From: a virus
DNA: 39,466 nucleotides
Direction: 5' to 3' (one strand)
IMG/VR virus record: IMGVR_UViG_3300031857_020022
Coordinates: 1 to 39,466 of that record
In this document: positions 1 through 39,466 of the stretch, piece by piece
Layout of the letters: every line of letters starts with the position of its first letter
Numbering within the stretch: the first letter of the stretch is position 1
Translations under genes and position numbers: made by a program
Notes under the pieces: generated by a model
Database searches by the model: none
Seen by the model: the letters and a program-made list of their open reading frames with translations, nothing else
Told to the model about the DNA's origin: nothing

Positions 1-2108
1 AGGTTAGTGTTCACATTTTCGATAACGAGAAAAATCTTTTACTTGCATTTCTTAATTACTACGAAGAAGTTGATGCGTCTATTCTCACAGGATGGAATAT
101 AGATTTCTTTGATATTCCTTATCTTTATAATCGTATCAAAAACGTTTGTGGTGAAGGACATGCAAAAAGATTATCACGTATCGGACAATGTTTCTACTCA
201 CCTTACAGAGACAAGTGGAGTTTTGGGGGTGTAAGTATTTTGGATTACATCAACTTATACAAACAATATAATTTTGGTTTGGAAAGTTCTTACACCCTGA
301 ACCACATCGCAACAAAAGAATTAGGTAGAGGTAAGGTTGAGTATGAAGGAAGTTTGGATGACCTCTTTGAAAATGATTTAGAGAAGTTCATTGAGTATAA
401 CATTGTCGACGTGGACTTGGTGGTAGCAATGGATAATAAATTAAAGTTTATTGAATTATGTAGGGCGATATGCCACGCTGGTTACGTTCCATATGAAGAT
501 TACATTTATTCATCGAAGTGGTTAGAAGGTGCATGTTTATCTTATCTTAAATCAAAAGGATTGGTAGCAACAAACAAGCCGGCGGATAGGAGAGAAAGAA
601 TGCAAGCACTTCGAGATAATGATGAAGAGAAGTTTATTGGAGCATATGTAAAAGAACCTATCGTTGGTAAATATGATTGGATATATGACTTGGACTTAAC
701 TTCACTATACCCTTCAATCATTATGACACTTAATATCAGTCCTGAAACAAAGATTGGTAAGATTGAGAATTGGGATGCGGAAGCATGGATTAAGGGTGAA
801 GATAGTGGAACATATAGAATAGTAGGAAAGGATGATACATACGAATATAGTAAAGAGGAATTGGCAGAAGTAATCAAAGATAGTAATTTGGGTGTAGCAG
901 CAAACGGAGTCCTATATAATCAGGATAAGCCAGGTTTGATTGCAGATATCCTAAACACATGGTTTCAAAAGAGAGTAGAGTATCGTAAGTTGGAAAAGAA
1001 ATATGGTGAGGAAGGAAACACAGAGCAATACGAATTCTATGGTAAAAGACAACACGTTCAGAAAATCCTACTAAACTCAATGTATGGTGTGTTAGGTTTA
1101 CCTGCATTTCGTTTCTATGATGTGGATAACGCAGAAGCAGTGACTCTGACCGGACAAGTGGTTATTAAGAAAACCGCCGAAATGGCAAACATCAAATATT
1201 GGAAAGAGTTAGGAACAAAAGAGGATTACAATGTTTATATCGATACGGACTCAATTTATATGATGGCAGAACCTTTGGTAAAACATAGATACCCAGAATA
1301 TAAAGAGTTTGATGAAAAACGAATGGCACAAGAGGTAAACACAATTGCAGAGGAAACTCAAGCATTCTTAAACTCATTCTACAATTTATTAGCAGAGAGA
1401 TTTTTCTTCATTCCTAAAGAGAAACATAGATTTGAGATTAAGAAAGAGTATATCAGTAAAGCAGGGTTTTGGGTAGCAAAGAAAAGATACGCACAATGGA
1501 TGATTTTGAAAAATGGTATTCCATGTGATAAGTTAGATGTGAAAGGATTGGATGTAGTTAGAAGTTCATTTCCAAAAGCATTTCAAAAGTTTATGTCTAC
1601 AATGTTGAAAGATATTCTAATGGGTAAAGATAATGAATATATTGATGATACATTACTTACATTCAAAAAGAGTTTACCAACACTTCCTGTAAATCTAATT
1701 GCAAAGGGTGGAGCAATCAAAGAATTAAGTAAGTATGATAATGGTAGTTGGCAGAAAGGTAAAGCAGTTGCAGACTTTGAAAAAGGAACACCTGCACACG
1801 TTAAAGCCGGAATAGCATACAATAGATTATTAAAGTTCTTCAACTGTCCATATAAACATGAACCAATCAGAGATGGTGATAAAGTTAAGTGGGTATATCT
1901 TAAAACAAATCCATTAGGACTAGATACACTTGCTTTTAAAGATTACAATGACCCAAAAGAGGTTATGGACTTCGTTGAAACTTACATTGATAGAGATAAA
2001 ATATTTGAAGCAGAGTTGGAAAACAAATTAGATGATTTCTACAATGCATTGAAATGGGAGAAAGCAACAACAGAAACAAAAACAGCAAAGAAATTTTTTG
2101 CTTTTTAG
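1..2108 (+). CDS. 43: Family B DNA polymerase (T4 gp43-like), 5' truncated
   Basis: Replicative DNA polymerase with proofreading exonuclease. The reading frame is open from base 3 through the left edge, so the gene begins outside the window; the TTG at 240 is internal. The upstream part carries the Exo II motif (TGWNIDFFDIPYLYNR, about 90-140). Exo III-like YNIVDVD follows near 396. Polymerase motif A (DLDLTSLYPSII) lies near 687, motif B (KILLNSMYGVLG) near 1065 and motif C (YIDTDSIYM) near 1240. The segment GVSILDYINLY and the overall order match phage T4 gp43. The C-terminus KKFFAF looks like a clamp-binding peptide, as T4 gp43 also ends in an aromatic-rich tail that binds gp45. The sliding clamp gene follows directly, and the clamp loader lies nearby. 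Family assignment is very secure; only the missing N-terminus limits the call. Confidence 0.97.
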   Translation, partial: VSVHIFDNEKNLLLAFLNYYEEVDASILTGWNIDFFDIPYLYNRIKNVCGEGHAKRLSRIGQCFYSPYRDKWSFGGVSILDYINLYKQYNFGLESSYTLNHIATKELGRGKVEYEGSLDDLFENDLEKFIEYNIVDVDLVVAMDNKLKFIELCRAICHAGYVPYEDYIYSSKWLEGACLSYLKSKGLVATNKPADRRERMQALRDNDEEKFIGAYVKEPIVGKYDWIYDLDLTSLYPSIIMTLNISPETKIGKIENWDAEAWIKGEDSGTYRIVGKDDTYEYSKEELAEVIKDSNLGVAANGVLYNQDKPGLIADILNTWFQKRVEYRKLEKKYGEEGNTEQYEFYGKRQHVQKILLNSMYGVLGLPAFRFYDVDNAEAVTLTGQVVIKKTAEMANIKYWKELGTKEDYNVYIDTDSIYMMAEPLVKHRYPEYKEFDEKRMAQEVNTIAEETQAFLNSFYNLLAERFFFIPKEKHRFEIKKEYISKAGFWVAKKRYAQWMILKNGIPCDKLDVKGLDVVRSSFPKAFQKFMSTMLKDILMGKDNEYIDDTLLTFKKSLPTLPVNLIAKGGAIKELSKYDNGSWQKGKAVADFEKGTPAHVKAGIAYNRLLKFFNCPYKHEPIRDGDKVKWVYLKTNPLGLDTLAFKDYNDPKEVMDFVETYIDRDKIFEAELENKLDDFYNALKWEKATTETKTAKKFFAF

Positions 2109-2127
2109 AAAAAAATCCGTATATTAG
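2097..2127 (+). promoter_or_regulatory. Bacteroidota-type promoter before the clamp gene
   Basis: TTTG at 2097-2100 is followed after 19 bases by TATATTAG at 2120-2127, close to the Bacteroidota consensus TTTG-N19-21-TAnnTTTG. It sits about 20 bases before the clamp start, so transcription would begin just upstream of the ATG with a short A-rich leader. Prediction only. Confidence 0.5.
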
Positions 2128-2147
2128 TAAAACATAAAACATAAAAT

Positions 2148-2861
2148 ATGAACAAAAACAATTTATTAAAATTTATCCAAAAGTATTCGTTAGGTGGACT
2201 TATCGAATCAGTAGCATGGAACGCAGAAGGAACAAAGTTATCAGTTAGATTTATTTCTGATGATAAAACCCTATTGGGTGAAGTAGAGTTTAACGCATTC
2301 ACTTCAACACCATTTAATGTAGGTATTTATACAACATCATTGTTAAAAAATATGATTGGTGTATTGGATAGTGATATCGCATTGAAAGTGGATAAAGCGG
2401 GTGATAAAGCAGTTACGCTTAAGTTGAGTTCAGATGATACTGAAACTTCTTATCAGTTGGCAGACTTGGGTGTTATTCCACCAGTTCCAGATTTGAAAGC
2501 ATTGCCTGATTTTGGTATTACAATTGATATGACATCACAAATGGTAGACCGTTTCATCAAAGCAAAGGGTGCATTGAGTGATGTAGATACTTTCACAATC
2601 TTTACAGAAGGTGGTGATTTGAAAATGGCAATTGGTTATTCTTCAATTTCGACAAACAGAGTAACATTCACAGCAATTAAGGGATTTGATGGTGAAGTAA
2701 AACCAATCTCATTCTCTTCAAAATATTTAAAGGAAATTCTTACAGCAAACAAAGAAGCAACTAATGCTAAATTAAAAGTTTCAACTGATGGTTTATCAAA
2801 TGTTGAATTCCAAATTGATGATTTTGTATGTAAGTATTATTTAGTAGAAATTTCAAATTAA
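2148..2861 (+). CDS. 45: Sliding clamp, DNA polymerase processivity factor (gp45-like)
   Basis: Ring-forming clamp that tethers the polymerase to DNA. The 237 residues compare well with T4 gp45 (228). The alternating strand/helix pattern of two clamp domains is visible, with a linker around residues 108-120 (LADLGVIPPVPDLKALP). The segment VDRFIKAKGALSDVDTFTI resembles the second-domain start of gp45 (LLRVSRGLQIDTIAI). The position right after the polymerase and before the clamp-loader genes supports the call, since clamps diverge fast and motif evidence is weaker than for the polymerase. The ATG follows an A-rich leader with no Shine-Dalgarno. A promoter-like element precedes it. Confidence 0.88.
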   Translation: MNKNNLLKFIQKYSLGGLIESVAWNAEGTKLSVRFISDDKTLLGEVEFNAFTSTPFNVGIYTTSLLKNMIGVLDSDIALKVDKAGDKAVTLKLSSDDTETSYQLADLGVIPPVPDLKALPDFGITIDMTSQMVDRFIKAKGALSDVDTFTIFTEGGDLKMAIGYSSISTNRVTFTAIKGFDGEVKPISFSSKYLKEILTANKEATNAKLKVSTDGLSNVEFQIDDFVCKYYLVEISN

Positions 2862-2865
2862 TAAA

Positions 2866-3183
2866 ATGACAAACGAACAATTAGAATTATTCCCAATAGA
2901 GGAAGAACAATTACAAGGTAGTGTAGAAATTGAACAACCAAAAACAATTGGAGATGCTGAATGGTGTTTTCAATTTTTTAATAACGAACCTGTAGTATTT
3001 GGTTGGCAAGGTGAAAATACAGAACCATCACCATTGGTATTACAACTACAACCAATGGAAGGTGATGTGTTGACATTTAAACAAAATGGTATGGAATTTA
3101 AAATATTCGCAAGACCAATTTCCGAAGATACAAAACAAATTAGAAAAGAACAAGAAAAAGAAAATGGAGATAGTAAAGATTAA
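2866..3183 (+). CDS. Small acidic protein of unknown function in the replication module
   Basis: 105 residues, not recognised. The protein is acidic and Gln/Glu-rich at the start (residues 4-25). A middle section with conserved-looking tryptophans (AEWCFQFF, VFGWQGENTEPSP) is followed by a short beta-rich stretch (GMEFKIFARPI) and a charged, Lys/Glu-rich tail. It starts 4 bases after the clamp stop, and its end overlaps the dUTPase start by 20 bases, so it is probably translated in the same operon. The setting suggests a role in replication or nucleotide metabolism, but the sequence shows no catalytic motif. Confidence 0.75.
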   Translation: MTNEQLELFPIEEEQLQGSVEIEQPKTIGDAEWCFQFFNNEPVVFGWQGENTEPSPLVLQLQPMEGDVLTFKQNGMEFKIFARPISEDTKQIRKEQEKENGDSKD

Positions 3184-3607
3184 AAAGCTACATAAAGATG
3201 CTGTAATTCCACAATATGCAAAGTATGGGGATGCCGGAATGGATTTGGTGGCAACATCAATCATATCTAATACAACATTTGATGTAACCTATGGAATGGG
3301 TATTGCATTAGAAATACCTGAAGGATTTGTAGGATTGATATTCCCTCGTTCATCAATTAGAAAAACTGATTTAGCATTAACAAACTGCGTTGGTGTAATT
3401 GATAGTGGATATAGAGGTGAACTACAAGCTACATTCAAAAAGGTATATGGAAAAAATGATATTCGAATTGATGAAGTTGATTACAAAGTGGGTGATAGAA
3501 TTGCACAAATCATAATCCTACCATATCCAACAATCAGATTTGAAGAAGTAGAACAATTATCTAACACCGAAAGAGGCGAAGGTGGATTCGGTTCAACTGG
3601 AAATTAA
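3164..3607 (+). CDS. dut: dUTP diphosphatase
   Basis: Hydrolyses dUTP to dUMP and pyrophosphate, keeping uracil out of phage DNA and supplying dUMP for dTMP synthesis. All five motifs of trimeric dUTPases are present in 147 residues: DAGMDLVA (23-30), PRSSIRK (61-67), GVIDSGYRGE (77-86), RIAQIIILP (112-120) and the P-loop-like RGEGGFGSTG (137-146). The frame is open further upstream to 3086. The ATG at 3164 is chosen because MEIVKIKKLHKDAVIPQYA is the usual family N-terminus and the upstream part is a lysine-rich shadow of the previous gene. The length is normal for the family. It lies between the clamp and clamp-loader genes. Confidence 0.97.
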   Translation: MEIVKIKKLHKDAVIPQYAKYGDAGMDLVATSIISNTTFDVTYGMGIALEIPEGFVGLIFPRSSIRKTDLALTNCVGVIDSGYRGELQATFKKVYGKNDIRIDEVDYKVGDRIAQIIILPYPTIRFEEVEQLSNTERGEGGFGSTGN

Positions 3608-3608
3608 T

Positions 3609-4556
3609 ATGAGTTTTTTCGCAAACGATATAAACAAAAGAGAACATAGTTTGTGGGTGGAGAAATACCGCCCACAAACTCTTGCTGACTATGTTGGTAA
3701 TGAGACCATCAAAGAAACAATTCAGCAATATTTAGATGCCAATGATATACCACATCTATTGTTGTATGGAAAAGCCGGCACAGGTAAAACAACATTGGCA
3801 AAGTTAATCGTAAACACTATCAAATGTGACTTTATGATTATTAACGCATCGGATGAAAACAATGTGGATACCGTAAGAACGAAGGTAAAGAACTTCGCAT
3901 CATCGGTAGGTTTCGCAGGATTTAAAGTGATTATCCTTGATGAGTTTGATTATATGACACCGGGAGCACAGGCAATCCTTCGTAACTTAATGGAAACATT
4001 CAGTAAGCATTGTCGTTTCATCTTAACTTGTAACTATATTGAGAAAATCATTGACCCTATCCAAAGTAGATGTCAGTCTTTCGCAATTACACCTCCAACT
4101 AAAAAGGATGTAGCAGTTCAAGTAGCAAAGATATTGGATTCCGAAAAAATTAAGTATGAACCAAAGAATATGGCCGATGTGATTAATTCATATTATCCAG
4201 ATATCCGTAGAATACTTAACACTTGTCAATTACAATCTGCAAAGGGAGAATTGAAAGTAGACCACAAAGTGATGGTTGAATCAAACTTCCAAACGAAATT
4301 GATTGACCTATTAAAATCAAATGATGACAAACGTAATTTGTTTATGAAGATTAGACAAGCAGTAGCAGATAATCATCTAAACGATTATTCAGAAATGTAT
4401 TCAATGTTATACGATAAAGTAGATGAATACGCTGCAGGAAATACTGCAAACGTAATCCTAACTATTGCAGATGGATTATCCAAAGATGCATTAGTAGTAG
4501 ATAAAGAAATCGTATTTATGAGTACAATTATTCAAATTTTAAATATTATAAAATAA
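3609..4556 (+). CDS. 44: Clamp loader AAA+ ATPase subunit (gp44-like)
   Basis: ATPase subunit of the sliding-clamp loader, opening the ring and placing it on primer-template DNA. In 315 residues it shows the RFC-type start LWVEKYRPQTL (15-25), Walker A GKAGTGKT (54-61), Walker B VIILDEFD (107-114), sensor 1 LTCNY (139-143) and the SRC arginine-finger motif (153-155). These match T4 gp44 and RFC small subunits. The ATG at 3609 is preferred over the upstream in-frame start at 3582, which lies inside the dUTPase gene; the dUTPase TAA overlaps by proximity only. The partner small subunit (gp62-like) is one gene downstream. Confidence 0.95.
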   Translation: MSFFANDINKREHSLWVEKYRPQTLADYVGNETIKETIQQYLDANDIPHLLLYGKAGTGKTTLAKLIVNTIKCDFMIINASDENNVDTVRTKVKNFASSVGFAGFKVIILDEFDYMTPGAQAILRNLMETFSKHCRFILTCNYIEKIIDPIQSRCQSFAITPPTKKDVAVQVAKILDSEKIKYEPKNMADVINSYYPDIRRILNTCQLQSAKGELKVDHKVMVESNFQTKLIDLLKSNDDKRNLFMKIRQAVADNHLNDYSEMYSMLYDKVDEYAAGNTANVILTIADGLSKDALVVDKEIVFMSTIIQILNIIK

Positions 4557-4798
4557 TGGAACAACAAGGACAAGGGTTACCAATGAATTTCAAATTAACA
4601 GATGCAAGAGAAATGCTCTGTGAGTGTGGTAATGATACATTTATGCCAGGTTTTAGATTTAGAAAGGTATCACGTTTAATTACAGGTGGTGCAAAAGATA
4701 GTATACTTCCAATTGAAATGTACCTTTGTACACAATGTGGTAAACCTTTGCAAGACCTTTTGCCTGATGAATTAAAAGATAAAAAAATTATAGAATAA
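4556..4798 (+). CDS. Zinc-ribbon protein of unknown function
   Basis: 80 residues. Two Cys pairs, CECG (near 23-26) and CTQCG (near 58-62), are spaced like a zinc ribbon, with a basic loop (RFRKVSRL) between them. The gene overlaps the preceding ATPase stop by one base and the next gene start by one base (TAATG-type junctions), so the three are surely one operon. A zinc ribbon between the two clamp-loader subunits suggests a replication or late-transcription role, for example as a DNA- or clamp-binding adaptor, but nothing in the sequence fixes that. Confidence 0.75.
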   Translation: MEQQGQGLPMNFKLTDAREMLCECGNDTFMPGFRFRKVSRLITGGAKDSILPIEMYLCTQCGKPLQDLLPDELKDKKIIE

Positions 4799-5250
4799 TG
4801 GCAGTTAAAAAGTTATTTGACCATTTAAACGCAATAACAGCAGAGCAAGACCCAAAGTATTTTGAAAAACTTTCCGAAGAAGATTTGAAATCATGGAGTA
4901 ACTTTATGATTAATCGTTTTCTTTCTATGAAACCAGAGTGGGTTGAGTTGATTGCAACTTTACTACCTTTGACGCAAACCCTGCAACCAAAGGAAATGTA
5001 TAAGTTGTATATTAGTGTTATTCCAAAAGGCAAATACTTTTTAAAATATATAAAAGGAAAATCAGCTGACAAATACGAAGATTTTTTAGTTGAATTAATT
5101 AAAAAAGATTTTCAATGTTCGGAAAAAGAAGCATTGGAATATATAGAAGTTCTTTACTCAACTAGAGAAGGTAGAGAAAATATAAAATATATTTGCGAAA
5201 AATATGGAACTGATAAAAAACAAATAACTAAATTGAAATTAAAGATATAA
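4798..5250 (+). CDS. 62: Clamp loader small subunit (gp62-like)
   Basis: Non-ATPase subunit that completes the clamp loader with the gp44-like ATPase. It has 150 residues, shorter than T4 gp62 (187). The alignable core is YKLYISVIPKGKYFLKYIKG (about 67-86), matching the T4 segment around AAVPRGKRYGKWAK, and the following segment FLVELIKKDFQCSEKEALEY matches the T4 stretch LIIKLLAKRYQVNTNDAINY. The protein is helical and lysine-rich. The call is supported by its place after the ATPase subunit. It is short and divergent, so confidence is lower than for the ATPase. Confidence 0.8.
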   Translation: MAVKKLFDHLNAITAEQDPKYFEKLSEEDLKSWSNFMINRFLSMKPEWVELIATLLPLTQTLQPKEMYKLYISVIPKGKYFLKYIKGKSADKYEDFLVELIKKDFQCSEKEALEYIEVLYSTREGRENIKYICEKYGTDKKQITKLKLKI

Positions 5251-5269
5251 TATTTATTATAAAACTATT

Positions 5270-6001
5270 ATGAATATTAACTTTAATGATGCAAAAGATT
5301 CATTTTTAAAAAATGGATATTGTTCTTTTAATTTAAAAGATTTTGATTTAGAATTTTTTGAATTTATAAAAAACTTTCTTAATTGTTCTGAAGAAAAAAA
5401 TTTAAGTGAAATTTTCTTGAAAGCAAGATTTGATGCAAACGATTTACAAACAACCTTTCAATATAAGACTTTTGAAGAAATGGAAAATTTCAAAAAAAGT
5501 TTAATAGAAAAATACGATTGGTATCAAAAAGATGGTATAACACCAAATACAACACAATGTTGGTATTATTGCCATACAATAGATGTACATGATTATTTGA
5601 AAAAAAATTCAAATTATAAAATTTCAAACTTAAATAAATACATAAGTGATAAAATAAATAATATTGTAAAATATTTTTATGATTTATCGGATACAGCAAA
5701 AATAAATAATAACGAACTGATGTTTAGTTTATACAATAAAGATTGTAGATTTACACAACATCAGGATGGTGTTGGAGTAAACTATTGTTCAATTATTATC
5801 TATTTGAACGAAAATTATAAAGCAGAAAATGGCGGCCTTTTATTATTAAATGATGAAAACGTAGTTCCTGAAATTGGTAATGTTGCTATTATGGATTTAT
5901 CAAAACACAACATTAGACATGGCGTATCAAAAGTAACAGGAGGACCTGGAAGATTCGCAATACTATGTTTTCCTATTTTAGAAGGTGAAAAATTAGTATA
6001 A
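5270..6001 (+). CDS. 2OG-Fe(II) dioxygenase, prolyl-4-hydroxylase-like (copy 1)
   Basis: Likely an iron- and 2-oxoglutarate-dependent oxygenase with a double-stranded beta-helix fold. The iron triad is readable: H164-Q-D166 in FTQHQDG and a distal H217 in NIRHGV, with R228 (GGPGRFAI) placed to bind 2-oxoglutarate. The segment IIIYLNENY-(x5)-GGLLLL is typical of P4H-like enzymes. The N-terminal 130 residues are unique to this pair of proteins. It is clearly paralogous to the gene at 17618: both share GYC(S/T)FNLK near the start and NVVPEIGNVAI before the distal His. It lies between the replisome and the glycan genes; the substrate is unknown (protein side chain, sugar or base). Confidence 0.85.
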   Translation: MNINFNDAKDSFLKNGYCSFNLKDFDLEFFEFIKNFLNCSEEKNLSEIFLKARFDANDLQTTFQYKTFEEMENFKKSLIEKYDWYQKDGITPNTTQCWYYCHTIDVHDYLKKNSNYKISNLNKYISDKINNIVKYFYDLSDTAKINNNELMFSLYNKDCRFTQHQDGVGVNYCSIIIYLNENYKAENGGLLLLNDENVVPEIGNVAIMDLSKHNIRHGVSKVTGGPGRFAILCFPILEGEKLV

Positions 6002-6012
6002 ATTAATATTAA

Positions 6013-6044
6013 TTTGGTAAATACAAATAAAATGGTTATATTAG
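6013..6044 (+). promoter_or_regulatory. Promoter-like element very close to the nuclease start
   Basis: TTTG (6013-6016), 20 bases, then TATATTAG (6037-6044), a good Bacteroidota-type promoter. The ATG of the nuclease begins only 4 bases after the -7 element, so the transcript could be leaderless. An AT-only perfect palindrome (6000-6015) overlaps the TTTG and might be an operator, but could be chance in such AT-rich DNA. Confidence 0.45.
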
Positions 6045-6048
6045 ATAT

Positions 6049-6912
6049 ATGGCAAGAGTATCATTTTCACAATATAGTATGTGGAGTAGTTGTCCACAAC
6101 AATACAAATTAGCATACATAGATGGATTATCACAATCCACATCTAATATACATTCCGTATTTGGAACGGCAATGCATGAAACACTTCAACACTATTTAGA
6201 TAAGTGTTTAAGAATATCCAAATCACAAGCTGATAAGATGATTGATTTAAAGGAATATCTCAAAGAGAGAATGAGAGAAACCTATGTTAAAGATTCTGCA
6301 GGCGGAACTCTGAACGTTTGTACTAAAGAGGAAATGGTTGAGTTTTTAGAAGATGGTAATGTTCTTTTAGATTGGTTTCAAAAATCTAAAAACTTCAATA
6401 AGTTCTTTTCACTTAAGCATGATGAATTGGTTGCAATTGAACAACCAATTAATACTAAAATTGCAGAGGGTGTAAACTTTATGGGGTTTATAGATTTGAT
6501 TATCAGAGATACATTTACAGGTAAGTATCGTATTATAGATTTCAAAACATCAACAGCTGGTTGGAGTAAATATCAAAAATCAGACCCAGTCAAAAATTCA
6601 CAAATACTTCTTTACAAAAAGTTCTATGCAGAGTTGATTGGTATTTCCGAAGATATGATTGATGTGGAATTTATTATATTAAAACGTAAGGTGACAATCA
6701 GAGAGGATATACCAACACATCGAATGAGTAAACATATTCCTGCAAATGGAAAACCATCCATAAACAAAGCATGGACAGGATTTAAAGGATTTGTGGAAAG
6801 TGTATTTGATGAAACGGGTAATTACCGATTGGGTATAAACTATCACAAAAAACCATCGAAGTTATGTGGTTGGTGTGAATTTTATGGAACACATTGTGAT
6901 GGAAAAAATTAA
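6049..6912 (+). CDS. PD-(D/E)XK nuclease, Cas4/RecB-like, with probable Fe-S cysteines
   Basis: Probable DNA exonuclease of 287 residues. The nuclease core is visible: GTAMHETL (about 40-47) as the RecB-type N-terminal helix with His, GFIDLI supplying the first metal Asp, IIDFKTS as the D-x-K motif, and QILLYKKFY as the QxxxY motif. Cysteines C15 (SSCPQQYKL) and C273, C276, C283 (LCGWCEFYGTHC) have the spacing expected for the 4Fe-4S clasp of AddB and Cas4 nucleases. In phages such enzymes act in recombination, replication or host DNA breakdown; Cas4-like function in CRISPR is not implied, as there is no array or Cas1. IscU and IscA encoded at 22121-22851 could serve its cluster. Confidence 0.88.
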   Translation: MARVSFSQYSMWSSCPQQYKLAYIDGLSQSTSNIHSVFGTAMHETLQHYLDKCLRISKSQADKMIDLKEYLKERMRETYVKDSAGGTLNVCTKEEMVEFLEDGNVLLDWFQKSKNFNKFFSLKHDELVAIEQPINTKIAEGVNFMGFIDLIIRDTFTGKYRIIDFKTSTAGWSKYQKSDPVKNSQILLYKKFYAELIGISEDMIDVEFIILKRKVTIREDIPTHRMSKHIPANGKPSINKAWTGFKGFVESVFDETGNYRLGINYHKKPSKLCGWCEFYGTHCDGKN

Positions 6913-6941
6913 GTAAAAACAATATATATTTAAAATTAGTT

Positions 6942-8321
6942 ATGGCAAAAAAGAAAATTCTGTTATTATCTGATGACCTCCGAATGGCGAGTGGTATCGC
7001 AAATGTTTCAAAACAATTAGTATTAGGAACGGTTGATAAGTATGATTGGGTACAATTAGGGGCAGCAATCAAACATCCTGAAGCCGGTAAAGTTATGGAT
7101 TTGAGTGAAGATGTTAGAAAGAAAACCGGAGTTGAAGATGCAAATGTAAAAATTTACCCATCGGATGGTTATGGAAATCCCGATATGATTAGGCAGTTAT
7201 TGATGATTGAAAAGCCTGATGCAATCCTACACTTTACCGACCCTCGTTATTGGATTTGGTTATATGAAATGGCACATGAAATCCGCCAATCAGTTCCACT
7301 ATTCTTTTATCACATTTGGGATGATTTGCCAGACCCAAAATACAACAGAGATTATTACGAAAGTTGTGATTGGATTGGATGCATTTCAAAACAAACTTAT
7401 GGTATTACCAAAAGAGTTTGGGGATGGGATAAAGAAAAGTATTGGAACAGACCACAAAATTGGCAAGTAAGTTATGTACCACATGGTATCAATTCGGAAG
7501 ATTACAAACCTATAGAAGTTCCTGAAGATTTTAAAAAAAGTATCTTTGGTGATAAAGAATATGATTTTGTTCTTTATTGGTCAAATAGAAACATTCGTAG
7601 AAAACAACCAATGGATGCAATGCTTGCTTTTGATGAATTTAGACAAACATTAAGACCAGAACAGCAAGATAGAGTTTGTATGGTAATGCATACATCTCCT
7701 GTTGATGAAAATGGTACAGATTTACCTAAATTTATTGAACATTGTATACCTGATTCTAAAATCATATTTGCATCAAATCGTTACACCGAACAAGAACTTA
7801 ATTATCTTTATAATTTGGCAGATGTTACAATCAACGTTGCATCCAATGAAGGATTTGGATTGGCAACCGCAGAATCGGTTATGGCGGGTACACCGATTAT
7901 TGTAAATGTAACGGGTGGTATGCAAGACCAATGTGGATTTAGAGTAAAAGGTAGTGGTAAGTTATTAACCGCAGAAGATTATGTAGAAATTGGTTCTTTG
8001 CATGACCGTTATAAAAAGAACACACATGTTTGGGGAGATTGGGTAAGACCAATTTGGCCAGTTCGTTCAACAACAGGTTCAGTTCCTACTCCGTATATCT
8101 TTGATGATAGGGTTGACTTTTTAGATATAACACCTTTGATTAGAGAGTGGTATGATATGGGAAGAGAAGCAAGAAAAGAAGCAGGAATGAAAGGTAGAAA
8201 ATGGATGTTAGGAGAAGGAAATTTAAGTAGAGAATATATGTGCCAATCTTTAATAGATGGTATGGAAGGAGCATTTGCAAATTGGAAACCTATTAAAAAA
8301 TATCAATTAGTTACAATATGA
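6942..8321 (+). CDS. GT4-like (GT-B fold) glycosyltransferase
   Basis: Retaining glycosyltransferase of family 1/GT4 type, 459 residues. The N-terminal Rossmann half begins KKILLLSDDLRMASGIANVS. The donor-binding half contains NEGFGLATAESVMAGTP (about 302-318), the E-x7-E region that binds the nucleotide sugar. A section VSYVPHGIN precedes the second domain as is usual in GT4. It opens the glycan cluster and overlaps the next glycosyltransferase by 4 bases (ATGA). Donor and acceptor are not predictable. Unusual length near the C-terminus (about 350-400, WGDWVRPIWPVRSTTGS) may be an insertion. Confidence 0.88.
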   Translation: MAKKKILLLSDDLRMASGIANVSKQLVLGTVDKYDWVQLGAAIKHPEAGKVMDLSEDVRKKTGVEDANVKIYPSDGYGNPDMIRQLLMIEKPDAILHFTDPRYWIWLYEMAHEIRQSVPLFFYHIWDDLPDPKYNRDYYESCDWIGCISKQTYGITKRVWGWDKEKYWNRPQNWQVSYVPHGINSEDYKPIEVPEDFKKSIFGDKEYDFVLYWSNRNIRRKQPMDAMLAFDEFRQTLRPEQQDRVCMVMHTSPVDENGTDLPKFIEHCIPDSKIIFASNRYTEQELNYLYNLADVTINVASNEGFGLATAESVMAGTPIIVNVTGGMQDQCGFRVKGSGKLLTAEDYVEIGSLHDRYKKNTHVWGDWVRPIWPVRSTTGSVPTPYIFDDRVDFLDITPLIREWYDMGREARKEAGMKGRKWMLGEGNLSREYMCQSLIDGMEGAFANWKPIKKYQLVTI

Positions 8322-9586
8322 AACCAACATTAGTATTTCAAGCACCAGTAGCAACAAGAAGTGGGTATGGTGACCACGCGAGAGACCTATTACACTCTCT
8401 TTACAAATTGGATAAATTTGATATTAAAATTATCAGTACTCGTTGGGGAATTACACCAATGGATGCATTGAATTATAATAACGAATTTCATAAATGGATT
8501 GTAGATAATATTATACCAAACATTCAGCAAAAGCCAGATATTTACATTCAAGTTACAGTTCCAAATGAATTTCAACCAATTGGATATTATAATATTGGTA
8601 TTACAGCTGGTATTGAAACAACAGCATGTGCACTAGATTGGATTCAAGGATGTAACAGAATGGATTTAATTATAACACCATCAGAACATGCAAAGAAAAG
8701 TTTAGTAGGAACTGTTTACAACGAAGCAAATCAACAAACAGGTCAATTGATTAGGCAACACAAAATTGAAAAACCTGTTGAGGTTCTTTTTGAAGGATTT
8801 AATGAAATGGATTTCGGAACAGATACGGTTGCAACCATCGATGTGTTAGATGAAATAAAAGAAGATTTCGCATTTCTATTCGTAGGACATTGGTTAAGAG
8901 GTGATTTGGGAGAAGATAGAAAGAATGTAGGAATGATGATTAAAACATTCGCAATGGCGTTTAAAGATGAGAAAGTAAAACCAGCATTGGTATTAAAAAC
9001 ATCATCAGCTACATTTAGTGTTTTAGATAGAGAAAATACGATTAAAAAAATTAGAGAAGCATTGGGAAAAGATTATGGTAAAGTTCCTGTATACCTTATA
9101 CACGGTGATATGCAGCCATATGAATTGAATGGATTATATGAACACCCAAAAGTAAAAGCAATGTTAAACTTCACAAAAGGTGAAGGATTTGGTAGACCTT
9201 TATTAGAATTCAGTTTGACAGGTAAGCCTGTGATTGTTTCTAATTGGAGTGGGCATTTAGATTTCTTAAAAGAAGGTGCGGTATTGTTAGAAGGTGAATT
9301 GAAAAATGTACACGAATCGGCAGCAGACCAATTCCTATTAAAAGAATCACAATGGTTTAATGTAAATATTTCAAAAGCATTGCAAAGTATTAAAGATGTT
9401 TATAAAAATTATGATAAGTATAAAGTTGCATCTTTTCAATTGGGTAAACAAAATAAGCAAAATTTCAGTTTGGAAAAAATGACTAAATTGTTTGATACTA
9501 TTTTAAATCAGTATGGTATTTATAGTAAGATACAACCAAAGTTTCAACAAATACAATTACCAAAACTTAAAATGTTAAATAAGTAA
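8318..9586 (+). CDS. GT4-like (GT-B fold) glycosyltransferase
   Basis: A second group 1 glycosyltransferase, 422 residues. The start LVFQAPVATRSGYGDHARDL has the Gly-rich acceptor-side loop of GT-B enzymes. The C-terminal half has FLFVGHWLRGDLGEDRKN and KGEGFGRPLLEFSLTGKP (about 287-304), the conserved E-x7-E donor site. It starts inside the stop of the previous transferase, so the two are translationally coupled and probably add successive sugars. Not a close duplicate of the gene at 6942. Confidence 0.87.
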   Translation: MKPTLVFQAPVATRSGYGDHARDLLHSLYKLDKFDIKIISTRWGITPMDALNYNNEFHKWIVDNIIPNIQQKPDIYIQVTVPNEFQPIGYYNIGITAGIETTACALDWIQGCNRMDLIITPSEHAKKSLVGTVYNEANQQTGQLIRQHKIEKPVEVLFEGFNEMDFGTDTVATIDVLDEIKEDFAFLFVGHWLRGDLGEDRKNVGMMIKTFAMAFKDEKVKPALVLKTSSATFSVLDRENTIKKIREALGKDYGKVPVYLIHGDMQPYELNGLYEHPKVKAMLNFTKGEGFGRPLLEFSLTGKPVIVSNWSGHLDFLKEGAVLLEGELKNVHESAADQFLLKESQWFNVNISKALQSIKDVYKNYDKYKVASFQLGKQNKQNFSLEKMTKLFDTILNQYGIYSKIQPKFQQIQLPKLKMLNK

Positions 9587-10059
9587 TGAGTAACTATAAT
9601 CCAATATATCGTAAATTTGTGGATGATAAAAACGTAATAGCTGCAAATAAAATGACAAGAGGTAAATTTTACCTAATAAAAGAATACGAATATATAGATG
9701 GTGAAAAAACAAGATTTACAGAAACTACAGGACCTATTGTTTTTACGTTGTTTGTTTCTAAAACAAAAGATATTATTCATTGTATAAAAGTTTCTAATAT
9801 AAACCCAAATGCAATTAAAAGATTTTTTGGAAAATTTGTAAATGAAGAAACGGAAAGATTACAAATGAGAGGAAATGCTAAACAAATATATGAAAAAACT
9901 ATAAGTAAAATGCCTACTATAACAAGTGACTCTTATAGAACTTATAAAATAAGTGGGTTAAGAAAAGTATTAGAATTAAATATGGATGTAAACGAAATTA
10001 CACCTAAAAATAAAAATGTAGTTGGAATAGATATTAAATCACAAAAAAGAAATGTATAA
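9586..10059 (+). CDS. Conserved-looking phage protein of unknown function
   Basis: 157 residues, not recognised with certainty. The middle (GPIVFTLFVSKTKDIIHCIKVSNINPNAIKRFFGKF) is a mix of beta strands and a helix, followed by a charged C-terminal half. No signal peptide or membrane segment is seen. It overlaps the upstream glycosyltransferase stop by one base (TAATG). The position inside a sugar cluster does not prove a sugar role; it may be a small virion or scaffold protein carried between cassettes. Confidence 0.7.
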   Translation: MSNYNPIYRKFVDDKNVIAANKMTRGKFYLIKEYEYIDGEKTRFTETTGPIVFTLFVSKTKDIIHCIKVSNINPNAIKRFFGKFVNEETERLQMRGNAKQIYEKTISKMPTITSDSYRTYKISGLRKVLELNMDVNEITPKNKNVVGIDIKSQKRNV

Positions 10060-10065
10060 TAGGTT

Positions 10066-10332
10066 ATGACATCAAAAGAATTTGTTATTTGGTTAAAGGG
10101 ATTTTCAAAAGCAGCAAACTCATATAATATTACACCTGCACAATGGGATGAAATACAAGAGGAATTAGAAAAAGTAAATGATGGTGGAGTTTCAATTGGA
10201 GTAGGCGGACAGGGAATACCAAACGGAACTATAACAGCAACACCTGGTTATGGTACTCTTACATATAATCCATCCACATCAACTACAAATGGATATCCAA
10301 GCGGTAGTAGTTTTCATTATACAAATTTTTAA
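10066..10332 (+). CDS. Small phage protein with helical head and Gly/Ser/Thr tail
   Basis: 88 residues in two parts: a helical N-terminal domain (FVIWLKGFSKAANSYNITPA, then WDEIQEELEKV) and a low-complexity Gly/Thr/Ser/Asn tail. The opening MTSKEFVIWLKGF with a following TPxQWD is, from memory, a recurring small protein of unknown function in myovirus-type phages, which supports the phage assignment. No catalytic residues. Starts 7 bases after the preceding gene. Confidence 0.72.
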   Translation: MTSKEFVIWLKGFSKAANSYNITPAQWDEIQEELEKVNDGGVSIGVGGQGIPNGTITATPGYGTLTYNPSTSTTNGYPSGSSFHYTNF

Positions 10333-10333
10333 T

Positions 10334-11200
10334 ATGAAAAACATATTAGTTACAGGAGGTGCCGGATTTGTTGGATATGCATTGACAAAAGAACTTATTA
10401 AAAGGGGATATAATGTTGATGTTTTAGATAATCTTTACATAGGTGCCAACGAAGCAGTAATTGCAGAAGGTTCTAACTTTTTAAATGGTGATGTTAGAAG
10501 TATGAATAATATGAAAATTAAAGAGTATAAATACATATTTCATTTAGCAGCAATCAGTAGAATACAACCATCTTTTTATAAACCACAATTAACATTTTCC
10601 GTAAACGTAGATGGAACCAGACAGGTAATAGAATATACAATGCCAATTAGAGCAAAACTAATATACGCTGGGTCATCATCTCGTCATCATAATCCAATGT
10701 TATCACCATACGCTATGAGTAAACATATGGGTGAGGAATGGATTAAAATGTATAAAGGTATTTATGGGTTAAACGCAGAAATAGTAAGATTCTATAATGT
10801 ATATGGACCAGGCGAATTAGTAGATTCTCATATGGCAGCAGTAATTGGAATTTGGAGAGCCGCAATCAAAAACGGAGAACCAATTAAAATACATGGTGAT
10901 GGTGAACAAAGGAGAGATTTTACTCACATTGATGATATCGTAGATGGTTTAATCCGTATTGCGGAGAGTGATGAAAAGCATCAAGATGCGTGGGAATTAG
11001 GAACTGGTAAAAATTATTCTCTAAATGAAGTTGCCGATATGTTTGGTGATATTAGAAGGGAATATGTAGATGATGTGAGAGGTAATTATAGAGAAACATT
11101 AAGAATTAACAATGATGCCATTGAAAGATTAGGATGGCAACCAACTGATAAATTAAAAAGTTATATAGATGAAATTAAGTTACGCAATAACAGCTTGTAA
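10334..11200 (+). CDS. NAD-dependent sugar epimerase/dehydratase (extended SDR)
   Basis: Nucleotide-sugar epimerase or dehydratase of 288 residues. The NAD-binding motif TGGAGFVG is at residues 7-14, a serine-rich active-site strand (SSSRHH) and the catalytic Y-x3-K (YAMSK, near 126-130) follow, and the substrate side has RFYNVYGPG and GDGEQRRDFTHIDD, typical of UDP-glucose 4-epimerase, dTDP-glucose dehydratase and related enzymes. The in-frame extension upstream to 10250 is rejected because it precedes the canonical start and overlaps the former gene. It could be the 4-epimerase or, given the other sugar genes, a heptose 6-epimerase relative; the sequence alone does not decide. Confidence 0.93.
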   Translation: MKNILVTGGAGFVGYALTKELIKRGYNVDVLDNLYIGANEAVIAEGSNFLNGDVRSMNNMKIKEYKYIFHLAAISRIQPSFYKPQLTFSVNVDGTRQVIEYTMPIRAKLIYAGSSSRHHNPMLSPYAMSKHMGEEWIKMYKGIYGLNAEIVRFYNVYGPGELVDSHMAAVIGIWRAAIKNGEPIKIHGDGEQRRDFTHIDDIVDGLIRIAESDEKHQDAWELGTGKNYSLNEVADMFGDIRREYVDDVRGNYRETLRINNDAIERLGWQPTDKLKSYIDEIKLRNNSL

Positions 11201-11792
11201 TGAGCATGAAGAGATTATAAGATTAGTTACGCAATTATTGAATTATAAGGGAGAAAATTCAGAAGTTGTAATTCTTTTAGATACACCAAAAGCACCTACT
11301 GAAATGGTTGAGTATTTGGAGTTGCAGGCAAACGCAGACCACATTACTCTAATCGAATCCGAATTTGATAATGATTTTGCACAATGGAAAAACCTATTGA
11401 ACTCACAATGTAAAGGTGAGTGGATATTTCAGTTAGATGCCGATGAATATTTAGAGCCAGATTTGATTGATAATTTGGAGGATATATTAAATAACAACGG
11501 AGATAAAGATATGATTGTTGTTCCTCGTATTAATACGGTTGAAGGATTAACTGAAGCGCATATTCAAAAATGGGGATGGAGAGTGGATGAAAAAGGTTGG
11601 GTTAATTTCCCAGATGTTCAAACTCGTATCTACAAAAACTCTGATAAGATAGGCTGGAGTGGGAAAGTACACGAAAGAATTGTAGGATTTCAAAATTATA
11701 CAGCATTTCCAACTGATGAAATTTATTGTATTAAACATCCAAAAACAATTGAAAGACAAGAAAAGCAAAACAATTATTACGATACTTTATAA
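11169..11792 (+). CDS. GT2-like (GT-A fold) glycosyltransferase
   Basis: Inverting-type GT-A glycosyltransferase, 207 residues. Family features: the opening KLSYAITACNEHEEIIRLV with the NE pair of the nucleotide-binding strand, and the metal-binding DADEY near residues 90-94 (WIFQLDADEYLEP). The later WSGKVHERIVGF is typical of WaaE-type LPS inner-core glucosyltransferase relatives (GKVHE). Its start lies 32 bases inside the epimerase gene, so the pair is translated together. The sugar is unknown. Confidence 0.88.
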   Translation: MKLSYAITACNEHEEIIRLVTQLLNYKGENSEVVILLDTPKAPTEMVEYLELQANADHITLIESEFDNDFAQWKNLLNSQCKGEWIFQLDADEYLEPDLIDNLEDILNNNGDKDMIVVPRINTVEGLTEAHIQKWGWRVDEKGWVNFPDVQTRIYKNSDKIGWSGKVHERIVGFQNYTAFPTDEIYCIKHPKTIERQEKQNNYYDTL

Positions 11793-12463
11793 TGGTACAC
11801 ATTTATTATCACATATATGCTATTGATGGAGTTGAATCTATAATTGATGAACAATTGACGTTGATTCAAAAATTTTTTCAATTCCCATATACATTGAATA
11901 TTGGTATTTCTATTGCAGATGAAAATATAACATCGAGATATATTATTGAAAAAATTTATGGATACAATAAATTGGAATATAAGATTAAAGATATTAGATG
12001 TAAAGGAAACGAATTTGTTACATTAGATTTGATTGAAACGGATAAAGATACATTTAAAGATGAAGATTATGTTTTTTATTTTCACACCAAAGGTGCTTCT
12101 AAAATAAACCATGCATTTTACAATTATATTTGCGATTGGAGGAATCTATTACAATTTTTTAATATAGAAAAAGTAAATAATGTTTTTAAAATTTTTGAAA
12201 AAACTGATTGTAATACATATGGTATAAATTTATTAAGTAAAATTTATAATGAAAAGCCAACACAAATGTATGGTGGAAATTTTTGGTGGGCAAAAGCAAA
12301 ATATATAAAAACAATAAATACAAAAAAATCAGATAAATTTATTAGAGTAGATGCTGAAATAAATTACATTCAAAATGGAATTGATTGGAATCCTTTTAAC
12401 GCATTTAATAGTAATGTAAACCACTATTATGAACCATATCCAAAAAATAATTATGCAAAATAA
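11792..12463 (+). CDS. Probable glycosyltransferase-like protein
   Basis: 223 residues. Motifs YFHTKGASK (about 94-102) and MYGGNFWWAKAKYIKTI (about 159-175) recall uncharacterised capsule and rhamnan-type glycosyltransferase proteins, where an HTKG strand and an NFWW segment are conserved. No classical DxD is plain, though DWRN and DAE could serve. It overlaps the GT2-like gene before it by one base and the CgeB-like gene after it by 11 bases, so it belongs to the same coupled set. The call rests on motif memory and context. Confidence 0.65.
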   Translation: MVHIYYHIYAIDGVESIIDEQLTLIQKFFQFPYTLNIGISIADENITSRYIIEKIYGYNKLEYKIKDIRCKGNEFVTLDLIETDKDTFKDEDYVFYFHTKGASKINHAFYNYICDWRNLLQFFNIEKVNNVFKIFEKTDCNTYGINLLSKIYNEKPTQMYGGNFWWAKAKYIKTINTKKSDKFIRVDAEINYIQNGIDWNPFNAFNSNVNHYYEPYPKNNYAK

Positions 12464-13349
12464 AATAACATTTATATACGATTACAAACAAGGTGAACAA
12501 TGGTCGACACCATTATCATTGGTAAATGAATTTAAAAAAAGAGGTTGGGAAACCGAAATAGTATCAATTGCTAATGGTGATGATTCCCAATTACAATTAT
12601 GGATTCAGCAAGATACACATACTGATATTGTATTATTTATGGATTGGGGTAGATTTGATTCAAAGTGGTTAGATAAATCCTTAAAACCAAATGCATTTTG
12701 GATACAAGAAAGTGGAGATGACCCACAAAACTTTGAAAGAAACTTTCCAAAAGCAAATAGATTTCATTTAACCATAACACCTGCTGCAAATTCATATGAG
12801 GAATATAAAAAAAGAGGTATAAATGTTAGATGGATTACACATTGGGCAGATACTATGGTTCAATTTCCAATGAATGTTGAACCAAAATATGTTGCAGTTA
12901 CAACTAGGGGACCAGGTGGTTCTCAATTTCTTGATTACCTAACAAATTGGGCAGAGGGTGTAATTGGTAATCGTAATGGTATGGGACCAAAAGAACATAC
13001 TGAATTTTTAAATAGTGGATTAATCGTTATACAAAATAGTAGGTGGAGAGAGGTTACTCGTAGAATATTCGAAGGTATGGCTTGCGGTAAATTGGTTATA
13101 ACAGACAGATTACCAGATGAAGCAAAACTTTATAAATTATTTGCGGAAGGTGATGAAATCATTTTATACAACGATATGTTCGATTGTATAGAAAAAATAA
13201 ATTACTATAATGAAAATGAGCAGGAAAGAGAAAGGATAGCATTTAATGGAATGCAAAAGGTGTTAAACAATTATACGCAAATTCAAGTAGTGGATAAATT
13301 AATAGAAGAATATGAAACGTACAGAAATAATAAACATACTAATAGCTAA
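12453..13349 (+). CDS. CgeB-like glycosyltransferase (GT-B C-terminal type)
   Basis: 298 residues. The C-terminal half has VTRRIFEGMACGKLVITDRL (about 199-218), then a FAEGDEIILY strand, the pattern of CgeB/GT1-type transferases that bind the nucleotide sugar through the EGMACG loop. The N-terminal Rossmann-like half starts KITFIYDYKQGEQWSTPL. The ATG at 12453 is chosen over 12429 because the region before it is the end of the previous gene. An overlap of 38 bases with the methyltransferase downstream indicates coupling. Confidence 0.82.
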   Translation: MQNKITFIYDYKQGEQWSTPLSLVNEFKKRGWETEIVSIANGDDSQLQLWIQQDTHTDIVLFMDWGRFDSKWLDKSLKPNAFWIQESGDDPQNFERNFPKANRFHLTITPAANSYEEYKKRGINVRWITHWADTMVQFPMNVEPKYVAVTTRGPGGSQFLDYLTNWAEGVIGNRNGMGPKEHTEFLNSGLIVIQNSRWREVTRRIFEGMACGKLVITDRLPDEAKLYKLFAEGDEIILYNDMFDCIEKINYYNENEQERERIAFNGMQKVLNNYTQIQVVDKLIEEYETYRNNKHTNS

Positions 13350-13908
13350 ATTTGGTTACAAATCTTATTTAGAAATTGGAACACAAGACCCTACATCTAA
13401 TTTTGAATTAATAAATGCAAAATGTAAAGTATCAATTGACCCATTTCCGAGAGGAGAGGTTACATTCGTAGGAACATCGGATGAGTACTTTGAATCGATT
13501 TCAGAAGATGTAAAATTTGATATAATTTTTATTGATGGATTACATCACAACGACCAAGTATTAAAAGATATAGAAAATTCATTAAATCATTTATCGGATA
13601 ATGGAACGATTGTTTGCCACGATTGTTTACCAACAACTGAAAAAATGCAGGAGAGAAATGATCATGGTGGAGAATGGACCGGAGATGTATGGAAAGCAAT
13701 CGCCGAATTGCGAGTTGAAAGAATAGATTTAGATATTAGAGTAGTTGATACCGATTATGGGTGTGGTATAATTCGTAGAGGTACTAATATTCCATACGAA
13801 CCAAATATTGAAAATTATAAAACATATGCATATTATTCAACGCATAGACATATGTTAAATGTTGTATCATTAGAAGAATTTATACAATGGATAAATATAC
13901 AATCATAA
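13312..13908 (+). CDS. Class I SAM-dependent methyltransferase (Methyltransf_24-like)
   Basis: Probable O-methyltransferase of 198 residues. The SAM-binding strand is SYLEIGTQDPTSNF (about 18-31), with the acidic residue closing the second strand at SIDPFPRG. The central DIIFIDGLHHNDQVLKDI (about 78-95) and VCHDCLPTT match Methyltransf_24-type enzymes found in sugar and surface-glycan clusters. It overlaps the CgeB-like gene before it by 38 bases and the glycosyltransferase after it by 22 bases. Likely caps or decorates a glycan; the target is not known. Confidence 0.85.
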   Translation: MKRTEIINILIAKFGYKSYLEIGTQDPTSNFELINAKCKVSIDPFPRGEVTFVGTSDEYFESISEDVKFDIIFIDGLHHNDQVLKDIENSLNHLSDNGTIVCHDCLPTTEKMQERNDHGGEWTGDVWKAIAELRVERIDLDIRVVDTDYGCGIIRRGTNIPYEPNIENYKTYAYYSTHRHMLNVVSLEEFIQWINIQS

Positions 13909-14510
13909 TACCTACACTTTGGAAATCGAATAGAACTTTTAAATTATTAACTTATTTAAAAAATTGCGAATTTGTAGATGAAATTATTATAATTGATAAT
14001 AAATCTGACAAAGTAGAAGATAAAACAGAAGGAAAAATTAGATTAATTTCATTTGGAGAAAACATATATGTTAATCCTGCATGGAATAAAGGAATTGAAT
14101 TGGCAAAAAATCAATCTATTGCATTGGTAAATGATGATATAAATTTTAATCCAAATATATTCGGTGTTATAACAAACGATATTTTATTACAATATGGTAT
14201 TATTGGACAATCTGAATTTAATTATAAAGGGAATAATTCAGATGAACCTATTTTGGAAGTATGGAATAATAAGGTTAGAGATTGGGGTTGGGGTTGTCTT
14301 ATTATGTTTGATAAAACAAATTGGATAGATATTCCGGATGATATTAAAATATGGTATGGCGATGATTATATATTCAAATGCAATCCATCTCCAAAAGCCA
14401 CTATGAAAAATTTTAACATAGAAACTGAAATGAGTACAACATCCGATGAACCAGTATGGGATGAACGAAAGAGAAATGATTATACAAATTTTATAAAATA
14501 TTTACAATAA
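13887..14510 (+). CDS. GT2-like (GT-A fold) glycosyltransferase
   Basis: 207 residues. The start KYTIIIPTLWKSNRTFKLL and VDEIIIIDNKSD form the first two strands of a GT-A fold. NPAWNKGIELAKNQSIALVNDD places the metal-binding acidic pair (NDDI, about 77-80). WGWGCLIMFDKTNW and IWYGDDYIF form the acceptor loop typical of small family 2 transferases. It overlaps both neighbours by a few bases and is part of the same coupled series. Confidence 0.85.
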   Translation: MDKYTIIIPTLWKSNRTFKLLTYLKNCEFVDEIIIIDNKSDKVEDKTEGKIRLISFGENIYVNPAWNKGIELAKNQSIALVNDDINFNPNIFGVITNDILLQYGIIGQSEFNYKGNNSDEPILEVWNNKVRDWGWGCLIMFDKTNWIDIPDDIKIWYGDDYIFKCNPSPKATMKNFNIETEMSTTSDEPVWDERKRNDYTNFIKYLQ

Positions 14511-15187
14511 TGGTTACAAAAGAACAATCCGATTTTAATGCTATAATGTTAAATGCATTGTTATGGCATACGATGTCCGACAAGATAAATTTTACCGAAA
14601 TAACAGGTTGGCACAATTCTCATCCTTATTTGAGATTAAACATTTATAATGGTGTTCAAATGTCGCAAGTATTGGGAGTATATCTTGCATTAAATCCAAA
14701 CTACATATCTGAATTTGATAATATAATTGAAATTGGAACATATAATGGTGGATTAACATCTTGGTTATATGATAATAAAAATCCAAATGCAATGGTGGTA
14801 TCATATGATATTGATGGGAGTATCAATCATACAAAAAGAACTGATATAGATTTCAGAGTAGAAGATTGTTTTGAAGAAAAATCATTTAATGAAATCATTT
14901 CTTATATTCAAAGACCTGGTAAAACTTTGTTCGTATGTGATGGTGGTGATAAACCAAAAGAATTCAGTATATTTTCGGAATATCTAAAAAGTGGAGATGT
15001 TATCATTGCACACGACTATGCAAAGAATCCAGAATATTGGAAATTTGTAACCAATTATTGGCAATGGCCGTATGAATCCGATACAAATTATGATAGTATA
15101 AGAGATGCAATTATCAAAAATGGATTAGAACCATATAGAGATGATGAATTTAATTTTTATTTGTGGACAAGTTATATTAAAAAATAA
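14510..15187 (+). CDS. CmcI-like SAM methyltransferase
   Basis: 225 residues. The SAM-binding loop is IIEIGTYNGGLTSWLYD (about 71-87), and the second region LFVCDGGDKPKEFSIFSEYL followed by GDVIIAHDYAKN matches CmcI/rhamnosyl O-methyltransferase-type proteins, in which the Asp residues bind a metal. Such enzymes often O-methylate sugars. The ATG overlaps the previous stop by one base. Together with the methyltransferase at 13312 it suggests that the glycan carries methyl groups at two places. Confidence 0.8.
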   Translation: MVTKEQSDFNAIMLNALLWHTMSDKINFTEITGWHNSHPYLRLNIYNGVQMSQVLGVYLALNPNYISEFDNIIEIGTYNGGLTSWLYDNKNPNAMVVSYDIDGSINHTKRTDIDFRVEDCFEEKSFNEIISYIQRPGKTLFVCDGGDKPKEFSIFSEYLKSGDVIIAHDYAKNPEYWKFVTNYWQWPYESDTNYDSIRDAIIKNGLEPYRDDEFNFYLWTSYIKK

Positions 15188-15190
15188 AGT

Positions 15191-15934
15191 ATGAATAAAT
15201 TACCAATTAGTATAGGAATATTGAGTTGGCATAGTGGACAAGTTTTAGTAGATACCCTAACAACATATTACAATAATGGATTATTTGATATAGTTGATGA
15301 TGTAACTATTCTTTTTCAGGAATTTAATGAACAAGATTATCAAATAGCAAAGCATTTTGGATTGAATGTTATTGGTATGAATTCTAATATTGGAATTGGA
15401 AAAGCATTTATTAAATTAACTGAAAATGCAAAGAACGATTATGTTTTAGTATTAGAACATGATTGGAATTTAATTGAAGATAAAGAAACTACACACAATA
15501 CATTGAAGAGAAGTATATCAGCAATTGAAATGGGAATGGATGTTGTCCGTTTAAGACATAGAAAGAATCCAGGTTATCCACATTTTTCATTTAGACATAA
15601 AGGTGAAGAATTAACTTATTTCGATGAAGAAATTGGAGCAACATCACCACATCTTTTGGATTCAATACATTGGTGCGATGCTGATATTGAATTTTCAGAA
15701 CAAATCAAAAAATCAGAAGATATGTTTTGGACTACATCTCGTTACGGTAATTGGACAAACAACCCATGTTTATACAAAAAACAATTTTATTTAGATGTTG
15801 TTAAACCATTTGCTGGTGATGGAATTGCATTGGAAGGAAATATAGGTAGATGGTGGGTTCAGCAAGAATATAAAGTAGGACACAACGAAGGATTGTTCAT
15901 GCATAACGATTGGCAAAAATACGGAAGAAGATGA
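15191..15934 (+). CDS. Probable GT-A fold glycosyltransferase
   Basis: 247 residues. Opening LPISIGILSWHSGQVLVDTL resembles the first strand of family 2 transferases. VLVLEHDWNLIED (about 89-101) is in the place of the metal-binding motif, with a single D rather than DxD. MFWTTSRYGNWTNNPCLYKK and the terminal His-rich NEGLFMHNDW are probably acceptor or metal ligands. Three bases separate it from the preceding methyltransferase, and it shares ATGA with the next gene. Confidence 0.72.
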   Translation: MNKLPISIGILSWHSGQVLVDTLTTYYNNGLFDIVDDVTILFQEFNEQDYQIAKHFGLNVIGMNSNIGIGKAFIKLTENAKNDYVLVLEHDWNLIEDKETTHNTLKRSISAIEMGMDVVRLRHRKNPGYPHFSFRHKGEELTYFDEEIGATSPHLLDSIHWCDADIEFSEQIKKSEDMFWTTSRYGNWTNNPCLYKKQFYLDVVKPFAGDGIALEGNIGRWWVQQEYKVGHNEGLFMHNDWQKYGRR

Positions 15935-16722
15935 AATATACAATAATAAGTTCTCTAACAAATTATGGTGTAGAGCAAATTAGACCTTTTGTAGAATCCA
16001 TAAATACATGTGGGTATAAAGGAGAAAAATTAATGTTGGTTTATAATGTATCGGAAGATGTAATACGATATTTGGATGATAATGGTTGGTTAATAGCACA
16101 ATCGGAAGAACAGCAACACATTATTTTACAAAGATTCAGAGACATGTATGCTTTACTTCAAACTTATCAAACTGATGTAATTATTTGGGTTGATGTAAAG
16201 GATATAGTATTTCAAAAAGACCCAACCGAATGGTTAAATAAATGGATGCAAAGAGATATTTTAGCATTTAGTGAATCCTTAAAATTTGGAGATGAAGAGT
16301 GGGCCAGATTAAATGCTGGAACCAGTTTTCCTATGGAATGGGAATGGTTACAAAAAAAAGAAATATATTGCGCAGGAACGATTGTAGGTAAAAGAGAAGC
16401 AATAAAAGATTTGTTTATTGACATTTATAGATGGAGTTTAACAACGGCAAATCCTCAACAATTAGCCGACCAAGCTGCATATAATATTTTAATTCATATG
16501 TATCAATGGAAAGATAAAGTTCAATTTGTAAAACAACAAGAAGGATTTGCAGCTCAGTTACATTTAAAGTTAAAAAAGGGAGATACACTACCGTATACCG
16601 AAGAATTACCAACTATTGATGGTGATGAAATTAAAAACTCAAAGGGTGAACTATATACATTAGTTCATCAATATGATAGAAACGAAGAACTTAAAAAAAT
16701 AATAGAAAACAAATACAAATGA
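15931..16722 (+). CDS. Probable GT-A fold glycosyltransferase
   Basis: 263 residues. TDVIIWVDVKDIVFQKDP (about 63-80) carries a DVKD acidic motif where GT8-like and related transferases have DxD. CAGTIVGKREAIKDLF and DQAAYNILI match the late part of nucleotide-diphospho-sugar transferases. The in-frame start at 15910 lies inside the previous gene; the ATG at 15931 forms an ATGA junction and gives the normal opening MKYTIISSLTNYG. Donor unknown. Confidence 0.75.
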   Translation: MKYTIISSLTNYGVEQIRPFVESINTCGYKGEKLMLVYNVSEDVIRYLDDNGWLIAQSEEQQHIILQRFRDMYALLQTYQTDVIIWVDVKDIVFQKDPTEWLNKWMQRDILAFSESLKFGDEEWARLNAGTSFPMEWEWLQKKEIYCAGTIVGKREAIKDLFIDIYRWSLTTANPQQLADQAAYNILIHMYQWKDKVQFVKQQEGFAAQLHLKLKKGDTLPYTEELPTIDGDEIKNSKGELYTLVHQYDRNEELKKIIENKYK

Positions 16723-17621
16723 AAAAAATAGTTATAACATCTTTCGTAATGCCACATGAGTTGGATGATTTAGAAAGAGTATTGGTTGATTTGAATAAAG
16801 CATCTAAATTTATAGATGGAATGAATTATGAATTTTATATTTCATTTTCAATTTCCGATTACTTATTTGATTGGGAAAATTCAAAAGTAGACAAACAATT
16901 CTTTATTGATAGATTCAATTCAATGAAACCACTAACGGATTGGGCCGGTAAGGCAACATACCAAATAAGAGATGAAATATTTGGAGCATTTCAATGTAAA
17001 CGATATGCACATATGGAATGTAAAGATGCAACGCATTTTATTTGGTTGGATACTGATATTTGCTTTGATGATAAGATTCTTTATTATATGGAAGCAAGTA
17101 TTGATAGATTGAAACAAACCGACCCAAATGTTGATAAATATTTTATTACTCCTGAAATAGTAAAATATTGGGATACTACTTGGGATTGTTTAGTCAATGA
17201 AAACTACCTTAATAAAGAATTAGATTATTGCAAAACAAATAATCCATTCTCTGAAAGTGGTGAGGTTGGTGATGTTGAATTATTATCAGTAATAAACAAT
17301 GTTCCCGGACAACCAAGAACTAAATTTGGAGCAGGTTGGTTTACATTATTATCAAAGCCCCTATTAGATAGAATACCTTTGCCAGAATCAATGGGTGCGT
17401 ATGGTCCTGATGATACATTTTTAATGTGGGGTATTGAAAAATTAAATCAAACAGGAGCAAACATATATCAATTTAAATTAAAAAATTATATTGTTTGTGA
17501 AAATTATATTTATAGAAATAGAAAACATTACGATTCTATAATCAAAAGAATTGATAGAAAAGAAGAATTTAAAAATAAAGCATTTAGTAACTTTCAATTA
17601 GAAATAGATAAAATACAATGA
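16719..17621 (+). CDS. Probable GT-A fold glycosyltransferase
   Basis: 300 residues. The strand HFIWLDTDICFDDKILYYM (about 105-123) has a classical DTD metal motif. FGAGWFTLLSKPLLDRI and YGPDDTFLMWGIE form the acceptor loop and the second acidic site common in large family 2 transferases. It overlaps its neighbours on both sides by 4 bases. It is the last clear glycosyltransferase in the series and is followed by the second dioxygenase. Confidence 0.82.
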   Translation: MKKIVITSFVMPHELDDLERVLVDLNKASKFIDGMNYEFYISFSISDYLFDWENSKVDKQFFIDRFNSMKPLTDWAGKATYQIRDEIFGAFQCKRYAHMECKDATHFIWLDTDICFDDKILYYMEASIDRLKQTDPNVDKYFITPEIVKYWDTTWDCLVNENYLNKELDYCKTNNPFSESGEVGDVELLSVINNVPGQPRTKFGAGWFTLLSKPLLDRIPLPESMGAYGPDDTFLMWGIEKLNQTGANIYQFKLKNYIVCENYIYRNRKHYDSIIKRIDRKEEFKNKAFSNFQLEIDKIQ

Positions 17622-18439
17622 GTATCATAGAAGCAAAAAAATTTTTACAAGAAAAGGGATATTGTACTTTTAATTTAAAAGAATTTAATTCAGAATATTT
17701 TCAAACATTAAAAGAAAATTTTCAATGTAACGAAAATAAAAATTTTAAAAATGGATGTAAAAATTTAAAAGCAACTGTAAACACAAAGATAAAAACTCTA
17801 AATTTAGAAAATGATTATGTAGTTATTGAAAATAAAGTTCATGTAGATGATGTATACCAATCATTTCAAGACGCAGAAATCAAAAAAAATGAAATAATTG
17901 ATTTGATAAAAAATAATAAAAATTACTTTTGCGCCCAATTGTGGTTTCACACTGCATTAAATGATGTTTTGGTAAATATCGATACTAATCTAGATTCAAA
18001 ATCCAAAGATTGTATTACAAAAATTAATTACTTAAGTGATTTTTTAGAAAAAAGTTTAGGTGATATAACTAGATATTTTTTTGATATTAATGAATCTCAA
18101 GAATTAAGTCACCTAATGGAATTTACATATTATGATAAAGGTTGTTATTTAAATAATCATTCGGATGGAACAGGAACAGGTCGAATTTGTGCAATATTGA
18201 TTTATTTAAATGAGAATTATGATGTAAACAACGGAGGAATTTTAGTTTTAAATAATGCGGATAATGTAGTTCCTGAAATTGGTAATGTTGCCATAATAGA
18301 TTTACAATCATTTGATATACCACATATGGTTACGGAAGTTACCGATGGAATTGGTAGATATGCGTTTTTATCATTTGTAAAAAGAAAAGAAGATGAGTTT
18401 ATTCATTCATATGCGGATAGAAAAAAAAGTTTAATCTAA
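17618..18439 (+). CDS. 2OG-Fe(II) dioxygenase, prolyl-4-hydroxylase-like (copy 2)
   Basis: 273 residues, paralogous to the enzyme at 5270. The iron ligands are H181-S-D183 (NNHSDGTG) and H236 (FDIPHMV), with R247 (GIGRYAF) as the likely 2-oxoglutarate anchor. Shared blocks include GYC(T/S)FNLKEF near the start, ILIYLNENYD and NVVPEIGNVAIIDL. It has about 30 extra residues in the N-terminal half (roughly 50-100), a Lys/Asn-rich stretch. It is coupled by ATGA to the preceding glycosyltransferase, which suggests a substrate linked to the glycan pathway such as an acceptor peptide or a sugar. Confidence 0.86.
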   Translation: MSIIEAKKFLQEKGYCTFNLKEFNSEYFQTLKENFQCNENKNFKNGCKNLKATVNTKIKTLNLENDYVVIENKVHVDDVYQSFQDAEIKKNEIIDLIKNNKNYFCAQLWFHTALNDVLVNIDTNLDSKSKDCITKINYLSDFLEKSLGDITRYFFDINESQELSHLMEFTYYDKGCYLNNHSDGTGTGRICAILIYLNENYDVNNGGILVLNNADNVVPEIGNVAIIDLQSFDIPHMVTEVTDGIGRYAFLSFVKRKEDEFIHSYADRKKSLI

Positions 18440-18445
18440 TTTTTT

Positions 18446-18453
18446 TATATTTA
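18446..18453 (+). promoter_or_regulatory. -7-like element TATATTTA before the 18478 gene
   Basis: TATATTTA lies 24 bases before the ATG at 18478, fitting TAnnTTT. No TTTG stands at the expected distance upstream, so this is a weaker candidate than those at 24178 or 27785. It marks the start of a new transcription unit after the glycan operon. Confidence 0.35.
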
Positions 18454-18477
18454 TATCCGTATATACAACTAAAAAAT

Positions 18478-18861
18478 ATGAAATTTGAAGTAACGCATCC
18501 AAAAATTTGGAACAAACTTGCAGAGAAATCAATGCCTATGAAAAATAGGATTAAGATTTATGAAAAAATGGGTGGAGCATATCGTTTAGGTGAAGATGGT
18601 GGTGAACAAGTGTTCAATAAAATGACAGAATTACTAAAGCATAAAGTACAGGAGGCAGATTCCGGCGGTGACCACGAAGTTGGTATGGCTATGGGTCAGT
18701 TAGAAGATATAATGAAAAATGCTACTGAACTTAAAGGTAAAATTGGTACTCAAGAAAAAAACTTACCAGGTTGGATTACTGACCATATTTCACAAGCAAT
18801 GCAATTTATTAACCAAGCTAACACCGGATACCACGAGTTAGGCGATAAAGGAGAAGAATAA
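18478..18861 (+). CDS. Phage protein of unknown function, helical
   Basis: 127 residues, mostly helical. The C-terminal half (HEVGMAMGQLEDIMKNATEL, then LPGWITDHISQAMQFINQA) resembles, from memory, a short domain repeated in many T4-like phage proteins, where a helix pair ends in LPxWxxxxIxxA. The function of that domain is not known; it occurs in virion-associated proteins. The gene is preceded by a promoter-like element and shares ATG/TAATG with the next gene. No signal peptide. Confidence 0.72.
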   Translation: MKFEVTHPKIWNKLAEKSMPMKNRIKIYEKMGGAYRLGEDGGEQVFNKMTELLKHKVQEADSGGDHEVGMAMGQLEDIMKNATELKGKIGTQEKNLPGWITDHISQAMQFINQANTGYHELGDKGEE

Positions 18862-19175
18862 TGGAAAATCTTTATTCGGTAATCATTACAGCACTAACCG
18901 TAGCAACAGGTGCATCAGCATTTAGATATTACGAAAAAAGAGCACAGAAAAGAGAAAGAGATGATGAGTTTATCAGACACGATTGCAAAGACCGTATTGC
19001 AAAGTTGGAAGCATTATTAGCAGAATCATCAAAAGAAAAAGATGAGATGCGAAGTATGATTTTAGATTTGACTAAGCAAGTCGCAGCATTAAGTGTTAAA
19101 GTTGAATTCCTTACAAAAGAAAATGAGGAACTTAATAAAAAGTCAAAAACTAAAAAGTCCTTATTGAATGGTTAA
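18861..19175 (+). CDS. Membrane-anchored coiled-coil protein
   Basis: 104 residues with one N-terminal membrane helix (about 5-22, SVIITALTVATGASAF), a basic stop sequence (RYYEKRAQKRER), and a long coiled coil from about residue 40 to 95 (heptads in AKLEALLAESSKEKDEM and VAALSVKVEFLTKENEEL). The layout matches an inner-membrane spanin-like protein, but it lies far from the endolysin at 32018 and no outer spanin partner overlaps it, so lysis function is only a possibility. A scaffold or membrane tether is equally likely. Confidence 0.7.
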   Translation: MENLYSVIITALTVATGASAFRYYEKRAQKRERDDEFIRHDCKDRIAKLEALLAESSKEKDEMRSMILDLTKQVAALSVKVEFLTKENEELNKKSKTKKSLLNG

Positions 19176-20016
19176 TTTTATATCTTCGTTATGGAATGGA
19201 ATGAAAGTTGAATTTGGAAAAGTATATTCCAATCCATTTATTAATTCGTTCAAATCAATAAACGAAGAAGAACTACCATCGGGTAAAAAATTAAGAGTAT
19301 TTGATTTTGATGATACTCTTGTTAAAACCAATTCATTTATATATGTAAAGCATGCCGGGGGTAAGGAATCTAAATTAACACCAGGTGAATACGCAATATA
19401 CGAACCAAAATCAGATGACCAATTTGATTTTTCTGATTTTGAAAAAGTACAAGAACCACAGGAAATAAAAGGTATTACAAAATTACTAAAGACAGTTGCA
19501 AAATCGGAAGGTGAAAGAAAGGTAGTTATACTTACTGCAAGAAGTGCATATAAACCAGTTAAAGATTATTTAAAAGATATTGGACTTGATGGGATGTATG
19601 TAGTTGCATTGGGAGATTCTGACCCACAAAAGAAAGCAGACTGGATTGAAGATAAAATTAAAAAGGGATACAATGATGTTTTCTTCATAGATGACTCTCA
19701 CAAAAACGTTGCAGCAGTTAGTAAGTTGAAAGAAAAATATCCAAATATAAAAATGAAGGTTCAACATGTAAAACATGAAGTTCCAAAAGCACCAGCAAAA
19801 ACATTTAATCATTCAGAAAAAGAAAAACAAATGCCAACTAAAAAGGAACAACCTAAAGGAAACGACATGAGTTTAAAATCGTTATTACCAAAAGATTTAG
19901 ATAAGAAAGTAAAAAATCCAGATACAGGTAAAATGATTAAAATCAAATCAGCATTGGCATACGATAAAAACACAAAAGCATACAAAGCAGCAGAATTTGC
20001 ATTAAAAAGGAAATAA
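19168..20016 (+). CDS. HAD-superfamily phosphatase with basic C-terminal tail
   Basis: 282 residues. HAD motifs are clear: DFDDTLV (about 46-52) with nucleophile and acid/base Asp, LTAR (about 123-126) as motif II, and DVFFIDDSHKNV (about 171-182) as motif IV; the lysine between them is in the KKADW region. The last 80 residues are a separate module, first a Lys/Pro-rich linker (about 205-230), then SLLPKDLDKKVKNPDTGK with ALAYDKNTKAYKAAE, which looks like a small DNA- or head-associated module recurring in phage proteins. The substrate could be a sugar phosphate or a nucleic acid end; GmhB-type motifs are not evident. Confidence 0.82.
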   Translation: MVNFISSLWNGMKVEFGKVYSNPFINSFKSINEEELPSGKKLRVFDFDDTLVKTNSFIYVKHAGGKESKLTPGEYAIYEPKSDDQFDFSDFEKVQEPQEIKGITKLLKTVAKSEGERKVVILTARSAYKPVKDYLKDIGLDGMYVVALGDSDPQKKADWIEDKIKKGYNDVFFIDDSHKNVAAVSKLKEKYPNIKMKVQHVKHEVPKAPAKTFNHSEKEKQMPTKKEQPKGNDMSLKSLLPKDLDKKVKNPDTGKMIKIKSALAYDKNTKAYKAAEFALKRK

Positions 20017-20019
20017 GTT

Positions 20020-20466
20020 ATGATTTACCTATTTACAGGTCAGCCAGGAAGTGGTAAGACTACTTTGGCAAAGAAGTTACAATTTTGGTTACAAACAGAA
20101 AAAAGAAACTGGAGAAAATCCGTACTACATATTGATGGAGATAAGTTAAGAGAATTATTTCCGAACAAAGATTATTCTAAAGAAGGTAGAGAAAAAAATA
20201 TCCAAAAAGCATTTGATATTGCAAAGTATTTAGATTCTGAAGGAGTTGATGTTGTAATCAGTTTAGTTTCACCTTATAGAAATTTGAGAGAAGGATTAAA
20301 ATCCGAATGCAAAGTTGTAGAAATATATTGCCACACCAGAAAAATGAGAGGTAGAGAAGATAAGTTTGCATTAGATTATGAACCACCTATTCAATTTTTT
20401 GTAGATTTGGATACATCTGATTCGGTAGATGTGACATTTACAAAATTAATAAAAATGTTAGTTTGA
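20020..20466 (+). CDS. Adenylylsulfate-kinase-like P-loop kinase
   Basis: 148 residues, shorter than CysC (about 200). Walker A is GQPGSGKTT (7-15). HIDGDKLRELF (about 38-48) and YSKEGREKNIQKAFDIAKYL (about 53-72), followed by VVISLVSPYRNLRE, align with APS kinases, where these regions bind the adenylylsulfate and form the lid. In the family the reaction is ATP-dependent 3'-phosphorylation of APS to PAPS, the sulfate donor. The short C-terminus and the lack of a sulfurylase nearby leave open a change of substrate, such as another small nucleotide or sugar. Confidence 0.75.
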   Translation: MIYLFTGQPGSGKTTLAKKLQFWLQTEKRNWRKSVLHIDGDKLRELFPNKDYSKEGREKNIQKAFDIAKYLDSEGVDVVISLVSPYRNLREGLKSECKVVEIYCHTRKMRGREDKFALDYEPPIQFFVDLDTSDSVDVTFTKLIKMLV

Positions 20467-20498
20467 TATACTTATAGTTATAATTAAATGTTATAAGT

Positions 20499-21092
20499 AT
20501 GGAACAAACGGATAATTTTTTCCCAAATTTAGATGAAACACCAAAGGGAAAAAGAGGATTGGGAGCAAAACCACTCCTTGAATCACAAATAAAAGCAGCA
20601 CAAGAAAAATCCCGTTCAGCATTTGAAGCTGCACGATTGTTAGGAGTATCTTACAATACTTACAAAAAGTATGCAAAACTATATGGTATTTTCGAAGACC
20701 TTAAAAATCCATATGGTATTGGAATTGAGAAAGCAAAAAAGATTAAAAATAAAAAATATCACATAGAGGAGTTGATAGATGGTAAACATCTTCACTATCC
20801 ACTACATAAATTTAAAAATAAATTATTTGATAGTGGATATGTTCCAAAAGTTTGTGGTAGTTGTGGATTTAGTGAAGCCAGAATTACGGATGGTAAAATG
20901 CCACTACTCATAGATTTTTTGGATGGCAATTTGAACAATAGAAAATTAGATAATATCAGACCGCTTTGCTACAATTGTTTCTTTCTTTTAGTCGGAGATA
21001 GAAATGTAAAAAATTGGTATGCAGAGAACGGTGGACAAATAACCGAAGATGAAGAAAAGAATTTACAGGAGCAAAGTTCCATTCAGGATTAG
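20499..21092 (+). CDS. Degenerate HNH/treble-clef protein with HTH region
   Basis: 197 residues. Residues about 47-67 (FEAARLLGVSYNTYKKYAKL) look like a helix-turn-helix. The second half is a treble-clef finger: CGSCG (about 120-124), then LLIDFLDGNLNNRKLDNIRP and LCYNC (about 155-159). In active HNH enzymes the second block reads LxxHHxDGxxxN; here the two His are replaced by Asp and Phe. The zinc fold seems intact but the catalytic His is missing, so the protein is more likely a DNA-binding regulator than a nuclease. Its end overlaps the sugar kinase start by 44 bases. Confidence 0.75.
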   Translation: MEQTDNFFPNLDETPKGKRGLGAKPLLESQIKAAQEKSRSAFEAARLLGVSYNTYKKYAKLYGIFEDLKNPYGIGIEKAKKIKNKKYHIEELIDGKHLHYPLHKFKNKLFDSGYVPKVCGSCGFSEARITDGKMPLLIDFLDGNLNNRKLDNIRPLCYNCFFLLVGDRNVKNWYAENGGQITEDEEKNLQEQSSIQD

Positions 21093-22083
21093 TTTCGGTG
21101 GTGGTGGAACTGATATGCCCGATTATTGTAAACACCATACCGGTGCAGTAATTAATACTACAATTCGTTTGTTTACTCATACATCGTTAGAATTGAGGGA
21201 AGATGGTAAGGTATCGTTTTATTGGGTAAATAAAGAGGAAAGAGAGGAGCATGATTTCAGTAATGAGTTAGATTGTTCTTATGGATTAAAACTCTTTAAA
21301 GCAACCCACAATCACATATGTAAGAGATTTAAGTTAGACCCTTTTGGATATGATATAGTTAGTTGGCAAGATGTTCCAACGGGAAGTGGATTAGGTACTT
21401 CATCTACATTAATTGTTTCTCTTATTGGAGTTTATATGGAATTATTCAATTTACCATTGGGAGAATATGACATAGCCGAAATGGCAATCCAAATAGAAAG
21501 AGTTGAATTGGCAGAGAATGGTGGAAAACAGGATCAGTACGCAGCAGCATTTGGTGGATTCAACTACATGGAATTTAAAGGAGATGATGTGATTGTAAAT
21601 CCACTTCGCATTAAAGATAGCGTACAGGATGAATTAGAAAATAATGTGGTTCTTTATTTTACAAATTTTACAAGAAATAGTTCTGATGTGTTGGAAGAAC
21701 AAGTTACTAAAATGAAAAATAAAAATAAAACATCGGTATTATCTTTACATGCATTGGTAGAGCAAGCAAAATTAATGAAGGATTGTTTGATAAAAGGGAA
21801 TATAGATGATTTGGGTGAGATATTGGATTATGGATTTCAGCAAAAGAAAATGTTAGCAAAGGGAATAAGTACGCCTGAAATAGAATTACTATATGAAACG
21901 GCTTTAGCAGCCGGAGCAACTGGTGGTAAAATAAGTGGTGCAGGTGGAGGTGGTTTTATGTTTTTCTATTGTCCAAACAATACAAAATATGATGTTATCA
22001 AAGCATTGGACAAATTAAACATGGGATATCATCAACCATTCACTTGGAATAAATTGGGTATTAGGACTTGGCAAATTGGATAA
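21049..22083 (+). CDS. hddA: GHMP kinase, D-glycero-D-manno-heptose-7-phosphate kinase-like
   Basis: Sugar kinase of 344 residues. The start RSKVPFRISFGGGGTDMPDY is the family hallmark, the ATP loop is PTGSGLGTSSTLIVSL (about 110-125), and the third motif is GGKISGAGGGGFMFF (about 292-306). HddA makes heptose 1,7-bisphosphate on the way to GDP-heptose; fucokinase-type enzymes are close relatives and cannot be excluded. The start at 21049 keeps the whole conserved N-terminus and overlaps the HNH-like gene. With the nucleotidyltransferase at 28287 and the epimerase at 10334 it suggests a heptose-nucleotide pathway (inference). Confidence 0.87.
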   Translation: MKKRIYRSKVPFRISFGGGGTDMPDYCKHHTGAVINTTIRLFTHTSLELREDGKVSFYWVNKEEREEHDFSNELDCSYGLKLFKATHNHICKRFKLDPFGYDIVSWQDVPTGSGLGTSSTLIVSLIGVYMELFNLPLGEYDIAEMAIQIERVELAENGGKQDQYAAAFGGFNYMEFKGDDVIVNPLRIKDSVQDELENNVVLYFTNFTRNSSDVLEEQVTKMKNKNKTSVLSLHALVEQAKLMKDCLIKGNIDDLGEILDYGFQQKKMLAKGISTPEIELLYETALAAGATGGKISGAGGGGFMFFYCPNNTKYDVIKALDKLNMGYHQPFTWNKLGIRTWQIG

Positions 22084-22098
22084 TTTTACTTATATTTA
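22067..22098 (+). promoter_or_regulatory. Promoter-like element before iscU
   Basis: CTTG (22067-22070), 20 bases, then TATATTTA (22091-22098), about 22 bases before the IscU start. The upstream half lies inside the end of the kinase gene. It would give iscU-iscA and the following overlapping genes their own transcript. Confidence 0.4.
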
Positions 22099-22120
22099 TA
22101 AAAGTAAATAAGATAATAAT

Positions 22121-22531
22121 ATGGCATATAGTGAAAAGGTGTTAGACCATTATTCTAACCCAAAGAACGTAGGAACATTAGATAAATCTAAATCGAATGT
22201 AGGTACGGGATTGGTAGGTGCACCCGAATGTGGTGATGTAATGAGATTACAAATCGAAGTAAATGATGGTGTGATAACCGATGCTAAATTCAAAACTTTT
22301 GGGTGTGGTTCGGCAATCGCGGCATCTTCCCTAGCAACTGAATGGTTGAAGGGTAAGAGTGTAGATGAAGCCCTAACGATTGATAATATGGATTTGGTAG
22401 AAGAACTAAATCTACCGCCTGTAAAAATACATTGTTCGGTATTGGCAGAAGATGCAATTAAATCGGCAATAAACGATTATAGAAAAAAGCAAGGATTAGA
22501 AGAATTAATTTTTGAAGAATCACATATATGA
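22121..22531 (+). CDS. iscU: Iron-sulfur cluster scaffold protein IscU
   Basis: Scaffold on which 2Fe-2S and 4Fe-4S clusters are built before transfer to target proteins. The 136 residues are full length for the family (about 128). All ligands are present: C37 and D39 in GAPECGDV, C62 in FGCGSAIA, and H104-C105 in the chaperone-binding LPPVKIHC motif. No IscS, HscA or HscB gene is seen in the window, so sulfur and chaperones would come from the host. It shares ATGA with iscA. Possible clients here are the ferredoxin (28718) and the nuclease (6049). Confidence 0.96.
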   Translation: MAYSEKVLDHYSNPKNVGTLDKSKSNVGTGLVGAPECGDVMRLQIEVNDGVITDAKFKTFGCGSAIAASSLATEWLKGKSVDEALTIDNMDLVEELNLPPVKIHCSVLAEDAIKSAINDYRKKQGLEELIFEESHI

Positions 22532-22851
22532 TTACAGTTTCAGAATCAGCAGCAAAAAAATTAAAATCACTGATTGAAGAAAGTGGGTTTACCACTCCTT
22601 ATGTTAGAGTGGCAGTTAAGGGTGGTGGTTGTAGTGGTTTATCATATGACCTTTCATTTGATACCGACCAACATCCTACCGATACAATTGCAGAAGACAA
22701 GGGTGTAAAAATTTTAGTAGACAATAAATCGTTACTATACCTATTCGGTACTGAATTAGAATTTTCAGATGGTTTAAATGGTAAAGGTTTTCAGTTTATA
22801 AATCCCAACGCTAGCCGAACTTGCGGATGTGGAGAAAGTTTCGCAGTATGA
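22528..22851 (+). CDS. iscA: A-type iron-sulfur carrier IscA
   Basis: A-type carrier that receives iron or clusters and passes them to apoproteins. The 107 residues hold the three conserved cysteines: C35 in KGGGCSGLSY and C99, C101 in TCGCGESF. The length and the C-terminus match IscA/ErpA/HesB. It is coupled to iscU by ATGA and to the cupin by ATGA, so the three are translated together. Single IscA-like genes occur in some large phages; the pair with a full IscU is less common to my knowledge. Confidence 0.96.
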   Translation: MITVSESAAKKLKSLIEESGFTTPYVRVAVKGGGCSGLSYDLSFDTDQHPTDTIAEDKGVKILVDNKSLLYLFGTELEFSDGLNGKGFQFINPNASRTCGCGESFAV

Positions 22852-23255
22852 TAATAAAACCAAAAAAAGTAGAAAAACTTTGGGGTTACGAATTATGGAT
22901 TCACAATGATAAACAATATTGTGGAAAACTTTTAGTATTTCCAAAAGAAGGTAGTAATTTTTCTATGCACTACCATATGATTAAAAATGAAACTTGGTAT
23001 GTACAATCCGGTAGGTTTCAATTTGATTGGATTGATAATACAAAATTACACAGAATGGTTATAAATGAAGGTGATGTAATTTATATAGAAAGAGGAAAAC
23101 CACACCAATTAACCGCATTAGAAGAAGATTCATCAATATTTGAAGTTTCAACTGAACACTTTGAAGATGATTCTTACAGAATTTATAGAGATAATCCACA
23201 AGAATTAGATGATATTCGATACGTTGAAAATCCAAATACGAAATTCGATATATGA
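22848..23255 (+). CDS. Cupin, mannose-6-phosphate-isomerase-like
   Basis: 135 residues forming one cupin domain. The start KPKKVEKLWGYELWI corresponds to the KPWGxE opening of type II mannose-6-phosphate isomerase domains. Metal ligands are visible in SMHYHMIKNETWYVQSGR (His, His, Glu) and the last His in GKPHQL. The start at 22848 (ATGA with iscA) is preferred over the in-frame 22821 start inside iscA. It may isomerise or bind a sugar phosphate feeding the glycan cluster; a pure binding role cannot be excluded. Confidence 0.82.
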   Translation: MIIKPKKVEKLWGYELWIHNDKQYCGKLLVFPKEGSNFSMHYHMIKNETWYVQSGRFQFDWIDNTKLHRMVINEGDVIYIERGKPHQLTALEEDSSIFEVSTEHFEDDSYRIYRDNPQELDDIRYVENPNTKFDI

Positions 23256-23980
23256 GTAAATTGTGGATTATAGGAGATAGTTTTACAGGTGTTTCAAAAG
23301 AAAAAAATTATTGGCCTGAAATTCTATGCAGCAAATTTAAAGGTAAAAACTATTATGTTTCATCGAAAAGCAGTAGAGATTTTCAAACAATAATTGATAT
23401 ATTTTTAAGAAACTTAAAGGATATAAATTCAGAAGATTTTGTAATTTTGGTATTACCCACATTAGCTAGAGTAAGAGTGCCGAGAAGATATGAGATATGT
23501 GATGTAGAACATTGTTCGTATGAACTTCAAAATCACGAAGAATTAAAATCAAAACATCACGATTTTTTTATGGGTGCACATGCATACCAACCTGATAATT
23601 TAATTGGTAGTGATTTTGAATTAGAATACCCATTAACAGGAATTTCAATTGAAGATTTAGATAAAAAAGTAAAAACAAATTATATTATTAACTCATCAAA
23701 TGCATCAAAACAAAATTATATTGAGATATTATGTTCATTAAAAGAATATTTACCATTTGAACTTTTTATATGGAGTTGGGAAAATGAAATAGAATCCGAA
23801 ATTATTACAACTAAAAACCAAATAACAAAGCAAATTGGATTTTGGCATACGATACATGATATTTGGGAAGAAACAAATGGTGAGTATGGCACAAAGGCAG
23901 ATTTTCATTTTTCAGAAAAAATGCACAAAGCATTTGCAGATTATCTTATTGTTAAATTTCCACAATTTTTTAACGTATGA
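23252..23980 (+). CDS. SGNH/GDSL-like hydrolase (1 of 4)
   Basis: 242 residues. LWIIGDSFTG (about 4-13) supplies the nucleophile Ser in the GDSF block I. The C-terminal ADFHFSEKMHKAFADYL (about 218-234) has the D-x-H dyad and the helix that follows it. VLVLPTLARVRVP may be the block with the Gly/Asn oxyanion residues, although N is not obvious. SGNH enzymes often remove acetyl groups from sugars, and the gene follows the cupin by ATGA. Three more such proteins lie at 31273-34217. Confidence 0.72.
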   Translation: MSKLWIIGDSFTGVSKEKNYWPEILCSKFKGKNYYVSSKSSRDFQTIIDIFLRNLKDINSEDFVILVLPTLARVRVPRRYEICDVEHCSYELQNHEELKSKHHDFFMGAHAYQPDNLIGSDFELEYPLTGISIEDLDKKVKTNYIINSSNASKQNYIEILCSLKEYLPFELFIWSWENEIESEIITTKNQITKQIGFWHTIHDIWEETNGEYGTKADFHFSEKMHKAFADYLIVKFPQFFNV

Positions 23981-24177
23981 GTATAAAGAACTCTAAAGAA
24001 AATAATAGTAAAACGGAAAAACCTCAAAAATTTGAATACATATTTGAAGATGAAGAATCTACTTCGATATGGAAATATGACCTTAAAAAACAACCAAACG
24101 GGCCCATTTCGGTTGAGTATAAATGGAAACCACATTACCTAAAAGAGTTAGAACTTCGGAAGAAAAGAGGGAGATGA
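23977..24177 (+). CDS. Small hydrophilic protein of unknown function
   Basis: 66 residues, highly charged. The middle (KFEYIFEDEESTSIWKYDLK) followed by GPISVEYKWKP reads like a small beta-hairpin domain. The gene is coupled to the SGNH gene by ATGA. No membrane segment, signal or catalytic motif. Confidence 0.7.
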   Translation: MSIKNSKENNSKTEKPQKFEYIFEDEESTSIWKYDLKKQPNGPISVEYKWKPHYLKELELRKKRGR

Positions 24178-24209
24178 TTTGGTAGTATCAAATATTTTCC
24201 TTATATTTA
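24178..24209 (+). promoter_or_regulatory. Strong Bacteroidota-type promoter before the Hc1-like gene
   Basis: TTTG (24178-24181), exactly 20 bases, then TATATTTA (24202-24209), 21 bases before the ATG at 24231. This is among the best matches in the window to the TTTG-N19-21-TAnnTTTG pattern. It drives a single short gene that ends at the terminator at 24415. Confidence 0.6.
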
Positions 24210-24230
24210 CATAACAATAAAAATTAAATT

Positions 24231-24410
24231 ATGAGCAAAAAGCAAGAATTGTTTGAACAGATGAAAGATTTGTGGACAAAATTTGAAGCAGAACACAGCA
24301 AGACAACAAAGGTATCACAGAAGAATGCCCGAACCATAATTGGTGACCTTAAGAAATTGGTTACAGATTATAGAACGGCTTCGGTAGAAGAAACTAAAAA
24401 TAGTAATTAA
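24231..24410 (+). CDS. Short helical protein, possibly histone H1-like (Hc1-type)
   Basis: 59 residues with no gap in the frame; too short for ordinary ORF calling. It is a helical, charged peptide: QELFEQMKDLWTKFEAEHSK and NARTIIGDLKKLVTDYRT. The pattern resembles the N-terminal helical part of Bacteroidota Hc1-like histone H1 proteins, where a K-(K/A)-G-R-(K)-ALxxLKxLxxExR helix pair precedes a basic tail; here the tail is absent. The gene has its own promoter before it and a strong terminator after it, so a small, strongly expressed protein is plausible. Confidence 0.68.
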   Translation: MSKKQELFEQMKDLWTKFEAEHSKTTKVSQKNARTIIGDLKKLVTDYRTASVEETKNSN

Positions 24411-24414
24411 ACCC

Positions 24415-24448
24415 AAAGGGTGTGACAAAGTCCACCCTTTTATTTTTT
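24415..24448 (+). terminator. Rho-independent terminator upstream of the receptor gene
   Basis: Perfect 8-bp stem AAAGGGTG (24415-24422) with CACCCTTT (24433-24440), extended across the loop by GAC/GTC, then a T-rich run (24441-24448). It ends the short Hc1-like transcript 17 bases before the receptor start. No promoter is seen between it and the receptor ATG. Confidence 0.85.
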
Positions 24449-24464
24449 AACCAAAAAAACAAAT

Positions 24465-27400
24465 ATGAAAAAGACAATTTTGTCGTTAGTATTCGCAGCA
24501 TTTACGATGGTAGGTTTCGGACAAATCACAACCTCAACCATTTCAGGTGTTGTAAAGAATGAAAAGAAAGAAGTGTTGGCAGGTGCAACCATTCATGCGG
24601 TTCACACACCAACAGGGACAGAGTACACAACTACAACAAACAAAGGTGGTGTATATGTTTTACCTGCGGTAAGAGTAGGTGGACCATATGTTATCCATGC
24701 TTCGTTTGTAGGATTTAAGAAAGGAGAAGAGAAAGATGTGAATACCGAATTAGGTCTTACATCTAATGTGAACTTCGTATTAATTGATGAAGCTAAGGCT
24801 TTAAAAGAAGTAGTAGTAGTTGCAGGTAAGTCTCTATTCTCAAAAGAGAAGACCGGTGCTGCACAACAATTCGGACGTAGAGAATTAACTACTATTCCAA
24901 TTACGGGAGCAAGAACTATTGATGGGATTACAAAGTATAACCCATTCGGTAATGGTAATTCATTCGGTGCACAAGATAGCCGTATGAATAACTTTACAAT
25001 TGATGGTTCTCAATTTAACAACAACTTCGGTTTAGGTTCATCTGCACAGGCGGGTGGTAGAACAGGCGCAAGTGCGATTTCATTGGATGCGATTGACCAA
25101 TTACAGGTTAACGTAGCACCATTTGATATTCGTCAGAGTGGTTTCACAGGTGCGGGTATCAATGCAGTAACTCGTTCAGGTACTAACCAAATTGAAGGTT
25201 CGGTGTATCAAACACAAAGAGATAATAGTTCTCGTTATGTGGGTGATAACGCAAGAGGAACAACCGTAACTGCATCTAAATTTGATGAGAAAGTACAAGG
25301 TTTCCGTTTGGGAGCACCGATTATCAAAAACAAATTATTTATCTTTGGTAACTACGAACAAATTGAAAGAACAGAGCCAGGTACAACTTGGATTTCCGAT
25401 GGTTCACCACTTACAGGTACTCAAATTAGTAGAGTAAAGTATAGTGATATGCAAACTCTTTCTACATTTATGAAAGAGAAGTTTAACTATACAACTGGTC
25501 CATGGGAAGGTTATTCTAACACAAACACTTCAAAAAAGTTTTTGATTAGAACTGACTGGAACATTAACGATAAAAATAAATTGACAGCTCGTTACGTTCA
25601 CCATAATTCTGAAGCAGAGATTAATATTTCAAACTCTCAATCAGCAGGTGCAGGTAATAGAACTACACAATTCAACGCAATGTCATTTAAGAATAGTGGA
25701 TATACTATTCAGGACAATACTCGTTCAGCAGTATTGGAATTGAACTCTAAAATCTCTAACACACTTCACAATAACCTAATCGTTTCTTACGATAAGCAAA
25801 TTGAGAATAGAGGATATATGAGCTCTATGTTTCCAACTATTGATATTAGAGAAGGTTCAGCAACTTACACTTCAGTAGGTTTTGACCCATTCACTCCATC
25901 AAACAAATTGGACTATTGGACATTTAACGTAACAAACAACTTAACAAAGTATATGGAAAAACATACTTTGGTTGGTGGTTTCAACTTCCAAAAGTATCAA
26001 TCTAATAATCTATTCTATCCAGCATCAAATGGTGTTTACATCTTTAATAGTTTGAATGATTTCTACACTGCAGCTAATCAATCATTAGCAAATGGTGGTA
26101 GACCTTCTACATTTGCACCAGCTCGTTTCCAATTCCGTTATTCGGCATTACCAGGAGCAGTTGAACCAATGCAAGTGTTAAAGACAAATCGTTTGGATTT
26201 GTATTTGCAAGATGAATATAATGCAACTCAAAACCTTAAATTAACTTTTGGTTTGAGAGCAAACGTAATTGCATTTGAAAATACCGCTTTAGAAAATCCT
26301 GCAATTACTGCAATGACTTTCGCAAATGGTGAGAAATGGAACACAGGTGTAATGCCTAAAACACAATTATTGTTTGAACCTCGTTTTGGTTTCAACTATG
26401 ATGTGAAAGGTGAAAAGAAAACACAAATCCGTGGTGGTAGTGGTATATTCACTGGTAGACCTCCTTATGTATTCTTATCTAACCAAATTGGTAACAATGG
26501 TGTGTTGACAGGATTTATTGATGTATCAGGCGCGGCAGCAGCTAACTATGGTTTCACTGCTAATCCAAATCAATACTTTGTTCCTTCAACTCCAACATTA
26601 CCTTCAACATTTGATTTAGCATTGACTGACCCTAACTACAAAATGCCACAAGTTTGGAAAAACAATTTGGCAGTTGACCAAAAGTTACCATGGTTAGGTT
26701 TAGTAGCTAGTGTTGAGGTTCTTTACAATAAAACACTTAATGCAGTTCATTACTACAATGCCAATTTGGATAAACCAGTTGGTACATTGTTAGGTGTTGA
26801 TAACAGACCACTTTACGCAGGTAATGACGCCGGTGTGAGAGTAAATGATAACGTATCAATGGCAGCAGTTCTTACAAATAGAAATGGTGCTTACAATCGT
26901 TCAATCACTTACAAATTGGAAAAACCAATCTCTAACGGTCTTTGGGGTTATGTAGCATATACAAATGCACAAGCTGAAGACTTTATGAGTGCCGGTTCAA
27001 TCGCAAGTGGTAGCTGGCAATCAGCAGTATCAGTATTTGGTAACAACACATTAAACCTTTCAACATCCGACTTCGTAGTTAGAAATCGTATTGTAGGTTT
27101 ATTAGGTTATAGAATTGATTATGGTAAGAAGTATGGTGGAGCAACTACATTTACATTAGGATATGTAGGAGCACAAAACAATCCATTCTCTTACATCATA
27201 GCAGGTGACTTGAATGGTGATAGAGTATCAAACAATGATTTGGTATTCGTTCCACAAAAAGGTTCTGATATTCGTTTCGCACCATTAACAGTAGGAACTA
27301 GAGTTTATACTGAAGTAGAACAACAGGCAGCATTTGATGCATTTATTTCGCAAGACCCTTACCTTTCAACTCGTAGAGGTCAATACGCAGAAAGAAACGC

Positions 27401-27734
27401 ATTAGACCTTCCGTTCTTACATAGATTCGACCTTTCAGTTGCACAAGATGTTTTCATAAAGATTAAAGAAAAGAGAAACGCTTTCCAAATTCGTTTCGAT
27501 ATTCTTAACTTTGGAAATATGTTGAATAACAAATGGGGTGTTTCTCAAAGAGCAGGTGCTCCACAATTGTTGAACTTTGTTAGCAGAGATGCGGCAGGTG
27601 TTCCAACATATAGATTAGCAACACAAAGAGATGCTAGTGGAACCTATTTGGCAAAAGATACATATCAATACAATTCATCTGTATTTGATGTATGGACAGC
27701 TCAATTGGGTATTCGCTACACTTTTGGTAGATAA
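24465..27734 (+). CDS. TonB-dependent outer-membrane receptor, Oar/CarboxypepD_reg type
   Basis: 1089 residues, a complete receptor. A Sec signal peptide (1-19, ending VGFGQ) is followed by a carboxypeptidase regulatory-like domain (about 24-105, ISGVVKNEKKEVLAGATIHA) and a plug domain (about 115-235, with NNFTIDGSQFNNNFG and GFTGAGINAVTRSGTNQ). A large beta-barrel runs to the C-terminus, which ends in LGIRYTFGR with the usual aromatic residue. The order matches Bacteroidota Oar-like receptors. It is flanked by two intrinsic terminators, and no SusD-type partner is adjacent, so polysaccharide uptake of the SusCD kind is not indicated. Codon use favours CGT and AAC/TTC more than the glycan genes. 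It could change uptake, replace a phage receptor, or block superinfection; all are inference. Confidence 0.95.
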   Translation: MKKTILSLVFAAFTMVGFGQITTSTISGVVKNEKKEVLAGATIHAVHTPTGTEYTTTTNKGGVYVLPAVRVGGPYVIHASFVGFKKGEEKDVNTELGLTSNVNFVLIDEAKALKEVVVVAGKSLFSKEKTGAAQQFGRRELTTIPITGARTIDGITKYNPFGNGNSFGAQDSRMNNFTIDGSQFNNNFGLGSSAQAGGRTGASAISLDAIDQLQVNVAPFDIRQSGFTGAGINAVTRSGTNQIEGSVYQTQRDNSSRYVGDNARGTTVTASKFDEKVQGFRLGAPIIKNKLFIFGNYEQIERTEPGTTWISDGSPLTGTQISRVKYSDMQTLSTFMKEKFNYTTGPWEGYSNTNTSKKFLIRTDWNINDKNKLTARYVHHNSEAEINISNSQSAGAGNRTTQFNAMSFKNSGYTIQDNTRSAVLELNSKISNTLHNNLIVSYDKQIENRGYMSSMFPTIDIREGSATYTSVGFDPFTPSNKLDYWTFNVTNNLTKYMEKHTLVGGFNFQKYQSNNLFYPASNGVYIFNSLNDFYTAANQSLANGGRPSTFAPARFQFRYSALPGAVEPMQVLKTNRLDLYLQDEYNATQNLKLTFGLRANVIAFENTALENPAITAMTFANGEKWNTGVMPKTQLLFEPRFGFNYDVKGEKKTQIRGGSGIFTGRPPYVFLSNQIGNNGVLTGFIDVSGAAAANYGFTANPNQYFVPSTPTLPSTFDLALTDPNYKMPQVWKNNLAVDQKLPWLGLVASVEVLYNKTLNAVHYYNANLDKPVGTLLGVDNRPLYAGNDAGVRVNDNVSMAAVLTNRNGAYNRSITYKLEKPISNGLWGYVAYTNAQAEDFMSAGSIASGSWQSAVSVFGNNTLNLSTSDFVVRNRIVGLLGYRIDYGKKYGGATTFTLGYVGAQNNPFSYIIAGDLNGDRVSNNDLVFVPQKGSDIRFAPLTVGTRVYTEVEQQAAFDAFISQDPYLSTRRGQYAERNALDLPFLHRFDLSVAQDVFIKIKEKRNAFQIRFDILNFGNMLNNKWGVSQRAGAPQLLNFVSRDAAGVPTYRLATQRDASGTYLAKDTYQYNSSVFDVWTAQLGIRYTFGR

Positions 27735-27756
27735 TAAAAACAAACAACAAACAAAG

Positions 27757-27785
27757 TGGGGGACAGAAATGTTCCCCATTTTTAT
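27757..27785 (+). terminator. Rho-independent terminator downstream of the receptor gene
   Basis: Stem TGGGGGACA (27757-27765) pairs with TGTTCCCCA (27770-27778), nine pairs including one G-T, around a GAAA tetraloop (27766-27769), followed by a T-rich run. Together with the hairpin at 24415 it isolates the receptor as its own unit. Confidence 0.9.
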
Positions 27786-27816
27786 TTGGAGAATTCGAAA
27801 ATAATTCGTATATTTA
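27785..27816 (+). promoter_or_regulatory. Strong Bacteroidota-type promoter after the receptor terminator
   Basis: TTTG (27785-27788), 20 bases, then TATATTTA (27809-27816), 26 bases before the ATG at 27843. It directly follows the terminator and would restart transcription for the genes from 27843 onward. Confidence 0.6.
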
Positions 27817-27842
27817 TTTATAAACAATTAAAAACAAAAGTT

Positions 27843-28049
27843 ATGGCAAAGTATTATTCAGTTACAGTCGCAGTAGAAGTAGAAGATGCGAAAGGTAAAA
27901 TCAAGAAAAACAAAGAGCAGTATTTAGTAGATGCATTATCTTGTACAGAAGCGGAAGCTAAATTAGTTAAGAAATTTACGGATGATGCAGTTCGTTTGGA
28001 ATACGAAGTAGTAAAAGTTTCTGAAACAAAAATCATTGAAGTATTTTAA
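27843..28049 (+). CDS. DUF4494-like small phage protein
   Basis: 68 residues. KYYSVTVAVEVEDAKGK, the strand pair, then EQYLVDALSCTEAEAKLVK with the YLVDALSxTEAEA block, resembles the DUF4494 family of Bacteroidota and their phages, whose function is unknown. The in-frame ATG at 27756 lies inside the terminator and is rejected; 27843 has an A-rich leader and the usual family start. Confidence 0.78.
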   Translation: MAKYYSVTVAVEVEDAKGKIKKNKEQYLVDALSCTEAEAKLVKKFTDDAVRLEYEVVKVSETKIIEVF

Positions 28050-28051
28050 CA

Positions 28052-28300
28052 ATGGAAAAAGAAATTAAGCAAGAAAAAGAATTAGTATTAAAAAGAGTTC
28101 CACCTGGTGATAGATGGGTGTTTGCAACAACTCCGAGAGGAACAATCTGGCCATCATTGACCGATGCATTAGAAGCATGGTATCAGAATACAGGTGATAC
28201 TAATTTTTACATTGAAGCAAGAAAGGGAACCGTTGAAATTATTAGAGAAGAGGAAGTAGAAGTACCTTTAAAACGATTCTCATTATATGGGGAAGATTAA
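28052..28300 (+). CDS. Small protein of unknown function
   Basis: 82 residues. Notable are the PPGDRWVFATTPRGTIWPSL loop and an acidic tail after EEVEVPLKRFSL. It begins 3 bases after the preceding gene, and its end overlaps the nucleotidyltransferase by 14 bases. No recognisable motif. Confidence 0.7.
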   Translation: MEKEIKQEKELVLKRVPPGDRWVFATTPRGTIWPSLTDALEAWYQNTGDTNFYIEARKGTVEIIREEEVEVPLKRFSLYGED

Positions 28301-28721
28301 AACACTTGTTATAGTAAGTGGATATTTCAATCCAATTCACGAAGGACACATAGAATACCTCAATCGTTCAAAAGCGCTTGGGGATTTTCTATTTGTAATA
28401 ATCAATAACGATTATCAGAGACGTTTAAAAGGTTCTAAACCATTTATGACAGAAGAACAAAGAAGAACTATACTAAAAAATATAAAAGCAGTTGATGATG
28501 TGATTGTTTCAATTGATGAAAATAAATTTGTTGATAGAACAATAGAATTAATTGTTAGAGAAATGGGTGATAAATTTGATAGAATACTTTTTACAAATGG
28601 TGGTGACCAAACTGCAGAAACGATAGGTGAAAAAGATATATGTGAAAAGTTAGGAATCGAAATGGTATTTGGATTGGGTGATAAAATTCAATCTTCATCT
28701 TGGTTATTAAATAAGATATGA
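28287..28721 (+). CDS. Cytidylyltransferase-like nucleotidyltransferase (RfaE/HldE C-terminal type)
   Basis: 144 residues, a single nucleotidyltransferase domain. The hallmark [19 protein letters not shown] (about 9-27) contains HxGH for nucleotide binding; [19 protein letters not shown] and the EEQRRTIL lid follow, as in HldE C-terminal domains, TagD and related enzymes. The expected reaction is NTP plus a sugar- or polyol-phosphate to an NDP-linked product and pyrophosphate. With the HddA-like kinase it could complete an NDP-heptose. It overlaps its two neighbours. Confidence 0.88.
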
Positions 28722-29026
28722 GTTATATAATTGGAAATCCTTGTGTTAGTTGTATTGATGCAAGTTGTGTTAGAGTTTGTCCTGTAGATTGTATACATGG
28801 TCCTATAAAAACAGATGATTCGGCTAGAGATGCCTTTAACTTAACAGATGAGGAAAGGCAAGGAAAGCAATTATATATCAATCCTGATGATTGTATTAAG
28901 TGTGGCGCATGTGTACCAGAATGTCCCGTAGATGCAATATACAGAACGGAAGAGGAAGCAATTAGAGCAGGTGATGAAATATCAGTACATAAAAACTATG
29001 AGTTCTTTGGTCTTAAATTTTCGTAA
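28718..29026 (+). CDS. 7Fe/8Fe ferredoxin (FdxA-like)
   Basis: 102-residue electron carrier. Cysteines C9, C12, C17, C21, C25 ([19 protein letters not shown]) and C59, C62, C65, C69 ([16 protein letters not shown]) have the same spacing as the 7Fe ferredoxin of Azotobacter (FdI), which binds one 3Fe-4S and one 4Fe-4S cluster. The gene is joined to the nucleotidyltransferase by ATGA. It may supply electrons to a reductase or to the dioxygenases, or replace host ferredoxin. Confidence 0.93.
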
Positions 29027-29033
29027 AATTTTT

Positions 29034-29047
29034 TATATTTATATTTA
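29034..29047 (+). promoter_or_regulatory. Tandem -7-like TATATTT elements before the 29077 gene
   Basis: Two overlapping TATATTT sequences (29034-29040 and 29040-29046) lie 30-43 bases before the ATG. A TTTG stands at 29006-29009, 24 bases before the first, which is longer than the usual 19-21, so this is a weaker candidate. Confidence 0.3.
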
Positions 29048-29076
29048 ACTTAAATTGTTCACTAAAACAAAACACA

Positions 29077-29340
29077 ATGAGTACATTCGCAATTGTAGTA
29101 GTTGTATTGGCAGTAGCCGGTGGAATTACTTACTTCCTTATGAAAAAAGGAAAAATTCAGGACGCTAACAACAACAACATTCCAGATGCCGTTGAAGAAA
29201 AGGTAGAGGAAGTAAAAGAAGTTGTTAAGAAGACTGCAGCAAAAGCTAAGAAAGTAGCAGCTGTAGCTGAAAAGGTTGCAAAAGAGGTTAGCAAAAAACC
29301 AGCAACTAAAAAAGCAGCGAGTAAGAAAGCAGCTAAGTAA
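29077..29340 (+). CDS. Membrane-anchored Lys/Ala-rich protein
   Basis: 87 residues in three parts: an N-terminal membrane helix (FAIVVVVLAVAGGITYFL, about 4-21), a short DANNNNIPDAVEE segment (about 30-42) that looks like a calcium-binding loop (DxNxNxIPD), and a Lys/Ala-rich repeat tail (KKTAAKAKKVAAVAEKVAKE and PATKKAASKKAAK) like the C-terminal tail of histone H1-like proteins. It may tether DNA or a polyanion to the membrane. Another small basic protein follows. Confidence 0.75.
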   Translation: MSTFAIVVVVLAVAGGITYFLMKKGKIQDANNNNIPDAVEEKVEEVKEVVKKTAAKAKKVAAVAEKVAKEVSKKPATKKAASKKAAK

Positions 29341-29372
29341 ATAAGTAAAGTAAATCGGAGAAATAACCAAAT

Positions 29373-29510
29373 ATGGCAAAATCGTTAAGAGGCGAGAGTA
29401 GAAAAGTAACATTTGGAAAAAGAAAAACAGGGCAACCTGGTGGTAAAAAAAGTTACAATAAACATACTCCAAGACCTAAACAATATAGAGGACAAGGTAG
29501 AGGCAACTAA
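29373..29510 (+). CDS. Small basic protein, 45 residues
   Basis: An overlooked short gene: 45 residues with many Lys and Arg, Gly-rich, ending PRPKQYRGQGRGN. The composition suggests nucleic-acid binding or a packaged basic peptide. A purine-rich GGAG lies about 13 bases before the ATG, unusual here where most starts have only A-rich leaders. The next gene begins 8 bases after its stop. Confidence 0.65.
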   Translation: MAKSLRGESRKVTFGKRKTGQPGGKKSYNKHTPRPKQYRGQGRGN

Positions 29511-29518
29511 TAAGTAAG

Positions 29519-30547
29519 ATGATAAAGTTAAAAGACCTTTTAAAGGAAGATGATATCGTAAAAAACAAAAAGACCGGGAACGTCTATATGGTAAAAAAGA
29601 TGGACCCGGCAAAACACGATAAACCCACTCCTGCGGAAGTTGAAAAAACAAAAGCAGCAAATAATGGTCAAATTCCTAAAGGTGAAAAACCAGTAGCACC
29701 TCAACAAACACCCCAACAACAAAAGAAAGCACCCGCAGCACAAAAAATGGGTGCATCGGATTTCAAATCATCAGCAGAAAAGGGTAGTGATACTAAATCA
29801 ACTACAGGTAAAAGACCTGGAGCAGATGATATGAAATTAAAAAATCTAATGCCAGGTATTGATACGACAAAGAAAACATTAGACCAAATTCCACCCGCAG
29901 CAAAAATGGAACTATCCACAAAAATAGATGGATTAGTTGATATGGTAAAACAGGCAAAAGCAAAGGGTGAAAAGCCTGAATATTTTAATCTATGTAAAGT
30001 AACAGTTCCAGGAACAAACTTATATTGTGATGGTAATTTGGGTATTGATAGAAATGATATGCCACAATTTAAAGGCAATCCAAGACCTGGTTCACCTGCA
30101 GCTGAAATGCCAAAAAACAAAGATGGGGAAGTTGATGGTGAGGCATTCTTTAAACAACTTTTACAAAGAGATGGAATTAAAGTAGATGGCCCGCATGAAG
30201 TACCACCAGACCGTTTAAAAGCAACTCAAATGAATATGGTTGGTGATAAGGTAGCCGGAATGTATGATGCATTGGAACAAGACCCGACCAATCCGGCATT
30301 AACTGCACCGATATATGTTTCTAATGATGGTTATGTATTAGATGGACACCACAGATGGGCAGCAATCGTAGCATACAATGCAAAAAATCCAGATAACCCA
30401 ATTCCTATGAAGGTAATGGTTATTGATGAACCTATTAAACCTTTGGTAAAAAGAGCAAACGATTACGCAGATTATATTGGAATAGAAAAGAAAGCAGCAG
30501 TTGCAGGACAAGGTAATCCAGCACTAGCACCTGAAAAAAAAAAGTAA
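29519..30547 (+). CDS. ParB/sulfiredoxin-fold protein, zero-frame product
   Basis: 342 residues. The first 120 are a Lys/Pro/Gln-rich linker; the opening MIKLKDLLKED recalls the short leader of many T4-like head proteins. The domain about 225-320 has APIYVSNDGYVLDGHHRWAA, the ParB-like nuclease motif (DGHHR-x-A), with MKVMVID after it. A block DMKLKNLMPGID (about 102-113) is echoed in the HAD protein at 19168 (DMSLKSLLPKDL). It ends in KKK at a 10-A run, where a -1 shift would join it to the next ORF. Confidence 0.8.
   Translation: MIKLKDLLKEDDIVKNKKTGNVYMVKKMDPAKHDKPTPAEVEKTKAANNGQIPKGEKPVAPQQTPQQQKKAPAAQKMGASDFKSSAEKGSDTKSTTGKRPGADDMKLKNLMPGIDTTKKTLDQIPPAAKMELSTKIDGLVDMVKQAKAKGEKPEYFNLCKVTVPGTNLYCDGNLGIDRNDMPQFKGNPRPGSPAAEMPKNKDGEVDGEAFFKQLLQRDGIKVDGPHEVPPDRLKATQMNMVGDKVAGMYDALEQDPTNPALTAPIYVSNDGYVLDGHHRWAAIVAYNAKNPDNPIPMKVMVIDEPIKPLVKRANDYADYIGIEKKAAVAGQGNPALAPEKKK
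30538..30544 (+). other. Candidate -1 ribosomal frameshift site (A AAA AAG)
   Basis: The heptamer A AAA AAG, the same as in the dnaX frameshift site, is in the reading frame of the upstream gene. It lies at the end of a run of ten A (30534-30543), immediately before that gene's TAA (30545-30547). A -1 slip gives GTA AAT CCC AAA and continues with no stop into the next ORF. The fusion would be about 583 residues. A single-base homopolymer error would give the same picture. Confidence 0.6.
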
Positions 30548-30588
30548 ATCCCAAACCGTCTAAAAGAGTTTCTTCTCAAGGTGAAGAA

Positions 30589-31269
30589 ATGGGAACAATC
30601 CAAACTAAAAATGGTTCAACTATTTTTGGTGTAGAACATGATAACATCGAAGGTGCTAAACAAGTAGTAGATGATGTTAAAAATATGTACCCAAAAGATA
30701 CTAAACTTGTCTTTTTGGGAGAAGGGGGTGATGAAAATAATGTTTATGTAAAAGGTTCCGAACAGGAATATATTCATAACGAACTTAAAAAACACTATCC
30801 AAATTTTACAAACGATAGTTGGGATGGTGCCGATTTAGATGTACACAACGACCAATCGGAATTATATACATATCAGGAAAAGAAAACCGGATTACCACAT
30901 GAAATAGTAATGGCAGGTAATTGGGCAAACATGGTAGGTCAGGGTGAAGGATTGGATACTATGAACCCAACAGATTACCTAACCGATGAAGGTAAACAAT
31001 TCTTACAAGATGCGGCTAAAGAAGCTGGATTTCCACCAATTAAAAGTTTTGACAAACCTACAAAAAGAGATATAGATACTCTATATAGATTATCATACCC
31101 ACAAGATAATGGGGATAAAAAAACAAAAGTAGGTGAATTATCCGATACATTTAACGATGCAAGAGATGAAAATCTAATTCGTAAAATGAAAAAATACGAA
31201 GATGCTGGATATAAAGTAGTTTCTGCAGCAGGACATGGTCATGTAGATATGATAAAAAATAGAAAATAA
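30589..31269 (+). CDS. Downstream ORF, likely C-terminal part of the frameshift fusion; TraB/TIKI-like in part
   Basis: 226 residues from the first ATG, but the frame is open from the slippery site at 30544 with no stop, adding VNPKPSKRVSSQGEE. It is predicted mixed alpha/beta. KLVFLGEGGDENNVY near the start and the late pair FNDARDENLIRKM and YKVVSAAGHGHVDM (about 185-220) resemble TraB/PrgY/TIKI-type proteins, where RDxxM and a VxGAGH strand form the core; this is distant similarity. It could be a separate protein, but its position and open frame favour a fused domain. Confidence 0.65.
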   Translation: MGTIQTKNGSTIFGVEHDNIEGAKQVVDDVKNMYPKDTKLVFLGEGGDENNVYVKGSEQEYIHNELKKHYPNFTNDSWDGADLDVHNDQSELYTYQEKKTGLPHEIVMAGNWANMVGQGEGLDTMNPTDYLTDEGKQFLQDAAKEAGFPPIKSFDKPTKRDIDTLYRLSYPQDNGDKKTKVGELSDTFNDARDENLIRKMKKYEDAGYKVVSAAGHGHVDMIKNRK

Positions 31270-31272
31270 TTT

Positions 31273-32004
31273 ATGAATAAATTATATGTAAATGGTTGTA
31301 GTTTTTCATGTGGTGGTGGATTGGATATAAATTCGGTTAAGGAATTATATAAAGAAAAAGGAGTTGATATACAAAATCATTTAGAATTTTCTTGGCCAGA
31401 AATTTTATCAAAAAAATTAAATATAGAATTAATAAATGATTCGGTTCAAGGTGGCTCTATAAATAGATTGATAAGAACGACATACGAGCATCTTTTGAAA
31501 ACTAAATTTTCAAAAGATTTTTACTACATTTTAGAATTACCACCAGTTTGGAGAGATGAAATATATTCAACCAAATTAAAAAGATTTGTAAACATAACGC
31601 ATGGAAATCTTAAAAATCCTGAATTTGACAGAACTGAAGAAGTAAACGGATATTCTAAAAGTGATTTTTTAAAAATACATGAGAATACTATTAAATGGTT
31701 TGAATCTTTTGTTGATTATGATGTGGAAAAAAGAAAAACACTATTAGATTTGATGGGGTTGGTTTCAACTTTAAAACATAAAGAAATAAATTTTTTATTT
31801 TTAGAAAACGATGAATACTTTAGAATTGAATTATTAAAAAATGGATTACAATTTAAGTGTTTATTAATGGATAAATCATTTAATAATTCATTTTCAACTA
31901 TAAAAGATGAAGTTGGATTTTTCGACAATCACATGGGGGTCAAAGGAAATATAGAAGCTGCAGATAAAATTTATAGTTATCTTATAAAAATGGTATATTT
32001 ATAG
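31273..32004 (+). CDS. SGNH/GDSL-like hydrolase (2 of 4)
   Basis: 243 residues. The opening KLYVNGCSFSCGGGLD holds the nucleophile Ser in a GCSF variant of block I. QGGSINRLIRTTYEHLL (about 57-73) supplies the Gly and Asn for the oxyanion hole. FFDNHMGVKGNIEAADKIY (about 216-234) has the D-x-H dyad. The order and length match uncharacterised SGNH proteins of phages. It starts 3 bases after the frameshift product ends. A sugar deacetylase role is possible but untested. Confidence 0.75.
   Translation: MNKLYVNGCSFSCGGGLDINSVKELYKEKGVDIQNHLEFSWPEILSKKLNIELINDSVQGGSINRLIRTTYEHLLKTKFSKDFYYILELPPVWRDEIYSTKLKRFVNITHGNLKNPEFDRTEEVNGYSKSDFLKIHENTIKWFESFVDYDVEKRKTLLDLMGLVSTLKHKEINFLFLENDEYFRIELLKNGLQFKCLLMDKSFNNSFSTIKDEVGFFDNHMGVKGNIEAADKIYSYLIKMVYL
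31994..32001 (+). promoter_or_regulatory. -7-like element TATATTTA before the endolysin
   Basis: TATATTTA overlaps the end of the SGNH gene, 17 bases before the endolysin ATG. The -33 position holds TTTA rather than TTTG. Weak. Confidence 0.3.
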
Positions 32005-32017
32005 TAAACAAATAAAC

Positions 32018-32857
32018 ATGCTACTTAAAAGAGGAGATAATAACGAGAATGTAAAATTGATGCAGGAGAAATTAGGTATTTCACCCGCAGTAACTAACTT
32101 TGGACCTAAAACCGAAGAAGCAGTAAAAGAATTCCAAAGAAAACATGGATTAACTGCAGATGGTATAGTAGGACCTAAAACTTGGGAAATGATTGTTGGT
32201 TCTGCAGCACCTGCACCAGTACCACAACCAGCGGCACCTATCGCATCTGTTGGTGGATTAAAATTAGATAAATTAAAAGGACATATTCCTGATGCAGTAA
32301 TCCAAATGATTCCTGATACAGCAGCTAAATTCCAAATAAATACCCCGTTAAGATTAGCACACTTTTTAGCACAATGTGGACATGAGAGTGGTGGATTCCG
32401 ATTAACACAAGAGAACTTAAACTATTCAGCTAAAGGTTTGAATGGTATTTTTAAGAAATATTTCCCAACGGAAGCGGCAGCAGCAGCTTATGCTAGAAAC
32501 CCACAAAAGATTGCAAACAAAGTATATGGTAATCGTATGGGTAATGGTGATGAGGGGAGTGGCGATGGCTACAAATTTCGTGGCCGTGGATATATTCAAT
32601 TGACGGGAAAAGATAACTATACAGCATTTGGTAAATCTATTGGTGAAGATATATGTGCAAACCCTGATAAGGTGGCATCACAATACGCTTTACTTTCAGC
32701 AGCATGGTTCTTCTCTAAAAACGGATTACATAAGATGGCTGATGGTGGAGCAACTGATGCAGTGGTAACATCTATTACTAAAAGAGTAAATGGTGGTACA
32801 ATCGGATTAGCAGACCGTATCAAACACTTCAAAGAATATTATCATTTATTAACGTAA
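32018..32857 (+). CDS. Endolysin: peptidoglycan-binding domain plus GH19 muramidase/chitinase-like
   Basis: 279 residues. The N-terminal PG_binding_1 domain (about 1-60) has LLKRGDNNENVKLMQEKLG and GLTADGIVGPKTWEM. After a Pro/Ala linker (about 63-78) comes a glycoside hydrolase family 19 domain with catalytic Glu 123 (CGHESGGFR), a second acidic site near 169 (NGDEGSGDG) and the FRGRGYIQLTG block (about 177-187). No signal peptide, so a holin or other release is needed. The length is normal. It cleaves the glycan strand of peptidoglycan at lysis. Neighbours on both sides are SGNH proteins. Confidence 0.95.
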   Translation: MLLKRGDNNENVKLMQEKLGISPAVTNFGPKTEEAVKEFQRKHGLTADGIVGPKTWEMIVGSAAPAPVPQPAAPIASVGGLKLDKLKGHIPDAVIQMIPDTAAKFQINTPLRLAHFLAQCGHESGGFRLTQENLNYSAKGLNGIFKKYFPTEAAAAAYARNPQKIANKVYGNRMGNGDEGSGDGYKFRGRGYIQLTGKDNYTAFGKSIGEDICANPDKVASQYALLSAAWFFSKNGLHKMADGGATDAVVTSITKRVNGGTIGLADRIKHFKEYYHLLT

Positions 32858-32863
32858 TAAAAT

Positions 32864-33664
32864 ATGAAATCGGTTATATTTCTTGGTTCATCGAATACGT
32901 TTGGTGTAGGATTACATACATTTAGAGATTTTTATCTTTCGGAAGCGGGTATTAAATCATTACAATGGCCTTATTATGAAGATGGTGATGATAAATCTTT
33001 TATTAAACAAAATAGATGGACAAATAAAGTTGCAAATTATCTAAATAGAAATGAAATAAATATATCCGAAGTGGGAGGTTCACCCGCAGCGGCATTATAT
33101 AAATTACAAATTACAGATTTATCAGAAATTGATTATATATTCTTTGAATTTTCTGGTATATACAATTATTACGATAGGTTTATGCATGGGGTTGAATATC
33201 CAAAAACTCCACATGAGATAGAATCCTTTTTAACAAATGGAAAAAATGATAGACCCGAATTAAGAGAGAGAATTTTAAATTGGCTTATAGAATACAATCC
33301 ACACGAATTTATAGATACGGTTTTGTTGAAGTTAAGAAAAAAAATTGAAGAATTAAAAGATAAAAAATTTATTATTTTATTTTGGCATGGACCATATCAC
33401 GATGGAGGAATAGAAAAAATAGATTTTAATTCTGAAAAATACAGTTGGTTAAAAAAATATATGGTAAAATTTCCAACGAATCAAAATGTAGATAATTATA
33501 TTGTTCATAATTTTATATTGGAAAAAAATTTAAGAGTGTGCGATGAACACCCCTTTACACATTTTATGAATAAAGATATCCACGCAGGTATTAAGGGAAA
33601 CGAAGTGGTTTCGGAAATAGTTATAAATTATATAAATGAAAAAGAAGTTACTAATAGCTGGTGA
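32864..33664 (+). CDS. SGNH/GDSL-like hydrolase (3 of 4)
   Basis: 266 residues. VIFLGSSNTFGVGLHTF has a GSSNTFG block I with the Ser. ISEVGGSPAAALYKLQI may be the Gly block. The C-terminal FMNKDIHAGIKGNEVVSEIV (about 236-255) has the D-x-H dyad. FILFWHGPYHDGG-type strands lie in the middle. It begins 7 bases after the endolysin and overlaps the next SGNH gene by 29 bases. It is distinct in sequence from the others, so it is not a recent tandem copy. Confidence 0.72.
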   Translation: MKSVIFLGSSNTFGVGLHTFRDFYLSEAGIKSLQWPYYEDGDDKSFIKQNRWTNKVANYLNRNEINISEVGGSPAAALYKLQITDLSEIDYIFFEFSGIYNYYDRFMHGVEYPKTPHEIESFLTNGKNDRPELRERILNWLIEYNPHEFIDTVLLKLRKKIEELKDKKFIILFWHGPYHDGGIEKIDFNSEKYSWLKKYMVKFPTNQNVDNYIVHNFILEKNLRVCDEHPFTHFMNKDIHAGIKGNEVVSEIVINYINEKEVTNSW

Positions 33665-34217
33665 TAGTTTTGCAGCAGATTGGACAAAAAAGTATAAAGA
33701 TGTTTGGGGTTGGGTAAATATGCTATCCAATGAATTTGATATTACAAACGTAGCAGAGGCAGGAGTTAGTGAATATAAAATTTACAAACAATTGGAAAAT
33801 ATGGATGTTTCAAAATTTGACCATATAATTGTTTCACATACATCAGCATATAGAATACCAATTATAGAGCATCCGATTCATAAAGAAGATATATTGCATA
33901 ACAATTGTGATATAATTTATTCAGATGTAAAGGAACATACTTACAACCCCACTATGAAAACTGCTGCTGAATTTTATAGTAGTATATTTCATCCTGATTA
34001 TTTTTGTTTTGTAAATGATTTAATTTATAAAGAAATATTTAATTTAACTCCAAACGCACTTCATATAACTTTTTTTGATAGTTTTTATCCAAAAAATGTT
34101 TTGAAATTTGAAGAAATTTTCTTATCTTCAAAAGGAAATGCAAATCATTTGGATGATAAAGGAAATGAATTTGTATATAAAACAATTTTAAAAAAATTAT
34201 CAAATGGAAAAAATTAA
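33636..34217 (+). CDS. SGNH-like protein (4 of 4), catalytic Asp possibly lost
   Basis: 193 residues. KLLIAGDSFAADW has the GDSF nucleophile block, and VSEYKIYKQLENM follows as in SGNH proteins. At the C-terminus GNANHLDDKGNEFVYKTIL aligns with DNHMGVKGN of the 31273 protein, so the His stays but the Asp two residues before it is Ala here. It may act with a Ser-His pair or have lost activity. Its start overlaps the previous SGNH gene by 29 bases and its end overlaps the small membrane gene. Confidence 0.68.
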   Translation: MKKKLLIAGDSFAADWTKKYKDVWGWVNMLSNEFDITNVAEAGVSEYKIYKQLENMDVSKFDHIIVSHTSAYRIPIIEHPIHKEDILHNNCDIIYSDVKEHTYNPTMKTAAEFYSSIFHPDYFCFVNDLIYKEIFNLTPNALHITFFDSFYPKNVLKFEEIFLSSKGNANHLDDKGNEFVYKTILKKLSNGKN

Positions 34218-34380
34218 AATACTTTTAAATATTTTAATTGTTACTTGTGTGATTAGTTTAGCAATATCTTATTTAACTCAATTACTAAACTTACCTTTTA
34301 AATTAAACTTTTTAGAAGCAGTTGGAGTATATTGTCTTTGGACTCCAATACACCACACATTTAGTAAAAAAGAAAATTAA
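34204..34380 (+). CDS. Small membrane protein with two hydrophobic segments, holin candidate
   Basis: 58 residues, too short for ordinary ORF calling. Two hydrophobic stretches are seen: IKILLNILIVTCVISLAISY (about 4-23) and LEAVGVYCLWTPIH (about 38-51), with a basic C-terminus. It lies two genes after the GH19 endolysin and overlaps the SGNH gene by 14 bases. Size, location and layout fit a small holin, but no family was recognised. Confidence 0.6.
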   Translation: MEKIKILLNILIVTCVISLAISYLTQLLNLPFKLNFLEAVGVYCLWTPIHHTFSKKEN

Positions 34381-34408
34381 AGGTTGTAGGTAGTTTTGGT
34401 TTTATTCT

Positions 34409-34416
34409 TATATTTA
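34409..34416 (+). promoter_or_regulatory. -7-like element TATATTTA before the 34436 gene
   Basis: TATATTTA lies 20 bases before the ATG. A TTG at 34384-34386 stands 22 bases upstream, near the expected -33. Moderate to weak; it probably starts the transcript for the envelope-protein block. Confidence 0.35.
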
Positions 34417-34435
34417 TGTATGAGAATAACCAACT

Positions 34436-35089
34436 ATGAAACAAAAAGTAACAGCACTGGCGTTAGGCCTTAAGGAAAGAGCTATATATTTCATATTAGC
34501 TCCGTTTTTAGCATTTATTGGACTTGCGTTCCTATTCCAAGTCTTCTTTGTAATCCTTCAATTTAGTGGAAATGAAAATCTTGCAACACAAATTGCAAAT
34601 GAAATCACATGGAGAATTGATGGTACATTCAAAAATAATCCAGATAATATTTGGTATGAAGCCGATGAACACATTTGGGTTGAAAGTGTTACCAACAATG
34701 TAAAGATAGGCAAATTAGCAGGAAATCGCAATTTAGAATTTGGTGTAAAAAATGTATTAGAAGAATATCTACAAGATAAAGGGTATGACCTTACGCCATC
34801 TGCTCCAAACAAATTACAAGTACAAATCGTATATTTAGATGTTCTTACTACAAAAAAGAACGTATCTGTATTCCACAAAAATGAGGAAGAAGTTGTTATC
34901 AGAATGAAGGGTATCCTTTATAAAGATGGCAAAAAAGAAAAAGAAGTTATGGTTGAAGAATCATCTTCTGAAATTTCAATGTCCACACTTATTGTAGACC
35001 AAGGTGGAAAGTTTAATCAAACATCATTAAGTAATGCATTAAAGAAGGCTGCAGATAAACTGATAACTAAACTTTTTGAAAATAAATAA
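34436..35089 (+). CDS. Membrane-anchored periplasmic-type protein of unknown function
   Basis: 217 residues. A long hydrophobic helix (about 16-43, IYFILAPFLAFIGLAFLFQV) anchors the protein. The rest is soluble: FGVKNVLEEYLQDKGYDLTP, then LQVQIVYLDVLTTKK and ILYKDGKKEKEVMVEE, a beta-rich fold reminiscent of YajG or LptE-like lipoprotein domains with the pattern of a C-terminal helix (SNALKKAADKLITKL). It lies just before two secreted proteins and starts after a promoter-like element. Function unknown. Confidence 0.7.
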   Translation: MKQKVTALALGLKERAIYFILAPFLAFIGLAFLFQVFFVILQFSGNENLATQIANEITWRIDGTFKNNPDNIWYEADEHIWVESVTNNVKIGKLAGNRNLEFGVKNVLEEYLQDKGYDLTPSAPNKLQVQIVYLDVLTTKKNVSVFHKNEEEVVIRMKGILYKDGKKEKEVMVEESSSEISMSTLIVDQGGKFNQTSLSNALKKAADKLITKLFENK

Positions 35090-35090
35090 T

Positions 35091-36770
35091 ATGAAAAAAC
35101 TTTTAACTTTTATAGGGGTATTGTTAATATCTCTTTCTTCGTATAGTCAAATTATAGTAAACCAATCAATATCATCAGGTCCTTATAGAGTTGGTGATAC
35201 AATAACAATAACTCACACAGTTGATAAAGGAAATACTAAACCAAGATACTTTTGGTTAAGATATTCTTTTAACAACAAAGCACTTACCTATGTTTCTACA
35301 AGTTGGAATCAGGGTAGTCAATCACAAACATATTACACAGGTTGGAATAATTATTCATTTACTCCATCGGCATCTTTTCCTGATACTGCACTATATGCAC
35401 AATATCAGGCTACACCTTGGGGATACAATGCAAACAATGATTGGAATGTAGGACAATTAGCAGTTCAAAGAGCCGACCAATCCGTTAATGGTGTAATGGC
35501 AACTCAAAAATATATTATTAAAGACCAGAACACTTACAATGCAATTTTTAAATTAAATCACGCATATGCAATCGATAGTGCAAGTGGTACTAATATTCCT
35601 TATATTAGAACTACTGCCGGTCAAACTACAATAACTGGTGTAACTGGTAATACATCTTTCTTTAAGGTAAGAGTTTTATTTCCACAAGGATATAATATAA
35701 CAGCACATCAGGCTCAATTGATGCAACTTAAAACCGATGGTAGTGGTGAAATAGATTGGACTAAACCTGCTATTGCAAGTAGAGCATTTGATGGTAGTGG
35801 TGAGGCTCTATTTACAACTGGTGTTAAGGTTGGTGATAGTTTAGGTGTATGGGTTGGTGGAGCAACACAGCAATCGTGGATGAATAATATTGTGACAGTA
35901 TCTGACGCATATAAATCATTCCTTGCAATTTCACAAACGGACATTAATGGTAATCCAACATACTTTACAAGACCAGTATTAGAAAAGAAAATTGGTTTAA
36001 TCACAAAAGATAAAACTGTATTTAGTGAATCGGATTCTTATTACTCATTTGCATATGTAATGGGACAAGATGTATCGGCAAAAGCATACATACCAACATC
36101 GGCAGCACCTGTAAACAATACCGTAAACTATAAATGGCACGCTGGATTATTAAATCAGAGTTGGTTAGATGGTGTTGCAAAACATAGAGTATATGTAACA
36201 ACACCTGCACAAACTGTGGATGCAGTATTTGCATGGGGTGGTGATTTGGATTGGTCACATTCATCTTCACCCGATGCTATTGTGGCAAGTATCAACGCCG
36301 GTAACTTTACAAATAAGGCAAATCCTGGTACAGTAGATATTACTTCAATACAAACAATGGCAATGACTTCTAATATGAGTAATGTGTACCAAAACAAAGC
36401 GGCAGAATCTGCAAAACTTTCAGTTGTTTCCAAATTGGAAAACGGTAAAGTTGTATTAACAGGTTCTCTAACTAAAGAAGGTTTAGCAGGTTTGCAAGTT
36501 GTAATGAATTATGATAGTACAAAATTGACTTTGGAAAATGTAATATTTGATGCAGGAAGCACAATTACAAATTTCTCAACACATGATAATGGTAGATTAA
36601 CATTTGGTTCAATAGACCAACTAAAAACAGCTAGAATCAAAACGGGTACTCCGTATAAATTGATATTTGCACCAAAGGTAGCATTAACTAATACCGCAGG
36701 TTTATTCTTCTTTGTATTGGCAGATGCAGTTGATGGTGCCGGAAACAAAGTTGAACTAACAATAGAATAA
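35091..36770 (+). CDS. Secreted multidomain protein with C-terminal cohesin-like domain
   Basis: 559 residues. A clear signal peptide (about 1-20, ending SLSSYSQ) exports it. The N-terminal part (about 22-130) is beta-rich. A middle module IVTVSDAYKSFLAI with TDINGN (about 262-284) is echoed in the next gene (IVTVSDVYLAFKE). The final 120 residues (AKLSVVSKLENGKVVLTGSL, GLAGLQVVMNYDSTKLTLEN) look like a cohesin-type beta-sandwich. The ATG at 35091 is chosen over 35076 because it gives a normal signal peptide. It is likely a surface or periplasmic protein made during infection, not an ordinary virion protein. Confidence 0.78.
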   Translation: MKKLLTFIGVLLISLSSYSQIIVNQSISSGPYRVGDTITITHTVDKGNTKPRYFWLRYSFNNKALTYVSTSWNQGSQSQTYYTGWNNYSFTPSASFPDTALYAQYQATPWGYNANNDWNVGQLAVQRADQSVNGVMATQKYIIKDQNTYNAIFKLNHAYAIDSASGTNIPYIRTTAGQTTITGVTGNTSFFKVRVLFPQGYNITAHQAQLMQLKTDGSGEIDWTKPAIASRAFDGSGEALFTTGVKVGDSLGVWVGGATQQSWMNNIVTVSDAYKSFLAISQTDINGNPTYFTRPVLEKKIGLITKDKTVFSESDSYYSFAYVMGQDVSAKAYIPTSAAPVNNTVNYKWHAGLLNQSWLDGVAKHRVYVTTPAQTVDAVFAWGGDLDWSHSSSPDAIVASINAGNFTNKANPGTVDITSIQTMAMTSNMSNVYQNKAAESAKLSVVSKLENGKVVLTGSLTKEGLAGLQVVMNYDSTKLTLENVIFDAGSTITNFSTHDNGRLTFGSIDQLKTARIKTGTPYKLIFAPKVALTNTAGLFFFVLADAVDGAGNKVELTIE

Positions 36771-36771
36771 T

Positions 36772-39075
36772 ATGAGAACTTTATTAGTTACATTATTCTT
36801 ACTTATATCATTTTTTGGGTTTGGACAGTCAGTAACGGCACCCGAACCCAAATCGTTTGCCAAAAGTACAACCGGACAGGATGCTAGTGGATTTTCCCTA
36901 AACGGATTCAGTTCAACAGCAACTTTACTTTGTGCTATTGGTTTACCACAGGCATCATCCGGAACAACATTTTATCTATCAACTACAACAGGTTTAACAC
37001 CTGCAAGTGGTTATACAATGAGTGGTAACAAAACTCGTTTGGCATTTACTGGTACGATGGCAAATATTAATAACGCATTGGCAACCTTAAAAGTAAATAC
37101 AAACGCCACATCAGGTAACATACAAATATCAGTATCGGCAACTGTTAATCCAACTGGGTATTTTTATAACCCGTCAAACGGACACTTTTATAGACCAATA
37201 TCAACCGGTGCAACATATTCAAATGCTAAACTACTTTCATCGCAACAAACTTTCAAAGGACAGCAAGGATATTTGGTAACAATAACTTCAGCTGATGAAG
37301 ATGCTTTTATATTCGCCAATGTTCCGCAAGCCAGTATTTGGTTTGCACTAACCGATGAAATAGTTGAGGCACAATGGAGAATTGATGCAGGACCTGAAGC
37401 AGGAACTCTTATCAAAACCTCAAATGGACAAACTGCAGGAAACATACAAGGACAATACAATAACTGGGCAGGTGGTGAACCAAACAATAGTGGTAACGAA
37501 GACTACGCAGTAACTAAATGGGGTGGTGGAAACCAATGGAATGACTTACCAAACGGATTTAGTTGTGCTTATGTAGTTGAATTTGGAACTTGGAGTAATC
37601 CAGATGACCAAACATTTACTGAATTTTATTCCAATAGTGTTATACATTCAAATGGTGATGTGTTTAGGGTTCAATATACTTTTAACTTTACTAATCTTAC
37701 CGCATCTCGTTTTGCAATTCGTACTCAATCACAATCTAATAATGTCTGGACACCTTTCTCACAAAATTATACAACATTAAATAATATTGGTAGAGCCGAT
37801 ATGAGTAATCAATCTGATACAATAAAAATAGTAGGCGGTATATCAGCAAATATAGATCCTGGTCAAGTTGAATATTCATATACAAATCCAAACGCAAGTT
37901 GGTTAAATGGTGATAGCCGTTTATTAATTGATATGAGAACATTTGGTAATACGGTTCCATCAACAATATCACGTGCAAAAATATTAGATGCATATGATGG
38001 GCCTGTAACATTTTTAAATAGTGATGCGACATGGGCACAATATAGAGTTCCTTCACCGCTTACAAAAGTAACCGATGGAACATCTACTTACAATACTAAT
38101 ATCAGAAATGTAAATGGTTGGAATACTGATTATGCTTTTACATCAACAATTAGTTTCTCAAACCAAATGGTATATAAACCACAAAGAGTTCAATTTCAAA
38201 ATCCAATAACAGATACTATAACTTCAATGTTAGATAGAATAGTGACAGTATCCGATGTATATCTTGCTTTCAAAGAATTTGCAGATGGCGGTGGTATATT
38301 TGGACCAGGTAGTGGAACTCAATTCACTTCTGGGATTCAATTTATGAATGCTGATGTAAATGGAGACGGACAATTTAATGAGGCAGATTGTTTCAAATTA
38401 TTAAGACATCTTTTAGGACAAGAATCATTACTTACCACAAACAATTTGGAATCTTTTATGAAGATACTTCCAAAATCAACTTACGATGTTATTACCAAAA
38501 CCAATTGGCAAACATACCCAAATGTAACATCGGACAGTTATAGTGGTATTACATTAAGTTCTTCACAATTATTAAACGCATATATTCTTAATACATTTTG
38601 GAAAGGAGATGTAAACTTATCACATTCACCTACACAATCTGCAACTGGTAATTCGGTAAATCAAAGTAATTCAATCTCTAATTCAGTTGTTAAATTGCAA
38701 AGTAATAATAACGTAGTAGATTTTTATTTTGAAACCGAACAAATAAGTGATAGTGTAATAGCAACTATACAATTTAAACCCACATTACAAACTATTGCAG
38801 GAACTCAATTAAGAATAAACTACGATAACAAAATCATTTCATATACAAAAACAGATATAAACACAAATGGTTCACCATCAAACTTTGCAACAAATAGAGG
38901 AAACTTTGTAAATATTGGTTCATTGAATACCGATGGTAGTTCAATATCAAATGCAACTTACAGAATTGTATTTAAAGCAAATCAAAACCTAAAAGGTATT
39001 TTGGGATTAATTAGTATTGATAATATAGAAGTTGTAGATAAGAATGGAATAATTGTAAACACAAGAATATTATAA
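36772..39075 (+). CDS. Secreted C-type-lectin protein with dockerin-like and cohesin-like modules
   Basis: 767 residues. A signal peptide ends in FFGFGQ. The C-type lectin domain (about 125-270) is shown by GHFYRPISTGATYSNA, WFALTDE, WAGGEPNNSGNEDYA and WNDLPNGFSC; EPN and WND are the usual carbohydrate/calcium sites. A single dockerin-like loop (about 526-549, ADVNGDGQFNEADCFKLLRH) and the shared IVTVSDVYLAFKE module follow. The C-terminal IATIQFKPTLQTIAGTQLRI segment is cohesin-like. It shares its C-terminal architecture with the upstream protein, so the two may bind each other or a common partner. A sugar-binding adhesin at the host surface or a phage-made decoy are options. Confidence 0.8.
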   Translation: MRTLLVTLFLLISFFGFGQSVTAPEPKSFAKSTTGQDASGFSLNGFSSTATLLCAIGLPQASSGTTFYLSTTTGLTPASGYTMSGNKTRLAFTGTMANINNALATLKVNTNATSGNIQISVSATVNPTGYFYNPSNGHFYRPISTGATYSNAKLLSSQQTFKGQQGYLVTITSADEDAFIFANVPQASIWFALTDEIVEAQWRIDAGPEAGTLIKTSNGQTAGNIQGQYNNWAGGEPNNSGNEDYAVTKWGGGNQWNDLPNGFSCAYVVEFGTWSNPDDQTFTEFYSNSVIHSNGDVFRVQYTFNFTNLTASRFAIRTQSQSNNVWTPFSQNYTTLNNIGRADMSNQSDTIKIVGGISANIDPGQVEYSYTNPNASWLNGDSRLLIDMRTFGNTVPSTISRAKILDAYDGPVTFLNSDATWAQYRVPSPLTKVTDGTSTYNTNIRNVNGWNTDYAFTSTISFSNQMVYKPQRVQFQNPITDTITSMLDRIVTVSDVYLAFKEFADGGGIFGPGSGTQFTSGIQFMNADVNGDGQFNEADCFKLLRHLLGQESLLTTNNLESFMKILPKSTYDVITKTNWQTYPNVTSDSYSGITLSSSQLLNAYILNTFWKGDVNLSHSPTQSATGNSVNQSNSISNSVVKLQSNNNVVDFYFETEQISDSVIATIQFKPTLQTIAGTQLRINYDNKIISYTKTDINTNGSPSNFATNRGNFVNIGSLNTDGSSISNATYRIVFKANQNLKGILGLISIDNIEVVDKNGIIVNTRIL

Positions 39076-39416
39076 TGAAAAGAATAATTTTAATATTAAT
39101 TTTGTTTATTGTAGGATGTAGAAAATTAGATGTAATCCCACAACCAGAAACTAATAAAAACATATTTGAACAAACTTCTACCGTTATAGAAAACGGACAA
39201 GATATAGAGTTTAAATTGGAAACCAATGGGAAATATTTTTTAGTTTTATTTGATTCTACAGCAAATAAGGTAATTAGTAGGGAAAAATTCATAGGAACAT
39301 CAGGAAATAACGTAAAAAAGATATACACAAATAGTTTCAATCAAAAAAGTTTATATTTATATTTAGTTAATGAGAATAACCAACAAATTAAAAAAACTTT
39401 AATTACTGTGAAATGA
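39075..39416 (+). CDS. Lipoprotein of unknown function
   Basis: 113 residues. A hydrophobic start with lipobox LFIVGCRK (Cys at 15) marks a lipoprotein anchored in a membrane. The rest has no recognised domain; it is a small beta-rich protein (EFKLETNGKYFLVLFDS). The start overlaps the stop of the lectin gene by one base and its stop overlaps the next lipoprotein start (ATGA), so the last three genes are coupled. Confidence 0.8.
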   Translation: MKRIILILILFIVGCRKLDVIPQPETNKNIFEQTSTVIENGQDIEFKLETNGKYFLVLFDSTANKVISREKFIGTSGNNVKKIYTNSFNQKSLYLYLVNENNQQIKKTLITVK

Positions 39417-39466
39417 AAAAATTACTATTATTTTTAACAATAATGGTTATAGTAGGATGTAGAAAA
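39413..39466 (+). CDS. Lipoprotein, 3' truncated by the window end
   Basis: Only the first 18 residues are present: a hydrophobic stretch followed by a lipobox (MVIVGCRK). It matches the start of the preceding lipoprotein (IVGCRK), so a tandem duplication is likely. The rest lies outside the window. Confidence 0.75.
   Translation, partial: MKKLLLFLTIMVIVGCRK

Follow-up and report, generated by a model that had tools for sequence, protein, structure and literature searches.

We found that two consecutive open reading frames (ORF1 and ORF2) of an uncultured phage are probably joined by a conserved programmed frameshift. The gene is of the virion-cargo type, and slippage in a run of ten A's, probably by RNA polymerase, would allow it to produce both a short protein and a fusion. 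The DNA analysed (the window) is a virus record of 39,466 bases. The phage appears T4-like and its host is probably a member of the Bacteroidota; by the capsid protein of a related contig (L012), the nearest cultured relative is Flavobacterium phage immuto (54%). The relevant features are listed here.

29519 to 30547, + strand: ORF1 (342 amino acids), with a leader, a low-complexity linker, a ParB/sulfiredoxin-fold domain and the tail ...LAPEKKK-stop; the predicted short product.
29519 to 29548, + strand: leader MIKLKDLLKE, putatively a capsid targeting sequence of the T4 type, containing an L-x-E site for the prohead protease.
30056 to 30478, + strand: putative ParB/sulfiredoxin-fold domain with the motif DGHHRWAA (AlphaFold model, Foldseek).
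30533 to 30547, + strand: slip cassette G-A10-G-TAA, with the zero-frame stop immediately 3' of the homopolymer.
30538 to 30544, + strand: heptamer A_AAA_AAG, in the zero frame within the A run (sequence reading).
30544 to 30588, + strand: linker VNPKPSKRVSSQGEE, in the -1 frame only (frame reading and codon-position comparison).
30544 to 31269, + strand: -1 extension of 241 codons that includes the ORF2 domain (226 amino acids from the ATG at 30589), a compact alpha/beta fold.

Direct reading of the sequence places a G at 30533, ten A's at 30534-30543, a G at 30544 and TAA at 30545-30547. The zero frame across the run is ...CCT GAA AAA AAA AAG TAA, the end of ORF1. From 30544, the -1 frame gives VNPKPSKRVSSQGEE-MGTIQTK... 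and continues for 241 codons. A preliminary description of this DNA had reported A AAA AAG followed by TAA in the zero frame and a -1 frame open into a 226-residue ORF, and both are present as described (30538-30544 followed by 30545-30547, and no -1 stop until 31267-31269). This A10 is the longest A run in the 39.5-kb window and the only one of nine or more; the remaining runs of at least eight are all A8. Based on codon usage, the probability of GAA AAA AAA AAG given EKKK is about 0.11 per lineage. Because the lineages are related, this argument for a selected A run is suggestive only.

With standard decoding, translation would stop at the TAA after ...PEKKK and yield a protein with the leader and the ParB/sulfiredoxin-fold domain. 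We infer that slippage occurs at A10. RNA polymerase, most likely that of the host, would add one A or drop two in a fraction of transcripts, and translation of the slipped transcript would continue in the -1 frame (...EKKK-VNPKPSKRVSS...) and add the 226-amino acid domain. Fusion would give the second domain the N-terminal leader that is otherwise missing from ORF2.

We looked for relatives by protein, with ORF2 (three close contigs) and ORF1 (one more), and by profile searches, in which the ParB-like domain was detected at 80 loci and the ORF2 domain at 73. Seven contigs (the window, L001, L002, L003, L006, L099 and L112) had the split layout, an identical G-A10-G-TA(A/G) and an open -1 frame. 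The zero-frame stop was TAG in five of the seven and TAA in two. A 13-base stretch, AAAAAAAAAAGTA, was invariant across all seven and the flanks varied, a pattern beyond what chance would produce. ORF2 of L006 shared only 46% identity with its counterpart in the window. L012 has an in-frame fusion of ORF1 and ORF2 (594 amino acids) in which the linker is five bases shorter and the A10 is retained; a second assembly, L060, is identical at the fused gene. A one-base insertion in L012 would give GTC TAA and thus a short protein, so both products would still be possible, with the ratio reversed. The run had exactly ten A's in eight of eight distinct contigs that carry it (the seven split contigs and L012), which are homologous sequences that share ancestry and are not phylogenetically independent.

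These comparisons bear on two simple alternatives. The preliminary description had raised a homopolymer error (A10 for A11) that hides one ordinary gene, and in other relatives a fused gene is indeed the normal arrangement: dozens of phage proteins of approximately 1,200-2,450 amino acids combine the ParB-like domain and the ORF2 domain in a single open reading frame, often adjacent and without an A10. However, seven assemblies with ORF2 sequences that have diverged by up to 54% would each need the same error and a zero-frame TAA or TAG directly behind it. The independent assemblies agree on A10, and we rejected this explanation as having a negligible chance of being correct. Alternatively, a change in run length at the level of DNA could turn the fusion on or off within the population. 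Replication slippage is a source of mutation in long homopolymers and the layout would work in this way, but no run of nine or eleven was found in the eight contigs, and the in-frame L012 had altered its linker by five bases and not its run. We rejected phase variation as highly improbable, given that there were no run-length variants among the contigs.

The slippery site anticipated in the preliminary description is thus kept in the seven split contigs and as A10 in the fused L012, and the proposal of a short ParB-like product plus a longer fusion gained support from L012 and the many larger fused proteins. The EKKK tail was missing from ORF1s that have no ORF2 downstream (L013, L014, L016 and L018). 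Because solo ORF1s and in-frame fusions both occur, some relatives have the short form alone and others have the long form. Homologues with two separate proteins had been named as evidence against fusion; one split pair (L123:4970-6795) lacks the A run and has a possible GTG start. ORF2 thus seems able to survive as a gene of its own that begins at GTG, and L123 may represent loss of the slip cassette. Neither a comparison with cultured phages nor a search of genome contigs gave a match to ORF2, and ORF1 had only distant matches, to ParB domains, among cultured phages.

The -1 frame evolves as protein. Most differences between the run and the ATG fell on third codon positions of this frame: by codon position, they were [12,0,20] in subtype-1 linkers and [18,17,55] in subtype 2. 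The linkers of both subtypes had no stops in the -1 frame and had stops in both other frames. In the L099 extension, the first ATG, GTG or TTG is only at codon 35, past the conserved glycine and histidine. The -1 frame is thus under protein-level constraint from the run onward. This constraint, together with the lack of a usable early start codon in L099, makes frameshifting the best explanation for this arrangement.

We also considered that these are two separate genes, with ORF2 re-initiating at the ATG at 30589 and the openness of the -1 frame incidental. An ATG is at the equivalent place in the window and L001-L003, with AAGGTG upstream in some, and L123 shows the split layout with no A run. 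Yet the linker ahead of the ATG is constrained as -1 frame protein, L099 has no start codon ahead of the conserved core, and the same Met is an internal residue of the in-frame fusion in L012. Separate genes would also leave the A10 unexplained and ORF2 without the leader. An independent start for ORF2 is disfavoured by L099 and the linker constraint, and we consider it very unlikely.

A frameshift at this site could be made by the ribosome or by RNA polymerase. The preliminary description had called it dnaX-type, that is, programmed -1 ribosomal frameshifting at A_AAA_AAG, which would give a fusion of the same sequence. The heptamer is in the zero frame of all seven split homologues with the stop right behind it, and it is one of the heptamers at which shifting is most frequent in E. 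coli (PMC5009743, PMC4066793). However, E. coli heptamers without a stimulator give at most a 10-fold increase over background (PMC4066793), and folds of 80 nt 3' of the run revealed no stable hairpin in the seven homologues (z from -1.5 to +1.1), in agreement with the earlier view that there is no strong stimulatory stem. A reading of the window sequence also revealed no obvious AGGAG-like Shine-Dalgarno element 10-14 nt upstream of the site. Furthermore, the window-type joint always has ten A's, and the heptamer needs six.

The heptamer and the run length could be separated at a second joint with the same cassette, which we found by scanning IMG/VR for that purpose (L306-L385; examples are L234:2379-3118 and L382 around 2001). 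In related T4-like phages, this joint has an ORF1 that is ~111 amino acids long (EF-hand-like, DGEIEGSDLAALR) and a -1 extension of ~135 amino acids, directly upstream of a gene for a gp21-like prohead protease. The extension had no match in cultured phages. In the 47 distinct junctions that carry a run, 37 had A10, nine had A11, one had A9 and none was shorter; the 202-kb contig L012 has A11 at this joint, and L385 is a further locus that lacks the A run. The final codon varied (AAG, AAA, AAC, AGG or other), as did the codons before it (GAA, CAA, AAA and others), and a zero-frame A_AAA_AAG was absent from 10 of the 47. The length of the run is conserved, whereas the last codon varies and the heptamer is sometimes lost; selection thus appears to favour run length, in line with slippage by RNA polymerase (PMC3711429, PMC6260861). 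This evidence comes from a gene pair other than that in the window and is indirect for the window site.

Based on the lack of a stem and on a second joint that keeps run length rather than the heptamer, we favour transcriptional over ribosomal slippage as the main and rather likely mechanism. The features fit what favours transcriptional slippage: a homopolymer of about nine or more A's, a conserved length and no need for stimulators. Runs of more than seven A's are typical of transcriptional realignment, and dnaX genes with ten A's have been assigned to it (PMC3711429). Slippage by bacterial RNA polymerase requires at least seven T's and more for A's (PMC6260861), and in Citrobacter tssM, transcriptional slippage on an A11 run amounts to 20-25% with no stimulator (PMC4256274). 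The dnaX-type label is therefore not established, and we regard purely ribosomal frameshifting as rather unlikely; it is possible that ribosomes slip at the window site or that both mechanisms work together. Neither the window nor 200 kb of the L012 contig contained tRNA genes.

Transcriptional slippage at this site would have close parallels. tssM1 of Citrobacter rodentium and tssM3 of Yersinia pseudotuberculosis also have a long first-frame A run and two C-terminal variants and lack a stimulatory structure; slippage yields a longer product in one species and a shorter one in the other (PMC4256274), a predicted parallel to the window and L012. In contrast, tssM1 is a bacterial secretion gene with A11, a stop 28 nt downstream and experimental proof (PMC4256274), whereas the window has A10 and a stop immediately after the run in a phage gene for which slippage is predicted. 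dnaX, with its tau and gamma products, is similar in having the same heptamer or run length and short and long products with a common N-terminus; the mechanism is ribosomal at A_AAA_AAG in E. coli and transcriptional at A9 in Thermus and A10 in other species (PMC3711429). In E. coli dnaX, by contrast, it is the shorter product that comes from the shift, which depends on a stem and a Shine-Dalgarno-like element; no such stem or element was seen in the window. The tail chaperones G and GT of lambda are likewise a short and an extended phage protein made by -1 frameshifting, but the proteins are unrelated and the site is usually a heptamer.

Two scans for the A10 cassette gave at least 85 distinct G-A10-G-TA(A/G) sites. 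Among the 85 sites listed, 53 end an open reading frame of at least 80 amino acids with EKKK-stop, and among those 53, at least 80 further codons follow in the -1 frame at 39 and in the +1 frame at four; these counts include the joints above, count related contigs separately and describe the matches listed rather than frequencies. At L182:9092-11460 (- strand) and L189:7685-10269 (+ strand), a Mu-type portal protein ends with EKKK-stop on the cassette and the next protein is in the -1 frame; by Pfam, these pairs are Portal_Mu and Phage_Mu_F. L196:6721-9116 (- strand) has a portal/MuF-like pair on the cassette by reading only. Pairs of ~127 and ~106 amino acids that resemble tail chaperones G/GT are joined by A10 in L204:2607-3307, L221, L228, L236, L242, L245, L247 and L266; a comparison with PHROGs did not confirm this identity. 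Another conserved, in-frame A10-G run (TTTTA10GTTC) lies within a gene of ~420 amino acids at L036:4630, L048:4606, L049:4604 and L070:4834, where slippage would alter or truncate the protein. We consider it an even call that this phage clade uses runs of 9-11 A's as standard joints with exchangeable C-terminal modules, so that a virion-protein gene gives a base form and a form extended by a module in a ratio set by polymerase, at two or more loci (the cargo-type gene of the window and a head-module gene beside that of the prohead protease), and that the same cassette joins Mu portal and MuF genes in unrelated phages.

ORF1 begins with MIKLKDLLKE and a conserved segment, followed by the low-complexity linker and the domain. 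It matched phrog_2859 (E=3e-19), a match to SerK (E=0.008) was far below the family cut-off, and a Pfam search gave no match. With the model of the ORF1 domain, the best Foldseek matches were sulfiredoxin and ParB-N, and others were Noc, ParB and PadC, all with E>0.05. Together with a DGHHR-type motif, these results weakly support a ParB/sulfiredoxin fold. The earlier term "ParB-like" therefore holds in this weak sense of fold, without a Pfam match or a Foldseek match at E of 0.05 or below.

The leader resembles the capsid targeting sequence of T4, an N-terminal propeptide of 10-19 amino acids that ends in L/I-x-E (PMC9026906). A strict leader pattern had four N-terminal matches, three of them convincing, and none at 845 internal Met residues. 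A loose L/I-x-E was found at 29 of 201 N-termini, hardly above the control at internal Met residues (12.5%); the enrichment stands out for the strict pattern only. A gp21-type prohead protease (PF03420) is encoded in three of ten related contigs. Contig L012 carries genes for a T4-type major capsid protein, for a prohead protease and, adjoining the protease gene, for a 211-amino acid protein with the leader MIRLKNLLKE. By analogy with T4, the leader probably routes both forms of the product into the prohead. Eight loci (L094-L098, L116, L117 and L133) have the ORF2 domain directly behind the same leader, with no ParB-like domain, and leader and cargo seem to be freely combined. The T4 internal proteins and Alt similarly have variable cargo behind a short propeptide ending in L/I-x-E, and a gp21-type protease is present both in T4 and in contigs related to the window (PMC9026906). 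They differ in that their cargo has no detected homology to that of the window, and packaging is here predicted from sequence.

The model of ORF2 was confident (pLDDT 92.9) and without a clear structural match. Structural comparison gave phosphoglycerate mutase (Z 6.8), HopBA1 (Z 6.7) and EreC (Z 6.2), a Pfam match to TraB/PrgY/GumN was sub-threshold (E=0.054), and a sequence search of solved structures gave no meaningful match. ORF2 is a compact alpha/beta fold, possibly similar to EreA, ChaN and TraB, a superfamily with conserved GxxH / E / GxxH motifs.

The cassette has also been a site of exchange. Contigs L003 and L006 are 89% identical over 2.5 kb up to a few bases past the G of the run, and their ORF2s differ beyond this shared stretch. 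Because the shared DNA ends at the cassette, the cassette marks a breakpoint, with the C-terminal domain exchanged behind it, in this one clear case. Exchange at the run suggests a simple route to optional modules in which the parent protein is kept. If the shift is transcriptional, then ratios of phage proteins would be set by slippage of what is presumably the host RNA polymerase. Gene-finding programs divide genes of this kind or predict the second half as a protein of its own, and fusion products are missed. The frameshift mechanism is already known; its use at this gene pair and in this group of phages appears to be new within the records and papers searched. To our knowledge, no T4 cargo gene uses an A-run frameshift.

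Several other genes in the window were recognized. At 24465-27734 is a 1089-amino acid outer-membrane beta-barrel protein with a CarboxypepD_reg domain, similar to TonB receptors (Pfam OMP_b-brl_4, E=1.5e-50). Iron-sulfur assembly proteins of the IscU and IscA/ErpA types and a 4Fe-4S ferredoxin are encoded at 22121-22851 and 28718-29026. A long block at 6942-17621 reads as glycosyltransferases and sugar enzymes (Glycos_transf_1 was confirmed only for 6942-8321), and a gene similar to heptose-7-phosphate kinase is at 21049-22083; together, the block and the kinase-like gene suggest glycan modification.

Follow-up and report, generated by a model that had tools for sequence, protein, structure and literature searches.

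The right edge of the window, by which we mean the whole 39,466-base viral record analysed here, holds what by sequence comparison is the 5′ half of an operon conserved in T4-type myophages. Our preferred reading, to which we give a probability of roughly 55%, is that this operon encodes a lectin complex which is made late, exported and anchored to the outer membrane of the infected cell, where its purpose would be to make things stick together. Such an exported surface complex is an unusual construction for a killing virus. More tentatively, the operon may amount to a self-contained, virus-encoded surface-assembly system that brings its own cargo, exchangeable anchors, a CsgG-superfamily pair and barrels, and that is deployed late in infection.

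Five consecutive genes, which we refer to as T, A, B, L1 and L2, are separated by gaps or overlaps of a few bases, which is the arrangement of one transcript; the downstream part of the operon lies past the contig end and its gene content is taken from relatives. T4-type replication genes (DNA polymerase, sliding clamp, dUTPase and clamp loader, read from translations) occupy the left end of the window. The features discussed below are:

18448, 22093, 27811, 29036, 31996 and 34411, + strand: promoter-like TATATTTAT sites close to gene starts
34409..34418, + strand: promoter-like motif TATATTTATG, 27 bp 5′ of T, of a class that in relatives also precedes tail sheath, tail fibre and CsgG-like genes
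34436..35089, + strand: T, 217-aa membrane-anchored protein that opens the operon, Lipoprotein_16-like (Pfam E 2.4e-6)
35091..36770, + strand: A, 559-aa protein exported by Sec, with two cohesin folds and a dockerin-like module that is degenerate
35145..35648, + strand: first cohesin fold of A (residues 19-186), Z about 13, 2.2-2.7 Å against many cohesins
35865..36305, + strand: dockerin-like module of A (residues 259-405) with the IVTVSDAY helix, Ca ligands lost
36396..36767, + strand: second cohesin fold of A (residues 436-559), Z 13.7 to 4dh2_A
36772..39075, + strand: B, 767-aa Sec-exported lectin/cohesin protein
37144..37590, + strand: C-type lectin domain of B (residues 125-273), by profile, Pfam and fold match
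38197..38637, + strand: dockerin-like module of B (residues 476-622), Pfam Dockerin_1 E 5e-4
38353-38388, + strand: complete F-hand Ca loop of B (residues 528-539), by loop conservation
38707..39072, + strand: cohesin fold of B (residues 646-767), Z 14
39075..39416, + strand: L1, lipoprotein with lipobox VGCRK, weakly type IX sorting domain-like
39413..39466, + strand: L2, second lipoprotein, which ends with the contig after ...VGCRK and is intact in relatives

The reading frames lie at the positions stated in the initial annotation, A starting at the ATG at 35091 with a TTG at 35076 as an extension; that annotation was silent on the transmembrane gene T. In PHROGs, none of the operon proteins tested had a significant family match. 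A 15-base exact repeat, ATGAGAATAACCAAC, occurs at 34420-34434, just 5′ of T, and at 39370-39384 within L1, and may be due to chance.

Relatives in IMG/VR numbered 72 for protein B and 28 for A, on contigs of up to 289 kb, and about 90 contigs carry the operon. We take these relatives to be T4-type myophages because seven of nine large contigs encode gp23 capsid and tail sheath families, and the carriers, large freshwater viruses that infect Bacteroidetes, form a widespread group. In outline, T, A and B are followed by lipoproteins, then small membrane proteins, a CsgG-like protein and a probable outer-membrane barrel; the fuller order is T, A, B, optional cl8, L1, L2, cl5, cl4, cl7, cl3 and cl6, in which cl8 is a 297-aa protein with the look of an outer-membrane barrel and cl6 is a probable barrel judged by inspection. 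T stands directly 5′ of A in all 64 loci, and of the 46 distinct loci with 6 kb or more of downstream sequence, 45 encode the 242-aa CsgG-like protein cl3, 44 the membrane protein cl4, 42 T and 41 cl5. It had been remarked that phages rarely encode such Sec-exported sets, which needs qualification, as in T4-type phages of aquatic Bacteroidetes this set is standard. The operon is unlikely to stem from bacteria, whether as a gene taken recently from a host or as cargo of a prophage: scanning GTDB genomes with the CsgG-like family gave three loci only, two on Bacteroidetes MAG contigs which may themselves be phage, and one distant locus in Ignavibacteriales.

The sole cultured relative found was Flavobacterium phage immuto (vB_FspM_immuto, MW353177), where the operon is rearranged and spans genes 13-19, most of them annotated merely as hypothetical. 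In a tblastn search against phage isolates A had no match and B matched only the lectin part of immuto; the remaining genes were recognised from the immuto annotation and by comparison with relatives. Their order is a lectin with dockerin-like module (i13), a module protein (i14) and a cohesin protein with a sorting domain (i15), followed by homologues of cl5, cl3, cl6 and T, the CsgG-like protein sharing 55% identity with that of a relative. The gene set is thus like that of the window and its relatives, but in immuto lectin, module and cohesin are distributed over three proteins, T lies at the other end, and a type IX sorting domain takes the place of L1/L2.

The Sec signals of A and B, the two large signal-peptide proteins of the initial annotation, are clear, and by a heuristic assessment 139 of the 142 distinct A/B homologues had a hydrophobic core and 136 a small-residue/Q cleavage site. 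AlphaFold (AF2) models (pLDDT 85 for A, 79 for B) contained the nine-strand jelly-roll cohesin fold (PF00963), twice in A and once in B, with Z scores of 13-14 and about 2-3 Å rmsd to solved cohesins across the three folds, so that the structure prediction proposed for these parts does return cohesin geometry. Pfam Cohesin matches were found in 20 of 36 B homologues and 15 of 32 A homologues. The cohesin-like C-termini that had been noticed in both proteins also align with each other (E 1.6e-5), and the second cohesin fold is the best-conserved domain of A, with 75% mean pairwise identity.

The dockerin side of the system is less complete. A shared IVTVSD(A/V)Y module was correctly recognised in A and B, the modules aligning at E 1e-5 with IVTVSD as a helix within them, and the same module is common to immuto i13 and i14 (E 1e-10). 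The dockerin-like loop claimed for B is a complete and conserved F-hand loop, with Asp/Asn at positions 1, 3, 9 and 12 and Phe at position 8 in 36 of 36 homologues, and Asp/Asn at position 5 in 35 of 36, but it is a single loop and Dockerin_1 (PF00404) scores just below threshold on B (20.5 bits vs. a cut-off of 22.9). A type I dockerin has two F-hand Ca loops with their helices; B has one loop and A is degenerate, and as B therefore falls short of a full type I dockerin we use the label dockerin-like. Cohesin folds and dockerin-like modules would probably join A and B, a putative pairing that is weakened by a module below the Pfam cut-off and degenerate in A.

The lectin domain of B, with its EPN and WND motifs, was confirmed by several routes. 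Lectin_C (PF00059) was detected in 33 of 36 B homologues, the window's own B scoring 22.3 bits against a cut-off of 22.6, the B profile matched C-type lectins in the PDB (E 9e-6), and the model recovered a C-type lectin fold (Z 11.6). The model is weaker here (pLDDT 43-60 near residues 195-245), which gives more weight to sequence evidence for this part: E236, P237, N238, E243, W256, N257 and D258 are invariant in 36 of 36 homologues. In C-type lectins the EPN and WND motifs supply sugar and Ca ligands. The ligand positions E236, N238, E243, N257 and D258 of B are, as aligned, those of a mannose-type lectin site, and B would be expected to bind sugar in a Ca-dependent manner. The lectin is also the most conserved domain of B (74% vs. 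59% for the whole protein), which suggests a single shared ligand and not a receptor specific to a strain, and argues somewhat against a variable tail part that binds receptors. An LCCL domain (E 5.7e-15) occurs mid-protein in several of the longer B proteins, e.g. L057:8001-10658 and similar proteins of 860 aa.

The initial annotation also described two lipoproteins with a GCRK lipobox, and VGCRK with the lipobox Cys is indeed present in both L1 and L2, but only 18 codons of L2 are visible in the window. Surface export of Bacteroidetes lipoproteins is signalled by K-(D/E)2 or Q-A-(D/E)2 after the lipidated Cys (PMC5080379). Of 90 L1/L2 homologues 74 have Lys at +3, and most have an acidic residue at +5, but a K-(D/E)2-like signal is seen in only 12 of 37 L2 and 1 of 53 L1 homologues, a partial fit. 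When compared with Rz spanins and Cor exclusion proteins, L1/L2 gave E 0.03-0.3, mostly from the signal peptide, and these identities were rejected.

A second type of anchor is found in relatives. The type IX sorting domain (TIGR04183/PF18962) is absent from A and B of the window, yet stands above curated cut-offs at the C-terminus of immuto i15 and of the A protein of locus L061; on A, an HMM of the domain finds it only in L053 and L060-L066. These loci have neither L1 nor L2, and immuto likewise by its gene list, whilst 82 A/B loci have L1 and 81 have L2, and all further loci that lack them are truncated within or just after A/B. As L060-L064 are near-identical, the anchor exchange represents a handful of lineages and not eight independent cases. 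The next-best, weak matches of the sorting-domain HMM among 3,935 ORFs were nearly all L1/L2, and in a profile comparison of the sorting domain with 13 families L1 ranked first (P 8e-4) and L2 second (P 3e-3), controls giving 0.1-0.6. Together, the lack of L1/L2 in sorting-domain loci and their place at the top of the weak matches are suggestive of lipoproteins that took over the role of the sorting domain as surface anchor, and, with weak support, of L1/L2 being type IX sorting domains themselves.

The remaining genes may belong to an outer-membrane apparatus. The Ignavibacteriales locus encodes two adjacent proteins, the first 35% identical to immuto cl3 and passing Pfam CsgG, the second (L107b) related to both cl3 (P 1e-10) and T (P 9.5e-7); T thus appears distantly related to a CsgG-like protein from Ignavibacteriales. 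Direct searches with the CsgG model (PF03783) found neither cl3 nor T, E. coli CsgG had no match to cl3 in profile comparison, and PDB profile searches gave nothing useful for either protein. CsgG is a lipoprotein; the Sec signals of cl3 and immuto i17 lack a lipobox Cys. Because the kinship of cl3 and T to CsgG is indirect and the lipobox is missing, we do not file the system as curli.

Late expression is suggested by the motif 5′ of T. ATATTTAT is present upstream of T in 37 of 62 relatives, with the consensus TATATTTATR, and TATATTTAT(A/G) or a close variant precedes several intergenic gene starts in the window by 19-41 bp. It also occurs 44-47 bp before the tail sheath gene in the genomes of two relatives, and in one relative's genome it precedes tail-fibre genes, virion-structural genes and cl3 itself; it was absent at the few DNA polymerase starts for which a check was possible. 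In several large relatives the motif shows a strong strand bias, although a backwards control pattern is about as frequent there and has the same bias. The standard Bacteroidetes promoter (TTG...TAnnTTTG) was found upstream of T in 0 of 62 relatives and the T4 late motif TATAAATA in 1 of 62. As the motif is shared with tail sheath, fibre and virion genes, the operon is probably expressed late, from a promoter class common to virion genes.

On the reading that we prefer, the infected Bacteroidetes cell would export the operon's proteins by Sec late in infection and mount them on its outer membrane as a multi-protein lectin complex, to which B would contribute the glycan-binding C-type lectin domain. 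A and B would be joined via their cohesin folds and dockerin-like modules, and the anchor would be the type IX sorting domain on the cohesin protein in immuto and L053/L060-L066, or L1/L2 in the window. Held in this way, via A and L1/L2 or the type IX anchored cohesin, B would show its lectin on the surface of the dying cell, whilst T, the CsgG-like cl3 and the barrels would probably help to bring the set to the outer membrane or keep it there. As infection draws to its close, the lectin would bind glycans, so that the cell, debris and neighbours stick together. The surface complex proposed by the initial annotation is retained in its cohesin and C-type lectin geometry, export and probable surface location, with a weaker dockerin part. 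The probable location comes mainly from relatives with the sorting domain on the cohesin protein, and we infer surface exposure for the window's phage and, more loosely, adhesion as the purpose. Counted against adhesion is that no clumping was seen with the pelagimyophage-like phage Melnitz (PMC9004378).

A close second to adhesion and aggregation, though in itself doubtful, is that the complex covers the phage's own receptor: by hiding the surface glycan of the host it would bar other phages and keep progeny from being lost on debris. The T5 lipoprotein Llp offers a comparison case. The export of a lectin together with lipoproteins, and its invariant glycan ligands, agree with such a role; a highly conserved lectin fits poorly with diverse host surface sugars, and with a late-type promoter the complex would come late to exclude other phages, but not to protect progeny. 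Both adhesion and covering seem likelier to us than a function in lysis or in the virion. An outer-membrane module working with the endolysin, as has been proposed for the curli pores of Melnitz (PMC9004378), is improbable: the operon does include a CsgG-like protein and small membrane proteins, in the window an endolysin gene lies near it, in L053/L060-L066 one follows B directly, and the same motif precedes the endolysin and T, yet lysis needs no lectin, cohesins or sorting domains, and the small membrane protein cl7 matches holin at only E 0.13. Least probable is that A and B are tail or head-decoration proteins which reach the particle despite their signal peptides, since, although the late-type promoter is common to structural genes and C-type lectin folds are known in some phage receptor-binding proteins, signal peptides are found in nearly all A/B homologues, type IX sorting domains occur in relatives and lipoproteins alongside, and the capsid and sheath genes of relatives lie tens of kb from the operon.

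If adhesion by a surface lectin complex is correct, a common group of aquatic Bacteroidetes phages remodels dying cells by adding a lectin apparatus to their surface, and on this it could depend whether cells clump, whether they stick to particles and whether progeny are shed freely. It would also be a second case of T4-type phages with outer-membrane surface systems, beside the curli pores of pelagimyophages. Pelagimyophages and Melnitz carry a CsgGF curli-pore cluster whose function is unsolved (PMC7029224, PMC9004378), likewise an outer-membrane, curli-type gene set in a T4-type phage; those clusters pass CsgG/CsgF sequence tests, whilst the CsgG likeness here is remote, and their descriptions mention neither lectin nor cohesin nor lipoprotein cargo, whilst the operon's cargo is clear. 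In Caulobacter, the CsgG-like HfaB is needed to place the adhesive HfaA and HfaD on the surface (PMC6707917), similarly combining a CsgG-like protein with surface material, but in a cellular system with a polysaccharide holdfast for which no cohesin or C-type lectin is described. Cellulosomes share the cohesin fold (Z 13-14) and a dockerin-like Ca loop with A/B, but the operon has neither enzymes nor scaffoldin and only one F-hand of its module is intact. On these comparisons the operon would act like phage curli pores and the holdfast anchor HfaABD and has folds in common with cellulosomes, and we assign it to none of them. Type IX sorting domains are also present on three cryophage proteins, namely an endoglucanase, a glycoside hydrolase and a PA14 protein (PMC7468147), which like immuto i15 and L061 A are phage proteins addressed to the type IX system of the host, but they are reported as separate variable genes, in contrast to the conserved surface set found here. 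Single phage proteins with type IX sorting domains and phage curli pores were already known; in the open-access literature we found neither phage cohesin/dockerin systems nor a description of the operon.

Other genes in the window and in relatives were observed alongside. Four small proteins look SGNH/GDSL-hydrolase-like by eye (23252-23980, 31273-32004, 32864-33664 and 33636-34217), with no Pfam match for three and a weak DUF6071 match for one. An endolysin at 32018-32857 combines PG_binding_1 with glycoside hydrolase 19, and the promoter motif stands 22 bp before it. An Endonuclease_NS (DNA/RNA endonuclease) with a signal peptide is encoded next to the operon or not far from it in immuto and in relatives, as at L103:9935-10513 and L029:15832-16455; operon-bearing phages seem to export a nuclease too. 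A 1089-aa outer-membrane receptor-like protein (CarboxypepD_reg and OMP_b-brl_4, E 1.5e-50) is encoded at 24465-27734, and other TonB-receptor-like proteins adjoin the operon in relatives. Translations further show iron-sulphur scaffold-like (IscU/SufA-like) and ferredoxin-like genes at 22121-22851 and 28718-29026, and a long run of glycosyltransferase-, epimerase- and methyltransferase-like genes at 6942-17621.
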